Shown here: one piece after another, positions 1 to 41,634 of the stretch
Position numbering within the stretch: position 1 is the first letter of the stretch
Layout of the letters: every line of letters begins with the position of its first letter
Assembly (NCBI GenBank): GCA_030765685.1
Contig: JAVCCB010000009.1
Span: 1-41,634 of the forward strand
Reading direction: 5' to 3'
DNA length: 41,634 nt
Source of the DNA: Candidatus Tantalella remota
GTDB taxonomy: Bacteria; Omnitrophota; Gorgyraeia; Tantalellales; Tantalellaceae
Program-made: the position numbers and the translations under genes
Notes under the pieces: generated by a model
Told to the model about the DNA's origin: nothing
The model's database searches: none
What the model saw: the letters and a program-made list of their open reading frames with translations, nothing else

Positions 1-55
1 ATGAATGAGATAGTGCCGCACCCGGTTCCTGCGACTTAATGAAAAGTGCCTATAT

Positions 56-63
56 GGTATAAT
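56..63 (+). promoter_or_regulatory. Extended -10 promoter element
   Basis: The sequence TGGTATAAT (TGn followed by a perfect TATAAT at 58-63) lies just upstream of the ATG at 77. No convincing -35 hexamer is present at the right distance, which fits an extended -10 promoter. Transcription would begin near 70, leaving only about 7 untranslated bases. No Shine-Dalgarno sequence is visible, so the first gene may be transcribed leaderless. Inferred from motif only. Confidence 0.5.
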
Positions 64-76
64 ATAGGTTAAATTT

Positions 77-1561
77 ATGAAGATAATGTTTGTACATCAG
101 GGGAGAGAGCATCTGGGGATAGAATATCTCTCAAGTGTTCTCAAAAAAGAGGGGCATGAGACTGCCCTTGCGTGTGATCCCGGACTCTTTGGCCCGGAAG
201 ACAATGTGTTCTACAGTCCTTTTTTGGAAAAAATATTCAACAATAAAGAGAAAGTCCTGGGGAAAATAAGAGAATACAATTCGGAACTGCTTGTGTTCTC
301 GGTGTATACAAGCACCTATCGATGGGCTTGTGATATCGCGAGGACGATCAAACCGGAAACGGATGCTAAGATAGTATTCGGGGGTATACACGCCAGCCTG
401 GTTCCGGAAAAGGTCATACAAGAGGATTTTGTAGATTTTGTAATAGTTGGCGAAGGGGAGGACGCATTAGCGGAATTGGCAGAAGAGGTAAAAGGCCTTC
501 GGACAAAAGAGAGCGTTTCCAATTTGTGGTACAAAAAGGGAAGGCAGGTAATGACCACGCCGGTTAAGCCACCCGTACGGGACCTGGATGATCTTCCTTT
601 TCCGGATAAAGAGATCTTTAAGGAATACGTTAATTTTCGGGATGATTATATCACCATGACGAGCAGGGGCTGTGTCTTCAGCTGCAGTTTTTGTTGTGAG
701 AGTTATTTTCATAAATTGTATCATGGAAAATATTTTCGCCGAAGAAGTGTCGGATCGATGATTTCTGAGCTGGCCGCAATGAAAGATAAATACGGATTCA
801 GGCGTGTGATGTTCTTTGATAGTATACTTTTCGTAGACCGAAAATGGCTGAAAGAGTTCCTTGAAGAGTACAAAAAAGAGATAGCCGTTCCCTTCAGGTG
901 TGCCGGATACGTTGATTTTGCCGAAAAGGAAAATATCAGGGCAATGAAAGAGGCAGGGTGCTATGCCATAGATTTCGGCGTCGAAACATTCAACGCTAGA
1001 ATAAGAAAAGAGATATTGAATCGCGACGAGACGAATGAGCAGATACATGAAGCCTTTGCCCTGTGTGACGAATTCCGGATAAGATATGATGTGGACCTCA
1101 TGATGGGGCTTCCATTGATGAAGGAGAGCGACTATAAGGATGCCGTAAGATTTATGGGCCGGCATGGATATTTCAACCGGCTCAAATGCTACAACTTGGC
1201 ATATTATCCTCGGATGCCCATAGTGAGCAAGGCGCAGGAGCTGGGCCTTTTAGATGCAAAAGAGGTTGAGAAGATAGACCAGGGGCATGTAGGCGATTGG
1301 TTTCACCGGGATGATATCAAAGATATCCGCCATAAGGAGTGGAAGGACAATTTTGAGAAATTCTATAAATTGTATCCGCTTATACCTCCAGCTTGCCGCG
1401 AATATCTTCTCAAAGGGAAAAGGTACAGAATATTCCGGTTTGTGCCCGGGTTTATCGTGGTTTTTGGCCAGCTTTTGATCGGAGCGTGGAAGAGGGACTA
1501 TAGATTCTATATTTATATCAATAACTATTTTCAGCAGATCAAAAGAGCACTGTTTCGGTGA
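77..1561 (+). CDS. Cobalamin-binding-type radical SAM protein
   Basis: Predicted B12-dependent radical SAM enzyme of the BchE/HpnP-like superfamily, cytoplasmic. Residues 1-140 form a Rossmann-type B12-binding domain ending in GEGEDAL, a segment typical of the family; the cobalamin-ligating DxHxxG is not evident, so base-off/His-off binding is likely. The [4Fe-4S] cluster motif CxxxCxxC is C199/C203/C206 (GCVFSCSFC). The TIM-barrel region follows, with the usual FGVE segment around residue 325. A C-terminal basic/hydrophobic tail (about 430-494) may touch the membrane. The ATG at 77 is chosen because the next in-frame ATG would trim the first beta strand. It is followed after 63 bases by a second radical SAM gene on the same strand, suggesting a pathway unit. 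The family covers methylases, cyclases and ring-contracting enzymes, so the substrate is unknown. Confidence 0.88.
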   Translation: MKIMFVHQGREHLGIEYLSSVLKKEGHETALACDPGLFGPEDNVFYSPFLEKIFNNKEKVLGKIREYNSELLVFSVYTSTYRWACDIARTIKPETDAKIVFGGIHASLVPEKVIQEDFVDFVIVGEGEDALAELAEEVKGLRTKESVSNLWYKKGRQVMTTPVKPPVRDLDDLPFPDKEIFKEYVNFRDDYITMTSRGCVFSCSFCCESYFHKLYHGKYFRRRSVGSMISELAAMKDKYGFRRVMFFDSILFVDRKWLKEFLEEYKKEIAVPFRCAGYVDFAEKENIRAMKEAGCYAIDFGVETFNARIRKEILNRDETNEQIHEAFALCDEFRIRYDVDLMMGLPLMKESDYKDAVRFMGRHGYFNRLKCYNLAYYPRMPIVSKAQELGLLDAKEVEKIDQGHVGDWFHRDDIKDIRHKEWKDNFEKFYKLYPLIPPACREYLLKGKRYRIFRFVPGFIVVFGQLLIGAWKRDYRFYIYINNYFQQIKRALFR

Positions 1562-1624
1562 AATTATTTGTTTTTTTGTAACACAGGTATATACTTGGAT
1601 AAAAGACAAGGGTAATAATACTAA

Positions 1625-2728
1625 ATGGAACACCTCACAGACCATATCGTTTCTTATCTGAACCTTCTCAGGTTCTATAAGGGGCTTTTTTCTATGCCCC
1701 GACTCATCCAGGCTGGTCTTGAAACGGTCTTTACGGGCGCGTCGTCTTTTCCTGTGACGATAGACATGATAATCACTAATCGGTGTAATCTGTCTTGTCC
1801 CATGTGTTATCGGAGGGGACCCCGCGGAGAGACTTCCAATGATGGAGAGGGCGAGTTGAGCCTGGAGGAGATCAAAAAGTTCATCTCGGAGGTCAAGGGA
1901 CACCGGCCTGTGATATGTCTGGGCGGCGGGGAACCTTTTATGAGGAAGGATCTCATAGACATAATAAAGGAGATAAAAAGCGCCGGATTAAAGTGCATAC
2001 TCTATACGAACGCTGTTCTTATGAACGAAGACCGCTCCCAACAGCTGCTGGATACCGGTGTTGACGCGGTGTTGGTGTCACTGTACGCGTGGGGAATAAA
2101 GCATGACAGCGTGGTAGGGGAAGAGGGCGCGTTTGAGAAGACTCGGGAGAACCTACGCGCTCTTGTGCGCAAACGGACAAAAGGGACAAAGATACTTGCG
2201 AGTACACTTCTCTTGCCGGACAATATAGATCAGATCCCGGAGATGATACGAGCCTTGCGGGAGGTGGGGGTAGACGGAGTAAAAATAGAGGGTTTGAGTT
2301 TTCTGACACGGGAAGAATATGAAAAGTCAGCGGAACATCCGGAAGGGATGGATATCAGCACGTCGACCCGCATGAGGGAAGAATATTTTTCAGAAGAATT
2401 CGCGGATACGGTGAAGGCATTATCCGCGGATATTCAAAGAGAATTCAGGGGATTTGCCATTTTTAAGCCGCATCTGGGCAGAGAAGAACTGGGCAGGTGG
2501 TATACGGAGGCTATTTCCCGCAATGCCGGGTGTTCTTTTATAAGACACTCGGCATTCATAGATCACCGAGGCAACGTATTGCCGTGCCAGTACTTTCCAA
2601 AGTGCGTTCTTGGGAATCTTAGAGAAAGCTCTTTTACCTCGATCTGGAACTCAAAGGAATACCGGAAAGCCCGTCGGTCGATAGCTGCCGCTGTTCCGCC
2701 CGTATGTTCGAGGTGCTGTAAGAATTAG
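1625..2728 (+). CDS. Radical SAM/SPASM-domain protein
   Basis: Radical SAM enzyme of the MoaA/PqqE/SPASM group. An N-terminal amphipathic stretch (residues 1-42) precedes the radical SAM core. The cluster motif is C54/C58/C61 (CNLSCPMC), followed by the glycine-rich GGGEP SAM-binding segment. The C-terminus carries a SPASM/twitch-like set of cysteines (NAGCSF, LPCQYF, KCVLGN, VCSRCC) expected to hold one or two auxiliary Fe-S clusters. The spacing LPCQ...GN...SIWNS is typical of SPASM proteins that act on peptides or on precursors in polysaccharide and cofactor loci. Upstream AGGG near 1611 may serve as ribosome binding site. It sits between a B12-type radical SAM gene and a YfhO-like membrane protein (25-base gap), consistent with one transcript. 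Substrate unknown; no precursor peptide is visible nearby. Confidence 0.88.
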   Translation: MEHLTDHIVSYLNLLRFYKGLFSMPRLIQAGLETVFTGASSFPVTIDMIITNRCNLSCPMCYRRGPRGETSNDGEGELSLEEIKKFISEVKGHRPVICLGGGEPFMRKDLIDIIKEIKSAGLKCILYTNAVLMNEDRSQQLLDTGVDAVLVSLYAWGIKHDSVVGEEGAFEKTRENLRALVRKRTKGTKILASTLLLPDNIDQIPEMIRALREVGVDGVKIEGLSFLTREEYEKSAEHPEGMDISTSTRMREEYFSEEFADTVKALSADIQREFRGFAIFKPHLGREELGRWYTEAISRNAGCSFIRHSAFIDHRGNVLPCQYFPKCVLGNLRESSFTSIWNSKEYRKARRSIAAAVPPVCSRCCKN

Positions 2729-2753
2729 AAGATATTTAAAGCCGGGAGAAAAA

Positions 2754-4661
2754 GTGAAAAACAAAAGCGCATATGTAGTGGGGGTGATATTCCTGTTGAC
2801 CATAGTCTTCTGCGCGCCGTATATACTTCCATTTAACCGGATAGTGGTGGAAGAATCGTATCTTCAGCAATGTTCTTATCTTGACGTTAACCTTATTCCG
2901 ATTACGCAGAGCAAAGGCATCCCTTTCTGGTCATATCATTTTGGAGGAGGGTACCCGTTCATCAAGCACCCCGAGAATACGGTACTCAGTCCGCTTTTTT
3001 ATCTGTTGGTGCTGCCTTTCGGCAGCGCGAACGGGATGAAAGTAATGCTGCTTTTTTATTATATGATCGGCTGCGGAGGATTCTTTCTTTTTGCCAGGCG
3101 TATTTTGAAATTTGAACGTCCGGCGGCATCATTAAGCACCATATTCTTCGTTTTGAACAGTTTTGTTCCTTTTCAGGTCAATACGGGGAATACCAGGGAT
3201 CCCGGGTGGCTTTTTCTGCCGCTCGTGGCGTATTTGTTCCTCAGGGCCAGAGAGTCCGGGAAATACATAATATTCTGCGCGGGCATCACCACGCTTGTTC
3301 TTTTGAACGGATTTAACCTTTACATGGTCCCGCTTTTTCTGTTCCTCCTGGTGTTCTCTCTAATAAAAGACGCGGGGGCTCCGGAAGGAACGATGAAGGC
3401 GATGGCGCTGACCGGTAGGACATTTATTTTTCTAGGGGCATGCACGTTTCTCCTGGGGGCGATAAAAATATTTCCGCTTCTTGAGCTCTTAAGAGAAAAC
3501 GCTCGCGGAATAGATGATTATGCCATAGCATCTTCGGGAGCTATGACGGCGGGAAAGATGTTTCTGGCGTTCTTTTCCCGGGGTCCGTACGCGGTGGGCA
3601 ATGAGGCGGTAATGGGGGCTAACGGTCTGGGGATGGGGTCGGTAATGTATTTCGGCGTTATTCCCGCGATGTTCTTCGCGTTTTCATGTGTCTTCTGTTT
3701 TAAGAAAGTGTGGAAATATCTCGCGGCGATGGGAATTTTTCTTCTACTGGCCATGGCGAACAACAGTCCCGCGGACCTTTTTTATCCGCTATGGCATTTG
3801 CCGCTGTTCCATTCGATGAGAGAGGTAGCCCGGTATTTTTCGTTCCCTGCTGTTTTCATGGCCGCGCTTATCATGGGAGCGAGCCTTTCTTCCGAAATGT
3901 TCAGGCGGCTTAATAAAAAATTGAGAATAGCGATATATATCATCGCCGCGATAGCCGCGGTGAATATGTTCGCGGCGAATACCCAATATTTCAGATTCGC
4001 GGGAAGGTATCAGGAAGAGATCCCCGCACTAACGGGGGAAGGGGATTTTTTTAACGTGAGCGGAGTGCTTTTGAACAATATCGAGCAGGCTCCTTTTTAC
4101 CGAAAGAACCGGGCATGGACGGGTAAATATGCCGTCGAGCTCGGACCGGGGCTGCAATATTATCTTTTAAGACAGAATGTGGGCCTTATTAACTGGTTTG
4201 GTAACATACCACTGGATGAAAACGCGGCGCCGAAATACGGGGTCACGATCGGTTACGGAGATTACTGGAAAGATCTCAGGTCTGATATCACCAGAAGTAA
4301 CGGTATCGCTGCCAACAGGGGGTACAAAGGAGAAGGTTATTTTGAAAAGGACAGCAGCAATAAGGTGAAGAGTATGGAATGGTCAAGTAACCGGATCATA
4401 GTCGATGTTGAACAGGCGCAACCGGATAACCTGATAATAAACCAGAACTACGATAAAGAATGGGGTTCCCCCAACGGCAGGGTATATGACGCGGGGGGTC
4501 TGCTCGGCCTGGAGTTGAGTGGGGCCGGAACAGAAAAAGTAGAACTTATCTATCGACCCGGCGCGCTGTACGCGGGCGCGGCAGTGAGTTTAATAACACT
4601 ATTGGCTGCCATTATGTTCCTGATGATCCCGTGGATGAAGAGAAAAAAGGGGAGAGAGTAG
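2754..4661 (+). CDS. YfhO-like polytopic membrane protein
   Basis: Large integral membrane protein of 635 residues resembling the YfhO / GT-C glycosyltransferase superfamily. The N-terminus has one membrane segment (about 7-27) and an extracytoplasmic loop with acidic residues (VVEES, SYLDVN) and the FWSYHFGGGYP segment typical of YfhO-like proteins. Roughly ten more hydrophobic segments follow to about residue 415, then a soluble C-terminal domain (about 420-600) and a last membrane helix (about 605-625) before a basic tail. Start is GTG at 2754 with GGGAG at 2744-2748. YfhO-like proteins are linked to glycosylation of teichoic acids or other envelope polymers, probably using lipid-linked sugars; that role here is inference. 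It ends 26 bases from the convergent PP-loop/desulfurase gene. Confidence 0.75.
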   Translation: MKNKSAYVVGVIFLLTIVFCAPYILPFNRIVVEESYLQQCSYLDVNLIPITQSKGIPFWSYHFGGGYPFIKHPENTVLSPLFYLLVLPFGSANGMKVMLLFYYMIGCGGFFLFARRILKFERPAASLSTIFFVLNSFVPFQVNTGNTRDPGWLFLPLVAYLFLRARESGKYIIFCAGITTLVLLNGFNLYMVPLFLFLLVFSLIKDAGAPEGTMKAMALTGRTFIFLGACTFLLGAIKIFPLLELLRENARGIDDYAIASSGAMTAGKMFLAFFSRGPYAVGNEAVMGANGLGMGSVMYFGVIPAMFFAFSCVFCFKKVWKYLAAMGIFLLLAMANNSPADLFYPLWHLPLFHSMREVARYFSFPAVFMAALIMGASLSSEMFRRLNKKLRIAIYIIAAIAAVNMFAANTQYFRFAGRYQEEIPALTGEGDFFNVSGVLLNNIEQAPFYRKNRAWTGKYAVELGPGLQYYLLRQNVGLINWFGNIPLDENAAPKYGVTIGYGDYWKDLRSDITRSNGIAANRGYKGEGYFEKDSSNKVKSMEWSSNRIIVDVEQAQPDNLIINQNYDKEWGSPNGRVYDAGGLLGLELSGAGTEKVELIYRPGALYAGAAVSLITLLAAIMFLMIPWMKRKKGRE

Positions 4662-4687
4662 CCGGTCGCGATAGAGGGGGGCGTGTG

Positions 4688-6625
4688 TCAGGTCGCCTTG
4701 CGTAGCTCGCCGACGATCTTCACAAGGGTTTCCAGCAGTATATCCAGTTCTTCACGCGTGGTCCATTTGCTGATGCTTATGCGGATCGCCTGCATAGCTT
4801 CTTCTGACGAGAGCCCGGTTGCCATCAACACCTTGCTGGGGGTCACGACACGCGAAGAGCATGCGGCACCGGTTGAGACATATATGCCCCGGTCATTCAG
4901 CCTGGACGCGATCATCTTCCCGGAAACCCCGGAAAAATTTATATTTATATTGTTGCACAGCCTGTTTTTCGCGGGGCCGCTAAGGACTGTGTCGGGGATC
5001 AAACCCAGTATATTTTCGATACAGTAGTCACGCAGCTCTGTCATTTTCTTCAAGTATTCCTCATAAAATATTTCAGACGCTTTGCCGAACCCCACGATCG
5101 CGTTTGTGTTATGGGTACCTGAGCGCAGGAGGTTCTCTTGCCCGCCGCCGTGGAGGAGGGGCTCTATCCCGATGCCCTGCCTTACAAAGAGAGCGCCCGC
5201 TCCGCGCGGTCCGTGTATCTTATGAGCGTTCAGTGTGACGAGGTCAAGGTTCTGTTTCTTGACGTCAAGCGGCGTTTTTAGAAAACTCTGGCATGCGTCG
5301 GTGTGAAAAAAAACATTTTTTTTGCGGCAGATAGCCCCGATCTCCTTTATGGGTTCGATGGAGCCGATCTCATTGTTCGCGTGCATGACCGAGACCAGAA
5401 TGGTGGCCGGGCGGATGGCTTTTTCTACGTCCCGGGGATCGATCAAACCCTCCGTGCTGACGGGCAGATATGTTACTTCGAAACCACGTTTTTCCAGCCA
5501 GTCGAAGACGTTCAAAACGCTGGGGTGTTCTATCCGGGAGGCGATAAAATGCGGACGACTTCTGTCGTTGGCAAAAGCCAGCCCTTTTATGGCCAGGTTG
5601 TTTGCTTCCGTTCCGGAAGAAGTAAAATATATTTCTTCAGGGGCCGCGTTTATCTTCTGTGCTATTGTCACGCGTGCTTTCTCGACAGCAGCCTCGGACT
5701 TGAGGCCGAGCCGGTGCACGGAAGAGGGGTTGCCGATGTTGGTATCCTGGGAAAGTCGGACCGCTTTTATGACTTCCGGATCCGGTTCTGTGGTAGACGC
5801 GTTATCCAGGTAGATATTGTGTTTAGGGGCCGCGGAAGCCGCGGATGGGACCATTGCCCGCTTCTTAGGGTCCTGGGCATATACCTTGTCGGTCACATAG
5901 TTAAGGTAACCATGTTTCAGATAACAGCAACCCGGCTCTTCCTTGAATGCTAATTTTAGAGGCAGACGTATAGCGTTAAAGAACACGCTGACAACACAGG
6001 AGGGCTGGGTGCTGCGGTACTGACTTAGAAAGCCTTTTCCCAGATCTATTCCCATGCTCCTCAAATATTTCGCGCGGTCTTCAGTAGATTTTTTGTACAA
6101 GCTCAGGTGACTGAGAAGAGAAAGCGGGGTACTTTCGGATACGACGATCCCTTTTTCATAGTAGGAAGGGGTGATGATATCCAGTCCTGAAGATTTGTAT
6201 ATTTCGCTTAGCAGGTCTTTGACGTCTTTATGCTGCTCAAGAGCGTGTACGTCGTAATAATTGCTCCCGTCGAGAACGTATTGGATATTGTGTTTCTTGC
6301 AATAATCGATAGTATATAAGTGCATGGCGACTTTGCAGCCCATGCACCAAGAGTAAAAGAACTTATATTTAAGATTGTCTATCAGGCACTGGAAGAAGTT
6401 GCCCCGAACGGAATAGGCAAAATCGCGGATATCTATGATGTTGTGGGTGATCTTGTCGCCGTACAGGCGCACAAGCTGTTTGGCGCTTTTTTCAGACGCC
6501 GAAACGCGGGTCATCCCGGGTACTCTGTAAGTGTTGAGTATCAGCTTGTCAAAATCATCTATGCTTCTGACGACGATATAAGTAGAGTCAACGCCTCCGG
6601 AGAACAATACGACGCCTGTTTTCAC
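4688..6625 (-). CDS. PP-loop ATPase - cysteine desulfurase fusion
   Basis: Two enzymes in one chain (645 residues from the GTG at 6625). Residues 1-260 are a PP-loop ATP-pyrophosphatase: SGGVDST at 9-15, a CMGC pair at 94-97 and further cysteines at 210 and 233-234. Residues 270-645 are a complete NifS/IscS-type class V aminotransferase: LDNASTT, SSGTEANN, the PLP lysine in AHKIHGP (about K469), RSGTHN, and the persulfide cysteine in GAACSS (about C589). Desulfurases hand persulfide sulfur to PP-loop enzymes of the ThiI/MnmA/TtcA type, so a self-contained thiolation enzyme is the natural reading. The PP-loop half looks nearer to QueC/LarE/TtcA-like proteins than to MnmA. The GTG start has a strong AGGAAGG site and lies downstream of a good promoter; upstream ATGs at 6685 and 6664 are less likely. 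Target (tRNA, sugar or small molecule) unknown. Confidence 0.85.
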   Translation of the reverse strand: MKTGVVLFSGGVDSTYIVVRSIDDFDKLILNTYRVPGMTRVSASEKSAKQLVRLYGDKITHNIIDIRDFAYSVRGNFFQCLIDNLKYKFFYSWCMGCKVAMHLYTIDYCKKHNIQYVLDGSNYYDVHALEQHKDVKDLLSEIYKSSGLDIITPSYYEKGIVVSESTPLSLLSHLSLYKKSTEDRAKYLRSMGIDLGKGFLSQYRSTQPSCVVSVFFNAIRLPLKLAFKEEPGCCYLKHGYLNYVTDKVYAQDPKKRAMVPSAASAAPKHNIYLDNASTTEPDPEVIKAVRLSQDTNIGNPSSVHRLGLKSEAAVEKARVTIAQKINAAPEEIYFTSSGTEANNLAIKGLAFANDRSRPHFIASRIEHPSVLNVFDWLEKRGFEVTYLPVSTEGLIDPRDVEKAIRPATILVSVMHANNEIGSIEPIKEIGAICRKKNVFFHTDACQSFLKTPLDVKKQNLDLVTLNAHKIHGPRGAGALFVRQGIGIEPLLHGGGQENLLRSGTHNTNAIVGFGKASEIFYEEYLKKMTELRDYCIENILGLIPDTVLSGPAKNRLCNNININFSGVSGKMIASRLNDRGIYVSTGAACSSRVVTPSKVLMATGLSSEEAMQAIRISISKWTTREELDILLETLVKIVGELRKAT

Positions 6626-6689
6626 GGGTCTTTCCTTCCTGGTTACGGTACTGTTGCGGGTCATGCGGCTGTGCCACACAAACAAGTCT

Positions 6690-6718
6690 ATTATGGCACA
6701 GGGCTATGGGAGGGTCAA
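6690..6718 (-). promoter_or_regulatory. Sigma70-type promoter for the fusion gene
   Basis: On the minus strand TTGACC (6718-6713) and CATAAT (6695-6690) are separated by 17 bases. Transcription would start near 6683, downstream of the ATG at 6685 and upstream of the GTG at 6625. This argues for the shorter, GTG-initiated protein. It is back to back with the asparagine synthetase promoter. Confidence 0.6.
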
Positions 6719-6745
6719 TGCCGATGTATGTCACGGAAAAGAAGA

Positions 6746-6774
6746 TTTACGATTCGTCGTATAAGATATATAAT
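6746..6774 (+). promoter_or_regulatory. Sigma70-type promoter for the asparagine synthetase operon
   Basis: TTTACG (6746-6751), a 17-base spacer and TATAAT (6769-6774). A second TATAAT lies at 6791-6796 but lacks a -35 partner. The predicted leader is about 38 bases and contains CAGGA near 6807-6811, eight bases before the ATG. The promoter is divergent from that of the PP-loop/desulfurase gene, so the two could share control. Confidence 0.55.
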
Positions 6775-6818
6775 TAATAAATAGATAAGTTATAATAATT
6801 CGCAGACAGGATCTCAAT

Positions 6819-8741
6819 ATGTGCGGTATAGCAGGCATTATAGCTCTTGATTCCAGACTCTCGCCATCTGACGTGGCTGAGGGGAAAGGGATGACCGACA
6901 TCCTCAGACATCGAGGCCCCGACCACACCGGCTATTTTGACGATGAAAGTTGTTTTCTGGGCAATACCCGCCTGAAAATAATAGATCTTTCCGATAACGG
7001 AAATCTTCCCATGTCCAACGAGGCCGGCACCGTATGGATCACCTACAACGGCGAGGTCACCAACTTCCAGGAATTGAAGGAAGAATTCCGGCTAGACCAA
7101 AAATATAAATTCCATTCCACAACGGACACTGAAGTGGTGCTGCACCTTTATGAGGAGCTTGGCATCAAGTTTCTGGACCACCTTGCCGGCATGTTCGCTT
7201 TCACCATATATGACAAAAGAAACCACAGGGCATATATCGTGAGGGACAATTACGGGATACGGCCCGTCTTCTACATGAAGAAAAATGACCGGCTTTATTT
7301 CGCGTCGGAAATAAAATCTTTTCTGGACCTAAGAAGATTTAATAACAAAATAGACCGCAAGGCAATGTATGATTATTTTTCACTGATCTATCTGCCGGGG
7401 CGCCACACGCCTTTTGAGGAGATCGCGGAACTGGACGGGGGACATCTGCTGGAAGTGGATCTTCATAGCGGAAAAGTGCGCCTGGAGGAGTATTACAGGG
7501 TCGACTATAAGGCGGACCAAAGCATGACCGAAAAAGAAGCCTGCGATGGGTTCTATGAGGTGATGCTGGATTCGATGAGGCGGAACATGATATCCGATGC
7601 CCCACTGGGGCTGACGCTGTCCGGGGGGATCGACACCAGTTCCATGTTGGCCCTTGCCAAGGAACTGGGCAGAAGCAGCGAGATACATACGTTTTCCATA
7701 AAGATGAAAGAGTCCAGTTTTGATGAATCGCAGTATCAGAGCATAATGGTCGATCACGCGAAGCCCATACATCACGAGATAACAGTCGGCCCGGAAGATG
7801 TTGTAGACAGCCTCGTTACACAGATGGCCTATATGGATGAGCCAAGCGGGAACGGAGCGGTCATACCCAGCTATCTACTCGCGAAGGAGGCAAAGAAATA
7901 TGTAAAAGTTCTTTTGTCGGGGGAGGGCGGAGACGAGATCTCAAATGCTTACGATACGCATCTCGCTCACAAGATACAGAAGATGTATACGAAATATCTG
8001 CCGGCCCCGATGAGAAAGCTTATTTATTCAGCGGCGCACAGTCTGCCCGTGTCGATGAAAAAACTGAGCGTTGATTTTCTCGCGAAAAGGTTTACCGAAG
8101 GGGTGGAGAAAGACGCGCCAAGGGCGCATATGTATTGGAGGCATGTTTTTTCCGAAAAGGAGAAGAAATTATTATTGCAGGCGCCATATACGGATTTCCG
8201 GTCTACTGATGATATTTTCGCGAACCTGTTTTACAGGATGGATTTTGAGGACAGCCTGGACAGGATATCATTTCTGGATCTGAAATATTTTTTTATATGT
8301 GATCTTATGGTGAAGAATGACCGTACTTTTATGGCAAATTCGGTAGAGGCCCGGTTCCCGTTCGTTGACAGGAAAGTGGTTGATTTTGTCACGACCATAC
8401 CTTCCCGGCACAGGATCAAAGGGTTTACGGCCAGATACTTTGAAAAGGAATCCATGAGACGTATCCTTCCGGAAAAGATATATAAACGAAAAAGCATGGG
8501 GCTCGAGATGCCGCATTCCTTATGGTTCTTTGAAGGGCTGGATAAGGCTATGGAAAAATATTTTACTAAAAAGAACATAGAAAAGGCGGAAATATTCAAC
8601 TACGGATATGTAAAACAGCTGTGGGAAGAACATAGGCAGAAGAAACGTGATAATGGCAGGGCACTGTGGAGTATCCTGAATTATCTCATATGGTTTGACC
8701 TGTTCGTATACAACAAGGATTATAAGAAGTATCTTACCTGA
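6819..8741 (+). CDS. asnB: Glutamine-hydrolysing asparagine synthetase
   Basis: Class II glutamine amidotransferase fused to an AsnB-type synthetase, 640 residues. The protein begins MCGIAG, giving Cys2 as the nucleophile after Met removal; RHRGPD (about 30-35) and YNGEVTN (about 74-80, usually YNGEIYN) complete the glutaminase site. The synthetase half has the PP-loop SGGIDTSS (about 268-275) and GEGGDE. The full protein would release ammonia from glutamine and transfer it to an AMP-activated carboxylate. Long AsnB homologues are common in exopolysaccharide and natural-product loci, where they amidate sugar acids or other carboxylates rather than only making asparagine. It heads a plus-strand run with two radical SAM genes and a TPR membrane protein, which favours a pathway-specific role. 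Plain asparagine synthesis remains possible. Confidence 0.88.
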   Translation: MCGIAGIIALDSRLSPSDVAEGKGMTDILRHRGPDHTGYFDDESCFLGNTRLKIIDLSDNGNLPMSNEAGTVWITYNGEVTNFQELKEEFRLDQKYKFHSTTDTEVVLHLYEELGIKFLDHLAGMFAFTIYDKRNHRAYIVRDNYGIRPVFYMKKNDRLYFASEIKSFLDLRRFNNKIDRKAMYDYFSLIYLPGRHTPFEEIAELDGGHLLEVDLHSGKVRLEEYYRVDYKADQSMTEKEACDGFYEVMLDSMRRNMISDAPLGLTLSGGIDTSSMLALAKELGRSSEIHTFSIKMKESSFDESQYQSIMVDHAKPIHHEITVGPEDVVDSLVTQMAYMDEPSGNGAVIPSYLLAKEAKKYVKVLLSGEGGDEISNAYDTHLAHKIQKMYTKYLPAPMRKLIYSAAHSLPVSMKKLSVDFLAKRFTEGVEKDAPRAHMYWRHVFSEKEKKLLLQAPYTDFRSTDDIFANLFYRMDFEDSLDRISFLDLKYFFICDLMVKNDRTFMANSVEARFPFVDRKVVDFVTTIPSRHRIKGFTARYFEKESMRRILPEKIYKRKSMGLEMPHSLWFFEGLDKAMEKYFTKKNIEKAEIFNYGYVKQLWEEHRQKKRDNGRALWSILNYLIWFDLFVYNKDYKKYLT

Positions 8742-8758
8742 AGGGAGAGGCGGTCAGT

Positions 8759-9748
8759 CTGAATATAAAAAAGATACAGAACCTTCCCAATACCGGTCTC
8801 GGAAAGATCCTGGATCCCGTCAGGTGGTTTAACGGGTACGCGCTTTTGCCGCCGTTATACCTGGAACTTGCCATAACTTACAGGTGTGATCTTGACTGCG
8901 GGTATTGTTATCAGGATCAGGGTCGCAGAACATCATATCCGGACATGACGCTGGAGGATGTAAAAGTCCTGGCTTCTAACCTGAAAAATTCATTCCTGAT
9001 AAAGCCCAGAATATATGTTTTTGGCGGCGAACCGACAATAAACCCTGAGTTTACGGAGATACTGGAGTTTCTATCGGAACAGGGATACAAATTCTTTTTT
9101 GCCACCAACGGTATCACCTTCAGGAAACACGCGGAAAAAGTCATGTCTCTTCGGGGGCTTGAGAACGTTATCATATCTCTCAATCCCGGGAATGTCTCCA
9201 AGATAGAAGGGCTTATCGCGGAGGTCGACTCCTGCAAAAAGAAAAATGGACCGGTAATATCGGTAAACTGTCCTGTGGATATTGTTCAGGAGACCGGAGT
9301 AGAGCTGTTCCACCTGGCGCGAAGAATAGAGAAGACCCCCGCGAAATATCTGACGTTCCAGCATTCCCAGTCAATCTTTGAGGACAGTCGCCGGGGGCGC
9401 GCGGAGGACATCATATCTGGGATAAGAAAAGTAAGGGACACCAGCTATAAGATACCGGTTTTTTTCTTTCCGGATATAAAGGAAAAATGTCTCCAAGCCT
9501 ATTATTTGGATCCGGATTTTCCCGGGCAAAAAAAGAAATGCCTGTTGCCATGGTTCGATATTTTCATACGGCCCAACGGAGATGTGGTGCCATGCGATGA
9601 GGTGGACCACGTGGTGGGGAACATAAAGGATGAGAGCTTACGGGATATCTGGAATAACGGTATTTACCGGGAGTTCAGGAAAGGCATACAACAGGACGGG
9701 GTTTCTTTCCCCATATGCCGGAGATGCTGCCACCGGCAGTACTGCTGA
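8759..9748 (+). CDS. Radical SAM/SPASM-domain protein, probable CTG start
   Basis: Second SPASM-type radical SAM protein. The core motif is CDLDCGYC, followed by FGGEPT for SAM binding. The C-terminus has SPASM-like cysteines (KCLLPW, VPCDEV, ICRRCC, RQYC) with the GNI...LRDIWNN spacing typical of auxiliary-cluster domains. The only standard start giving this frame is TTG at 8846, which would leave just 11 residues before the motif. Reading upstream, the frame stays open through a plausible 29-residue N-terminus to a CTG at 8759, placed eight bases after GGAGAGG (8744-8750). I therefore prefer CTG 8759 (329 residues), though the start is uncertain. It follows asnB by 17 bases and precedes a B12-type radical SAM gene by 5 bases, so the genes are almost certainly cotranscribed. 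Substrate unknown. Confidence 0.82.
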   Translation: MNIKKIQNLPNTGLGKILDPVRWFNGYALLPPLYLELAITYRCDLDCGYCYQDQGRRTSYPDMTLEDVKVLASNLKNSFLIKPRIYVFGGEPTINPEFTEILEFLSEQGYKFFFATNGITFRKHAEKVMSLRGLENVIISLNPGNVSKIEGLIAEVDSCKKKNGPVISVNCPVDIVQETGVELFHLARRIEKTPAKYLTFQHSQSIFEDSRRGRAEDIISGIRKVRDTSYKIPVFFFPDIKEKCLQAYYLDPDFPGQKKKCLLPWFDIFIRPNGDVVPCDEVDHVVGNIKDESLRDIWNNGIYREFRKGIQQDGVSFPICRRCCHRQYC

Positions 9749-9753
9749 GAAAC

Positions 9754-11202
9754 ATGGAACACAAACTAAAAATTCTTTTTCAGGAGCCTTTCGTCCCGAA
9801 AAATATCACCTACGGGATGTTCGCCGCAGGCGCCGGGAATAACACCTTTCCGTTCGGGGTGGCCAGCATCGCCGCCTATATCGCTCAACGGGGATATGAT
9901 CCGGAATATCTTGATCCGCAGATCGAAGGCATGTCAGAAGAAAAGTATATCGAATATCTTAAACAAAACACCCCGGATGTGGTAGCGATGGGTTCAACTA
10001 CTCCGCAGATAAAATATACGATACAATGTTTTGAGCTCATCAAACGGTTTTTTCCGGATATCGTAACGGTATTGGGCGGGATACACGCTACCGAAACTCC
10101 GGAGGAGACATTGAACTCGACTGGTTCCATAGATTATATGGTTTTGGGAGAAGGGGAGAAGACATTTTACCAGTTGGCTGAGAAACTGAGTATGGGTCAA
10201 CTTCAGGAGATAGGCAGTCTGTCAGGGGTGGCTTTCAAGTCTTCAGGGCGGGTTATTGTTAACCCGTTCAATGAAGAAGACCGGTTGCCCGAGGAAGAGC
10301 TTCCTACGCCTCTTTTTGAGATCTTCCCCATGGATAAATATGTTGCCCAGGTAACATACGCTAAAACATTTCCGACATACGGTTTGCTGGCTTCCAGGGG
10401 GTGTCCGTACGACTGTGTTTTTTGCGATTCCCACGTGACTACAGGTAAAAAGACCCGGTATAAGCCGGTAGAGACTGTTATAGAAGAGATACGCGTCCTG
10501 AAGGATAAGTATGGCGCCAGAGGTATGATGTTTTTCGACGATACATTCACGGTTAACAGGCAGTGGGTAGAGGATTTTTGCGAGCAATATTCTGATTCCG
10601 GGATAGCTTTGCCGTGGGCATGCAACAGCCGTGTAGATACTTCTGATGCCGGATTGCTGAAGACCATGAAAGACGCGGGGTGCTGGTGCATCCTTTTCGG
10701 TGTGGAATCCGCTAATCAGAAATCCCTGGATATGCTGAAGAAAGGGACTACCGTCAGGCAGAACGAGAAAACATTGCGCGTGGCACTTGAGTTGGGATAT
10801 TATGTGTACACGAGCTATATTCTCGGCCTTCCGGGGGAAGACGAGGAAGACGTGTGTAATACCATAAGATTTGCCAAACGGATAGGGAACCAGCTTTCAC
10901 TCTTTTTTCTTCCCGTTCCGATGCCCGGGACCGAGCTGCAGAAAATAGCGAAGGCAGACGGGGGGCTGAGGGAAGACGCGAAATATGAAGATTATAACCA
11001 GTTCGACTTCGCGGATCCCGTATATGTTAATCCCCTGCTGGGCAGGGAAAAAATGAAGGGTCTTCTAAAAAAAGCCTTCATAGAATTTTACATGACGCCC
11101 GCGGTGATATTAAGGAACCTGAAAGAGCTTATATTGCTTAAGCAAAGCCCGTATAAATTCTGGCAGGGACTTAAAGGCGTGGCCGGCATAACAAAATTAT
11201 AA
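9754..11202 (+). CDS. Cobalamin-binding-type radical SAM protein
   Basis: B12-binding-domain radical SAM protein of about 482 residues. The Rossmann domain (about 1-150) has the typical LGGIHAT and LGEGEKTF segments. The cluster motif is GCPYDCVFC (CxxxCxxC), followed by FFDDTF and FGVESAN, which are characteristic of the BchE/HpnP-like family. A short alpha-helical tail (about 440-482) follows the barrel. The ATG at 9754 (MEHKLKILF) is preferred over an upstream ATG at 9715: it starts right at the first beta strand and lies 5 bases after the preceding stop, implying translational coupling. It is the third gene of the asnB run. The reaction could be methylation, a rearrangement or C-C bond chemistry; nothing in the sequence fixes the substrate. 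Confidence 0.87.
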   Translation: MEHKLKILFQEPFVPKNITYGMFAAGAGNNTFPFGVASIAAYIAQRGYDPEYLDPQIEGMSEEKYIEYLKQNTPDVVAMGSTTPQIKYTIQCFELIKRFFPDIVTVLGGIHATETPEETLNSTGSIDYMVLGEGEKTFYQLAEKLSMGQLQEIGSLSGVAFKSSGRVIVNPFNEEDRLPEEELPTPLFEIFPMDKYVAQVTYAKTFPTYGLLASRGCPYDCVFCDSHVTTGKKTRYKPVETVIEEIRVLKDKYGARGMMFFDDTFTVNRQWVEDFCEQYSDSGIALPWACNSRVDTSDAGLLKTMKDAGCWCILFGVESANQKSLDMLKKGTTVRQNEKTLRVALELGYYVYTSYILGLPGEDEEDVCNTIRFAKRIGNQLSLFFLPVPMPGTELQKIAKADGGLREDAKYEDYNQFDFADPVYVNPLLGREKMKGLLKKAFIEFYMTPAVILRNLKELILLKQSPYKFWQGLKGVAGITKL

Positions 11203-11229
11203 AGAACGGGCGGAGATGGACAATGGGAC

Positions 11230-13686
11230 ATGTCTAAAATAAAACTTCTTATATTTAACAACCTGGTATTCATCCTATATGCCGTGGGTGTGGTGACCGG
11301 GTTTGTCTACCTTCAGGGAATGGCGACCGGGTTCATCGTTCTTCTGCTTCCGGGGCTGGGCTGGGCCCTGAAATTTGGTGCTGAGGACAATGACATTATT
11401 ATCACACTTCTGCTCAGCGTCTTTATATCATTTTTCATTTTTCTTTTCGGATTTCTTGGATGTTTTCTGGCGGGAATAACCGTGAATCAATATGTCTTTG
11501 CCGGCGTACTGTTCATCGTATCTAATGCGGGCATATTGCTCATTAGGGGCGAGAAAACCCCAGCCATTTACAGATATCAGATGATATTTTTTGCAGCAGT
11601 CCTATTGCTGCTGAGCCTTAACGCGAAAAAGATGCCGCTGGTATATGACGTCGACGCATCATATATGCTTACTTCATACGGGCTGGTACATGAGGTAAAG
11701 CCGTATAAAAATATTTCCCGCGTTCCGTATGCTTTTGAGCATTCCCCGGGGCCTCTTATGGTAAGCGCGTCGTCTGTGTTCCTGATGGGGGAGGTGGATG
11801 AAACTAAAGAAGCATATTTCTCGGCGAAGGAAATAGAAAAGAAATATGAGAAAGACCGTATATGGGAATTCTGGGACAGGATCCCGGGTACGGAGGAATC
11901 GAAAGCGGAGGTAGTTTTATCGGGAAAGAAGGAGCTTTTGTTCTCCACAAGGGTCCCGCAGTTTTTCCTGTCGGCGCTTTTGATGCTCATTCTGTGCGAG
12001 ATCGTAAGAAGGCGAACAGGATCGGTCTTCTACGGCATATTCGCGGCTACGGTATTCCTGGGGCCGGAGATGTTTGTGAGATTGTCCTACGCGGACTACA
12101 CTACGTCCATACTCTTTATCTCTCTCGCGATGTACTATGTATACGCGTACAGGAAAAAGTCTGTGTTTTGGCCTATTTTTCTCGGATTCTGCGCGGCCTG
12201 GATAAACCAGAAAACCGTGATCGTGCCTGTGGCATTTATGCTGGCTGAGATGTGGAGGATGAGAGGGAAAACGACCGTCAGAGCGGCGGGGTATCTGGCC
12301 GGATGGGTTCTGGGGCTGGTTACGGTGGCGGTGTACGGCTATTTTCTTAATTGGCAGTGTTTTATACGGAATTTTCTGTTCGACCACGGCGTGACGGGAC
12401 TCCTGGGCGGCGCAGAAAATATCCCCGGATTTTTTGCCGCGTGGACCAGAGCCGCGCTTTACATGAATCCTGTTGTGTTTTTGTTGTGCATGATAGCGTT
12501 GGGCTATTATCTTGTCAAAGCGAGGAAGGACAGATTTTTTGTGGTCCCCGTGTGGTTTTTTGCCGGAGCTTTTGTGTTTTTGCTCTGCAAGTGGCCGATA
12601 ACCCGGAATTGCGCGGTAGTATATCCGCCCATGTTCATCGCTCTGGGGTGTTTTATAGCATCTAGGGGGCTTTGGGTTAAACGCGGGTTGACGATAGTGG
12701 TTGGAGCGATGTTTTGCTTGAATATTTTTGTGATGAGTGACAGTTTTGTTGTCCCGGCACCTTTTTACGCGTATAGGGAAACAAGCAACACATCGGCGAC
12801 TGTAGCGTCCGCCTACAAAGATTATATAGGGCATAAAGCCCGGTCACTTTTCGGATCCCGGGAAGCTATTCCCCTAGAGAGCAGGGTCGAGCCTCTGGAA
12901 CGTTTTCCTGAGGCAAGTATGGCTTATGCCGCAAGAGCCGGCGTGCATAAATCCCTAGGGGATACCGGAGAAGCATTGCGGCTGTACCAGAAATCCGTAA
13001 GGCTGTATTCCGGGAATGCCGACGCGAACAACAATATGGGAAACATCCTGGCCGAACAGGGGCAAAGCCAAGAAGCGATCACGGCGTATAAACGGGCAAT
13101 AGAAATAGATCCCGGACAGCCCGGGGCATACCTTAACCTGGGTGTGCTCTATTTACACGAAGGCAGGACACATGAGGCTATAGAACTTTACGAAAAAGCC
13201 ATCGATCTGGATGCGGACATCGGCGAAGCATATAATAATCTGGGGAACGCGTATCGCAGCCTTAAGGAATATGATAAAGCGATACGCGCGTATGAAAAGG
13301 CGATACAGATAGACCCGCGATCCAAGGATGTGTATTTTAATCTGGGTAATGCCTATTTTGAGGCAGGCAGTCTGGAGAAGGCCATTGTCCCGTACAGAAA
13401 AGCGCTCGAGATCGATTCTGCCGACAAAGGAGCGTATAATAACCTCAATATCGTATATCGAAAAATGGGGATGCTGGACGAGGCCGTTGAGTTGAACAAA
13501 GAAGCTTTGAACTGGATGACGGAAAAGGGTAAGGTCTATTATCAGCTGGCGGTCATTTATTATCGGAAAGGTGACTATGCCACGGCGGTAATGTATTACG
13601 ACAAGGCCGAAAGGGGAGGAGTTGGCAACAAGGCCATGCGAGAAGCTCTGAAAGCTTACTATGGGGCAGATGCTGCAGCGGAGTAG
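11230..13686 (+). CDS. Polytopic membrane protein with C-terminal TPR domain
   Basis: 818 residues in two parts. Residues 1 to about 515 are hydrophobic with some ten or more membrane segments, interrupted by a hydrophilic extracytoplasmic loop (about 135-235) that includes YDVDASYM and HSPGP. This layout resembles GT-C glycosyltransferases that use polyprenyl-linked sugars. Residues about 560-800 are seven tandem 34-residue TPR units with the usual N-NLG-Y-x8-A-x3-Y-x-KA-x-DP pattern, ending YYRKGDYATAVMYYDKAE. The TPR tail should bind protein partners. The ATG at 11230 is 27 bases after the preceding radical SAM gene; no strong ribosome site is seen. Unlike the other three TPR membrane proteins in the window it lacks the FVWDD motif, so it is a more distant relative or a different GT-C subgroup. 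It ends 13 bases from a convergent TMTC-like gene. Confidence 0.8.
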   Translation: MSKIKLLIFNNLVFILYAVGVVTGFVYLQGMATGFIVLLLPGLGWALKFGAEDNDIIITLLLSVFISFFIFLFGFLGCFLAGITVNQYVFAGVLFIVSNAGILLIRGEKTPAIYRYQMIFFAAVLLLLSLNAKKMPLVYDVDASYMLTSYGLVHEVKPYKNISRVPYAFEHSPGPLMVSASSVFLMGEVDETKEAYFSAKEIEKKYEKDRIWEFWDRIPGTEESKAEVVLSGKKELLFSTRVPQFFLSALLMLILCEIVRRRTGSVFYGIFAATVFLGPEMFVRLSYADYTTSILFISLAMYYVYAYRKKSVFWPIFLGFCAAWINQKTVIVPVAFMLAEMWRMRGKTTVRAAGYLAGWVLGLVTVAVYGYFLNWQCFIRNFLFDHGVTGLLGGAENIPGFFAAWTRAALYMNPVVFLLCMIALGYYLVKARKDRFFVVPVWFFAGAFVFLLCKWPITRNCAVVYPPMFIALGCFIASRGLWVKRGLTIVVGAMFCLNIFVMSDSFVVPAPFYAYRETSNTSATVASAYKDYIGHKARSLFGSREAIPLESRVEPLERFPEASMAYAARAGVHKSLGDTGEALRLYQKSVRLYSGNADANNNMGNILAEQGQSQEAITAYKRAIEIDPGQPGAYLNLGVLYLHEGRTHEAIELYEKAIDLDADIGEAYNNLGNAYRSLKEYDKAIRAYEKAIQIDPRSKDVYFNLGNAYFEAGSLEKAIVPYRKALEIDSADKGAYNNLNIVYRKMGMLDEAVELNKEALNWMTEKGKVYYQLAVIYYRKGDYATAVMYYDKAERGGVGNKAMREALKAYYGADAAAE

Positions 13687-13699
13687 CGGGTGCGCAGCA

Positions 13700-16246
13700 C
13701 TATTCACGTGATTCTTGATGCTGTTTTAGCGCTTCGAGATAAGCGGGGTTGGAAAACCCCAGAGCTTTTGCCCTGCCGGCGTATTCCGAGGCTTTTTCGT
13801 ACATCTCGCGGTCAAAATATAAAAGAGATATTGTATAATACGCGCGGGCGTGGCTCGGATCTATTTTTAGTATACGCTGGTATGTTTCCAGAGCCTTATC
13901 ATATTCCCCGGATTCATGGTAAATGGTCCCCAGAGTGAAAAGGACTGCCGTATTTTCAGGTTCTGTACGGAGTTTCTCCTTATATTGAGAAATGATATCC
14001 TGATATTGTTTGAACAACGCGTCATAAACAGGTTTGTTAGCGGGCTCCAGCGACGCTGCTTTTTTCATCGCGGATAAAGCTCCGATGAAGTTACCTCGGC
14101 TATTAAAAATATGGGCGATATTCACGTAGGCATTCGCGTTATCGGGATCAATTTCCACCACGTTCATGAACAGTTTCAGAGATTCTTCATTACGGCCACG
14201 CATCCCGTACAGGACACCCAGGTTGTTGTACGCGTCCGGATACGATGGGTCCTGTTCGATCGCTTTTTTATATGAAGAAATGGCTTTATCAATCTCACCC
14301 GTTTGCTGATAGCTTATGCCGAGGTTGACATAGTTTTTAGCGTTCGAGGGATCTAACTGTAGAGCCTTCTTGAACAATGTCAGTGATTCCATATTGTTGT
14401 TCATCTTGCCCGCGAGTATTCCCAGATCGGCGTAGGCAACCGCATTGTCTGGGTCGAGCTTTATAGCTTGCCTGAAAGCTTCCGCTGCTTCAGGGTAACT
14501 TTCCAGTGCCATGTAAGTTTTGCCGAGGTTAGTGTGTATTTCGGATGAATAGGGAGTGGCCAGCAGCTGGGTTTTGTGCAGCCGCAGGGCGTCCTCATAC
14601 CTGCCCAGCTTGTCATATATTATCGAAAGATTATCATAAGCCTTACCCCGGTAAGGATTGAGGGACATCGATTTTTCGTACAACTGAATAGCCCGGTCGG
14701 TCTGCCCGCTCACATAATAGGTATTAGCAAGGTTGATATATGAATCCATATTAGAGGGATTTATAAGCAAAGCTTTTTGAAAGTGGTCTCTCGCGGAGGG
14801 GAAGTCACCGGAGGTTCCGTAGATCACGCCGAGGTTATTCAGAGGGTTTTCGTATAACCGATTGAGTTCTATCGCCTTTTGAAACAGGGGTATCGCTTTT
14901 GGCACCTGTCCGGCATTGCTGTAAACGATACCAAGGTTATTATACGCCCTGGAAGAATGGGGAGACCGACGAATAACGTCTTCCCAGAAGACTTGAGGGT
15001 TTTTCCAGTCACGGTTACGGACAAAAGTAATCAAGCAGTACGGAACGAAGATAAGCAGGAATATCTCGACGGCCGCGAACTTTGCCACCTTTGCCGGCAT
15101 GTGCCGACCGCGCGTTGATAACAGGCGAATAATACCGAAAGCCAGTATCACGCAGAATCCAACGGAGGGAAGATAAAGGCGCTGTTCCGCGACAGGCCTG
15201 CCGTAGAGGAAAAGTATGTTGCTGACCGGCAATAAAGTCAGGAATATCCAGAAAATTGAAAATGAAAGAATGCGATACCGCCGGAAAGTCCATACACCCG
15301 CTGCCAGCAGTATCAGGATCAAAGCTGTGGACAGCAGGACAGACGGGTCGAGTGCGGAGTCAGGTGCTATAAAAAGACGCTCGGCTGACAGGTTGACGGG
15401 GAACGCAAGCAGCCGCAGGTAGCAACCGAGAGTTTTCGGGATCGCGAGGATGTTAGAGTAAAACCCTATCTCTGCGGTTTGGAGCGCCTCTTTTGTCACC
15501 AGCAGACCAAGCGCCGATATTTTAAAACAAAGAAAACCCGCCGTCATGGCAAAGAACGGGAGGGCCGCTGTTATTCCGGACTTGTAGTTGTCTCGCGGCA
15601 TAAAACAGAGCACGTACAATATCAGGATCAGGGGCAGTGGGAGGGCGCTTTGTTTGGAACCCAGGGCACAGACATACGCTACAAGAGAGAGTGGGTAAAA
15701 GATCCATAACGAACGGGTCTTCTTATGCCGGATAAAGACAACAAAACAAATGACTGCAAGAATAAAAAAGACTCCGCCAAGAAGGTCTGAACGGTTCTTT
15801 ACCCAGGTTACCGCTTCAACGTGAACAGGGTGCGCGGCAAAAAGCATGGCGGACAGTAACGGCAGTCGGCGAAGCTCTTTTTGCCCCATCGTTAAAAGGC
15901 ACATCAGGGCGTAGATCAAAAGCGTGCATGCCGTGTGAAGTATAAGGTTTGTTAAGTGGTATCCCTTGGGGTCGTTCTTCCAAAAGGCAAAATCTACAGA
16001 ATAAGAAGTCGCGACAAGAGGCCGGTATATTCCTTTTGTACGATAGGTGACATGGCGCCAATACTCTGGAGAAAAAAGGGACGGTATGTACCTTATGTTT
16101 TGAAGATATTGATCCTCAACTATCGCCTCTTTGTCGTCCCAGACGAAGGAATTCCCCAGGGTATTGGAAAAGATCGCCGCGCAGACCACAACAAGAAGGA
16201 AAAGGCAGACAATATGAAAGCGAGTATTTCCGTCAGTCTTTATCAT
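13700..16246 (-). CDS. TMTC-like membrane protein with long TPR array
   Basis: 848 residues. The N-terminal membrane domain (about 1-415) starts with a membrane helix followed by NSFVWDD, IYRPLV and GYHLTNL, then AAHPVHVEAVTW and a later GRPVAEQRLYLPS segment. This pattern is shared with the bacterial counterparts of eukaryotic TMTC proteins, which are GT-C O-mannosyltransferases with TPR tails; the paired Asp in the first outer loop is the expected catalytic position. The remainder (about 430-830) is roughly twelve TPR units, the longest array in the window. It overlaps the end of the upstream paralogue by 14 bases, with GGAG inside that gene's coding end as a possible ribosome site. Probable role: transfer of a sugar to a protein or envelope acceptor outside the cytoplasm. 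Specificity is not determinable. Confidence 0.82.
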   Translation of the reverse strand: MIKTDGNTRFHIVCLFLLVVVCAAIFSNTLGNSFVWDDKEAIVEDQYLQNIRYIPSLFSPEYWRHVTYRTKGIYRPLVATSYSVDFAFWKNDPKGYHLTNLILHTACTLLIYALMCLLTMGQKELRRLPLLSAMLFAAHPVHVEAVTWVKNRSDLLGGVFFILAVICFVVFIRHKKTRSLWIFYPLSLVAYVCALGSKQSALPLPLILILYVLCFMPRDNYKSGITAALPFFAMTAGFLCFKISALGLLVTKEALQTAEIGFYSNILAIPKTLGCYLRLLAFPVNLSAERLFIAPDSALDPSVLLSTALILILLAAGVWTFRRYRILSFSIFWIFLTLLPVSNILFLYGRPVAEQRLYLPSVGFCVILAFGIIRLLSTRGRHMPAKVAKFAAVEIFLLIFVPYCLITFVRNRDWKNPQVFWEDVIRRSPHSSRAYNNLGIVYSNAGQVPKAIPLFQKAIELNRLYENPLNNLGVIYGTSGDFPSARDHFQKALLINPSNMDSYINLANTYYVSGQTDRAIQLYEKSMSLNPYRGKAYDNLSIIYDKLGRYEDALRLHKTQLLATPYSSEIHTNLGKTYMALESYPEAAEAFRQAIKLDPDNAVAYADLGILAGKMNNNMESLTLFKKALQLDPSNAKNYVNLGISYQQTGEIDKAISSYKKAIEQDPSYPDAYNNLGVLYGMRGRNEESLKLFMNVVEIDPDNANAYVNIAHIFNSRGNFIGALSAMKKAASLEPANKPVYDALFKQYQDIISQYKEKLRTEPENTAVLFTLGTIYHESGEYDKALETYQRILKIDPSHARAYYTISLLYFDREMYEKASEYAGRAKALGFSNPAYLEALKQHQESRE

Positions 16247-18347
16247 CAGAGCTTTTCTCCGTTCTATAGGGGGCTAATAGTCTGAGATAGGCCGGATCCG
16301 ATCTTCCCAGCCCGGCGGCTTTGTCGTAGTAGTAGACGGCCTTAGCATAGTCCTTAAGGCGATAATACGTAACAGAAAGATCGAAATACGCGCCCGCGAA
16401 ACGGGGGTTGTTTTCAACGGAATCTTCAAGCAATTGTATCCTTTTATCGGTCATCCCGAGACGTTTGTATGTCATGCTCAGGTTCCCGTAAGCGGCTGTA
16501 TCATTCGGCGCGAGTTCTATAGTTTTTTTGTAAGCTTCCGCCGCGGCGGGAAAACTGTTTGATTCATAATATGCGTTACCGAGGTTGAAATAAGTGTCCG
16601 CCGCGGCGGGGTCTATTGTCAGAGACCTTTTGTACGCATTGATAGCAGCATTGTAATCTTTGCCGGCGCGATACGCGTTCCCGAGATTGTTGTAAGCGGA
16701 AGTATTCTCGGGGTCCAGCTCTATAGCCTTTGCATACTGGCCGAAAGCATTTTTCATAGCCCCTATCGCGGCATACGCTACCCCCAGGTTTACGCGGGTC
16801 CTCGCGTTGTCCGGATACCGAGCGACAGCCCGCCGCAGCACTTCGATAGATTCGGGGAACATGCGCATATCGTAGTATGTATTAGCCAGGTTATCGTACG
16901 CGGGATAGCCGTTCAGGGGGCGCGCATAAAGGCCTGCCGGGGTCTCATGAAGTTCGATAGCTTTTTTGTAAAACATAACGGCGCTTTCGGCATCTCCGGA
17001 TTGACGATAAGTATTAGCCAGGTTGTAGTTGGCCCTGGCAGAGCCGGGAGAGGAGGCTACCGTATCGGCCCATAAGGTCAATGGGTTTTTCCAGTTTTTG
17101 TTTCTCGAAACCGTCGTCAGGGAGAAGGACAGGAAAAGCCCCACGGCAAGAAAAGTGGACACGCTTTTAAATATTTTGCGGGAACCCTTAGAAGTGCCTG
17201 CCGCGCCAAGCTTGAGTATGCAGAGGCCCAATAATACGCAGTATCCGACGGAAGGAATGTAAAGGCGTTGTTCCGCGATCGGCCTGCCGGCAAGAAAAAT
17301 AATATTTGAGAACGGCAAAAGTGCCAGAAGGACCCATGAAAGTGAGAAAAAGAAGAGACGGTAACGCCGCCAGGACCATAGAGCAAATAGCACAAGGATG
17401 ATCGTTCCCGAAGACAGAAGAACGGCCGGTTCGCCGAAAGATGAGGGTATACTTATAAGGCGTTCAGCATTAAGAGTGAAAGGATATGCCAGCAAGTAAA
17501 GATAGTACCCAATGGTTTTAACTACCAGAAGAACATGGGAATATAACGGCAGCCCTGTTCCGACATCATCGTTGGGTACCAGCATTCCGAGGACGAATAT
17601 CTTGAACGCGAGAAAGAGCGCCGCAACTATCCAGAAAGGGGCGGTACGGGTCGCATTTTTCACAAGATCCTCCCGGGGAAGGAAACACGCGACATAAAGC
17701 AGAAGAATAAGCGGCAGGGTCACGGCTGTTTCCTTAGAGGCTAGCGAAAAGAGAAAGCATAAAAGACCGCCGACATAAAACCCGCTCCCCTTGATGGTAT
17801 TTTTCTTCCGCAGAGACGAGGCGAACAGTATAAAAGATGAGAGAAAGAAAAATGATGCCAGGAGATCTGTCCGGTTCTTTATCCAGGCGATAGATTCTAC
17901 GTGCACCGGATGAGACGCGAAAAGAACAGCAGAAAGAAATGCCAGCAGGATCAAGGGGGATCGTTTTTCTTTTGGCAGGGGATCTTTGCCGAGCGCTCCC
18001 GCCAGAAGAAGTACGAGTAGGTACACCAGAAGCACGTTGGCCGCATGCATCAACAAATTGGTGGCATGATACCCCGCAGGGGACAATCCCCATAAAGCAT
18101 GATCGATCGCGAAAGTAAGGGTGCTTACGGGGCGGTATTCTCCCGAGGCGCCCGAGGGAGGGGCTTTCCAGTAACTTACAGAAAATATCGCGGGTATGTT
18201 TTTAAGATCGTGCACAGAGGTGTCTCTTGCTATAAGGTCATGGTCATCCCAGACGAAGGAGTTCTGCAGGGTGTTCATGAAAAGCGCCGCCGTCAATAGC
18301 AGCAACAGGGCAATATTGATAATATGTTTTTTTCGAATATCATTCAT
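16233..18347 (-). CDS. TMTC-like membrane protein with TPR array
   Basis: Paralogue of the gene it overlaps downstream, about 704 residues from the ATG at 18347. After a membrane helix comes NSFVWDDHD, then EYRPVST, GYHATNLLMH, ASHPVHVESIAW and GRPIAEQRLYIPS, the same ordered landmarks as in the neighbour. About ten membrane segments lead to a TPR array of seven units (from about residue 440). The start at MNDIRKKH is preferred over an upstream ATG at 18407 because it sits immediately before the basic end of the first membrane helix and gives an 8-base overlap with the upstream radical SAM gene. The order radical SAM, TMTC-like, TMTC-like with overlapping ends indicates one translationally coupled minus-strand operon. 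Likely an envelope glycosyltransferase; acceptor unknown. Confidence 0.82.
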   Translation of the reverse strand: MNDIRKKHIINIALLLLLTAALFMNTLQNSFVWDDHDLIARDTSVHDLKNIPAIFSVSYWKAPPSGASGEYRPVSTLTFAIDHALWGLSPAGYHATNLLMHAANVLLVYLLVLLLAGALGKDPLPKEKRSPLILLAFLSAVLFASHPVHVESIAWIKNRTDLLASFFFLSSFILFASSLRKKNTIKGSGFYVGGLLCFLFSLASKETAVTLPLILLLYVACFLPREDLVKNATRTAPFWIVAALFLAFKIFVLGMLVPNDDVGTGLPLYSHVLLVVKTIGYYLYLLAYPFTLNAERLISIPSSFGEPAVLLSSGTIILVLFALWSWRRYRLFFFSLSWVLLALLPFSNIIFLAGRPIAEQRLYIPSVGYCVLLGLCILKLGAAGTSKGSRKIFKSVSTFLAVGLFLSFSLTTVSRNKNWKNPLTLWADTVASSPGSARANYNLANTYRQSGDAESAVMFYKKAIELHETPAGLYARPLNGYPAYDNLANTYYDMRMFPESIEVLRRAVARYPDNARTRVNLGVAYAAIGAMKNAFGQYAKAIELDPENTSAYNNLGNAYRAGKDYNAAINAYKRSLTIDPAAADTYFNLGNAYYESNSFPAAAEAYKKTIELAPNDTAAYGNLSMTYKRLGMTDKRIQLLEDSVENNPRFAGAYFDLSVTYYRLKDYAKAVYYYDKAAGLGRSDPAYLRLLAPYRTEKSSDDKD

Positions 18348-19776
18348 GATAAGCCACAAAATCATCATCTTTTGTAGATATTTTCTCTTGCCGGAAGACC
18401 ATGTCAATGAGACCCCTAAATTTTCTTTTAAACTCCGAGAAGGACCGGATATTCAGTGAGGATCTCCACAGAAATCCGGACCTGGTGTAAAAACTTAAAT
18501 ATGCCCATCGGGCTAAACGATCTATATCGGGATTAGAAAGATCCGTCCACGGACGCGGTAGCGACCGATCGGTCTCTTTACCCAAGACCCAGTCTTTCCA
18601 GTAATCCTTACCTGTTTCTCGTACCATCTGGTCCCACAAAGGGGTCAGTGGCTTAGCCAGACATTTAGAGAACTGTACATAATCAAGGTCCAGCTCTCTG
18701 GCAAACTTAACGGTTTTTTTTATGGTCTCTGTTGTTTCTCCAGGAGCGCCTATAAGGAAGAACCCTAGAGTCTTAATGCCCAAAGCTTTTGTCGAGGTCA
18801 CCGCATCCCGGATTTGTCCCAGCGTTATACCTTTGTTGATCCTGTCCAATATCTCCTGAGACCCGGATTCTATGCCGTAATATATTCTTCCGCAACCGGC
18901 ATCTTTCATCAGGCGCAGGAGATCCGTATCTATTCCTATTCTGGAGCGACAGGCCCAAAGGATGTCGAGTCCACGGTTCAATATCTCTTGGCATATATTC
19001 ATTGTCCGGTCTTTATCTATCGTGAAATCATAATCGAAGATATCTATTTCCCGGATACCGTATTTATGATAACATTCTTCCATCTCGTTCACCACGGTCA
19101 TTACGCTGCGGGGATTATATTCTGTTCCGCCGGCTTCACAAAAACTGCAGGTAAAAGGACAGCCCAGGCTGGTAACCATTACTGTAAAATTTTTGCGTTC
19201 TGTGGGAAATTCGGCGTAAAGGTGGTTTGGCAGAAGATTCCTGGCGGGGGAGGGGAACTTGTCGAAATCTACAGGATTAACAGGCGTAAGCTTTATCTGT
19301 CCGTTTTCTTTGTACGCCAGCCCGGGGACATCTTTAAAATGGCACGTGCCCTCGAGAGCAGAGAAGAGTCCGGGGATGGTCTCAAGAGCATGTTCGATGA
19401 CGCCGAAATCTATTTCAGGATGGATGAGGGATTCTTCGGGATATACGCGGAGATTATATCCACCCACGACCACGGGTACATCCAGTGCTTTTTTGAGATA
19501 TTTTATCCATTCCAGGGTTTCCGGGAACATATAAGTCGTCATGGTGAACCCGATGATGTCGGGATCGAACGCCCGTAGACGCTTGAGGGTTTCCTCTTTG
19601 GTAAGCTCCAGAGTTCTGGCGTCTACTATGGTAACGTCATGTCCGGCTTCGCGTGCGATAGCCGCGGTCCAGGCCAGCCCCATGGGAGGGAACATTCCGA
19701 AGTATTTTTGGACAATACGGATATTCTCTTCGTGGACCTTGTATTTGAAAGGATTAAAAACTCCCGCGAACCTCAT
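18340..19776 (-). CDS. Cobalamin-binding-type radical SAM protein
   Basis: 478-residue B12-domain radical SAM protein, first gene of a three-gene minus-strand operon. Residues 1-150 are the B12-binding Rossmann domain (VVVGGYN and a GVIEHA segment in place of the usual GEGE). The cluster motif GCPFTCSFC gives the CxxxCxxC triad near residue 205; FDYDFTID and YGIESGS follow as in BchE/HpnP-like proteins. A C-terminal region (about 390-478) rich in Trp and Arg is additional to the barrel. The start is supported by AGGAG nine bases upstream and by a good promoter (19825-19852). Being coupled to two TMTC-like membrane glycosyltransferases suggests that it modifies the lipid carrier, the sugar or the acceptor used by them. 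That is inference from context only. Confidence 0.87.
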   Translation of the reverse strand: MRFAGVFNPFKYKVHEENIRIVQKYFGMFPPMGLAWTAAIAREAGHDVTIVDARTLELTKEETLKRLRAFDPDIIGFTMTTYMFPETLEWIKYLKKALDVPVVVGGYNLRVYPEESLIHPEIDFGVIEHALETIPGLFSALEGTCHFKDVPGLAYKENGQIKLTPVNPVDFDKFPSPARNLLPNHLYAEFPTERKNFTVMVTSLGCPFTCSFCEAGGTEYNPRSVMTVVNEMEECYHKYGIREIDIFDYDFTIDKDRTMNICQEILNRGLDILWACRSRIGIDTDLLRLMKDAGCGRIYYGIESGSQEILDRINKGITLGQIRDAVTSTKALGIKTLGFFLIGAPGETTETIKKTVKFARELDLDYVQFSKCLAKPLTPLWDQMVRETGKDYWKDWVLGKETDRSLPRPWTDLSNPDIDRLARWAYLSFYTRSGFLWRSSLNIRSFSEFKRKFRGLIDMVFRQEKISTKDDDFVAYHE

Positions 19777-19824
19777 AGATCAAAAACTCCTGATGATGTT
19801 AGGATGAGAAACAAGATTATATTT

Positions 19825-19852
19825 ATTATACCCTATAGGAACGGGAAGGCAA
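19825..19852 (-). promoter_or_regulatory. Sigma70-type promoter for the radical SAM/TMTC operon
   Basis: On the minus strand TTGCCT (19852-19847), a 16-base spacer and TATAAT (19830-19825). The predicted leader is about 42 bases and contains CAGGAG before the ATG at 19776. The promoter is divergent from the tRNA promoter at 19905. Confidence 0.6.
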
Positions 19853-19904
19853 AAAATAACCTAGTTTAAAAGTGAGCAGGTTGAGCTGGTCCTTCCGCCG
19901 CGGG

Positions 19905-19933
19905 TTGACAAAAAATACCGGCTATGCTACCAT
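19905..19933 (+). promoter_or_regulatory. tRNA-Glu promoter
   Basis: Perfect TTGACA (19905-19910), a 17-base spacer and TACCAT (19928-19933) preceded by TGC, an extended -10. Transcription would start near 19940, about 19 bases before the mature tRNA. This fits a strong stable-RNA promoter. Confidence 0.7.
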
Positions 19934-19958
19934 TTTTATCTAACATTGTGGTTACGGT

Positions 19959-20035
<77 letters not shown>

Positions 20036-20043
20036 AATAAAAC

Positions 20044-20070
20044 AACCTGCTTTCTGGCAGGTTTTTTATT
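20044..20070 (+). terminator. Rho-independent terminator of tRNA-Glu
   Basis: Perfect 7-base-pair stem AACCTGC (20044-20050) / GCAGGTT (20057-20063) with a 6-base loop and a T tract running from 20062 to 20067, then A and TT. It lies 8 bases after the tRNA CCA. Confidence 0.9.
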
Positions 20071-20261
20071 TAATACTACTCTCCTGGAGTCGAACGAGAA
20101 TATCTTCGCCTCTCATCCCCCAAAGTTCCCGAGTTGGCGAGGAAACAAGAACAACCGAAGATAGGAATGGCCTACCGAAGGACAAAAATATTATTCCAGC
20201 GAGAGCGAAAGCGAGAGCTGGTAAGATGAAATGAGTCCGGAGGCGCCGAAGGCCGAAACGA

Positions 20262-20334
20262 ACGTCATCCCCGCTGAAGCGGGGATGACGTAAAAGTATT
20301 ATTTCCATTTGATTCCCGCTTCAGCGGGGATGAC
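20262..20334. repeat. Pair of REP-like palindromes in inverted orientation
   Basis: The first element (20262-20291) is a near-perfect 13-base-pair hairpin, ACGTCATCCCCGC / GCGGGGATGACGT, with a TGAA loop. The second (about 20311-20334) carries TTCAGCGGGGATGAC, the reverse complement of part of the first, preceded by ATTCCCGC. Palindromes with GTCATCCCCGC / GCGGGGATGAC cores resemble dispersed REP-type repeats known in many bacterial genomes. Neither is followed by a T tract, so a terminator role is doubtful. Copy number elsewhere cannot be judged from the window. Confidence 0.75.
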
Positions 20335-20364
20335 GATGTTCATCTTTAACCTGGTTAGTTTGAA

Positions 20365-20397
20365 GAGTAAACTGTCAACAGGGAACTGTGAACAGCG
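20365..20397. repeat. Degenerate 7-base tandem repeats (left arm)
   Basis: Successive heptamers read gagtaaa, ctgtcaa, cagggaa, ctgtgaa, cagcg, a consistent 7-base period with AA at the end of each unit. This block is the left arm of an imperfect inverted repeat with the block at 20424-20458. Confidence 0.65.
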
Positions 20398-20423
20398 CTA
20401 TATCTTATAGCTTTTCAGCATCG

Positions 20424-20458
20424 TCCTATTTACCGTTTACTGTTTACCGTTCACTGCG
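20424..20458. repeat. Degenerate 7-base tandem repeats (right arm)
   Basis: Heptamers tcctatt, taccgtt, tactgtt, taccgtt, cactgcg. Read on the minus strand they become aacggta / aacagta units. A 14-base stretch of this reverse complement matches the left block (20365-20397) at about 11 positions, so an imperfect hairpin could form. Confidence 0.65.
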
Positions 20459-20478
20459 TGAGCTGTTTTCTTGCACTT

Positions 20479-21534
20479 TTATACACTGAACTTTACAGAG
20501 AGGATATCCCCGTCCTGAACGAGGTATTCTTTGCCTTCAAGGCGGAATTTTCCCGCGGTCTTTACTTCTCGTTCGCTTCCCACGGCTTTGAGTTCATCAT
20601 AGGAAAAGATTTCAGCACGAATGAAACCGCGCTGAAGGTCGGAATGGATCTTTCCCGCGGCTTCTACCGCGGGGGTGCCGGAAGAGATCGTCCAGGCGCG
20701 TACCTCGTCTGCTCCTACCGTGAAAAAAGATATCAGGCCAAGTGTGGTATAGGCGCTCCGGATGAACGTGTTCAGGGAGAGCTCTTCAATACCGAGGTCA
20801 TCTAGAAACGCTTTTCTGTCGGCTTCGTCCAGCTGACGGATCTCCATCTCTATATTCGCGCACATGGCCATTGAATTTGATAATTTTGATACTACCGAGG
20901 ATGTCTGCTCTGAGCGCAGATCGTCATCAGAAACATTCACAAGAGCGAGATACGGCTTGAGGGTCAGGAACTGGAAGGATCTGATAGCTTTTTCCTCCTG
21001 GTCGGTAAGCTCTGCCTCTGACGCCGGCTGTTCGTTTTCCAGTTTTGCCATGACTTTCTCGAGGACGGAAAGTTCGAGCTTATCCACGTCGGTCCCGACG
21101 CCCTTATCGACTGTTTTTTTAAGTTTTTCGATCCTTTTTTCAGCGAGGGACATATCGGCTATCATAAGTCCGACCTTGATCTGCTCGTAATCCCGTACAG
21201 GATCGATGCTGTCAAGAGGATGGAGTACGTTCGGGTTGTTGAAAGCGCGTATGATGAAAACAAAAGCATCGACTTCCCGTGCCGCGGCGATGACTTTGGG
21301 ATCGGAAGAATCATTTATACCGCCGGGGATATCCACGAATTCTATGTCGGCGTGAACGGTTTTTTTAGGCTTGTACAGGTCGGACAGCCAGTCGACCCTT
21401 TCGTCCGGAACCTTGACCATGGCGAGATTTGCTTCGATCTTACCGTATGTGCCGACCTCTTTGTTCGCGCCGGTCATGGCATTGAAAACGGTTGTCTTGC
21501 CGGATTGCTCCAGGCCGATTATCCCCAGCTTCAT
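20479..21534 (-). CDS. YchF/Obg-family GTP-binding protein (DUF933 type)
   Basis: 351-residue P-loop GTPase with YchF architecture. The Walker A segment is GLEQSGKTT (residues 8-16), different from the GLPNVGKST usual in canonical YchF; switch II is FVDIPGG. The position of the G4 motif is LALVNVSDDD, so there is no NKxD, as in YchF proteins that prefer ATP or have relaxed base specificity. A helical region (about 120-180) precedes it, and the C-terminal 85 residues form the TGS/DUF933 domain (FFTVGADEVRAWTI...). Canonical YchF binds the ribosome. This is probably a shorter YchF relative rather than YchF itself. It lies 8 bases downstream of a small exported protein gene, likely in one transcript, and the ATG follows a weak TAGGTG. 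Confidence 0.85.
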   Translation of the reverse strand: MKLGIIGLEQSGKTTVFNAMTGANKEVGTYGKIEANLAMVKVPDERVDWLSDLYKPKKTVHADIEFVDIPGGINDSSDPKVIAAAREVDAFVFIIRAFNNPNVLHPLDSIDPVRDYEQIKVGLMIADMSLAEKRIEKLKKTVDKGVGTDVDKLELSVLEKVMAKLENEQPASEAELTDQEEKAIRSFQFLTLKPYLALVNVSDDDLRSEQTSSVVSKLSNSMAMCANIEMEIRQLDEADRKAFLDDLGIEELSLNTFIRSAYTTLGLISFFTVGADEVRAWTISSGTPAVEAAGKIHSDLQRGFIRAEIFSYDELKAVGSEREVKTAGKFRLEGKEYLVQDGDILSVKFSV

Positions 21535-21542
21535 AATAACAC

Positions 21543-21902
21543 CTAATCCTTTTCTTTTACGGTCACTCTTTTGCGGCCGGTAACGTTAAGTTGTATGTCG
21601 CGCGCGCCTACGCGGAAGGCGGTTTTTTTGTTTTTCAGGGGCAAGCGAAGTATCTCGGTCTTGGTCGAGTCCTCCGCGCCGTTTACAGTAGTTTTTTTAA
21701 CCAGTATGCATCCCGGGGCAAGTCCCTTGTAGCTATACCGGATAAAAACGGGGCCATTGGCTGAGTCAGTGTAATGCCTGAGCAATCCACCCCCCAGGGC
21801 TACCGGTGCGTCTGTTACTATGTGCAATTCGTCCTGCACGCAGAATCCGAGATCGCATACGAAAAAAACGAATAAGAGTAAAAAAACGAGCTTCTTTGTC
21901 AT
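21543..21902 (-). CDS. Small exported protein of unknown function
   Basis: 119 residues from the ATG at 21902 (MTKKLVFLLLF). The first 21 or so residues are a clear Sec signal peptide (basic start, hydrophobic core, cleavage plausible near GFC/VQD). If the Cys at the end of the core is lipidated the protein could be a lipoprotein, though the lipobox is poor. The mature part (about 98 residues) is predicted beta-rich with a basic end (GRKRVTVKEKD). I do not recognise a family. An upstream in-frame ATG at 21959 would place a Cys-containing extension across a hairpin and T tract and is unlikely. It immediately precedes the YchF-like gene, 8 bases apart. Confidence 0.6.
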   Translation of the reverse strand: MTKKLVFLLLFVFFVCDLGFCVQDELHIVTDAPVALGGGLLRHYTDSANGPVFIRYSYKGLAPGCILVKKTTVNGAEDSTKTEILRLPLKNKKTAFRVGARDIQLNVTGRKRVTVKEKD

Positions 21903-21921
21903 GCCAGCTAATAATAGCATG

Positions 21922-21947
21922 AAAAAAAACTTCCCGCAAGCGGGGAA
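21922..21947 (-). terminator. Hairpin with T tract just upstream of the small exported gene
   Basis: On the minus strand TTCCCCGC-TTGCGGGAA forms a short GC-rich stem (one bulge, loop around 21937-21940) followed by G and eight Ts (21929-21922). It has terminator form and ends only about 19 bases before the ATG at 21902. It could stop transcription entering from the right or act as an attenuator in the leader; the sequence alone does not decide. Confidence 0.5.
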
Positions 21948-21961
21948 ACAGGACAACATGT

Positions 21962-21991
21962 TTGAAGATTCACGCTGACCTATGATATACT
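21962..21991 (+). promoter_or_regulatory. Sigma70-type promoter of the TPR membrane protein gene
   Basis: TTGAAG (21962-21967), an 18-base spacer and TATACT (21986-21991). The predicted leader runs about 40 bases to the GTG at 22040 and contains GGAGGA near 22030. Confidence 0.55.
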
Positions 21992-22039
21992 GTTTAAGCG
22001 CAATAGTGAGTTTGACCTAATACCAGAGGGAGGATACAG

Positions 22040-23887
22040 GTGAAGGCCTGGGGGAAAAAGAACGATATACGGGAAGAGGCGCAGAGCAGAGGGGGTGCCG
22101 CAAACGGGGTAACTCTATCCCCGTCGGCGACTTCGGGCAAGTACAGCCGTAAAACGATAATAGTGGTCGCTCTTCTTGTCTTTTTCGTCGCGTTCATGGC
22201 GTATGCTAATACGTTAAAGGGCGATTTCATCTGGGACGACGAGTATCTTATCCTGAATAACTCACAGGTCAAAAGTTTCGTACACCTGCCGAATGTGTTT
22301 AAGACATATGTGGGATACGGCAGCGAGAACATAAACAACTTTTACAGGCCCATACAGGAGATATCTAATATGATAGATTATTTCCTTTGGGGCGAGTATC
22401 CTTTCGGTTTTCATCTTACCAATGTCGTTTTGCACGCGCTTGTCGCCGTTATGGTATTCATTTTTCTTTATTACCTCGCGGGGGACGTCATAGCGCCGGC
22501 TGTGGGAGCGCTGTTCTACGCCGTACATCCTGTTCATTCGGAAGCGATAGCGTATATCGCGGGCCGGGCTGACTCGCTATACGCTGTTTTTATGCTGTTG
22601 TCGATCGTAATTTTTATGCGGTTCGCGGAGCGGGTCAAGCGCGGGAATATGGCGCTGCACTTGTATGTGCTGTCGGTACTTATGTTTGTATTGTCCCTGC
22701 TTTCGAAAGAGATAATAATAAGCATGCCGTTGCTGATATTCCTGTATATGTTCTTTTTTCTGCGAGGGCGCGACGGGAACGAGGCGTACAAGAAGCTCAA
22801 ATGGTCCTGGGTCCCATATGCCGTGATAGTTGTGGTATATGGATACCTCAGGCTTACGATACTCAGCTTTGCCGACATAGCGCCCGCGTCAGTATTCAAT
22901 AAGATCCCTCTTTTGTATCGCCTGCTCACGTTTTTCCGTACGGTAATCGTATATTTAAAACTGCTGGTGGCGCCTGTGGGCCTTCACATGGAAAGATCTA
23001 TATCGATATCAAAAAGTCTTTTCGCGCCGTCTTCACTTCTGGCCCTGCTCCTCATAGCTGCGATAGGGTGGGCAGCATATGTCCTTTACAAAAAGAACAG
23101 GCTCGCGTCCTTTGCTATAGTCTGGTTTTTCGCCAATCTGTTGCCGGTATCGAATATAATCGCCATTAACAGCTTTCTCGCTGAACACTGGATATATATG
23201 GCATCTATAGGGCCTTTTCTGCTGGTGGGGATGGCGGTGGCCTGGGGATATAAAAAAATACCAGATAAGGTGTGGTTCCGGCTGCCCTATGCGGTTCTTA
23301 TAGCCCTGACTCTGCTGGTGTATATGCGGATGACGACAATAAGGAACCAGGATTGGAAGGATGAGATCTCCTTTTTCAACAGCACGCTGAAACACCACCC
23401 CCGAAACGCGCGCCTCTATCTGAATCTGGGTAATACCTACTATGAGAATAAGCAGATAGACAAGGCGATCGAACAGTATCAGAAGGCGATCAACATAAAC
23501 AAAAAATATGCCGTAGCTTACGGGAATATAGGGAGTGCGTGCCTTCATCAGGGTCAGGTAGATAAAGCAGAGGAGTATCTCACTACGGCGCTTGCCATAA
23601 AAGATAATTATCCGATCGCTCATTACAATCTGGGCATAGTGAAATTCAAGAAAAAACTGTATAAGCAAGCTATAGAACAACTTACGATAGCTACCGGGCA
23701 GCTCCCGCAACTTTTTCAAGCCTGGAACATGCTGGGGAGGACTTATTTGAGGGTAGGGAAGGTCGAAGAGGCCAGGCAGGCTTTTTCGAAATCTCTCATG
23801 ATAATGCCAAAGCAACCGGATATTCGTCGGGCTCTGAGCAGGATGGATGAGTTCAAGGCCGCTGAGATGAAAAAACGCCGCAAGTAA
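22040..23887 (+). CDS. TMTC-like membrane protein with TPR tail
   Basis: 615 residues starting at GTG (GGAGGA upstream). After a basic, disordered N-terminus (1-32) and a membrane helix comes the landmark GDFIWDDEY (about residue 58), then NFYRPIQ, GFHLTNVVLH, AVHPVHSEAIAYIAGR, PVSNIIAINS and AEHWIYMAS. The order is the same as in the two minus-strand paralogues at 13700-18347, so these are three members of one GT-C/TMTC-like family. The membrane domain ends near residue 445 and four to five TPR units follow (about 455-600). A basic KKRRK closes the protein. It is monocistronic or shared with the small membrane protein 71 bases downstream. Probable role: extracytoplasmic glycosyl transfer, with TPRs for partner binding. 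Confidence 0.82.
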   Translation: MKAWGKKNDIREEAQSRGGAANGVTLSPSATSGKYSRKTIIVVALLVFFVAFMAYANTLKGDFIWDDEYLILNNSQVKSFVHLPNVFKTYVGYGSENINNFYRPIQEISNMIDYFLWGEYPFGFHLTNVVLHALVAVMVFIFLYYLAGDVIAPAVGALFYAVHPVHSEAIAYIAGRADSLYAVFMLLSIVIFMRFAERVKRGNMALHLYVLSVLMFVLSLLSKEIIISMPLLIFLYMFFFLRGRDGNEAYKKLKWSWVPYAVIVVVYGYLRLTILSFADIAPASVFNKIPLLYRLLTFFRTVIVYLKLLVAPVGLHMERSISISKSLFAPSSLLALLLIAAIGWAAYVLYKKNRLASFAIVWFFANLLPVSNIIAINSFLAEHWIYMASIGPFLLVGMAVAWGYKKIPDKVWFRLPYAVLIALTLLVYMRMTTIRNQDWKDEISFFNSTLKHHPRNARLYLNLGNTYYENKQIDKAIEQYQKAININKKYAVAYGNIGSACLHQGQVDKAEEYLTTALAIKDNYPIAHYNLGIVKFKKKLYKQAIEQLTIATGQLPQLFQAWNMLGRTYLRVGKVEEARQAFSKSLMIMPKQPDIRRALSRMDEFKAAEMKKRRK

Positions 23888-23958
23888 ATCCCAATATCTC
23901 TCTAAATAGCAGATAAAGTGGAGCAACACGCTCAACATATGGTTTAAAATAGTTCAAA

Positions 23959-24378
23959 ATGCCCACAAATATGCCAAATATGAATAAAAATACGCATTTC
24001 AACAAAGGTATTGGGGTCCTCATAGGAACCATAGAGGTCGTTTTTGGTTTTTTGACACTGATAGCAAGCACAATAGTCCAATTCGGCCATTTTTCGGAAT
24101 TTTCCCCAAAACCTGTAAATGTATATGTTTTCGTAACGCTCTCATCCCTGGCGGGGGTAGTTCTTGGGGCAGGACTTCTCAAGGGGAAGGCCTGGGCACG
24201 GATCCTGCTGGTATGTTTTGCGGGTTATGTTATCCTGACCAAGATCCTTGTCTATTCCGGGTTGCTTTCCTTCGGGGGCACAATGTTAACAGTTATCCCT
24301 TCAGGCGCAAAAGACGCCATTTCTCTTCTATACCATTCTGCCATAGTAATTTTTTTATCCAGAAGATCACATCGATAG
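23959..24378 (+). CDS. Small four-helix membrane protein, unknown function
   Basis: Up to 139 residues with four hydrophobic segments (about 17-40, 53-75, 82-100, 115-132) separated by short loops such as LLKGKAWAR. The GKAWAR turn after a Gly-rich helix recalls small DUF-type membrane proteins that accompany stress or envelope genes, but I do not recognise a specific family. The start is uncertain: ATGs occur at residues 1, 5 and 8 and none has a convincing ribosome site. Composition and the membrane pattern support a real gene. No clear partner; the ROK-type regulator downstream has its own promoter. Confidence 0.55.
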   Translation: MPTNMPNMNKNTHFNKGIGVLIGTIEVVFGFLTLIASTIVQFGHFSEFSPKPVNVYVFVTLSSLAGVVLGAGLLKGKAWARILLVCFAGYVILTKILVYSGLLSFGGTMLTVIPSGAKDAISLLYHSAIVIFLSRRSHR

Positions 24379-24462
24379 GACATATCATGCTTTCGGTTTG
24401 ACCCTGCGGATATTCCGGGAAAGGGCGCATATTCTGTATAATAAGTATTTTTTAAAGGTAGA

Positions 24463-24513
24463 TTTGACTTTTGGCATATTGTTGTGTATATTACTTTAAC
24501 TAGAGTCAAAAGT
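24463..24513 (+). promoter_or_regulatory. Promoter with flanking inverted repeat upstream of ROK-type gene
   Basis: TTGACT (24464-24469), a 17-base spacer and TATATT (24487-24492) form a good sigma70 promoter. TTTGACT (24463-24469) is repeated inverted as AGTCAAA (24504-24510); ACTTTTG (24467-24473) likewise pairs with CAAAAGT (24507-24513). One copy overlaps the -35 and the other the start of transcription, the usual placement for a repressor site. Since the downstream gene encodes a ROK/HTH protein, autoregulation is plausible but unproven. Confidence 0.55.
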
Positions 24514-24571
24514 TAGATTTCTATAAAAAACTGCAGAAACTAGATTTTTATTTTTTACGCAGGAGGGTAAA

Positions 24572-25690
24572 ATGTCAAAGCCTAAGAGGAAAATACAAAA
24601 TTTTCGGGTATGCCCCGAAGATGAAAAAATGCAACTGGGTTTGAGTGTTTTTAACGCACTCAAAACCGATCCCGGCCGACCGATAAAAGCCGTCGCCCAA
24701 AAGGCGGGAGTGCCGGAAGGCGCGGCAGCGGATTATATCAATTCGTGCGTGAAGGAAGGGCTCCTTAAGATCGCCGGCGCGGGAGACGGGGCGGTGGAGT
24801 TCGATGGAGCGCGGAAAAAGAGCCTGGGCGTCGGATTCTGGAGGGACCAGTGTATCCTGACCGTTATGGACGTATCGGGAAAGGTCGAGGCTTCGGAAAA
24901 AATACAGATAGCCCCGATGAAGGAGTTTCGCGGAAAAAATAAAGAGGTAAAAGAGATCATAGAGAAAATTAAAAATGAGACAGCGCTGGCGGGCTCAGAC
25001 TTTATTTACGCGGGTGTGGCTGTTCCCGAAGTCATGAGGGAGAGCAATGAGAAAGCCGCGGAAATACTTGGCGAAGGTGTTAGTCGGATCTTTAGATGCG
25101 ATGTGTTCACGTGTGGTGAAGCTACCGCCGCCGCGTACGCGGAGACAGATAAAAGAGAGGGAGAAGAAGCGGTCCTGTACGTTTTTTCCGATATAGGGAC
25201 AGGTGTGGTCATAAAGAACGAGATGATATATGAAGCAGTCGATGACACATCTTCGGATGATTCCTATTTGAGACCCTGGAGCCAGTTCAGCATCGTGGAG
25301 ACGGCGAAAAAACTTGTCAATAACGGTGTGGGAACTGATATCGTGAATATGGTGGGAGGAGATATCGAGAATATAACGTTGCCGGTCGTCTTGGCGGCAG
25401 CGGATAAAAAGGATGAGCTGGCAGAGGACCTTATAAAAAGGACGGGACTTGCCCTCGGGGTGAGAGTCGCTTATCTGGCTAATATGTTCAGGCCCGATGT
25501 CGTAGTGCTTGGCGGCGGCACAGAAGGAGAAAAAGGGGATTTTCCACAGTTCGTTCAGGAAAGTGCTGATCGATTTTTAATAAAAGAAGCCAAGGAGGCC
25601 TTGGAGATAGTTCGAGGGGTCCTGGGGGCGGAAGCATCATCTATTGGAACGGCGTCATTGTGTCGCCGAGAAATATTTATGGAGGTATAG
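24572..25690 (+). CDS. Divergent ROK-family protein with N-terminal helix-turn-helix
   Basis: 372 residues. Residues about 17-80 look like a winged helix-turn-helix (ALKTDPGRPIKAVAQKAGV... then a recognition-type helix). Residues about 85-370 have the ROK/actin-like sugar-kinase fold: VFSDIGTGVVI is the phosphate-2 loop, FRPDVVVLGGG the adenosine-binding segment and IGTASLCR the C-terminal end. The ROK zinc motif (HxxCxxGxxGCxE) is absent and the sugar-binding ENDAN/ExGH residues are not recognisable, so sugar-kinase activity is doubtful. The ATG follows AGGAGGG at good spacing. Members such as NagC and Mlc are repressors of sugar genes; here the effector is unknown. The gene is translationally coupled to a small Cys/Arg-rich protein. 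Confidence 0.75.
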   Translation: MSKPKRKIQNFRVCPEDEKMQLGLSVFNALKTDPGRPIKAVAQKAGVPEGAAADYINSCVKEGLLKIAGAGDGAVEFDGARKKSLGVGFWRDQCILTVMDVSGKVEASEKIQIAPMKEFRGKNKEVKEIIEKIKNETALAGSDFIYAGVAVPEVMRESNEKAAEILGEGVSRIFRCDVFTCGEATAAAYAETDKREGEEAVLYVFSDIGTGVVIKNEMIYEAVDDTSSDDSYLRPWSQFSIVETAKKLVNNGVGTDIVNMVGGDIENITLPVVLAAADKKDELAEDLIKRTGLALGVRVAYLANMFRPDVVVLGGGTEGEKGDFPQFVQESADRFLIKEAKEALEIVRGVLGAEASSIGTASLCRREIFMEV

Positions 25691-25692
25691 AG

Positions 25693-26070
25693 ATGGAAAA
25701 AAAGGAACGTACGGAAAAAAGCTGCATCATCTGCGGAAAATCGTTCATTGCCAACAAGTACAGGCCCAACCAGGAGGTATGTTCCAGCCTGGAATGCCAG
25801 TACCAGAGGCAGCTGACTAACATGAAGTCCTGGCGGGTAGCTAATCCCAATTACTTCAAGTACAAGGAGTCCCAGGATAAATCATGGAAGCAGGCTTGTC
25901 GCGAGCGATCCCTGGACTGGAGAAGAAAACACAAGGAGTATCTCCAGCTGTACAGAGAAGCCAACAAGGAAAGACATCGGGAGTACATGAGGGATTACAT
26001 GAGAAAGTACCGCCGGCAAAAGAAAACCGATCAGGATACTTCCAGTGAAGGAACTTCCGAGGAGAAATAG
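25693..26070 (+). CDS. Small Cys-pair, Arg/Lys-rich protein
   Basis: 125 residues from the ATG at 25693, chosen because GGAGG at 25681-25685 lies inside the end of the ROK gene, 7 bases before it. The N-terminus has CIICGKSF ... VCSSLECQ, a CxxC-x16-CxxxxC zinc-ribbon-like module. The rest is a basic, aromatic-rich helix (KSWRVANPNYFKYKE, then repeated YREANKERHREYMRDYMRKYRR-type segments, here given in part) and an acidic tail. Similar zinc-knuckle plus basic-helix proteins occur as small conserved hypotheticals in several uncultured phyla. Nucleic-acid binding is the likely role. The stop of the ROK gene and this start are 3 bases apart, so the two are probably co-expressed. Confidence 0.7.
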   Translation: MEKKERTEKSCIICGKSFIANKYRPNQEVCSSLECQYQRQLTNMKSWRVANPNYFKYKESQDKSWKQACRERSLDWRRKHKEYLQLYREANKERHREYMRDYMRKYRRQKKTDQDTSSEGTSEEK

Positions 26071-26182
26071 ATCGTGTCTCTGGCAGTATGTTTCTTGTGG
26101 ACTTGCAGAGGGTTGAACGTAAATTATGTCTTAGGAACGGGATGTCTACGATGTCCCGTGAGCTTTAAAGGGGATATAAAAG

Positions 26183-29095
26183 GTGACGGGCAGAAAGAAT
26201 AAAAAAATTCAGGGCAGAAAGAACTTGAGAAGGTTTTTGACGGCAGGAGTGTGTTTTCTCCTGGTGTCATTTTTTCTTACCGGAGGAGTCCTTGCGCAGG
26301 ATGAGGGCAAAGAAATACACCGTCTTTTGGACAGCGCCATGGACAATCTTTCCGAAGGCAGATACACAAGCGCGCAGGAGGACGCCCGGAAAGTGCTGGT
26401 TTTTGAGGAAGATAATCTTGTAGCCAAAGAGATACTCGAGGATGCCGCGAAAGAAAAGGCCGAAGCTGACCTGAAGAGGCAGGCCGAAGAATATGCCCGA
26501 CGAATGATCCGCGAAGAAAAGCCGACGCCTGTGCCGGTCGATCGAAATGCCAGAAAACGCGCCGAGCAGGTAACCACGTATCTCGAGCAGGCGCAGAAGG
26601 CGGCGGATGCGCAGGAGTTTGACAAGGCCCGAAAATACGCCCAGAAAGCGTCCGAGGCGGATCCTGAAAACCCTGCCGCGGTCCAGATGCTGGACAATTT
26701 ACAGGCGGCAGAAGCTATTTTCACGGCGGAGCAGGCACATCAGACCGAAGAAGAAGAGAAAAGAAAGATGCTCAAAGATGCCCGGGCAGAAGCGGAGGAG
26801 CAGGCTCAAAAAGAGAGGGTAACGGCACAAAAGGTTTCTCATTACGTCGCAAAATCCAGAGAATATCTTTCCAGAGGAGATTACAACAACGCCAGAAAAT
26901 ACGCATACAAGGCTCAGGTCGAAAGTCCTACCGATAGCGAGACGCTTACCCTTCTTACCGACATAGCCCAGGAAGAACTTTTTGGACCCCGTGAAAAGGA
27001 AGCTGTCTCTCAGGCAAAGGGAGTGCAAAAGGCCATAGAAGAAGATCAGAAGAGAGGAGACCCCTTCCACTCGCATGACGAGCCTAAGGGGTGGATAGAC
27101 CATATTAAAGACATCTTCACGCCGAGAAAATTCTCTTTAGGAGAAGTGCGGGAAGGCAAGGTCTATACGATAGACGAATGTGTCAACATAGCGATGAACA
27201 GAAGCCAGCGAAAGATAATGGCGGATCAGCAGGTAAAACTTGCCGAGATGAGGGTGTGGGAGACGCGCAGGGATCTTTTTCCTGAGATCACGGCTGTGGC
27301 AGAGCTATCAGAGGGAAAAGTCGGAGGTAATAACTATCAGAGGCATTATCGGGGGCAGAATTACAAGGTAGAGGTCAAGCAGACCGTTTTTGACGGGATG
27401 GGAACATGGTTCGAACTGAGACAGTCGCAGACAAACCTTGATATAGTGAAACTGGAGAGGGAAAAGATCCTGAATGAGATCGTTGAGGATACGAAAAAAG
27501 CGTACTATAGCCTGGACAAGACTAACAAAGCTCTTGTTATGCAGATGCGAAACCAGGAAACGGTCGAACGCTTCTACGGTATGATGGAAAAAGCGCATGA
27601 AGACGAACTGGTTTCCACGGTAAACTATCTTAATGTCAAGGGGCAGAACCTGCAGGCGGACTTTCAGCTTACCTCAGCGGAAGAGGACGTTAAGCTTGCT
27701 AAGATGATACTTTTTCAGGTGATGAACATGGAGCCGGAGGAAGCGATCAATATAAAACCGGTAGAAAGGCCGCAGGAGAAGCTTTCCATAGGGCTGGAAA
27801 ACTGTTACGAGCTCGCGCTGGCGAACCGGCCGGATTTTAATGTAAAGAAAAAGACCATCGAGTATTACGATTTTGAGAGAAAGATGATGAAGGCGAAGGG
27901 CTGGCCCAAAATAGATTTCCATGGTTCTTTCGGCGCCGCTAAGGAAAATTACAGGCCGCTCTTTCTGGACGCGGATCATACCTCTGACCTTTCCGGTTCT
28001 CCGAACAGGGCCGGCAGGGTGTTCGAACCCGAATGGTTCGCCGGAGTAAAAGGGAGCTGGTCATTTTTTGGGAACACTCTGGAATACAATTATGTGAAAG
28101 AAAAATGGGCGCCGACAGTCTCGTCGTTTCGCGGATCGGAAAGTATTACCAGCTATTATACGGTTAAATTCCTTGATGACCTCAAGTATTTTTCCAATCT
28201 GCAGGAATCAAAAGTAGGGTTTGAAAGAGCCAAATATGAATACCTTAAGGCGAAAAAAGATCTTCTTGTAGAGGTTAAGGAGCTGTATTTTAAGTTCAGG
28301 AAAGCCTTGCTTCTTATGGATGTGGCGGATGCCAAATATGTTCATCAGCAGATGTACCTGGACGTTCTTACGGAAAGGCTGCGTTTCGGTGAGTGGGATA
28401 TCCCCAAGATAGTGGAAGAGTATAACAAGCTTATAGAAAGCGAACACGCGGTAATAGCCGGCGACAGCGACTACTATATCTCGCTGATACAGCTAAATCA
28501 GGCAATCGGGATCTCAGATTATTTCAAGCCCGGTTATGAAAATACAGAATACAAGGAATGGGTGGACGCGCGAGATACGCGAAACGATGCGGAAAAATAC
28601 GCTAATGCCCGGTTGGTGGAAGAGGAAATGGTTCAGGTAAACTCGGAAAAAATAAGCGATTATCTGTTTCGCGCACAAAGAGAGATAGACAAGAACAGGT
28701 TTGCCCAGGCAAGAAAGTATGTTAATCGGGCGCTTGAGCTGGACGAGAACAGCAGTTCCGCCGCCGAGATGCTTGACCGGATAGACGAGGCGGAAGCGGT
28801 AGATAACGAAGCCAGGGAGCAGGAAGAAGAGACCGAAAATATAGCCGCGCAGGAAAAGGCGATCGTTAACCAGGCGGAAGAGTACGCCAGGCGGATGATC
28901 AAAGAGGAGAAACTCCACAGACAGCGGCAGGATATCGTCCAGGGGGCCCTGGAAGTGTCCAGGGAGGCTCTTAAGCGCGGGGACGTAGAGAAGGCGCGGG
29001 AATATGCCGGAAAAGCGTTGAGCATCGATCCGGATAATGCTGAGGCGCAGCAGCTTATGGATAAGGCGGACAAAGCCGCGAGCGGAAAGCAATAA
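26183..29095 (+). CDS. TolC-like outer-membrane channel protein with TPR modules at both ends
   Basis: 970 residues from GTG 26183 (GGGG upstream). Residues 1-38 are a signal peptide (cleavage near VLA/QDE). Residues about 45-265 hold three TPR-like/coiled-coil modules rich in Ala, Glu and Lys. Residues about 328-775 are the outer-membrane efflux (TolC) domain, beginning with the typical YTIDECVNIAMNRS and with long paired helices. Residues about 778-970 again carry TPR-like modules. A motif AEEYARRMI(R/K)EEK occurs near residue 101 and again near 898, showing that the two flanks are related. TolC is normally about 450 residues without such flanks. It opens the efflux operon, 16 bases before the adaptor gene. 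The channel would span outer membrane and periplasm, with both TPR arms probably in the periplasm. Confidence 0.85.
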   Translation: MTGRKNKKIQGRKNLRRFLTAGVCFLLVSFFLTGGVLAQDEGKEIHRLLDSAMDNLSEGRYTSAQEDARKVLVFEEDNLVAKEILEDAAKEKAEADLKRQAEEYARRMIREEKPTPVPVDRNARKRAEQVTTYLEQAQKAADAQEFDKARKYAQKASEADPENPAAVQMLDNLQAAEAIFTAEQAHQTEEEEKRKMLKDARAEAEEQAQKERVTAQKVSHYVAKSREYLSRGDYNNARKYAYKAQVESPTDSETLTLLTDIAQEELFGPREKEAVSQAKGVQKAIEEDQKRGDPFHSHDEPKGWIDHIKDIFTPRKFSLGEVREGKVYTIDECVNIAMNRSQRKIMADQQVKLAEMRVWETRRDLFPEITAVAELSEGKVGGNNYQRHYRGQNYKVEVKQTVFDGMGTWFELRQSQTNLDIVKLEREKILNEIVEDTKKAYYSLDKTNKALVMQMRNQETVERFYGMMEKAHEDELVSTVNYLNVKGQNLQADFQLTSAEEDVKLAKMILFQVMNMEPEEAINIKPVERPQEKLSIGLENCYELALANRPDFNVKKKTIEYYDFERKMMKAKGWPKIDFHGSFGAAKENYRPLFLDADHTSDLSGSPNRAGRVFEPEWFAGVKGSWSFFGNTLEYNYVKEKWAPTVSSFRGSESITSYYTVKFLDDLKYFSNLQESKVGFERAKYEYLKAKKDLLVEVKELYFKFRKALLLMDVADAKYVHQQMYLDVLTERLRFGEWDIPKIVEEYNKLIESEHAVIAGDSDYYISLIQLNQAIGISDYFKPGYENTEYKEWVDARDTRNDAEKYANARLVEEEMVQVNSEKISDYLFRAQREIDKNRFAQARKYVNRALELDENSSSAAEMLDRIDEAEAVDNEAREQEEETENIAAQEKAIVNQAEEYARRMIKEEKLHRQRQDIVQGALEVSREALKRGDVEKAREYAGKALSIDPDNAEAQQLMDKADKAASGKQ

Positions 29096-29111
29096 ACGTT
29101 GGAGGAGCGAT

Positions 29112-30353
29112 ATGGGAGATAATGAGAAAAAAGACGTTCTTGGGGAACTCAGGGGCAAAATAGAAGGTTACATAAAAAAGATAGATATTGCCCGGATAAA
29201 ACAGTCTGTAAAAGAACTGGACATGAAAAAAATAGATCCGGCAAAGATCAAGAAGAACTACATATGGATATTGCTGGGTATCCTGATATTGACATTTGTC
29301 CTGGCTCGGACAGTAGGCAAGATCAAGCAGGTGATCTTCGGCGCGGGCAAGGAAGAAAAAGAGATGGTGGAATTTATGGAAACCACCCCGGTAAAGGTAT
29401 ATAAGGTCAAGAGGATGGATTTTAAGGATACGCTTCCCGTCATGGGGAGGATAGAAGGATTTAAAGAGATAGATCTCCGGTTTGACGGAAAAGGCATTCT
29501 GGAAAGCTTCAACTTCGAAGAGGGAGAACGAATACTTGAAGGGGATATCATTGCCAGCCTGGACCAGAAGGACGCGCTTCTGAAACTAAAGTATGCCAGT
29601 CTTGAACTGGAAAAATCCAAGGCGCTTTACGACTTGGGCGGGATAGACAAAATAGCCGTGGAACAGAAAAAACTGGAGTATGAATCTGCCAAAAGAGATC
29701 TCGAAAAAACCAACATCTATGCTCCGAGTGACGGCTATCTCGGGAGCAAGGAAAAAAACGCGGGAACCTTTATAACTTCGCAGGACAAGATAGGCGTTTT
29801 TGTGGATTTCAGCGAGGTGTATGCCTCCTTCGACGTTATAGAAGAAGATTCTCCCAAGATGGAACTGGGGCAGACCGCGGAAATATTCCTGGACGCGTAT
29901 CCGGGAACAAGCTATTCCGGGACGGTTGATATGGTGGCGCCTATGATAGAGGGCAGGACCCGGACACAAAAAATAAAAATTGAACTTAACAACGACGAGA
30001 ATGAGCTTAAGCCGGGGATGTTCGCCCGGGCTATCATCAATACGTATGAGAAGAAAGACGCGCTGATAATACCGGCGTCTTCATTCAAGAAGCAGGAAAA
30101 TCAGTATTTCGTTTATGTGGTCCATCCGGAGGAAGTAGAGGACGCCGAGGGAGATGAGGAGCCGGTCGAAGCGGACGGTGTCGGCGTAGGCATAGTGGAG
30201 GAAAGAGAAATAGAGATAGAATATCTGACCCACGATGTGGCGGAGATAGCCAAGGGGCTGGAGGAAGGCGAACTCATAATTCGTGAACTTCATCAGGAAT
30301 ATAAGGATCAAGATAAGGTCGAGATCACCGAGGTGCAGGAGACGCTTTTTTAG
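29112..30353 (+). CDS. RND efflux adaptor (membrane-fusion protein)
   Basis: 413-residue periplasmic adaptor of the HlyD/AcrA family. The start at 29112 has GGAGGAG at 29101-29107; a longer frame from 29037 overlaps the previous gene and is rejected. Unlike AcrA it has a charged N-terminus of about 50 residues (repeated helix with IDIARIK / IDPAKIKK) before one membrane helix (about 52-68), so it is anchored rather than lipid-modified. Next come the barrel-sandwich/lipoyl half (VMGRIEGFKEIDLRF), a short helical hairpin (about 150-200), the second lipoyl half (YAPSDGYLGSKEKNAGTFI) and beta-barrel and membrane-proximal domains. An acidic insert (EDAEGDEEPVEADG) sits near residue 345. It would link the TolC-like channel to the pumps encoded downstream. 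Confidence 0.9.
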   Translation: MGDNEKKDVLGELRGKIEGYIKKIDIARIKQSVKELDMKKIDPAKIKKNYIWILLGILILTFVLARTVGKIKQVIFGAGKEEKEMVEFMETTPVKVYKVKRMDFKDTLPVMGRIEGFKEIDLRFDGKGILESFNFEEGERILEGDIIASLDQKDALLKLKYASLELEKSKALYDLGGIDKIAVEQKKLEYESAKRDLEKTNIYAPSDGYLGSKEKNAGTFITSQDKIGVFVDFSEVYASFDVIEEDSPKMELGQTAEIFLDAYPGTSYSGTVDMVAPMIEGRTRTQKIKIELNNDENELKPGMFARAIINTYEKKDALIIPASSFKKQENQYFVYVVHPEEVEDAEGDEEPVEADGVGVGIVEEREIEIEYLTHDVAEIAKGLEEGELIIRELHQEYKDQDKVEITEVQETLF

Positions 30354-30567
30354 CAGGGAGCGAGGAGCAGGGAGCTAGGAGGCAGGAGCGGGGAGCTTGG
30401 AGCGGGGAGCTTGGAGCAGGGAGCGGGGAGCAGGGAGCGGGGAGCAGGGAGCAGGGAGCTTGGAGCAGGGAGCGGGGAGCAGGGAGCGGGGAGCAGTGGG
30501 CAGGGAGCTTGGAGCAGGGAGCAGGGAGCAGTGGGCAGGGAGCTTGGAGCGGGGAGTTTGGAGCTTA
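30354..30567 (+). repeat. G-rich 7-base tandem repeat array
   Basis: About 30 degenerate heptamers, mostly gggagca, gggagct, gggagcg and tggagca, starting right after the adaptor stop codon. The plus (sense) strand has runs of three to four Gs spaced by about four bases throughout, which fits G-quadruplex-forming sequence. Open frames through it are low-complexity artefacts. Heptameric arrays of this type resemble the short tandemly repeated repetitive (STRR) sequences described in cyanobacteria. Confidence 0.85.
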
Positions 30568-30604
30568 CAGGGGAGAACTCTCTTGAAAAGAAAAACACAA
30601 ATCT

Positions 30605-30669
30605 GGTCTTAGGTCTTGGGTCTTAGGTGTTAGGCCAACACCCAAAACCAAACACCCAAAACCAAAATA
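30605..30669. repeat. Inverted blocks of degenerate 7-base repeats
   Basis: Heptamers ggtctta, ggtcttg, ggtctta, ggtgtta, gg run to 30634, where the pattern switches strand: ccaacac, ccaaaac, caaacac, ccaaaac, caaaata. The two arms are partly complementary around the GG/CC centre and could form an imperfect hairpin 21 bases before the pump start codon. Confidence 0.75.
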
Positions 30670-30690
30670 AGTATTTAAGTTGAGCTAACT

Positions 30691-33600
30691 ATGGGATTAC
30701 CGGAATTTTCCACCAGGAAACCAGTTACCACCGTCATGATATTCGCGGGAGTAATGCTATTCGGAATAATTTCACTTATGAAACTTCCGCAGGAGCTGTT
30801 TCCTCCTATAACGTACCCCCAGCTTACCGTTTTTACAGGCTACGCTAACGCCGCCCCGGTAGAGATCGAGACATTGCTTACAAAACCCGTTGAAGAAGCC
30901 GTCGGTACGGTAAGCGGCCTTAAGTCTGTAAAATCCATATCCAAAGAAGGTGTGTCACTTGTCATCGCCGAGTTTGACTGGGACCAGAACATGGATTTCG
31001 CGTCGCTCAGGACAAGGGAAAAAGTCGACCTTATCAAGGCTCGCCTGCCGCGTGATGCCACCGAACCCCTGGTCGTGCCGTTCAATCCTTTTGAACTTCC
31101 GATAATGACGATAAGCGTTACGGGTAACAGGACCCCGACGCAGTTAAGGCAGATAGCGATCGATACCATAAAGGAAGAACTGGAAAAGATAGACGGGGTA
31201 GCTTCAGCGTCCGTAGAGGGAGGGCTGGAACGGGAAATATTGATAGAGGCAAATCAGGGGAAACTGAAGACATACGACGTTTCGATCCTGGACATCTCAG
31301 ACGCTATAACCAACGCTAACCTTAATTATCCGGCCGGCACTATAAAAGAAAGTTTCTACGAGTATCTCATACGTACGCTCGGTGAGTTCCAGGATGTGAG
31401 CGAGATAGGGGGAGTGGTCGTTAAGAACAGGGCAGACGAACAGGACCGGGGGATCCCCTTCGAGCAGAAACTGAAGGAAAGAAAAATAAGTGAAGAGGCA
31501 AACCTGGTTCTCATAAAAGATGTGGCGGATGTAAAAGATACCTTCAAAGAGCGTACCAGCCATTCCAGATATAACACCAAAGAGAATATCTCTATCTCCA
31601 TACAGAAACAGGCGCAGGCGAACACTATGCAGGTCATAAACAATATCAGAGGAGCGTTCCCGCAGCTGAAGAAAATACTCCCGAAAGATATAAAAATGGA
31701 GGTAGTGTATGACCAGTCTATTTTTATCCGGGACGCTATCAATGGCGTGAGAGACGCCGCGGTCCAGGGAGGGGTTCTTGCTTTTCTGGTGCTCTTAGTG
31801 TTTCTCCGCAGTGTAAAGTCCTCTGCTATAGTTACTTTGAGCATACCGATATCCGTCATGATAGTTTTTACTTTCATGTATTTCGGGGGACTCTCGATAA
31901 ATATGATGTCTCTCGGAGGGTTGGCCCTGGGGGTAGGCATGCTTGTTGACAATGCCATAGTCGTTATGGAAAATATTTTTCGGCATAGAGAGATGGGGAA
32001 ACCTCCGGAAAAGGCCGCCACGGACGGCGCGGAGGAAGTATCGAACGCTATCGTAGCATCCACGCTGACCACCATCGCGGTTTTTCTTCCCATGATATTC
32101 GTTGTAGGTGTCGCCGGCCAGTTGTTCAAGGAGTTGGCGTTTACCGTTACCTTTTCCCTGATAGGGTCTTTGTGGGTAGCCTTGACGCTAATACCTCTTC
32201 TCAGCTGTAAACTCGGCGGAGGCGAAGAAGAAGCCGCCAAGGGAGCCGCAGCTTTTTCCGGAGGGGAGAAATGGCAGAAGATAGTAATAAAATATGAAGA
32301 GCTTCTCCGAAAATTTTTAGAGCATAAAAAAATAGGACTTTTTATAGTGCTGATGATATTCATTATGAGCCTTTTTATATTTAATGTTCTGGAAAAAGAG
32401 CTTATGCCGAAAACGGACCAGGGGCAGTTTATCGTCAACATCGATATGCCTGTAGGTACAAAGCTTTCGGAAACCAATAAGGTAATGCTGAAGATAGAGG
32501 ACGTTATACATGAGCATCCCGACGTGGAGAGCATGAGCGCCGTCCTCGGATCTACCGGGGGAGACGCGGCTAAGGACATAGTAAAAAGACTTGGAGCCCA
32601 CCAGGGGCAGCTTATCGTCACCTTGAAAGAAAGACGAAAGAATAAGACAACGGATATAGTCCAGGAGCTTCGGGCAACGGTCGACGAAGACAGATCTTTC
32701 AACAATGTGAGTGTAGATTTTGCTTTGCAGCAAAGCGTTATCTCCGGGGCGTTCGGGGGTGGGGGCAGGCCTATAACCGTTGAGATAAAAGGGGAAGAGC
32801 TTATCGTGATGGAAAAAATAGCCCGCGAGATAGAAAGAGAGCTAAACTCCATCAAGGGCATATTCGGGATAGAAGACGATGTTCCGGAACCGTCACCGGA
32901 AGTAAGAATAACTATAGACAAGGACAAGGCGTCGCTGTACGGCATATCCGTGGTCGACCTGGCGAGGATAGCGCAGATGGTGATGCGCGGATATATCCCG
33001 TCCCAGTTTAAGGAGGAAGGAAGAGAGATCGACATCCGAGTCAGGCTCAGGGAAGAGGACAGAGACTCTTATGAGAAACTGTATCGCATAATGATAAGCG
33101 CGCCCATAGGCGGGATGATACCGTTAGGTACCGTTGCCGCGTTCGAGAGAGGAAAAGGTCCCAGTGAGATCAAAAGACTCGGACAGGAGCGGACGATAAC
33201 GGTCTCGGCCAATGTCGTAGACAGAAAACTGTCGGACGTGATGGCGGATGTTGAAAAGATGATAGGAGGCCTGGAACTGGAAAGCGGATACGTGGCGGAA
33301 CTCACGGGAGAATCCGAGGAAATGAAGAAGTCGTTTAACAGCCTTCAGTTTGCCATGATACTTTCTATCGTCATGGTCTATATGATCATGGCCGCGCAGT
33401 TTGAATCGCTTACCCAGCCGCTTATAATACTCTTTACGGTGCCATTATCTCTCATTGGTGTTCTGTTAGCGCTGTTCGCCACAAGCACTTCTGTCAATGT
33501 AGTTGCTTTTCTGGGGATCATAATGTTGGGGGGGATCGTAGTTAATAATGGTATTGTGCTGATAGACTACACCAATATCCTGATAAAGAACGGTAAAAGC

Positions 33601-33849
33601 GTGATGGACGCTGTCGTAGAAGCCAGCCTTGCCAGGCTGAGGCCGATCATAATGACAGCTTTGACCACAGTTCTGGGTCTTTTCCCGATGGCCCTTGCAG
33701 TGGGCAGGGGCGCTGAACTCCGGGCACCCATGGCAATAAGCGTTATGGGAGGGCTGGTGGTATCGACTTTTCTTACCCTTGTTGTCATACCGTCGATCTT
33801 CATCGTAGAGAACGACATAAGGAACAAGGTCATAAGCTATTTTAAATAG
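30691..33849 (+). CDS. RND-family efflux pump, inner-membrane transporter
   Basis: 1052-residue transporter of the AcrB/HAE1 type: N-terminal helix, first periplasmic porter loop, helices 2-6 (from about residue 355), second loop (about 560-880) and helices 8-12. The helix-4 motif is GMLVDNAIVVMEN with D420 and N421, so of the AcrB proton-relay Asp pair (D407/D408) only the first is present. The helix-10 segment GGIVVNNGIVLIDYTN has Asn where AcrB has Lys940. Both substitutions are common in RND pumps outside the Enterobacteria. A ribosome site is not obvious in front of the ATG, and the heptamer repeats intervene between it and the adaptor. Substrate unknown. Confidence 0.92.
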   Translation: MGLPEFSTRKPVTTVMIFAGVMLFGIISLMKLPQELFPPITYPQLTVFTGYANAAPVEIETLLTKPVEEAVGTVSGLKSVKSISKEGVSLVIAEFDWDQNMDFASLRTREKVDLIKARLPRDATEPLVVPFNPFELPIMTISVTGNRTPTQLRQIAIDTIKEELEKIDGVASASVEGGLEREILIEANQGKLKTYDVSILDISDAITNANLNYPAGTIKESFYEYLIRTLGEFQDVSEIGGVVVKNRADEQDRGIPFEQKLKERKISEEANLVLIKDVADVKDTFKERTSHSRYNTKENISISIQKQAQANTMQVINNIRGAFPQLKKILPKDIKMEVVYDQSIFIRDAINGVRDAAVQGGVLAFLVLLVFLRSVKSSAIVTLSIPISVMIVFTFMYFGGLSINMMSLGGLALGVGMLVDNAIVVMENIFRHREMGKPPEKAATDGAEEVSNAIVASTLTTIAVFLPMIFVVGVAGQLFKELAFTVTFSLIGSLWVALTLIPLLSCKLGGGEEEAAKGAAAFSGGEKWQKIVIKYEELLRKFLEHKKIGLFIVLMIFIMSLFIFNVLEKELMPKTDQGQFIVNIDMPVGTKLSETNKVMLKIEDVIHEHPDVESMSAVLGSTGGDAAKDIVKRLGAHQGQLIVTLKERRKNKTTDIVQELRATVDEDRSFNNVSVDFALQQSVISGAFGGGGRPITVEIKGEELIVMEKIAREIERELNSIKGIFGIEDDVPEPSPEVRITIDKDKASLYGISVVDLARIAQMVMRGYIPSQFKEEGREIDIRVRLREEDRDSYEKLYRIMISAPIGGMIPLGTVAAFERGKGPSEIKRLGQERTITVSANVVDRKLSDVMADVEKMIGGLELESGYVAELTGESEEMKKSFNSLQFAMILSIVMVYMIMAAQFESLTQPLIILFTVPLSLIGVLLALFATSTSVNVVAFLGIIMLGGIVVNNGIVLIDYTNILIKNGKSVMDAVVEASLARLRPIIMTALTTVLGLFPMALAVGRGAELRAPMAISVMGGLVVSTFLTLVVIPSIFIVENDIRNKVISYFK

Positions 33850-33938
33850 GAAACAAATGTAAGAGGTGTGTTTCACGTCGGAGCGAAGAGTACAGACCGA
33901 TCCGGTTTCAGGAACATTTCATATCTCTCAGAAAAACC

Positions 33939-36900
33939 ATGAGCTTATCCCGATTTTCTATCTTAAGGCCGATAACGACGATCATGATATTCGCCGCTTT
34001 ATCGCTTATGGGGATCATTTCCATTACCCGCCTTCCGGTGGAATTGTACCCGGATATATCTTTCGGCCAGATCAGCATAATCATATATATACGGGGAGGG
34101 ATCCCTCCGACCGAGGTAGAATCGATGGTGACAAGGCCTATAGAAGAGGCTGTCAGTACGGTTTCCCACCTTGAGAGAATATTGTCCATATCCAAAGAAG
34201 GTGAAGCAACGGTCGTCCTGAGCTTTGAGAGAGGCATAGATATGCAGCTCGCGGCGATGGAGGTCAGGGAAAAATTCGCCAAAGTTAAAGAACAAATGCC
34301 CAAAGAGGCGGAAAAGCCCATTATAGCTCAGTTTTCTCAGACGGATGTGCCTATAGTTATTTTCGCGCTGACGAGCAGGAAGCGCACGACCGAAGAGTTG
34401 CGTCGGATGGTCGATGAAAAAGTGAAAGAAAGGGTCAAGAGGATCAATGGTGTCGCTAATGTTGAGGTCGGCGGCGGCAGAGAAAGAAAGATAATAGTAG
34501 AGGTGGATAAAAAGGCGTTGTACAGATATGCCGTATCCATAAACCGACTTATTTCGGCACTGGGGTCCAATAATCTGAACCTGCTTACCGGACAGCTTGA
34601 AAGGAGAAAGGATAAGGTCCTTATTCGGGCTATAGGGCAATTTGTAGATGTGGACGACATAAAGGACACAGTCGTTTTAACCCGGCCGGACGGGTCAGCG
34701 GTGAGAGTAAAGGACCTTGCCGATGTCAAGGATTCTTACCTTGAACCAAAGACATACGCGAGAATAAACATAAAGCCCATAGTGTCGGTATACGTTCAGA
34801 AAGAGTCCAAGGCAAATACCATCAGCGTGGCGGAAAAGATATTAAGTGAAGTTGAGAAAATAAAGACACTGGTGCCCGAGGACATTGAGGTCGTCGTTAC
34901 CAAAAACCAAGCGGAGTTTATCAGCACATCGATCTCCAACCTTCGTGATTCGCTTTTGCGCGGTGCTGCCATGATCATATTCATCCTCATGCTGTTCATG
35001 GGGAAATTCGGCAAGAAAGCGTCTGTTATTGTTCCCGCGGGTCTTCTGGTGTCGATGTTCGCGCCCAGCATCGCGCTCTACCTCCTACTGGTAGGGCTTA
35101 TCCTGTTCCTTGCTCTTTTTAAGAACTACCGGCCTATACTGATCGTAGCCATGTCTATACCTATATCCCTGATCATAACCTTTGGATTTATGGACCTGTC
35201 CAATATGATGGTTCCGGGAATAATGGATCTGACGATAAACTTTATAACCTTATTCGGTCTCGCGCTTGGTGTCGGTATGCTTGTTGATAACTCCATAGTT
35301 GTTTTTGAGAACATCGTTACAAAAAGCGAACAGGGCATGACCAGGGTGGACGCGGCTATCGAAGGTAGTACGGAAATGAACGTTGTTATTTTCGCGTCCA
35401 CGTTGACCACCGTAATAGTTTTTCTCCCTATGCTTTTTGTAAGCAAATCAATGAGCTTGTTGTACGGCGGTGTCGCGTGGACCGTAACGTTCTCACTGTG
35501 CGTCTCACTTTTTGTGGCACTTATGATAGTCCCGCTTATGAGCTCGCGAATACAGATCGTATCCAAGGGAGGTGAATCAGAGCAAGTAAAAGAAGGGTTT
35601 CTCCGGCCTTTTTACAGGCTCCAGCAGGCGGCACTTCTTTTCACTTTCAGGAGAAGGTTCCAGGCGGTAACACTGGCTGTTATATTATTCCTTATTGCAG
35701 GGTATGTTTACGGGACAATGGGGAAAGAATATCTGGGAACGACAGAACAGAGCAAGTTCACGGTATTTATTGAACTTCCCACGGGGGCGAAGCTGGACGC
35801 AAGTGACGATATAGTGAGGGAAGTGGAAGCTATTTTGCAGGAAGTCCCCGAGGTCGATGAGTTTACCGCAAGAGTTGAGGCTTGGTCGAGCAAGATATAT
35901 GTCAATCTGGTGCCTCTTAAGAGCAGGCAAAGGTCGGTGGGCGAGGTCATAGAAAGCTTGAGACCAAAAGTGCAGCGCCTTCAACCGGCTTTCATCTACT
36001 TTGAGGAAGAGCAGGAAGTCGGTACCAAAGAGATCATACTCAACATATTCGGTTATGATTATGATATTTTGAGGGAAATAGCGATCGCAATAACGACTCG
36101 TATGGGGCAGATACCCTATTTTACCGATACGAAGATAAGGATGCGCGAGGGACGGCCGGAACTTGATCTTAGGGTTGACAGAAAAAAAAGCGCTCAATTC
36201 GGGTTTTCTACAAAAGAAGTCGCCGATATGGTGCACGCCAAGGTGAGGGGTGTTCGCGCAACTATGTATCACACAAAGGCTTCTGAAGTTGAGACGATAG
36301 TAAGGATGCAGGAGAAAGACCGGAGGACTGTAAAAGATATACATGCCCTTACGGTGTCACGTTTCGGAGATGACAGGGCGACCCTGGACCAGATGGTTGA
36401 TTTTGAATATGGATTGGGTCCCAGCGAAATATGGCGCAAAAACAGAGCAAGGATGATACAAGTCAGCGCTAATATCGGTGATCTTCCTTTAAGTAAAGCA
36501 GTTAGCATCCTAGAGGACAAAATGTCTGATATGAAGCTGCCCGAAGACTATTTTTACGAAGTTGGAGGGGATTATGAGACGTTACTTAAGACGCAGCAGG
36601 AGTTTTTGCTGACGATCGTAGTGATCGTGGCCCTCATATACCTGGTACTGGCATCCATATTCGAGTCGTACAGGCAGCCGTTCATTATTATGGTAACTGT
36701 TATGCTTGCTACAGTTGGAGCTGTCGCCGCCCTGTATTTTACGAAAACTTCCATAGGGATGGGGGCTCTTATAGGACTTATGATGCTGGCTGGTATAGTC
36801 GTAAATAACGGGATTATACTTGTAGATCATGCAAATGAGCTCAAGAAACATCGCCATAACCTCTACAGACTCCTTCTTCAGGCGGCGGGAGACAGATTGA

Positions 36901-37229
36901 GGCCGGTTTTGATGACTACAGCAACGACTGTTTTCGGACTATTGCCTATGGCTCTTGATAAAAGTGAAGGCTCTAACCTGTGGAATCCTTTAGCAATAAC
37001 TGTTATTGGTGGACTTTTGTTCGCTACGCCGCTCACTCTAGTGCTGGTTCCCGCAATATATTCGATATTTGAGCAATTTGGCCAGATCGTGAAAGAGTCC
37101 TTAAGGCCCCGTAATCTCTGGAATATGTCCACAAAAGCCTTTAAATTCTCCATAAATGTGGTAAAACACATCAAGATTCCTAAATTCAGGAAAAAACCTC
37201 CTCCAGATGAAGAAAAAGACGATATTTAG
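33939..37229 (+). CDS. Second RND-family efflux pump, unusual helix 2-3 region
   Basis: 1096-residue RND transporter, a paralogue of the pump 89 bases upstream. Landmarks: N-terminal helix with LRPITTIMIF, helix 4 GMLVDNSIVVFEN (D450/N451), helix 10 GIVVNNGIILVDHAN and a charged C-terminal tail (about 1050-1096, ending PPDEEKDDI). Between helix 2 and helix 3 there are about 40 extra residues (about 356-397) that are hydrophobic and look like a second copy of the surrounding FLMLF...PxLIVxxxIPxSLI pattern; the first pump lacks it. The pair of pumps behind one adaptor and one channel may form a mixed trimer, as MdtB and MdtC do, or act separately. A ribosome site is not clear at this ATG. Confidence 0.9.
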   Translation: MSLSRFSILRPITTIMIFAALSLMGIISITRLPVELYPDISFGQISIIIYIRGGIPPTEVESMVTRPIEEAVSTVSHLERILSISKEGEATVVLSFERGIDMQLAAMEVREKFAKVKEQMPKEAEKPIIAQFSQTDVPIVIFALTSRKRTTEELRRMVDEKVKERVKRINGVANVEVGGGRERKIIVEVDKKALYRYAVSINRLISALGSNNLNLLTGQLERRKDKVLIRAIGQFVDVDDIKDTVVLTRPDGSAVRVKDLADVKDSYLEPKTYARINIKPIVSVYVQKESKANTISVAEKILSEVEKIKTLVPEDIEVVVTKNQAEFISTSISNLRDSLLRGAAMIIFILMLFMGKFGKKASVIVPAGLLVSMFAPSIALYLLLVGLILFLALFKNYRPILIVAMSIPISLIITFGFMDLSNMMVPGIMDLTINFITLFGLALGVGMLVDNSIVVFENIVTKSEQGMTRVDAAIEGSTEMNVVIFASTLTTVIVFLPMLFVSKSMSLLYGGVAWTVTFSLCVSLFVALMIVPLMSSRIQIVSKGGESEQVKEGFLRPFYRLQQAALLFTFRRRFQAVTLAVILFLIAGYVYGTMGKEYLGTTEQSKFTVFIELPTGAKLDASDDIVREVEAILQEVPEVDEFTARVEAWSSKIYVNLVPLKSRQRSVGEVIESLRPKVQRLQPAFIYFEEEQEVGTKEIILNIFGYDYDILREIAIAITTRMGQIPYFTDTKIRMREGRPELDLRVDRKKSAQFGFSTKEVADMVHAKVRGVRATMYHTKASEVETIVRMQEKDRRTVKDIHALTVSRFGDDRATLDQMVDFEYGLGPSEIWRKNRARMIQVSANIGDLPLSKAVSILEDKMSDMKLPEDYFYEVGGDYETLLKTQQEFLLTIVVIVALIYLVLASIFESYRQPFIIMVTVMLATVGAVAALYFTKTSIGMGALIGLMMLAGIVVNNGIILVDHANELKKHRHNLYRLLLQAAGDRLRPVLMTTATTVFGLLPMALDKSEGSNLWNPLAITVIGGLLFATPLTLVLVPAIYSIFEQFGQIVKESLRPRNLWNMSTKAFKFSINVVKHIKIPKFRKKPPPDEEKDDI

Positions 37230-37479
37230 TCTTCGAGAGACGCTCTAAATACCTATCCCTTTTAATTTAAAATCCTTGCACGGATGGGACTGTATATTGT
37301 TTTACAGAATCCCAACATATCGAAATATCCGTACGGAGGCTCACTCTGCACTTAAAGTTATGTGTTATAATAGCTTATGTGAAATTGAAGCAAAGCGCGG
37401 TTGGGGCGACAGTATTTAAGACGAAAAAAGTTAGTTATTTATTAAACATCCCCAAAATACAAAAAAGTGCCAAAAATCA

Positions 37480-37527
37480 GTTAACGGGTGTTAATATTCT
37501 GTTAAGAAATTCTTTTAAAAAGTTAAC
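37480..37527 (+). promoter_or_regulatory. Phased GTTAA boxes, possible activator site
   Basis: GTTAA occurs at 37480, 37490, 37501 and 37522, spacings of 10, 11 and 21 bases, i.e. on one face of the helix. The last box is about 14 bases upstream of the -35 element. Direct repeats about 11 bases apart upstream of a promoter are typical of OmpR/PhoB-type response-regulator sites. Identification of the binding protein is not possible from the window. Confidence 0.45.
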
Positions 37528-37535
37528 TTTAAAAT

Positions 37536-37563
37536 TTGTCTTATATAATATATATGGTATACT
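37536..37563 (+). promoter_or_regulatory. Promoter of the giant repeat-protein gene
   Basis: TTGTCT (37536-37541), a 16-base spacer and TATACT (37558-37563) preceded by TGG, an extended -10. The predicted leader is about 118 bases and ends in two or three 7-base repeats (37663-37683). Confidence 0.5.
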
Positions 37564-37662
37564 TATATTGGCGTGTGTAAGGGGCGTGTGAACTAAAATT
37601 AACATTTTTTTCGAACCTCAAGTAAATTGTTTCAAAAAGTATTAAAGTTTGCCCAACAAAAG

Positions 37663-37683
37663 TGCTGGTAGCTGGTAGGTGTA
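37663..37683 (+). repeat. Short heptamer repeats at the translation start
   Basis: tgctggt, agctggt, aggtgta: two to three 7-base units ending five bases before the ATG at 37688. The GGTAGGTG within them is the only candidate ribosome binding site. Confidence 0.4.
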
Positions 37684-37687
37684 AAAA

Positions 37688-40600
37688 ATGAGTGCCGACG
37701 GTGAAAAACTAAAATATACTAATAATAATAACAATCACTCTTCGGGTGTGTTCTATGCTCCTGAGGAGGATTTGCTCAGCCCTATAAGGATCATTGAGCT
37801 GAGATCCAATAAAACGAAAAGGATGTGGCTTAAGGTCATATCCTTTTTTGTTTCTTTTGTCTTCCTTTTTCAGCAGATAGGTTATTCCGACGTTTACCGT
37901 CACAAGAGACTGGGCGGTGTCGCCGAAGAGCTGCTGCCTTCCTCCGGCGAGTATGACCAGACCAACCGGTTCGCCCCGGCTTATTTGAAACGCCTGCAGT
38001 CCAAGCACGAAGAGATCGTACGCCAGAGAATGGGGAAAGAAGAACTCATCGGACAATTACGCCGTAAACCCCGTGGAGGCGAGGTCGAAGACGCGCCCCT
38101 CAAAAAGAAACGCGGTAGCGGCGGAGAAGGCGGTGGAAAACCGCCGGAATACACTCTCACCGAACCGGATGACATCGAAGATCCGCATCAATACAATGAC
38201 CTCGAGTATGAGGATGAGGCACTCAGCCAGATCGATACGTTTGACATAACAAAACGTCCGGACATCAAGATAGAGCATTGGAAGACCACAGCAGACGAAA
38301 AGACCGAAGATAAAACGGGGGTGAAGTACTGGGTCGGTTACGAGGACGATAGCGGACCGCCAGAGAGCCGAAAAATAAAAGAAGTCATATATTTTGGGGA
38401 TAAAGAGAGTGAAAAGATAAAGAAAGTATTTTCAGGTTATGTTGAGGATCCCACTACCGGCGAGTATGTACCGAAGTTCCGGACGGAATATGAGTACTCC
38501 GGCGAAGCGATAACAAAAATGACGAAATACTACATCTGGGGCACAGACGAAGATGATCCGAACGCCCCGGTCGTGGAAGAGTCATTTTTCGAAGGTACGG
38601 GAGAGGACAATAAGATTTCCAAAAGAATAACCTATGACAAGAACACCGGCAATGAGATCTCGCGTCAGGAGTTCATATACGGAACCGATTCTGACGGCAA
38701 GAAGGCCCTTGAGGAGATGCGCAGCTACGACAAGGAAGACGAATACGATAAAGACGGAGACGGCATCATCGACGCTGAAGAGGATCTGGATAACGACGGA
38801 AAGTTGGGTGAGGATTTTGATTCTGACGGCGACGGAGATATAGACGATGTGAACGGAGACGGGCTCATCGGGACCCTTGGAAGCCGCACTTATTTTATTG
38901 GCGACAGGGACAAAGAAGTAGCGGATTATACCGAGAGTATGTCCAGGGACGGAACGGTTACAGCGACGGTCATAAGCTACTATGAAGGGGGTCAGAGAGC
39001 TGAGGATCTGAAAGATGAGGAATTCGGGTACAGGACACCAAAGGAGCGCGTCGTTACGTACAGGGGAAGCATAGACACAACAGAGACGGACGCGGATGAC
39101 GACGGGATACTTGACGGGCTGGAAAATAAACTCTCCAGCATAGCTTACTATAGCGCTTCGCAAAGACTGCCGGGTGAAGAGGTGCTGGATTATACAGAGA
39201 ATTATGCCAGGGGTAAAGTCGTGCAGACAACGGTGTATTACTACGAGTACGAAGGGACAGAGTACAGAGCTGACGACGCAAACTACAGGGCGCCCATGAA
39301 AAAGTCAGTGACGTACTGGGGCGATGCCGTGGATGCCGACGGGAATGTTGTAGCCGGGGCCAGGGAGAAATCTGTTACTTATTACTTCATTGAAGGACGG
39401 TTGAAGGGTGAAGAAACTTCAGATTACACCATCAGACGCAGCACGCGCGGTGACATCATAAGCACCACTATATATTACTATGAGGGCGACGAAAGGGCGG
39501 AGGATTCAGAGGCGCTTGACAGGATGTCGAAGAGCGTAACGTATCGCGGAGAAGTCGACCCGACGGGAACGGACTCTGACGGTGATGGTGTGCTGGACGG
39601 GGAGGAGAAGAAACTGGCAAGTATAACGTACTATGATTACGCGGACCGGGAGAAGGGAAAAGAGGTCGCGGATTACACGGATAAATACAATACACGCCAG
39701 CAGATCATCGCGACCACGGTATATCTCTATGAATCAGACTTAAGACGCGCCGACGCGACTGGGGACGATGACAGGTTGTCCAGGAGTGTTACTTACAGGG
39801 GAGATGTAGACCAGACCGGGTTAGACGCTGACGGCGACGGTGTGATAGACGGTCATGAAGGAGACCTGGACAGCATAACGTATTATGATTTCGAGACCCG
39901 CCAAAAAGGTGAAGAGGTAATGGACTTCACCGACAAATACAATTCCAGCGGAGATATCGCGACTACCACCGTATACCTGTACGAAACGACCCTCTTGAGA
40001 GCGGAAGACGCGGATTCATATGACAGGATGAGCCGCAGTGTGACGTACCGGGGAGATATCGATGAAACCGGCGTCGATGCCGACGGTAACGGAATAATCG
40101 ACGCATATGAATATGACGGGAGTTCACTGTACAAGGTCGCAAGCATCACGTATTACAATCTCATTTACAGTACGGGTGAAGACCGGGCGAAGGGTGAAGA
40201 GGTGATGGACTATACCGAGAAGTTCAATTCGCGCGCGCAGGTGACAACTACCACGGTGTACCTGTATGAGTCCAGCCTTTCCAGGGCGGAAGATACGGGA
40301 TCTAATGACAGGATGTCGAGAAGTGTGACATATCGCGGGGCAGTGGACACGACTCTGGGCGACGCTGACGGAGACGGGATCATAGACGGGTACGAGCTTG
40401 ATGTTGCCAGTATAACATATTACGATTACGACGGCCGCCTTAAGGGCGAAGAAGTGATGGACTATACCGAGAAGTTCAACTCGAAGGGCAATGTGACACA
40501 GACGACGGTTTATCTTTATGAGGTGGGACTTTTGCGGGCGGGAGCTGCCGAGGCATATGACAGGATGTCGAGAAGCGTGACGTATCGCGGGGCAGTGGAC

Positions 40601-41634
40601 ACGACTCTGGGCGACGCTGACGGAGACGGGATCATAGACGGTTATGAACTCGACGTTGCCAGTATAACATATTACGATTACGACGGCCGCCTCAAGGGTG
40701 AAGAAGTGATGGACTATACCGAGAAGTTCAACTCGAAGGGCAATGTAACTCAAACGACAGTTTATCTCTATGAGGCGGGACTTCAGAGGGCGCAGGACGC
40801 CGATTCAAACGACAGGATGTCGAGAAGCGTTACGTACCGCGGCCAGGTCGACACTAGTGTCGGCGACGCTGACGGCGACGGCATACTTGACGGTTACGAG
40901 ACAGACGTGGCCAGTATAACGTATTACGACTATGACGGCAGGCTCAAGGGCGAAGAAGTGATGGACTATACGGAGAAGTTTAATTCTCGGGGTGACATCA
41001 CTCAGACGACAGTGTACCTCTATGAGTCCACACTTGCGAGAGCGGAAGACGCGGCGGCGGACGACAGGATGTCGAGAAGCGTTACGTACCGCGGTCAGGT
41101 CGATACAACAGTCGGCGACGCTGACGGAGACGGGATACTTGACGGTTATGAGACAGACGTGGCCAGCATAACGTATTACGATTATGACGGCCGCCTCAAG
41201 GGCGAAGAGGTAATGGACTATACCGAGAAATTTAATTCTCGGGGGGATGTAACACAGACGACGGTGTACCTCTACGAGTCCACGCTCGAGAGAGCGGAAG
41301 ACGCCGCGGCGGACGACAGGATGTCGAGAAGCGTTACGTACCGCGGTCAGGTCGATACAACAGTTGGCGACGCTGACGGCGACGGCATACTCGACGGGTA
41401 CGAAACGGATGTGGCCAGCATAACGTATTACGATTATGACGGCCGCCTCAAGGGTGAAGAGGTAATGGACTATACCGAGAAATTTAATTCTCGGGGAGAT
41501 GTAACACAGACGACGGTTTACCTCTACGAGTCGACTCTAGAGAGAGCTGAAGACGCGGCGTCGGATGACAGGATGTCAAGAAGCGTTACGTACCGCGGTC
41601 AGGTCGATACAACAGTTGGCGACGCTGACGGCGA
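37688..41634 (+). CDS. Giant exported repeat protein, 3'-truncated by the window end
   Basis: The frame is open from the ATG at 37688 to the last base (1315 codons, no stop). Residues 1-46 are hydrophilic with an Asn run; residues about 47-64 form a hydrophobic helix ending QQIGYSD, an N-terminally extended signal peptide or anchor. Residues about 70-350 are charged and low in hydrophobics. Around 354-395 come several DxDGDG loops (DKDGDGIID, DNDGKLG, DSDGDGDID). Diverged repeats follow, then from residue 611 regular 84-residue units: SVTYRG, DADGDGILDGYE, SITYYDYDGRLKGEE, DYTEKFNS, TTVYLYE, RAED. The acidic loop matches thrombospondin-3/EF-hand-like calcium loops and the YYDYDGRL part resembles YD repeats. 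Likely a calcium-stabilised surface fibre or adhesin. Very large proteins are known from Omnitrophota. Function is inferred. Confidence 0.85.
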   Translation, partial: MSADGEKLKYTNNNNNHSSGVFYAPEEDLLSPIRIIELRSNKTKRMWLKVISFFVSFVFLFQQIGYSDVYRHKRLGGVAEELLPSSGEYDQTNRFAPAYLKRLQSKHEEIVRQRMGKEELIGQLRRKPRGGEVEDAPLKKKRGSGGEGGGKPPEYTLTEPDDIEDPHQYNDLEYEDEALSQIDTFDITKRPDIKIEHWKTTADEKTEDKTGVKYWVGYEDDSGPPESRKIKEVIYFGDKESEKIKKVFSGYVEDPTTGEYVPKFRTEYEYSGEAITKMTKYYIWGTDEDDPNAPVVEESFFEGTGEDNKISKRITYDKNTGNEISRQEFIYGTDSDGKKALEEMRSYDKEDEYDKDGDGIIDAEEDLDNDGKLGEDFDSDGDGDIDDVNGDGLIGTLGSRTYFIGDRDKEVADYTESMSRDGTVTATVISYYEGGQRAEDLKDEEFGYRTPKERVVTYRGSIDTTETDADDDGILDGLENKLSSIAYYSASQRLPGEEVLDYTENYARGKVVQTTVYYYEYEGTEYRADDANYRAPMKKSVTYWGDAVDADGNVVAGAREKSVTYYFIEGRLKGEETSDYTIRRSTRGDIISTTIYYYEGDERAEDSEALDRMSKSVTYRGEVDPTGTDSDGDGVLDGEEKKLASITYYDYADREKGKEVADYTDKYNTRQQIIATTVYLYESDLRRADATGDDDRLSRSVTYRGDVDQTGLDADGDGVIDGHEGDLDSITYYDFETRQKGEEVMDFTDKYNSSGDIATTTVYLYETTLLRAEDADSYDRMSRSVTYRGDIDETGVDADGNGIIDAYEYDGSSLYKVASITYYNLIYSTGEDRAKGEEVMDYTEKFNSRAQVTTTTVYLYESSLSRAEDTGSNDRMSRSVTYRGAVDTTLGDADGDGIIDGYELDVASITYYDYDGRLKGEEVMDYTEKFNSKGNVTQTTVYLYEVGLLRAGAAEAYDRMSRSVTYRGAVDTTLGDADGDGIIDGYELDVASITYYDYDGRLKGEEVMDYTEKFNSKGNVTQTTVYLYEAGLQRAQDADSNDRMSRSVTYRGQVDTSVGDADGDGILDGYETDVASITYYDYDGRLKGEEVMDYTEKFNSRGDITQTTVYLYESTLARAEDAAADDRMSRSVTYRGQVDTTVGDADGDGILDGYETDVASITYYDYDGRLKGEEVMDYTEKFNSRGDVTQTTVYLYESTLERAEDAAADDRMSRSVTYRGQVDTTVGDADGDGILDGYETDVASITYYDYDGRLKGEEVMDYTEKFNSRGDVTQTTVYLYESTLERAEDAASDDRMSRSVTYRGQVDTTVGDADG
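39518..41634 (+). repeat. 252-base tandem repeats inside the giant gene
   Basis: Counting from the conserved GACAGG, units begin at 39518, 39770, 40022, 40307, 40559, 40811, 41063, 41315 and 41567. Every interval is 252 bases except 40022-40307, which is 285 because of 11 extra codons. The first units differ at many positions while those from about 40811 onward are nearly identical, and the array continues beyond the window. In-frame spacing keeps the 84-residue protein unit intact. Confidence 0.95.

Follow-up and report, generated by a model that had tools for sequence, protein, structure and literature searches.

The window analysed here, a stretch of 41,634 nucleotides from Candidatus Tantalella remota, belongs to an Omnitrophota MAG (G000; 2.0 Mb, 94% complete) and carries on its minus strand a gene that joins a PP-loop sulfurtransferase domain to a cysteine desulfurase (Table 1). 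We confirmed that this fused two-domain protein is real: one frame of 645 amino acids holds both domains with their motifs, as the first-pass annotation had claimed. A plus-strand reading of the same interval was dropped because it is interrupted by stops throughout. At its longest the minus-strand frame extends over 4688-6685 (665 residues), and the GTG at 6625 appears to be a better-fitting start than the TTG at 6685, since its AGGAAGG-like ribosome site is the stronger of the two (-6.5 against -1.4 kcal/mol).

Table 1. Features of the window (residues in the numbering of the 645-residue protein)
Feature	Coordinates	Strand	Basis or remark
B12-binding radical SAM protein	77-1561		
Radical SAM-SPASM protein	1625..2728	plus	
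Membrane protein, 635 aa	2754..4661	plus	without Pfam family
Fused gene, PP-loop sulfurtransferase domain + cysteine desulfurase	4688..6625	minus	645 aa, GTG start, stop-free frame
NifS/IscS-type cysteine desulfurase (predicted), residues 271-643	4697..5815	minus	Aminotran_5, TIGR03402, tree
C589, motif TGAACSSR	4859..4861	minus	position by motif
K469, motif NAHK (H468-K469)	5219..5221	minus	position by motif
Linker, Ala/Pro/Ser-rich, residues 255-270	5816..5863	minus	alignment to unfused L022, which stops there
YcfA/TgsB-like PP-loop domain, residues 1-254	5864..6625	minus	family profile, tree, fold match to YcfA
Q207-P-S-C210, third conserved cysteine	5996..6007	minus	Q207 and C210 in 17/17
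C94-M-G-C97, proposed cluster/sulfur-carrying cysteines 1 and 2	6335..6346	minus	C94 16/17, C97 17/17
SGGVDST motif, residues 9-15, ATP binding (predicted)	6581..6601	minus	S9, G10, G11, D13 in 17/17
Asparagine-synthase-type amidotransferase	6819..8741	plus	nearest model XrtA/PEP-CTERM amidotransferase, under its cut-off
Radical SAM-SPASM protein	8846..9748	plus	
B12-binding radical SAM protein	9715..11202	plus	
B12-binding radical SAM protein	18340-19776		

The C-terminal half is predicted to be a complete desulfurase of the NifS/IscS type, and this part of the first-pass annotation stands. The Pfam model Aminotran_5 matches it with 245.6 bits (cut-off 21.5) over residues 291-650 of the 665-residue frame and the NifS model TIGR03402 with 424 bits (4e-127), below its equivalog cut-off of 530.75; the closest NCBIfam models are NifS, IscS and DndA. 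By analogy with the NifS/IscS family we take K469 to be the PLP lysine and C589 the catalytic persulfide cysteine. The nearest desulfurases in 384 Omnitrophota genomes (G066, G289, G018, G131, G278 and G116; 402-466 bits, 48-58% identity) all stand alone, and each adjoins a PP-loop gene of another type, WbuX-like with an SGGKDST motif; the two of these that were scanned scored 158 and 175 bits, short of the cut-off of 203. In three of the six loci the desulfurase and PP-loop genes are separated by a TusA-like gene (one Pfam-confirmed, two by eye), and a carbamoyltransferase-type gene is near in four (one Pfam-confirmed, three by eye). A desulfurase tree, from which two TgsA proteins and the class-V protein of locus L032 were omitted as too distant, gathers the window domain and the six Omnitrophota desulfurases in one clade (support 98/99) that is separate from housekeeping IscS/NifS, E. 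coli IscS, nif-cluster NifS and a DndA; this places the window desulfurase in a group that works beside PP-loop enzymes. It is joined to a PP-loop domain of a different type from those that neighbour its relatives. DNA phosphorothioation was considered because PADLOC calls the desulfurase half SspA/DndA, and was rejected: the tree sets DndA apart and no dnd gene was seen by eye among the long ORFs of the window.

The PP-loop half taken alone brings no Pfam or NCBIfam model to its cut-off. The window protein reaches 17 bits with the LarE model TIGR00268 (cut-off 150), its PP-loop half 13-16 bits with ATP_bind_3 (PF01171, covering the TtcA/TilS/TtuA type; cut-off 27) and 14-16 bits with the QueC model PF06508 (cut-off 22), and MnmA is absent from the NCBIfam matches of the domain. 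As judged from these searches, the PP-loop half is none of MnmA, LarE, TtcA or QueC. We defined its family directly by searching the 384 genomes with the window domain and then with a 17-row profile. This left 19 matches, from 17 genomes; G205 and G233, which were among the 18 genomes matched in the first round, had been removed as LarE because their proteins group with LarE in the PP-loop tree. A distant match (L074; CxxC and QxxC by eye) and a partial one (L075; CxxC by eye in the fragment) were left out of the 17-row alignment. Single-sequence scans of genome contigs and viral contigs found no relatives, and one weak match in the profile scan of viral contigs (L039) was set aside because its cysteine pattern differs.

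Eight residues (S9, G10, G11, D13, T32, C97, Q207 and C210) are invariant in the 17 rows, and C94 is present in 16, with Asp in the remaining one. Most members share 20-30% identity with the window copy, so this conservation of the motifs exceeds chance. The SGGVDST motif pointed out in the first-pass annotation is thus part of the family's signature; among the cysteines listed there, the CMGC pair and C210 are conserved, whereas C233 and C234 vary across the rows, as do C80 and C109. C94, C97 and C210 form a CxxC-C pattern, and the members of the family combine SGGxDS, CxxC and a distal cysteine, the criterion of [4Fe-4S]-dependent PP-loop sulfurtransferases. In PP-loop enzymes with this pattern a [4Fe-4S] cluster sits on the three cysteines; by that analogy the window protein has a putative cluster site.

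The nearest CHARACTERISED kin of the PP-loop half are YcfA of Erwinia and TgsB of Staphylococcus, which serve in sulfur insertion for 6-thioguanine. With the family profile, four YcfA/TgsB proteins score 106-117 bits, beside 101.6 for the distant member L074, and all further PP-loop proteins in the comparison (LarE, MnmA, WbuX-like, GuaA, NadE, TilS-like and others) stay at or below 22.6 bits: Omnitrophota LarE proteins reach 17-23 bits, three MnmA proteins 10-11, and MnmA, TilS-like and TtcA-like proteins no more than 11. The earlier statement that this half does not look like MnmA is borne out by these scores. The first-pass annotation had pointed to TtcA- or LarE-like enzymes, but the closest relatives are YcfA and TgsB. 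In reverse, family members score 42-101 bits with a YcfA/TgsB profile, on which other PP-loop proteins do not exceed 8; the window copy, at 41.7 bits, is the member furthest from YcfA/TgsB. All 43 PP-loop proteins were scored in this way, and 37 entered a tree that leaves out six (WbuX-like, NadE, GuaA and three of the ATP_bind_3 type). In it the family and YcfA/TgsB lie on one side of a branch with support 100/99, and YcfA/TgsB form a sub-clade of their own (100/99) nested inside the Omnitrophota family, although a number of rows are long and support for the inner order is weak. The window protein accordingly belongs to the wider YcfA/TgsB branch, outside that sub-clade.

Structures and gene order point the same way. 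A profile search of the PDB has 9kq6 as its best match (2e-28, 102 bits) and QueC at 38 bits (1e-8). We identified 9kq6 as YcfA from PDB entry titles, which list Erwinia amylovora YcfA as apo (9kq6), with ATP (9kq7), with GTP (9kq9) and as D19A with both (9kqd), and from a Vibrio plasmid that encodes a 9kq6 homologue and, next to it, a protein matching 9kq4, 'YcfC'. An AlphaFold model built from two sequences was poor (mean pLDDT 57, pTM 0.61; pLDDT below 50 from residue 197 on, including around C210). With this low-confidence model, the 20 best Foldseek rows were all Erwinia YcfA chains, and a fold comparison placed YcfA first (Z 14.8, 3.8 A over 196 residues), followed by argininosuccinate synthase (Z 13.3) and by QueC and LarE (11-12). 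The window domain and YcfA/TgsB have K98, H102, D119-G120 and Q131 in common; in YcfA/TgsB, C94 is replaced by Val or Leu and C97 by Asp or Glu, and C210 has no equivalent. A tblastn search of phages and plasmids with the window PP-loop domain returned nothing; a more central family member gave no phage matches but matched five plasmid records, through which the tgs/ycf loci were located. In Staphylococcus these loci run class-V desulfurase, PP-loop, NUDIX, DMT transporter, NUDIX, HAD, with the desulfurase gene immediately 5' of the PP-loop gene. The substrate of these kin is a purine, not tRNA. One report shows that 6-thioguanine is the product of the TgsA-TgsF operon and predicts that TgsA passes sulfur to TgsB (PMC7994395); another states that formation of the 6-thioguanosine product needs YcfC and YcfA both in vivo and in vitro (PMC6225789).

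The surroundings of the fused gene agree with their earlier description as radical SAM and amidotransferase genes: the window has five of the former and one of the latter, of the asparagine-synthase type. The fused gene runs opposite to its neighbours, so its membership of an operon is at most putative. In L022 the PP-loop gene adjoins an orthologue of the membrane protein (47% identical), and in L028 a homologue (28-29%) is near the PP-loop gene; counting the window, the membrane protein and the amidotransferase are near the PP-loop gene in three of 17 members. Fourteen of the 17 have a radical SAM homologue no more than 8 kb from the PP-loop gene, nine of them within 500 bases; the same was true of none of 75 ORFs from nine further Omnitrophota loci, which were not chosen at random. 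The association of the family with radical SAM genes is therefore general, and its members are not scattered over unrelated contexts. Pfam-confirmed carbamoyltransferases occur near L024, L028 and L029, and in L032 a class-V desulfurase-like gene with HK and Cys motifs lies 381 bases from the unfused PP-loop gene. Homologues of the NUDIX, HAD and EamA genes of the S. epidermidis tgs locus were absent within 8 kb of all 17 members.

The fusion itself is rare. Asked whether orthologues keep both fusion and neighbours, the family gives a divided answer: the radical SAM neighbours recur, and the fusion is present in one of 19 members, in one MAG among the 384 genomes, so it is dispensable for the function of the family. 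The frame of the window copy has 671 codons and those of the other 18 members 168-318, the shortest being ended by its contig; complete unfused frames encode 239-318 residues without a desulfurase. The closest relatives, L022 and L040 on one contig, are 47% identical to the window domain and unfused, and the L022 protein ends exactly where the window linker begins. This last fact, together with the origin of the fusion from a single contig of a single MAG, is what might be expected had a lost stop or a frameshift merged two adjacent genes through an assembly or sequencing error. Such an error is very unlikely. The 645 codons are free of stops, and the Ala/Pro/Ser-rich linker resembles those of true fusions. 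Five of six stand-alone desulfurase relatives start with a Met two residues ahead of IYLDN, a place at which the window has no start codon and only linker codons, and a mere lost stop is an insufficient explanation because this usual start is missing. The nearest upstream ATG, at 5854, is 17 codons up and has a weak ribosome site (-4.1).

Because a single chain unites an ATP motif, the three cysteines and a complete desulfurase, we read the protein as a cysteine-to-substrate thiolase, and its kinship to the 6-thioguanine enzymes suggests that it probably puts cysteine sulfur into a small molecule. PP-loop sulfurtransferases adenylate a carbonyl, and a sulfur nucleophile then displaces AMP. In the window protein the C-terminal desulfurase would strip sulfur from L-cysteine to leave a persulfide on C589, and the YcfA/TgsB-like PP-loop domain would bind ATP and adenylate the carbonyl of a small molecule, at a lactam or amide oxygen. 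The sulfur on C589 would then move to the PP-loop domain, where its most likely acceptor is the open iron of a [4Fe-4S] cluster on C94, C97 and C210, and would displace AMP to give a thiocarbonyl. The fusion may thereby stand in for the pairing of neighbouring genes seen with TgsA and TgsB and with the Omnitrophota desulfurases and their PP-loop partners. We give this reading, in which the flow of sulfur, the cluster and the kind of substrate are inferred, a probability of roughly 0.6. As YcfA has been solved with GTP, a nucleotide is our first guess for the substrate; our second is an intermediate of the radical SAM/amidotransferase gene cluster around it. The earlier proposal of a single-chain sulfur-transfer enzyme is supported to this extent by sequence comparison.

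Since YcfA and TgsB lack the three cysteines, the case for a cluster comes from other PP-loop families, and the same one-chain thiolase might do without it, with C94, C97 and C210 carrying a persulfide or disulfide. In the classical MnmA and ThiI schemes cysteine sulfur is carried in just this way. YcfA and TgsB, moreover, insert sulfur with Asp or Glu at C97 and without C94 and C210, and the cluster requirement of E. coli MnmA is disputed (PMC11784392). We nevertheless think a cluster-free enzyme unlikely, if a serious contender: three near-invariant CxxC-C cysteines fit the pattern of Thermotoga maritima LarE better than a persulfide relay with one or two cysteines, and in L026 a NifU-type scaffold gene abuts the unfused PP-loop gene. 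That the PP-loop domain instead installs nitrogen (as amide, amidine or nitrile, in the manner of QueC or WbuX), the desulfurase only building an Fe-S cluster, seems most improbable. The weak family-model matches are to QueC and DUF7411 and WbuX-type proteins sit beside the related desulfurases, but QueC falls well short of YcfA in the PDB profile search and the closest kin insert sulfur. There is similarly little chance that the protein is a tRNA thiolase of unusual make-up. Pairs of PP-loop protein and desulfurase are typical of tRNA thiolation, and NifS-NifU-MnmA and desulfurase-ThiI neighbours were observed; against this, no known tRNA thiolase came above cut-off in the model search of the PP-loop half, Pfam found no additional RNA-binding domain, and MnmA, TilS-like and TtcA-like proteins score poorly with the family profile. 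The genome also has its own MnmA (338 bits, above cut-off) and TilS- and TtcA-like genes, named from our reading of their sequences, beside a separate LarE (342 bits, above cut-off) and a stand-alone desulfurase.

Set beside known systems, the iron-sulfur thiolase that we favour shares with YcfA and TgsB its PP-loop branch (by reciprocal profiles, tree and fold) and a desulfurase partner, which is a separate gene for TgsB and lies in cis here. YcfA and TgsB stand alone, lack C94, C97 and C210 and are found beside NUDIX, HAD phosphatase and EamA exporter genes, whereas the window protein is fused, keeps all three cysteines and has no such neighbours. The unfused Omnitrophota proteins, L022 and L040 being closest, have the same domain and the same three cysteines, and L022 has the membrane protein, the amidotransferase and one radical SAM neighbour in common with the window. 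T. maritima LarE resembles the window protein in SGGxDS, CxxC-C and a desulfurase-supplied sulfur; it belongs to another sequence branch and its sulfur donor is a separate protein. According to PMC9283937, that enzyme holds a [4Fe-4S] cluster by CXXC-C, receives sulfur from IscS and probably bears the extra sulfide on the fourth iron. MnmA-YrvO of Bacillus subtilis is likewise a PP-loop thiolase with a dedicated desulfurase, and according to PMC10219651 an artificial fusion of the two complemented the loss of MnmA in Plasmodium; there, however, the substrate is tRNA, the fusion is man-made and the PP-loop half is not close. The desulfurase half has the class-V fold, PLP lysine and catalytic cysteine of DndA, IscS and NifS, and differs in its own clade with PP-loop-linked Omnitrophota desulfurases and in its score below the NifS equivalog cut-off. 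The domain, its chemistry and its partner all have known counterparts; neither the combination nor the family is described in the openly licensed literature searched, where we found no natural single-chain PP-loop/desulfurase and no CxxC-C relatives of YcfA.

The sulfur-insertion enzyme of 6-thioguanine synthesis works without CxxC-C, and the nesting of YcfA/TgsB inside a CxxC-C family suggests that it descends from an iron-sulfur sulfurtransferase; its loss of cysteines would parallel losses in MnmA and LarE. It is possible, and we offer it as a tentative proposal, that the Omnitrophota family represents the ancestral, iron-sulfur type of 6-thioguanine synthase and produces thio-metabolites, so far undescribed, in radical SAM clusters, the fusion being the first natural single-chain enzyme to lead from cysteine to a thiolated small molecule. 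The thio-metabolites that we have in mind are thio-nucleotides, or thiolated cell-surface or peptide intermediates. The natural fusion offers a one-protein system for testing direct transfer of sulfur from a desulfurase to a PP-loop domain. Our search of the openly licensed literature found no sulfur metabolites from Omnitrophota, and the family described here, with the separate desulfurase-TusA-PP-loop loci, points to undescribed sulfur metabolites in these bacteria.

Directly 3' of the PP-loop gene in three Omnitrophota loci with unfused family members (L024, L029 and L026; see the table) lie small hydrophobic ORFs with CC or C close to the start; they match no meaningful Pfam family and possibly encode a partner protein. 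In locus L074 (G066:C2, 7526-10950), as judged by eye, two ORFs come after a distant tri-cysteine PP-loop protein, a small one that resembles a carrier protein and a long one that resembles a ligase; this gene order suggests an assembly-line setting. The closest unfused orthologue (L040) has ATA at 3086, the site matching the window's GTG start, and no ATG, GTG or TTG at the equivalent position; a good-looking ribosome site precedes the ATA and overlaps the upstream stop.

Near the radical SAM genes, the window encodes three large proteins, all alike in kind (13700-18407 and 22040-23887); the minus strand carries two of them and the plus strand the third. In each, the N-terminal half is hydrophobic and the C-terminal part has TPR-like repeats.

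Relatives of YcfA and TgsB, PP-loop enzymes of 6-thioguanine synthesis, occur on plasmids. On that of Vibrio coralliilyticus (CP020455.1), consecutive genes at L084 9004-12753, annotated 'hypothetical', encode a YcfA homologue (matching 9kq6 at 8e-92), a NUDIX-HAD protein, a YcfC homologue and an EamA exporter, and are likely to form a 6-thioguanine operon. The Alicyclobacillus acidoterrestris plasmid (NZ_CP080468.1; L083, 9001-11711) carries a TgsB-like gene, 69.5% identical to its S. epidermidis counterpart, with NUDIX, DMT transporter and HAD genes; no desulfurase gene lies directly next to it.

In six further Omnitrophota loci (L098-L103), a cysteine desulfurase is paired with a PP-loop protein of WbuX-like type that has the motifs SGGKDST and CxxC. 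A TusA-like protein lies between the two in three loci, and a carbamoyltransferase-type gene is nearby in four. These pairs look like a separate, undescribed sulfur-insertion system.

Coordinates of features at Omnitrophota PP-loop loci
Feature	Locus	Position
Small hydrophobic ORF	L024	3038-3289
Small hydrophobic ORF	L029	9031-9333
Small hydrophobic ORF	L026	1735-1977
Desulfurase/WbuX-like PP-loop pair	L098	5886-8266
Desulfurase/WbuX-like PP-loop pair	L099	824-3245

Follow-up and report, generated by a model that had tools for sequence, protein, structure and literature searches.

The giant gene and its neighbourhood

The window analysed here, 41,634 bp of DNA from Candidatus Tantalella remota, is the complete contig C52 of a 2.0-Mb genome in 96 contigs. 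On its forward strand, a gene for a giant protein starts with the ATG at 37688 and runs to 41632, giving 1,315 codons without a stop, and the frame continues past the contig end at 41634. Since the window is the whole contig, it is the assembly that cuts the gene. An earlier sequence-only reading had pointed out this long stop-free frame, and our analysis bears it out; in shuffles of the same DNA that kept its composition (n=200), the longest stop-free run had a mean of 114 codons and a maximum of 239.

Upstream, on the same strand, lie genes for an outer-membrane efflux protein (OEP, TolC type) with TPRs (26183 to 29095), an HlyD/CusB-type membrane fusion protein (29037 to 30353) and two RND pumps (ACR_tran), of which pump 1 occupies 30691 to 33849 and pump 2, directly upstream of the giant gene and in the same order in relatives, occupies 33939 to 37229. 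RND genes were found directly upstream of the giant gene at 17 of 37 loci, belonging to several families of the class, and the linkage is real, but the cluster is absent upstream in G251, G203, G016, G159 and G097 (loci with at least 5 kb of upstream sequence). RND systems are not known to secrete proteins, and we therefore do not propose these pumps as the exporter of the giant protein. The A+T-rich intergenic region before the giant gene (37230 to 37687, 33% GC) may contain its promoter; a promoter scan of this region gave scores no better than those of shuffles. Elsewhere on the contig, a short G+C-rich tandem repeat with periods of 14, 21, 35 and 49 bp lies at 30352 to 30598, between the HlyD-type gene and RND pump 1, and a B12-binding/radical-SAM and SPASM radical-SAM cluster with an asparagine-synthase-like enzyme lies at 77 to 11202 and 18340 to 19776, adjoined by genes for large TPR proteins.

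The first ~150 residues of the giant protein lie outside the repeat and comprise a signal-like segment and a linker. The signal-peptide-like segment (residues ~44-67, 37817 to 37888, forward strand) reads KRMWLKVISFFVSFVFLFQQIGYS, with the cleavage site, placed by eye, before the following D, and is conserved in alignments with the relatives; a long N-rich n-region precedes it in the window protein, and this region is short in the relative G033. The K-rich linker (residues 68-154, 37889 to 38149, forward strand) is predicted to be disordered or loosely helical, with an AF2 pLDDT <50 across model residues 1-88 of a model of residues 62-700. It is followed by a degenerate YD-like beta region (residues 155-539, 38150 to 39304, forward strand), assigned from the AF2 model, Foldseek matches to Rhs/teneurin shells (E 6e-12) and a unit HMM, and interrupted at about residues 354-395 by an acidic insert rich in D. 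Matches to the unit HMM begin at about residue 352, the array thus fading upstream into degenerate units.

The repeat array and its predicted fold

From residue 540 to the contig end (39305 to 41632, forward strand), tandem-repeat analysis, unit mapping and AF2 delimited a regular array of 84-residue repeats. TRF detected a 252-bp period at 40190 to 41631 (5.7 copies, 86% matches), and units of exactly 84 residues begin at residues 616, 700, 879, 963, 1047, 1131 and 1215, together with irregular units of 95 residues at residue 784 and 76 residues at residue 540, so that the regularity noted in the sequence-only reading is confirmed. The motif YDYDGR is present in five units and [YF]NSxG[DN] in six, and the array is rich in D (14%), T (11%) and Y (10%), with no Cys and nearly no Pro or Trp. 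Between units, dN/dS was 0.01-0.13 (pairs with defined dS); for example, the last two complete units differ by 19 synonymous changes and 1 nonsynonymous change. As the differences are mostly synonymous, it is the translated sequence that is under selection, and the array is under strong purifying selection. Exact repeats of 60 bp or longer were absent from the array, indicating that the part in the window is not a collapsed repeat.

A calcium-type loop, D-x-D-x-D-G-x-x-D-x-x-E or a close variant, occurs in 11 complete copies in the ORF, for example as DSDGDGVLDGEE at 39572 to 39607 (forward strand), with further loops at residues 354, 468, 713, 797, 892, 976, 1060, 1144 and 1228. After residue 500, eight complete loops were found versus 0.014 expected from residue shuffles. 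The loops have the generic calcium-loop pattern, with ligands at positions 1, 3, 5, 9 and 12 and Gly at 6, and from this pattern alone we infer that they may bind calcium. They had been described as thrombospondin-3/EF-hand-like, of which the calcium-ligand pattern stands and the family assignments do not: the TSP3_bac profile scored 18.1 bits at 39572 to 39613, under its curated cut-off of 25, and in the AF2 model the loop connects strands 1 and 2, its sole helical element being a 3-residue turn, and no helix-loop-helix surrounds it. A full TSP3-like stretch (28.3 bits) was found downstream in a relative, on contig C91 of G004. In the wider family, the loop is complete in 57 of 194 units; absent from most of them, it is thus added to a YD-like core rather than being a defining half of the unit. 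The loop is an optional insert at strands 1-2 that has been expanded in the genus of the window and a neighbouring genus.

The four-unit AF2 model (window 40322 to 41347, 46-row alignment of the window and relative sequences) is all-β, with 17 strands, a pLDDT of 95.1 and a pTM of 0.89, and the units are predicted with high confidence to adopt a beta fold. In each modelled unit there are four strands, each about 8 residues long; strands 1 and 2 are connected by the calcium-type loop, and strand 4 leads into the following unit through a second loop, RAEDAAADDRMSR. The lower-confidence model of residues 62-700 (pLDDT 72) is unstructured to about residue 150 and continuously β thereafter.

The best PDB matches of the four-unit model in Foldseek were Rhs effectors, teneurin YD shells and Tc B/C (E 8e-8), and the model of residues 62-700 likewise matched Rhs and teneurin shells; OspA and MORN-type single-layer sheets were also matched in the PDB and BFVD. 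TM-scores to the Rhs shells were low, 0.2 or less, suggesting that the local architecture is common to both and that the overall course of the sheet, be it a straight ribbon, a spiral or a cocoon, may differ; a closed-shell shape is not supported. The hybrid of a calcium loop and a YD/RHS-like segment that had been proposed from the letters is therefore supported by the models at the level of local fold. At the level of sequence, RHS_repeat and YD profiles had no match in the window ORF, a comparison in hhalign of the unit profile with a genuine Rhs segment gave no signal, and common descent with Rhs is thus unsupported. Searches of PDB sequences with the array and with its profile gave no match, and scans of the ORF against Pfam, NCBIfam and PHROGs yielded only sub-threshold or repeat-summed noise, in keeping with the earlier remark that no standard family combines these features. 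The unit profile had no match in viral contigs. A match to the gliding protein CglD was rejected (15 bits versus a cut-off of 400).

Relatives and further pieces of the gene

In an N-terminal alignment scan of 84,980 species genomes, all named relatives were Omnitrophota, including Candidatus Omnitrophus magneticus and CG07 and DeMMO2 MAGs. The N-terminus was matched in 59 of 384 genomes of the class (E 1e-3) and, at 1e-20, in 11 of the 19 genomes of the same family. Nearly all family members are broken at contig ends; the frame is open in more than a dozen relatives and broken in G097, G203 and G159. In the closest relative, G011, 19 regular units are present in a protein of 2,956 aa whose frame is again open at the contig end.

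Another contig from this genome, C95 (4,654 bp), consists of a single frame of 1,551 aa open at both ends, in which α-helical repeats are accompanied by degenerate YD-like units and a TSP3-like stretch; RHS_repeat scored 13.9 bits here, versus a cut-off of 22 that was exceeded only in the distant relative G097. C95 aligns to the downstream half, and the window gene to the N-terminal half, of one 2,274-aa frame in G033 (34% over 402 aa), and C95 also aligns to contig C91 of G004. Given its colinearity with downstream sequence of the single G033 ORF, C95 is probably a later piece of the window gene, although it could be a paralogue; if it is the same gene, the product probably has at least 2,866 residues over C52 and C95. 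A search of the smaller contigs of this genome for a C-terminal piece returned C95 only. The suggestion that the product is much longer than the part encoded in the window is supported by C95 and by the lengths of two relatives, 2,956 aa and about 27,000 aa.

The distant relative in G097, on a 235-kb contig, extends from about 36302 to 118336 and shares 112 bits with the window family across the N-terminus. Frameshifts that resemble assembly errors interrupt its first 16 kb; beyond them, a frame of 21,903 codons is intact. Its domains are RHS_repeat (66 bits), Laminin_G_3, F5_F8_type_C and dockerin, with an Ala/Leu-rich region containing 8 hydrophobic segments toward the C-terminus, and its C-terminal 2,778 aa matched no Pfam family. 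Near this C-terminus (G097:C10, L119), the sequence HSHPVMPADE recalls JAB/MPN-type metalloprotease motifs, without a Pfam match. Set against the size of >20 kb used for giant ORFs, the G097 gene measures about 82 kb and the window gene, taken over C52 and C95, encodes 2,866 aa or more, C95 being probably part of the same gene.

Several other large frames were noted. A 42,913-aa ORF in G157, a further member of the class, was rejected as a full-length family member, as only a signal-type N-terminus is in common; this 42,913-codon frame (G157:C2:343474-472212, loci L061-L067) includes a short masked stretch, repeated enzyme-like segments connected by SSSP linkers, and a TM segment near its end. 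In the single-cell genome of Candidatus Omnitrophus magneticus, locus L024 (G009:C372, JYNY01000372.1) carries an inverted duplicate of the giant-gene start (2086-5115, forward; 4914-11369, reverse), which looks like an amplification chimera. Long alpha-helical tandem repeats that match no named family lie inside the same giant proteins at L024 (4914-11369), L025 and L072, for example GNLKTFLEGIDLxxLGITTIEELIEYLKxNAxANGYTEEDV. Further large frames, between 2,965 and 11,472 aa long and containing RHS repeats, either weak or real, are present in G000:C37 (L140), G011:C12 and C17, and G004:C136, C55 and C74, suggesting that there are several Rhs-like giants per genome.

A putative surface fibre and its comparison with known systems

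Taken together, the gene probably encodes a giant surface fibre or adhesin that is exported by Sec and consists of an Rhs-like β-ribbon stapled by calcium. The protein would be exported by Sec through the conserved signal-like segment and then pass to the cell surface, where a flexible linker would lead into a single unbroken ribbon of antiparallel beta-sheet resembling the Rhs/YD (teneurin-shell) type. Every 84-residue unit would contribute two YD-like hairpins (with YDYDGRL and FNSRGDV turns), that is, four strands, and in the part encoded by the window the ribbon edge would be braced by the loop that links strands 1 and 2, where calcium is probably bound once the protein has left the cytoplasm. 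The ribbon may lengthen by unit duplication and be followed by alpha-helical repeats and more YD-like arrays, so as to form a long stalk or coat presenting adhesive domains to other cells or surfaces. We consider such a stalk or coat the most likely form because the ribbon appears to be extended by duplication and glycan-binding-type domains are present in a distant relative. Of the earlier interpretation, a free fibre that is rigidified by calcium and serves attachment or predation is conjectural. A bolder version, which we put forward only tentatively and think rather doubtful, is that the Rhs/YD sheet, in its toxin form a cocoon of fixed size, may have become in Omnitrophota an open-ended ribbon or hollow spiral that is stapled by calcium, thousands of residues long and projecting from the cell.

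The fold matches to Rhs effectors and Tc BC shells, the true RHS repeats of G097 and a giant protein reported from another PVC lineage with Rhs, CglD-type adhesin and carbohydrate-binding regions (PMC12057145) would also suit a giant relative of the Rhs/YD polymorphic toxins, in which a closed beta cocoon surrounds a C-terminal effector aimed at neighbouring cells. However, neither the window ORF nor C95 showed an Rhs-core signature, a closed shell of fixed size would poorly accommodate long calcium loops and interruptions by helical repeats, the thousands of residues exceed the roughly 1,000-1,500 of the Rhs chains among the solved matches, and the C-terminal region of G097 matched no Pfam family; we therefore regard a toxin as unlikely. 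It is improbable, too, that the protein is a periplasmic or envelope scaffold between the membranes, tied to the RND-MFP-OMF complex encoded upstream: although it has a signal-like segment, no outer-membrane anchor was seen (the C-terminus lying beyond the contig end) and the RND linkage recurs across several families, the five loci lacking the cluster and the lectin-like, discoidin and dockerin domains of G097, typical of extracellular proteins, argue against this role. A decaying or artefactual repeat (assembly collapse or pseudogene) with no functional product, which the contig end inside the repeats and the broken frames of three relatives might suggest, is very improbable given the low dN/dS between units, the open frame in other relatives and the lack of long exact repeats.

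Few traits of Omnitrophota genomes are as striking, or as poorly explained, as their giant ORFs. If the bolder version holds, a ribbon or spiral projecting from the cell would add a new class to the giant surface filaments of bacteria. The confidently predicted fold of this widespread repeat family ties part of the dark matter of these ORFs to Rhs/teneurin-type β-sheets. The reading predicts calcium-dependent stability, surface exposure and an elongated shape, and the repeat units are small enough for expression and structure solution.

Among known systems, the Rhs/YD shells of T6SS Rhs effectors, Tc B/C and teneurins (PF05593) share with the window family a strand-turn-strand architecture, tyrosine-rich strands and YDxxGR-type turns. 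The window ORF differs in having no match to their profiles and an 84-residue unit with a calcium-loop insert; moreover, the array of the window family is open and interrupted by helical repeats, and a cocoon is not evident. As to the ~20-residue YDxxGR spacing of the RHS/YD family, YDYDGR motifs occur here, with two hairpins per 84 residues and a long loop separating them. TSP3_bac (PF18884) and dockerin/EF-type loops share the ligand pattern DxDxDGxxDxxE, but the window loop is a half motif that joins two beta strands without the tandem TSP3 wrap, and it lacks the E and F helices of EF-type loops. MORN-repeat proteins and OspA share the single-layer antiparallel beta meander detected by Foldseek, but have other unit lengths and no calcium loops and are far smaller. 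The closest counterparts in phylum and size class, and in adhesion-type domains (those of a relative), are the giant ORFs of Omnitrophota treated in a survey (PMC10066038), the accessible part of which describes a 39,678-aa protein in V. archaeovorus and adhesin-type ones in Omnitrophia, interprets those with discoidin and laminin-G domains as adhesins, states that few annotated domains in most giant ORFs obscure their functions, and makes no mention of an 84-residue repeat. Giant ORFs in this phylum were thus known previously, and what is new here is the repeat and its fold.
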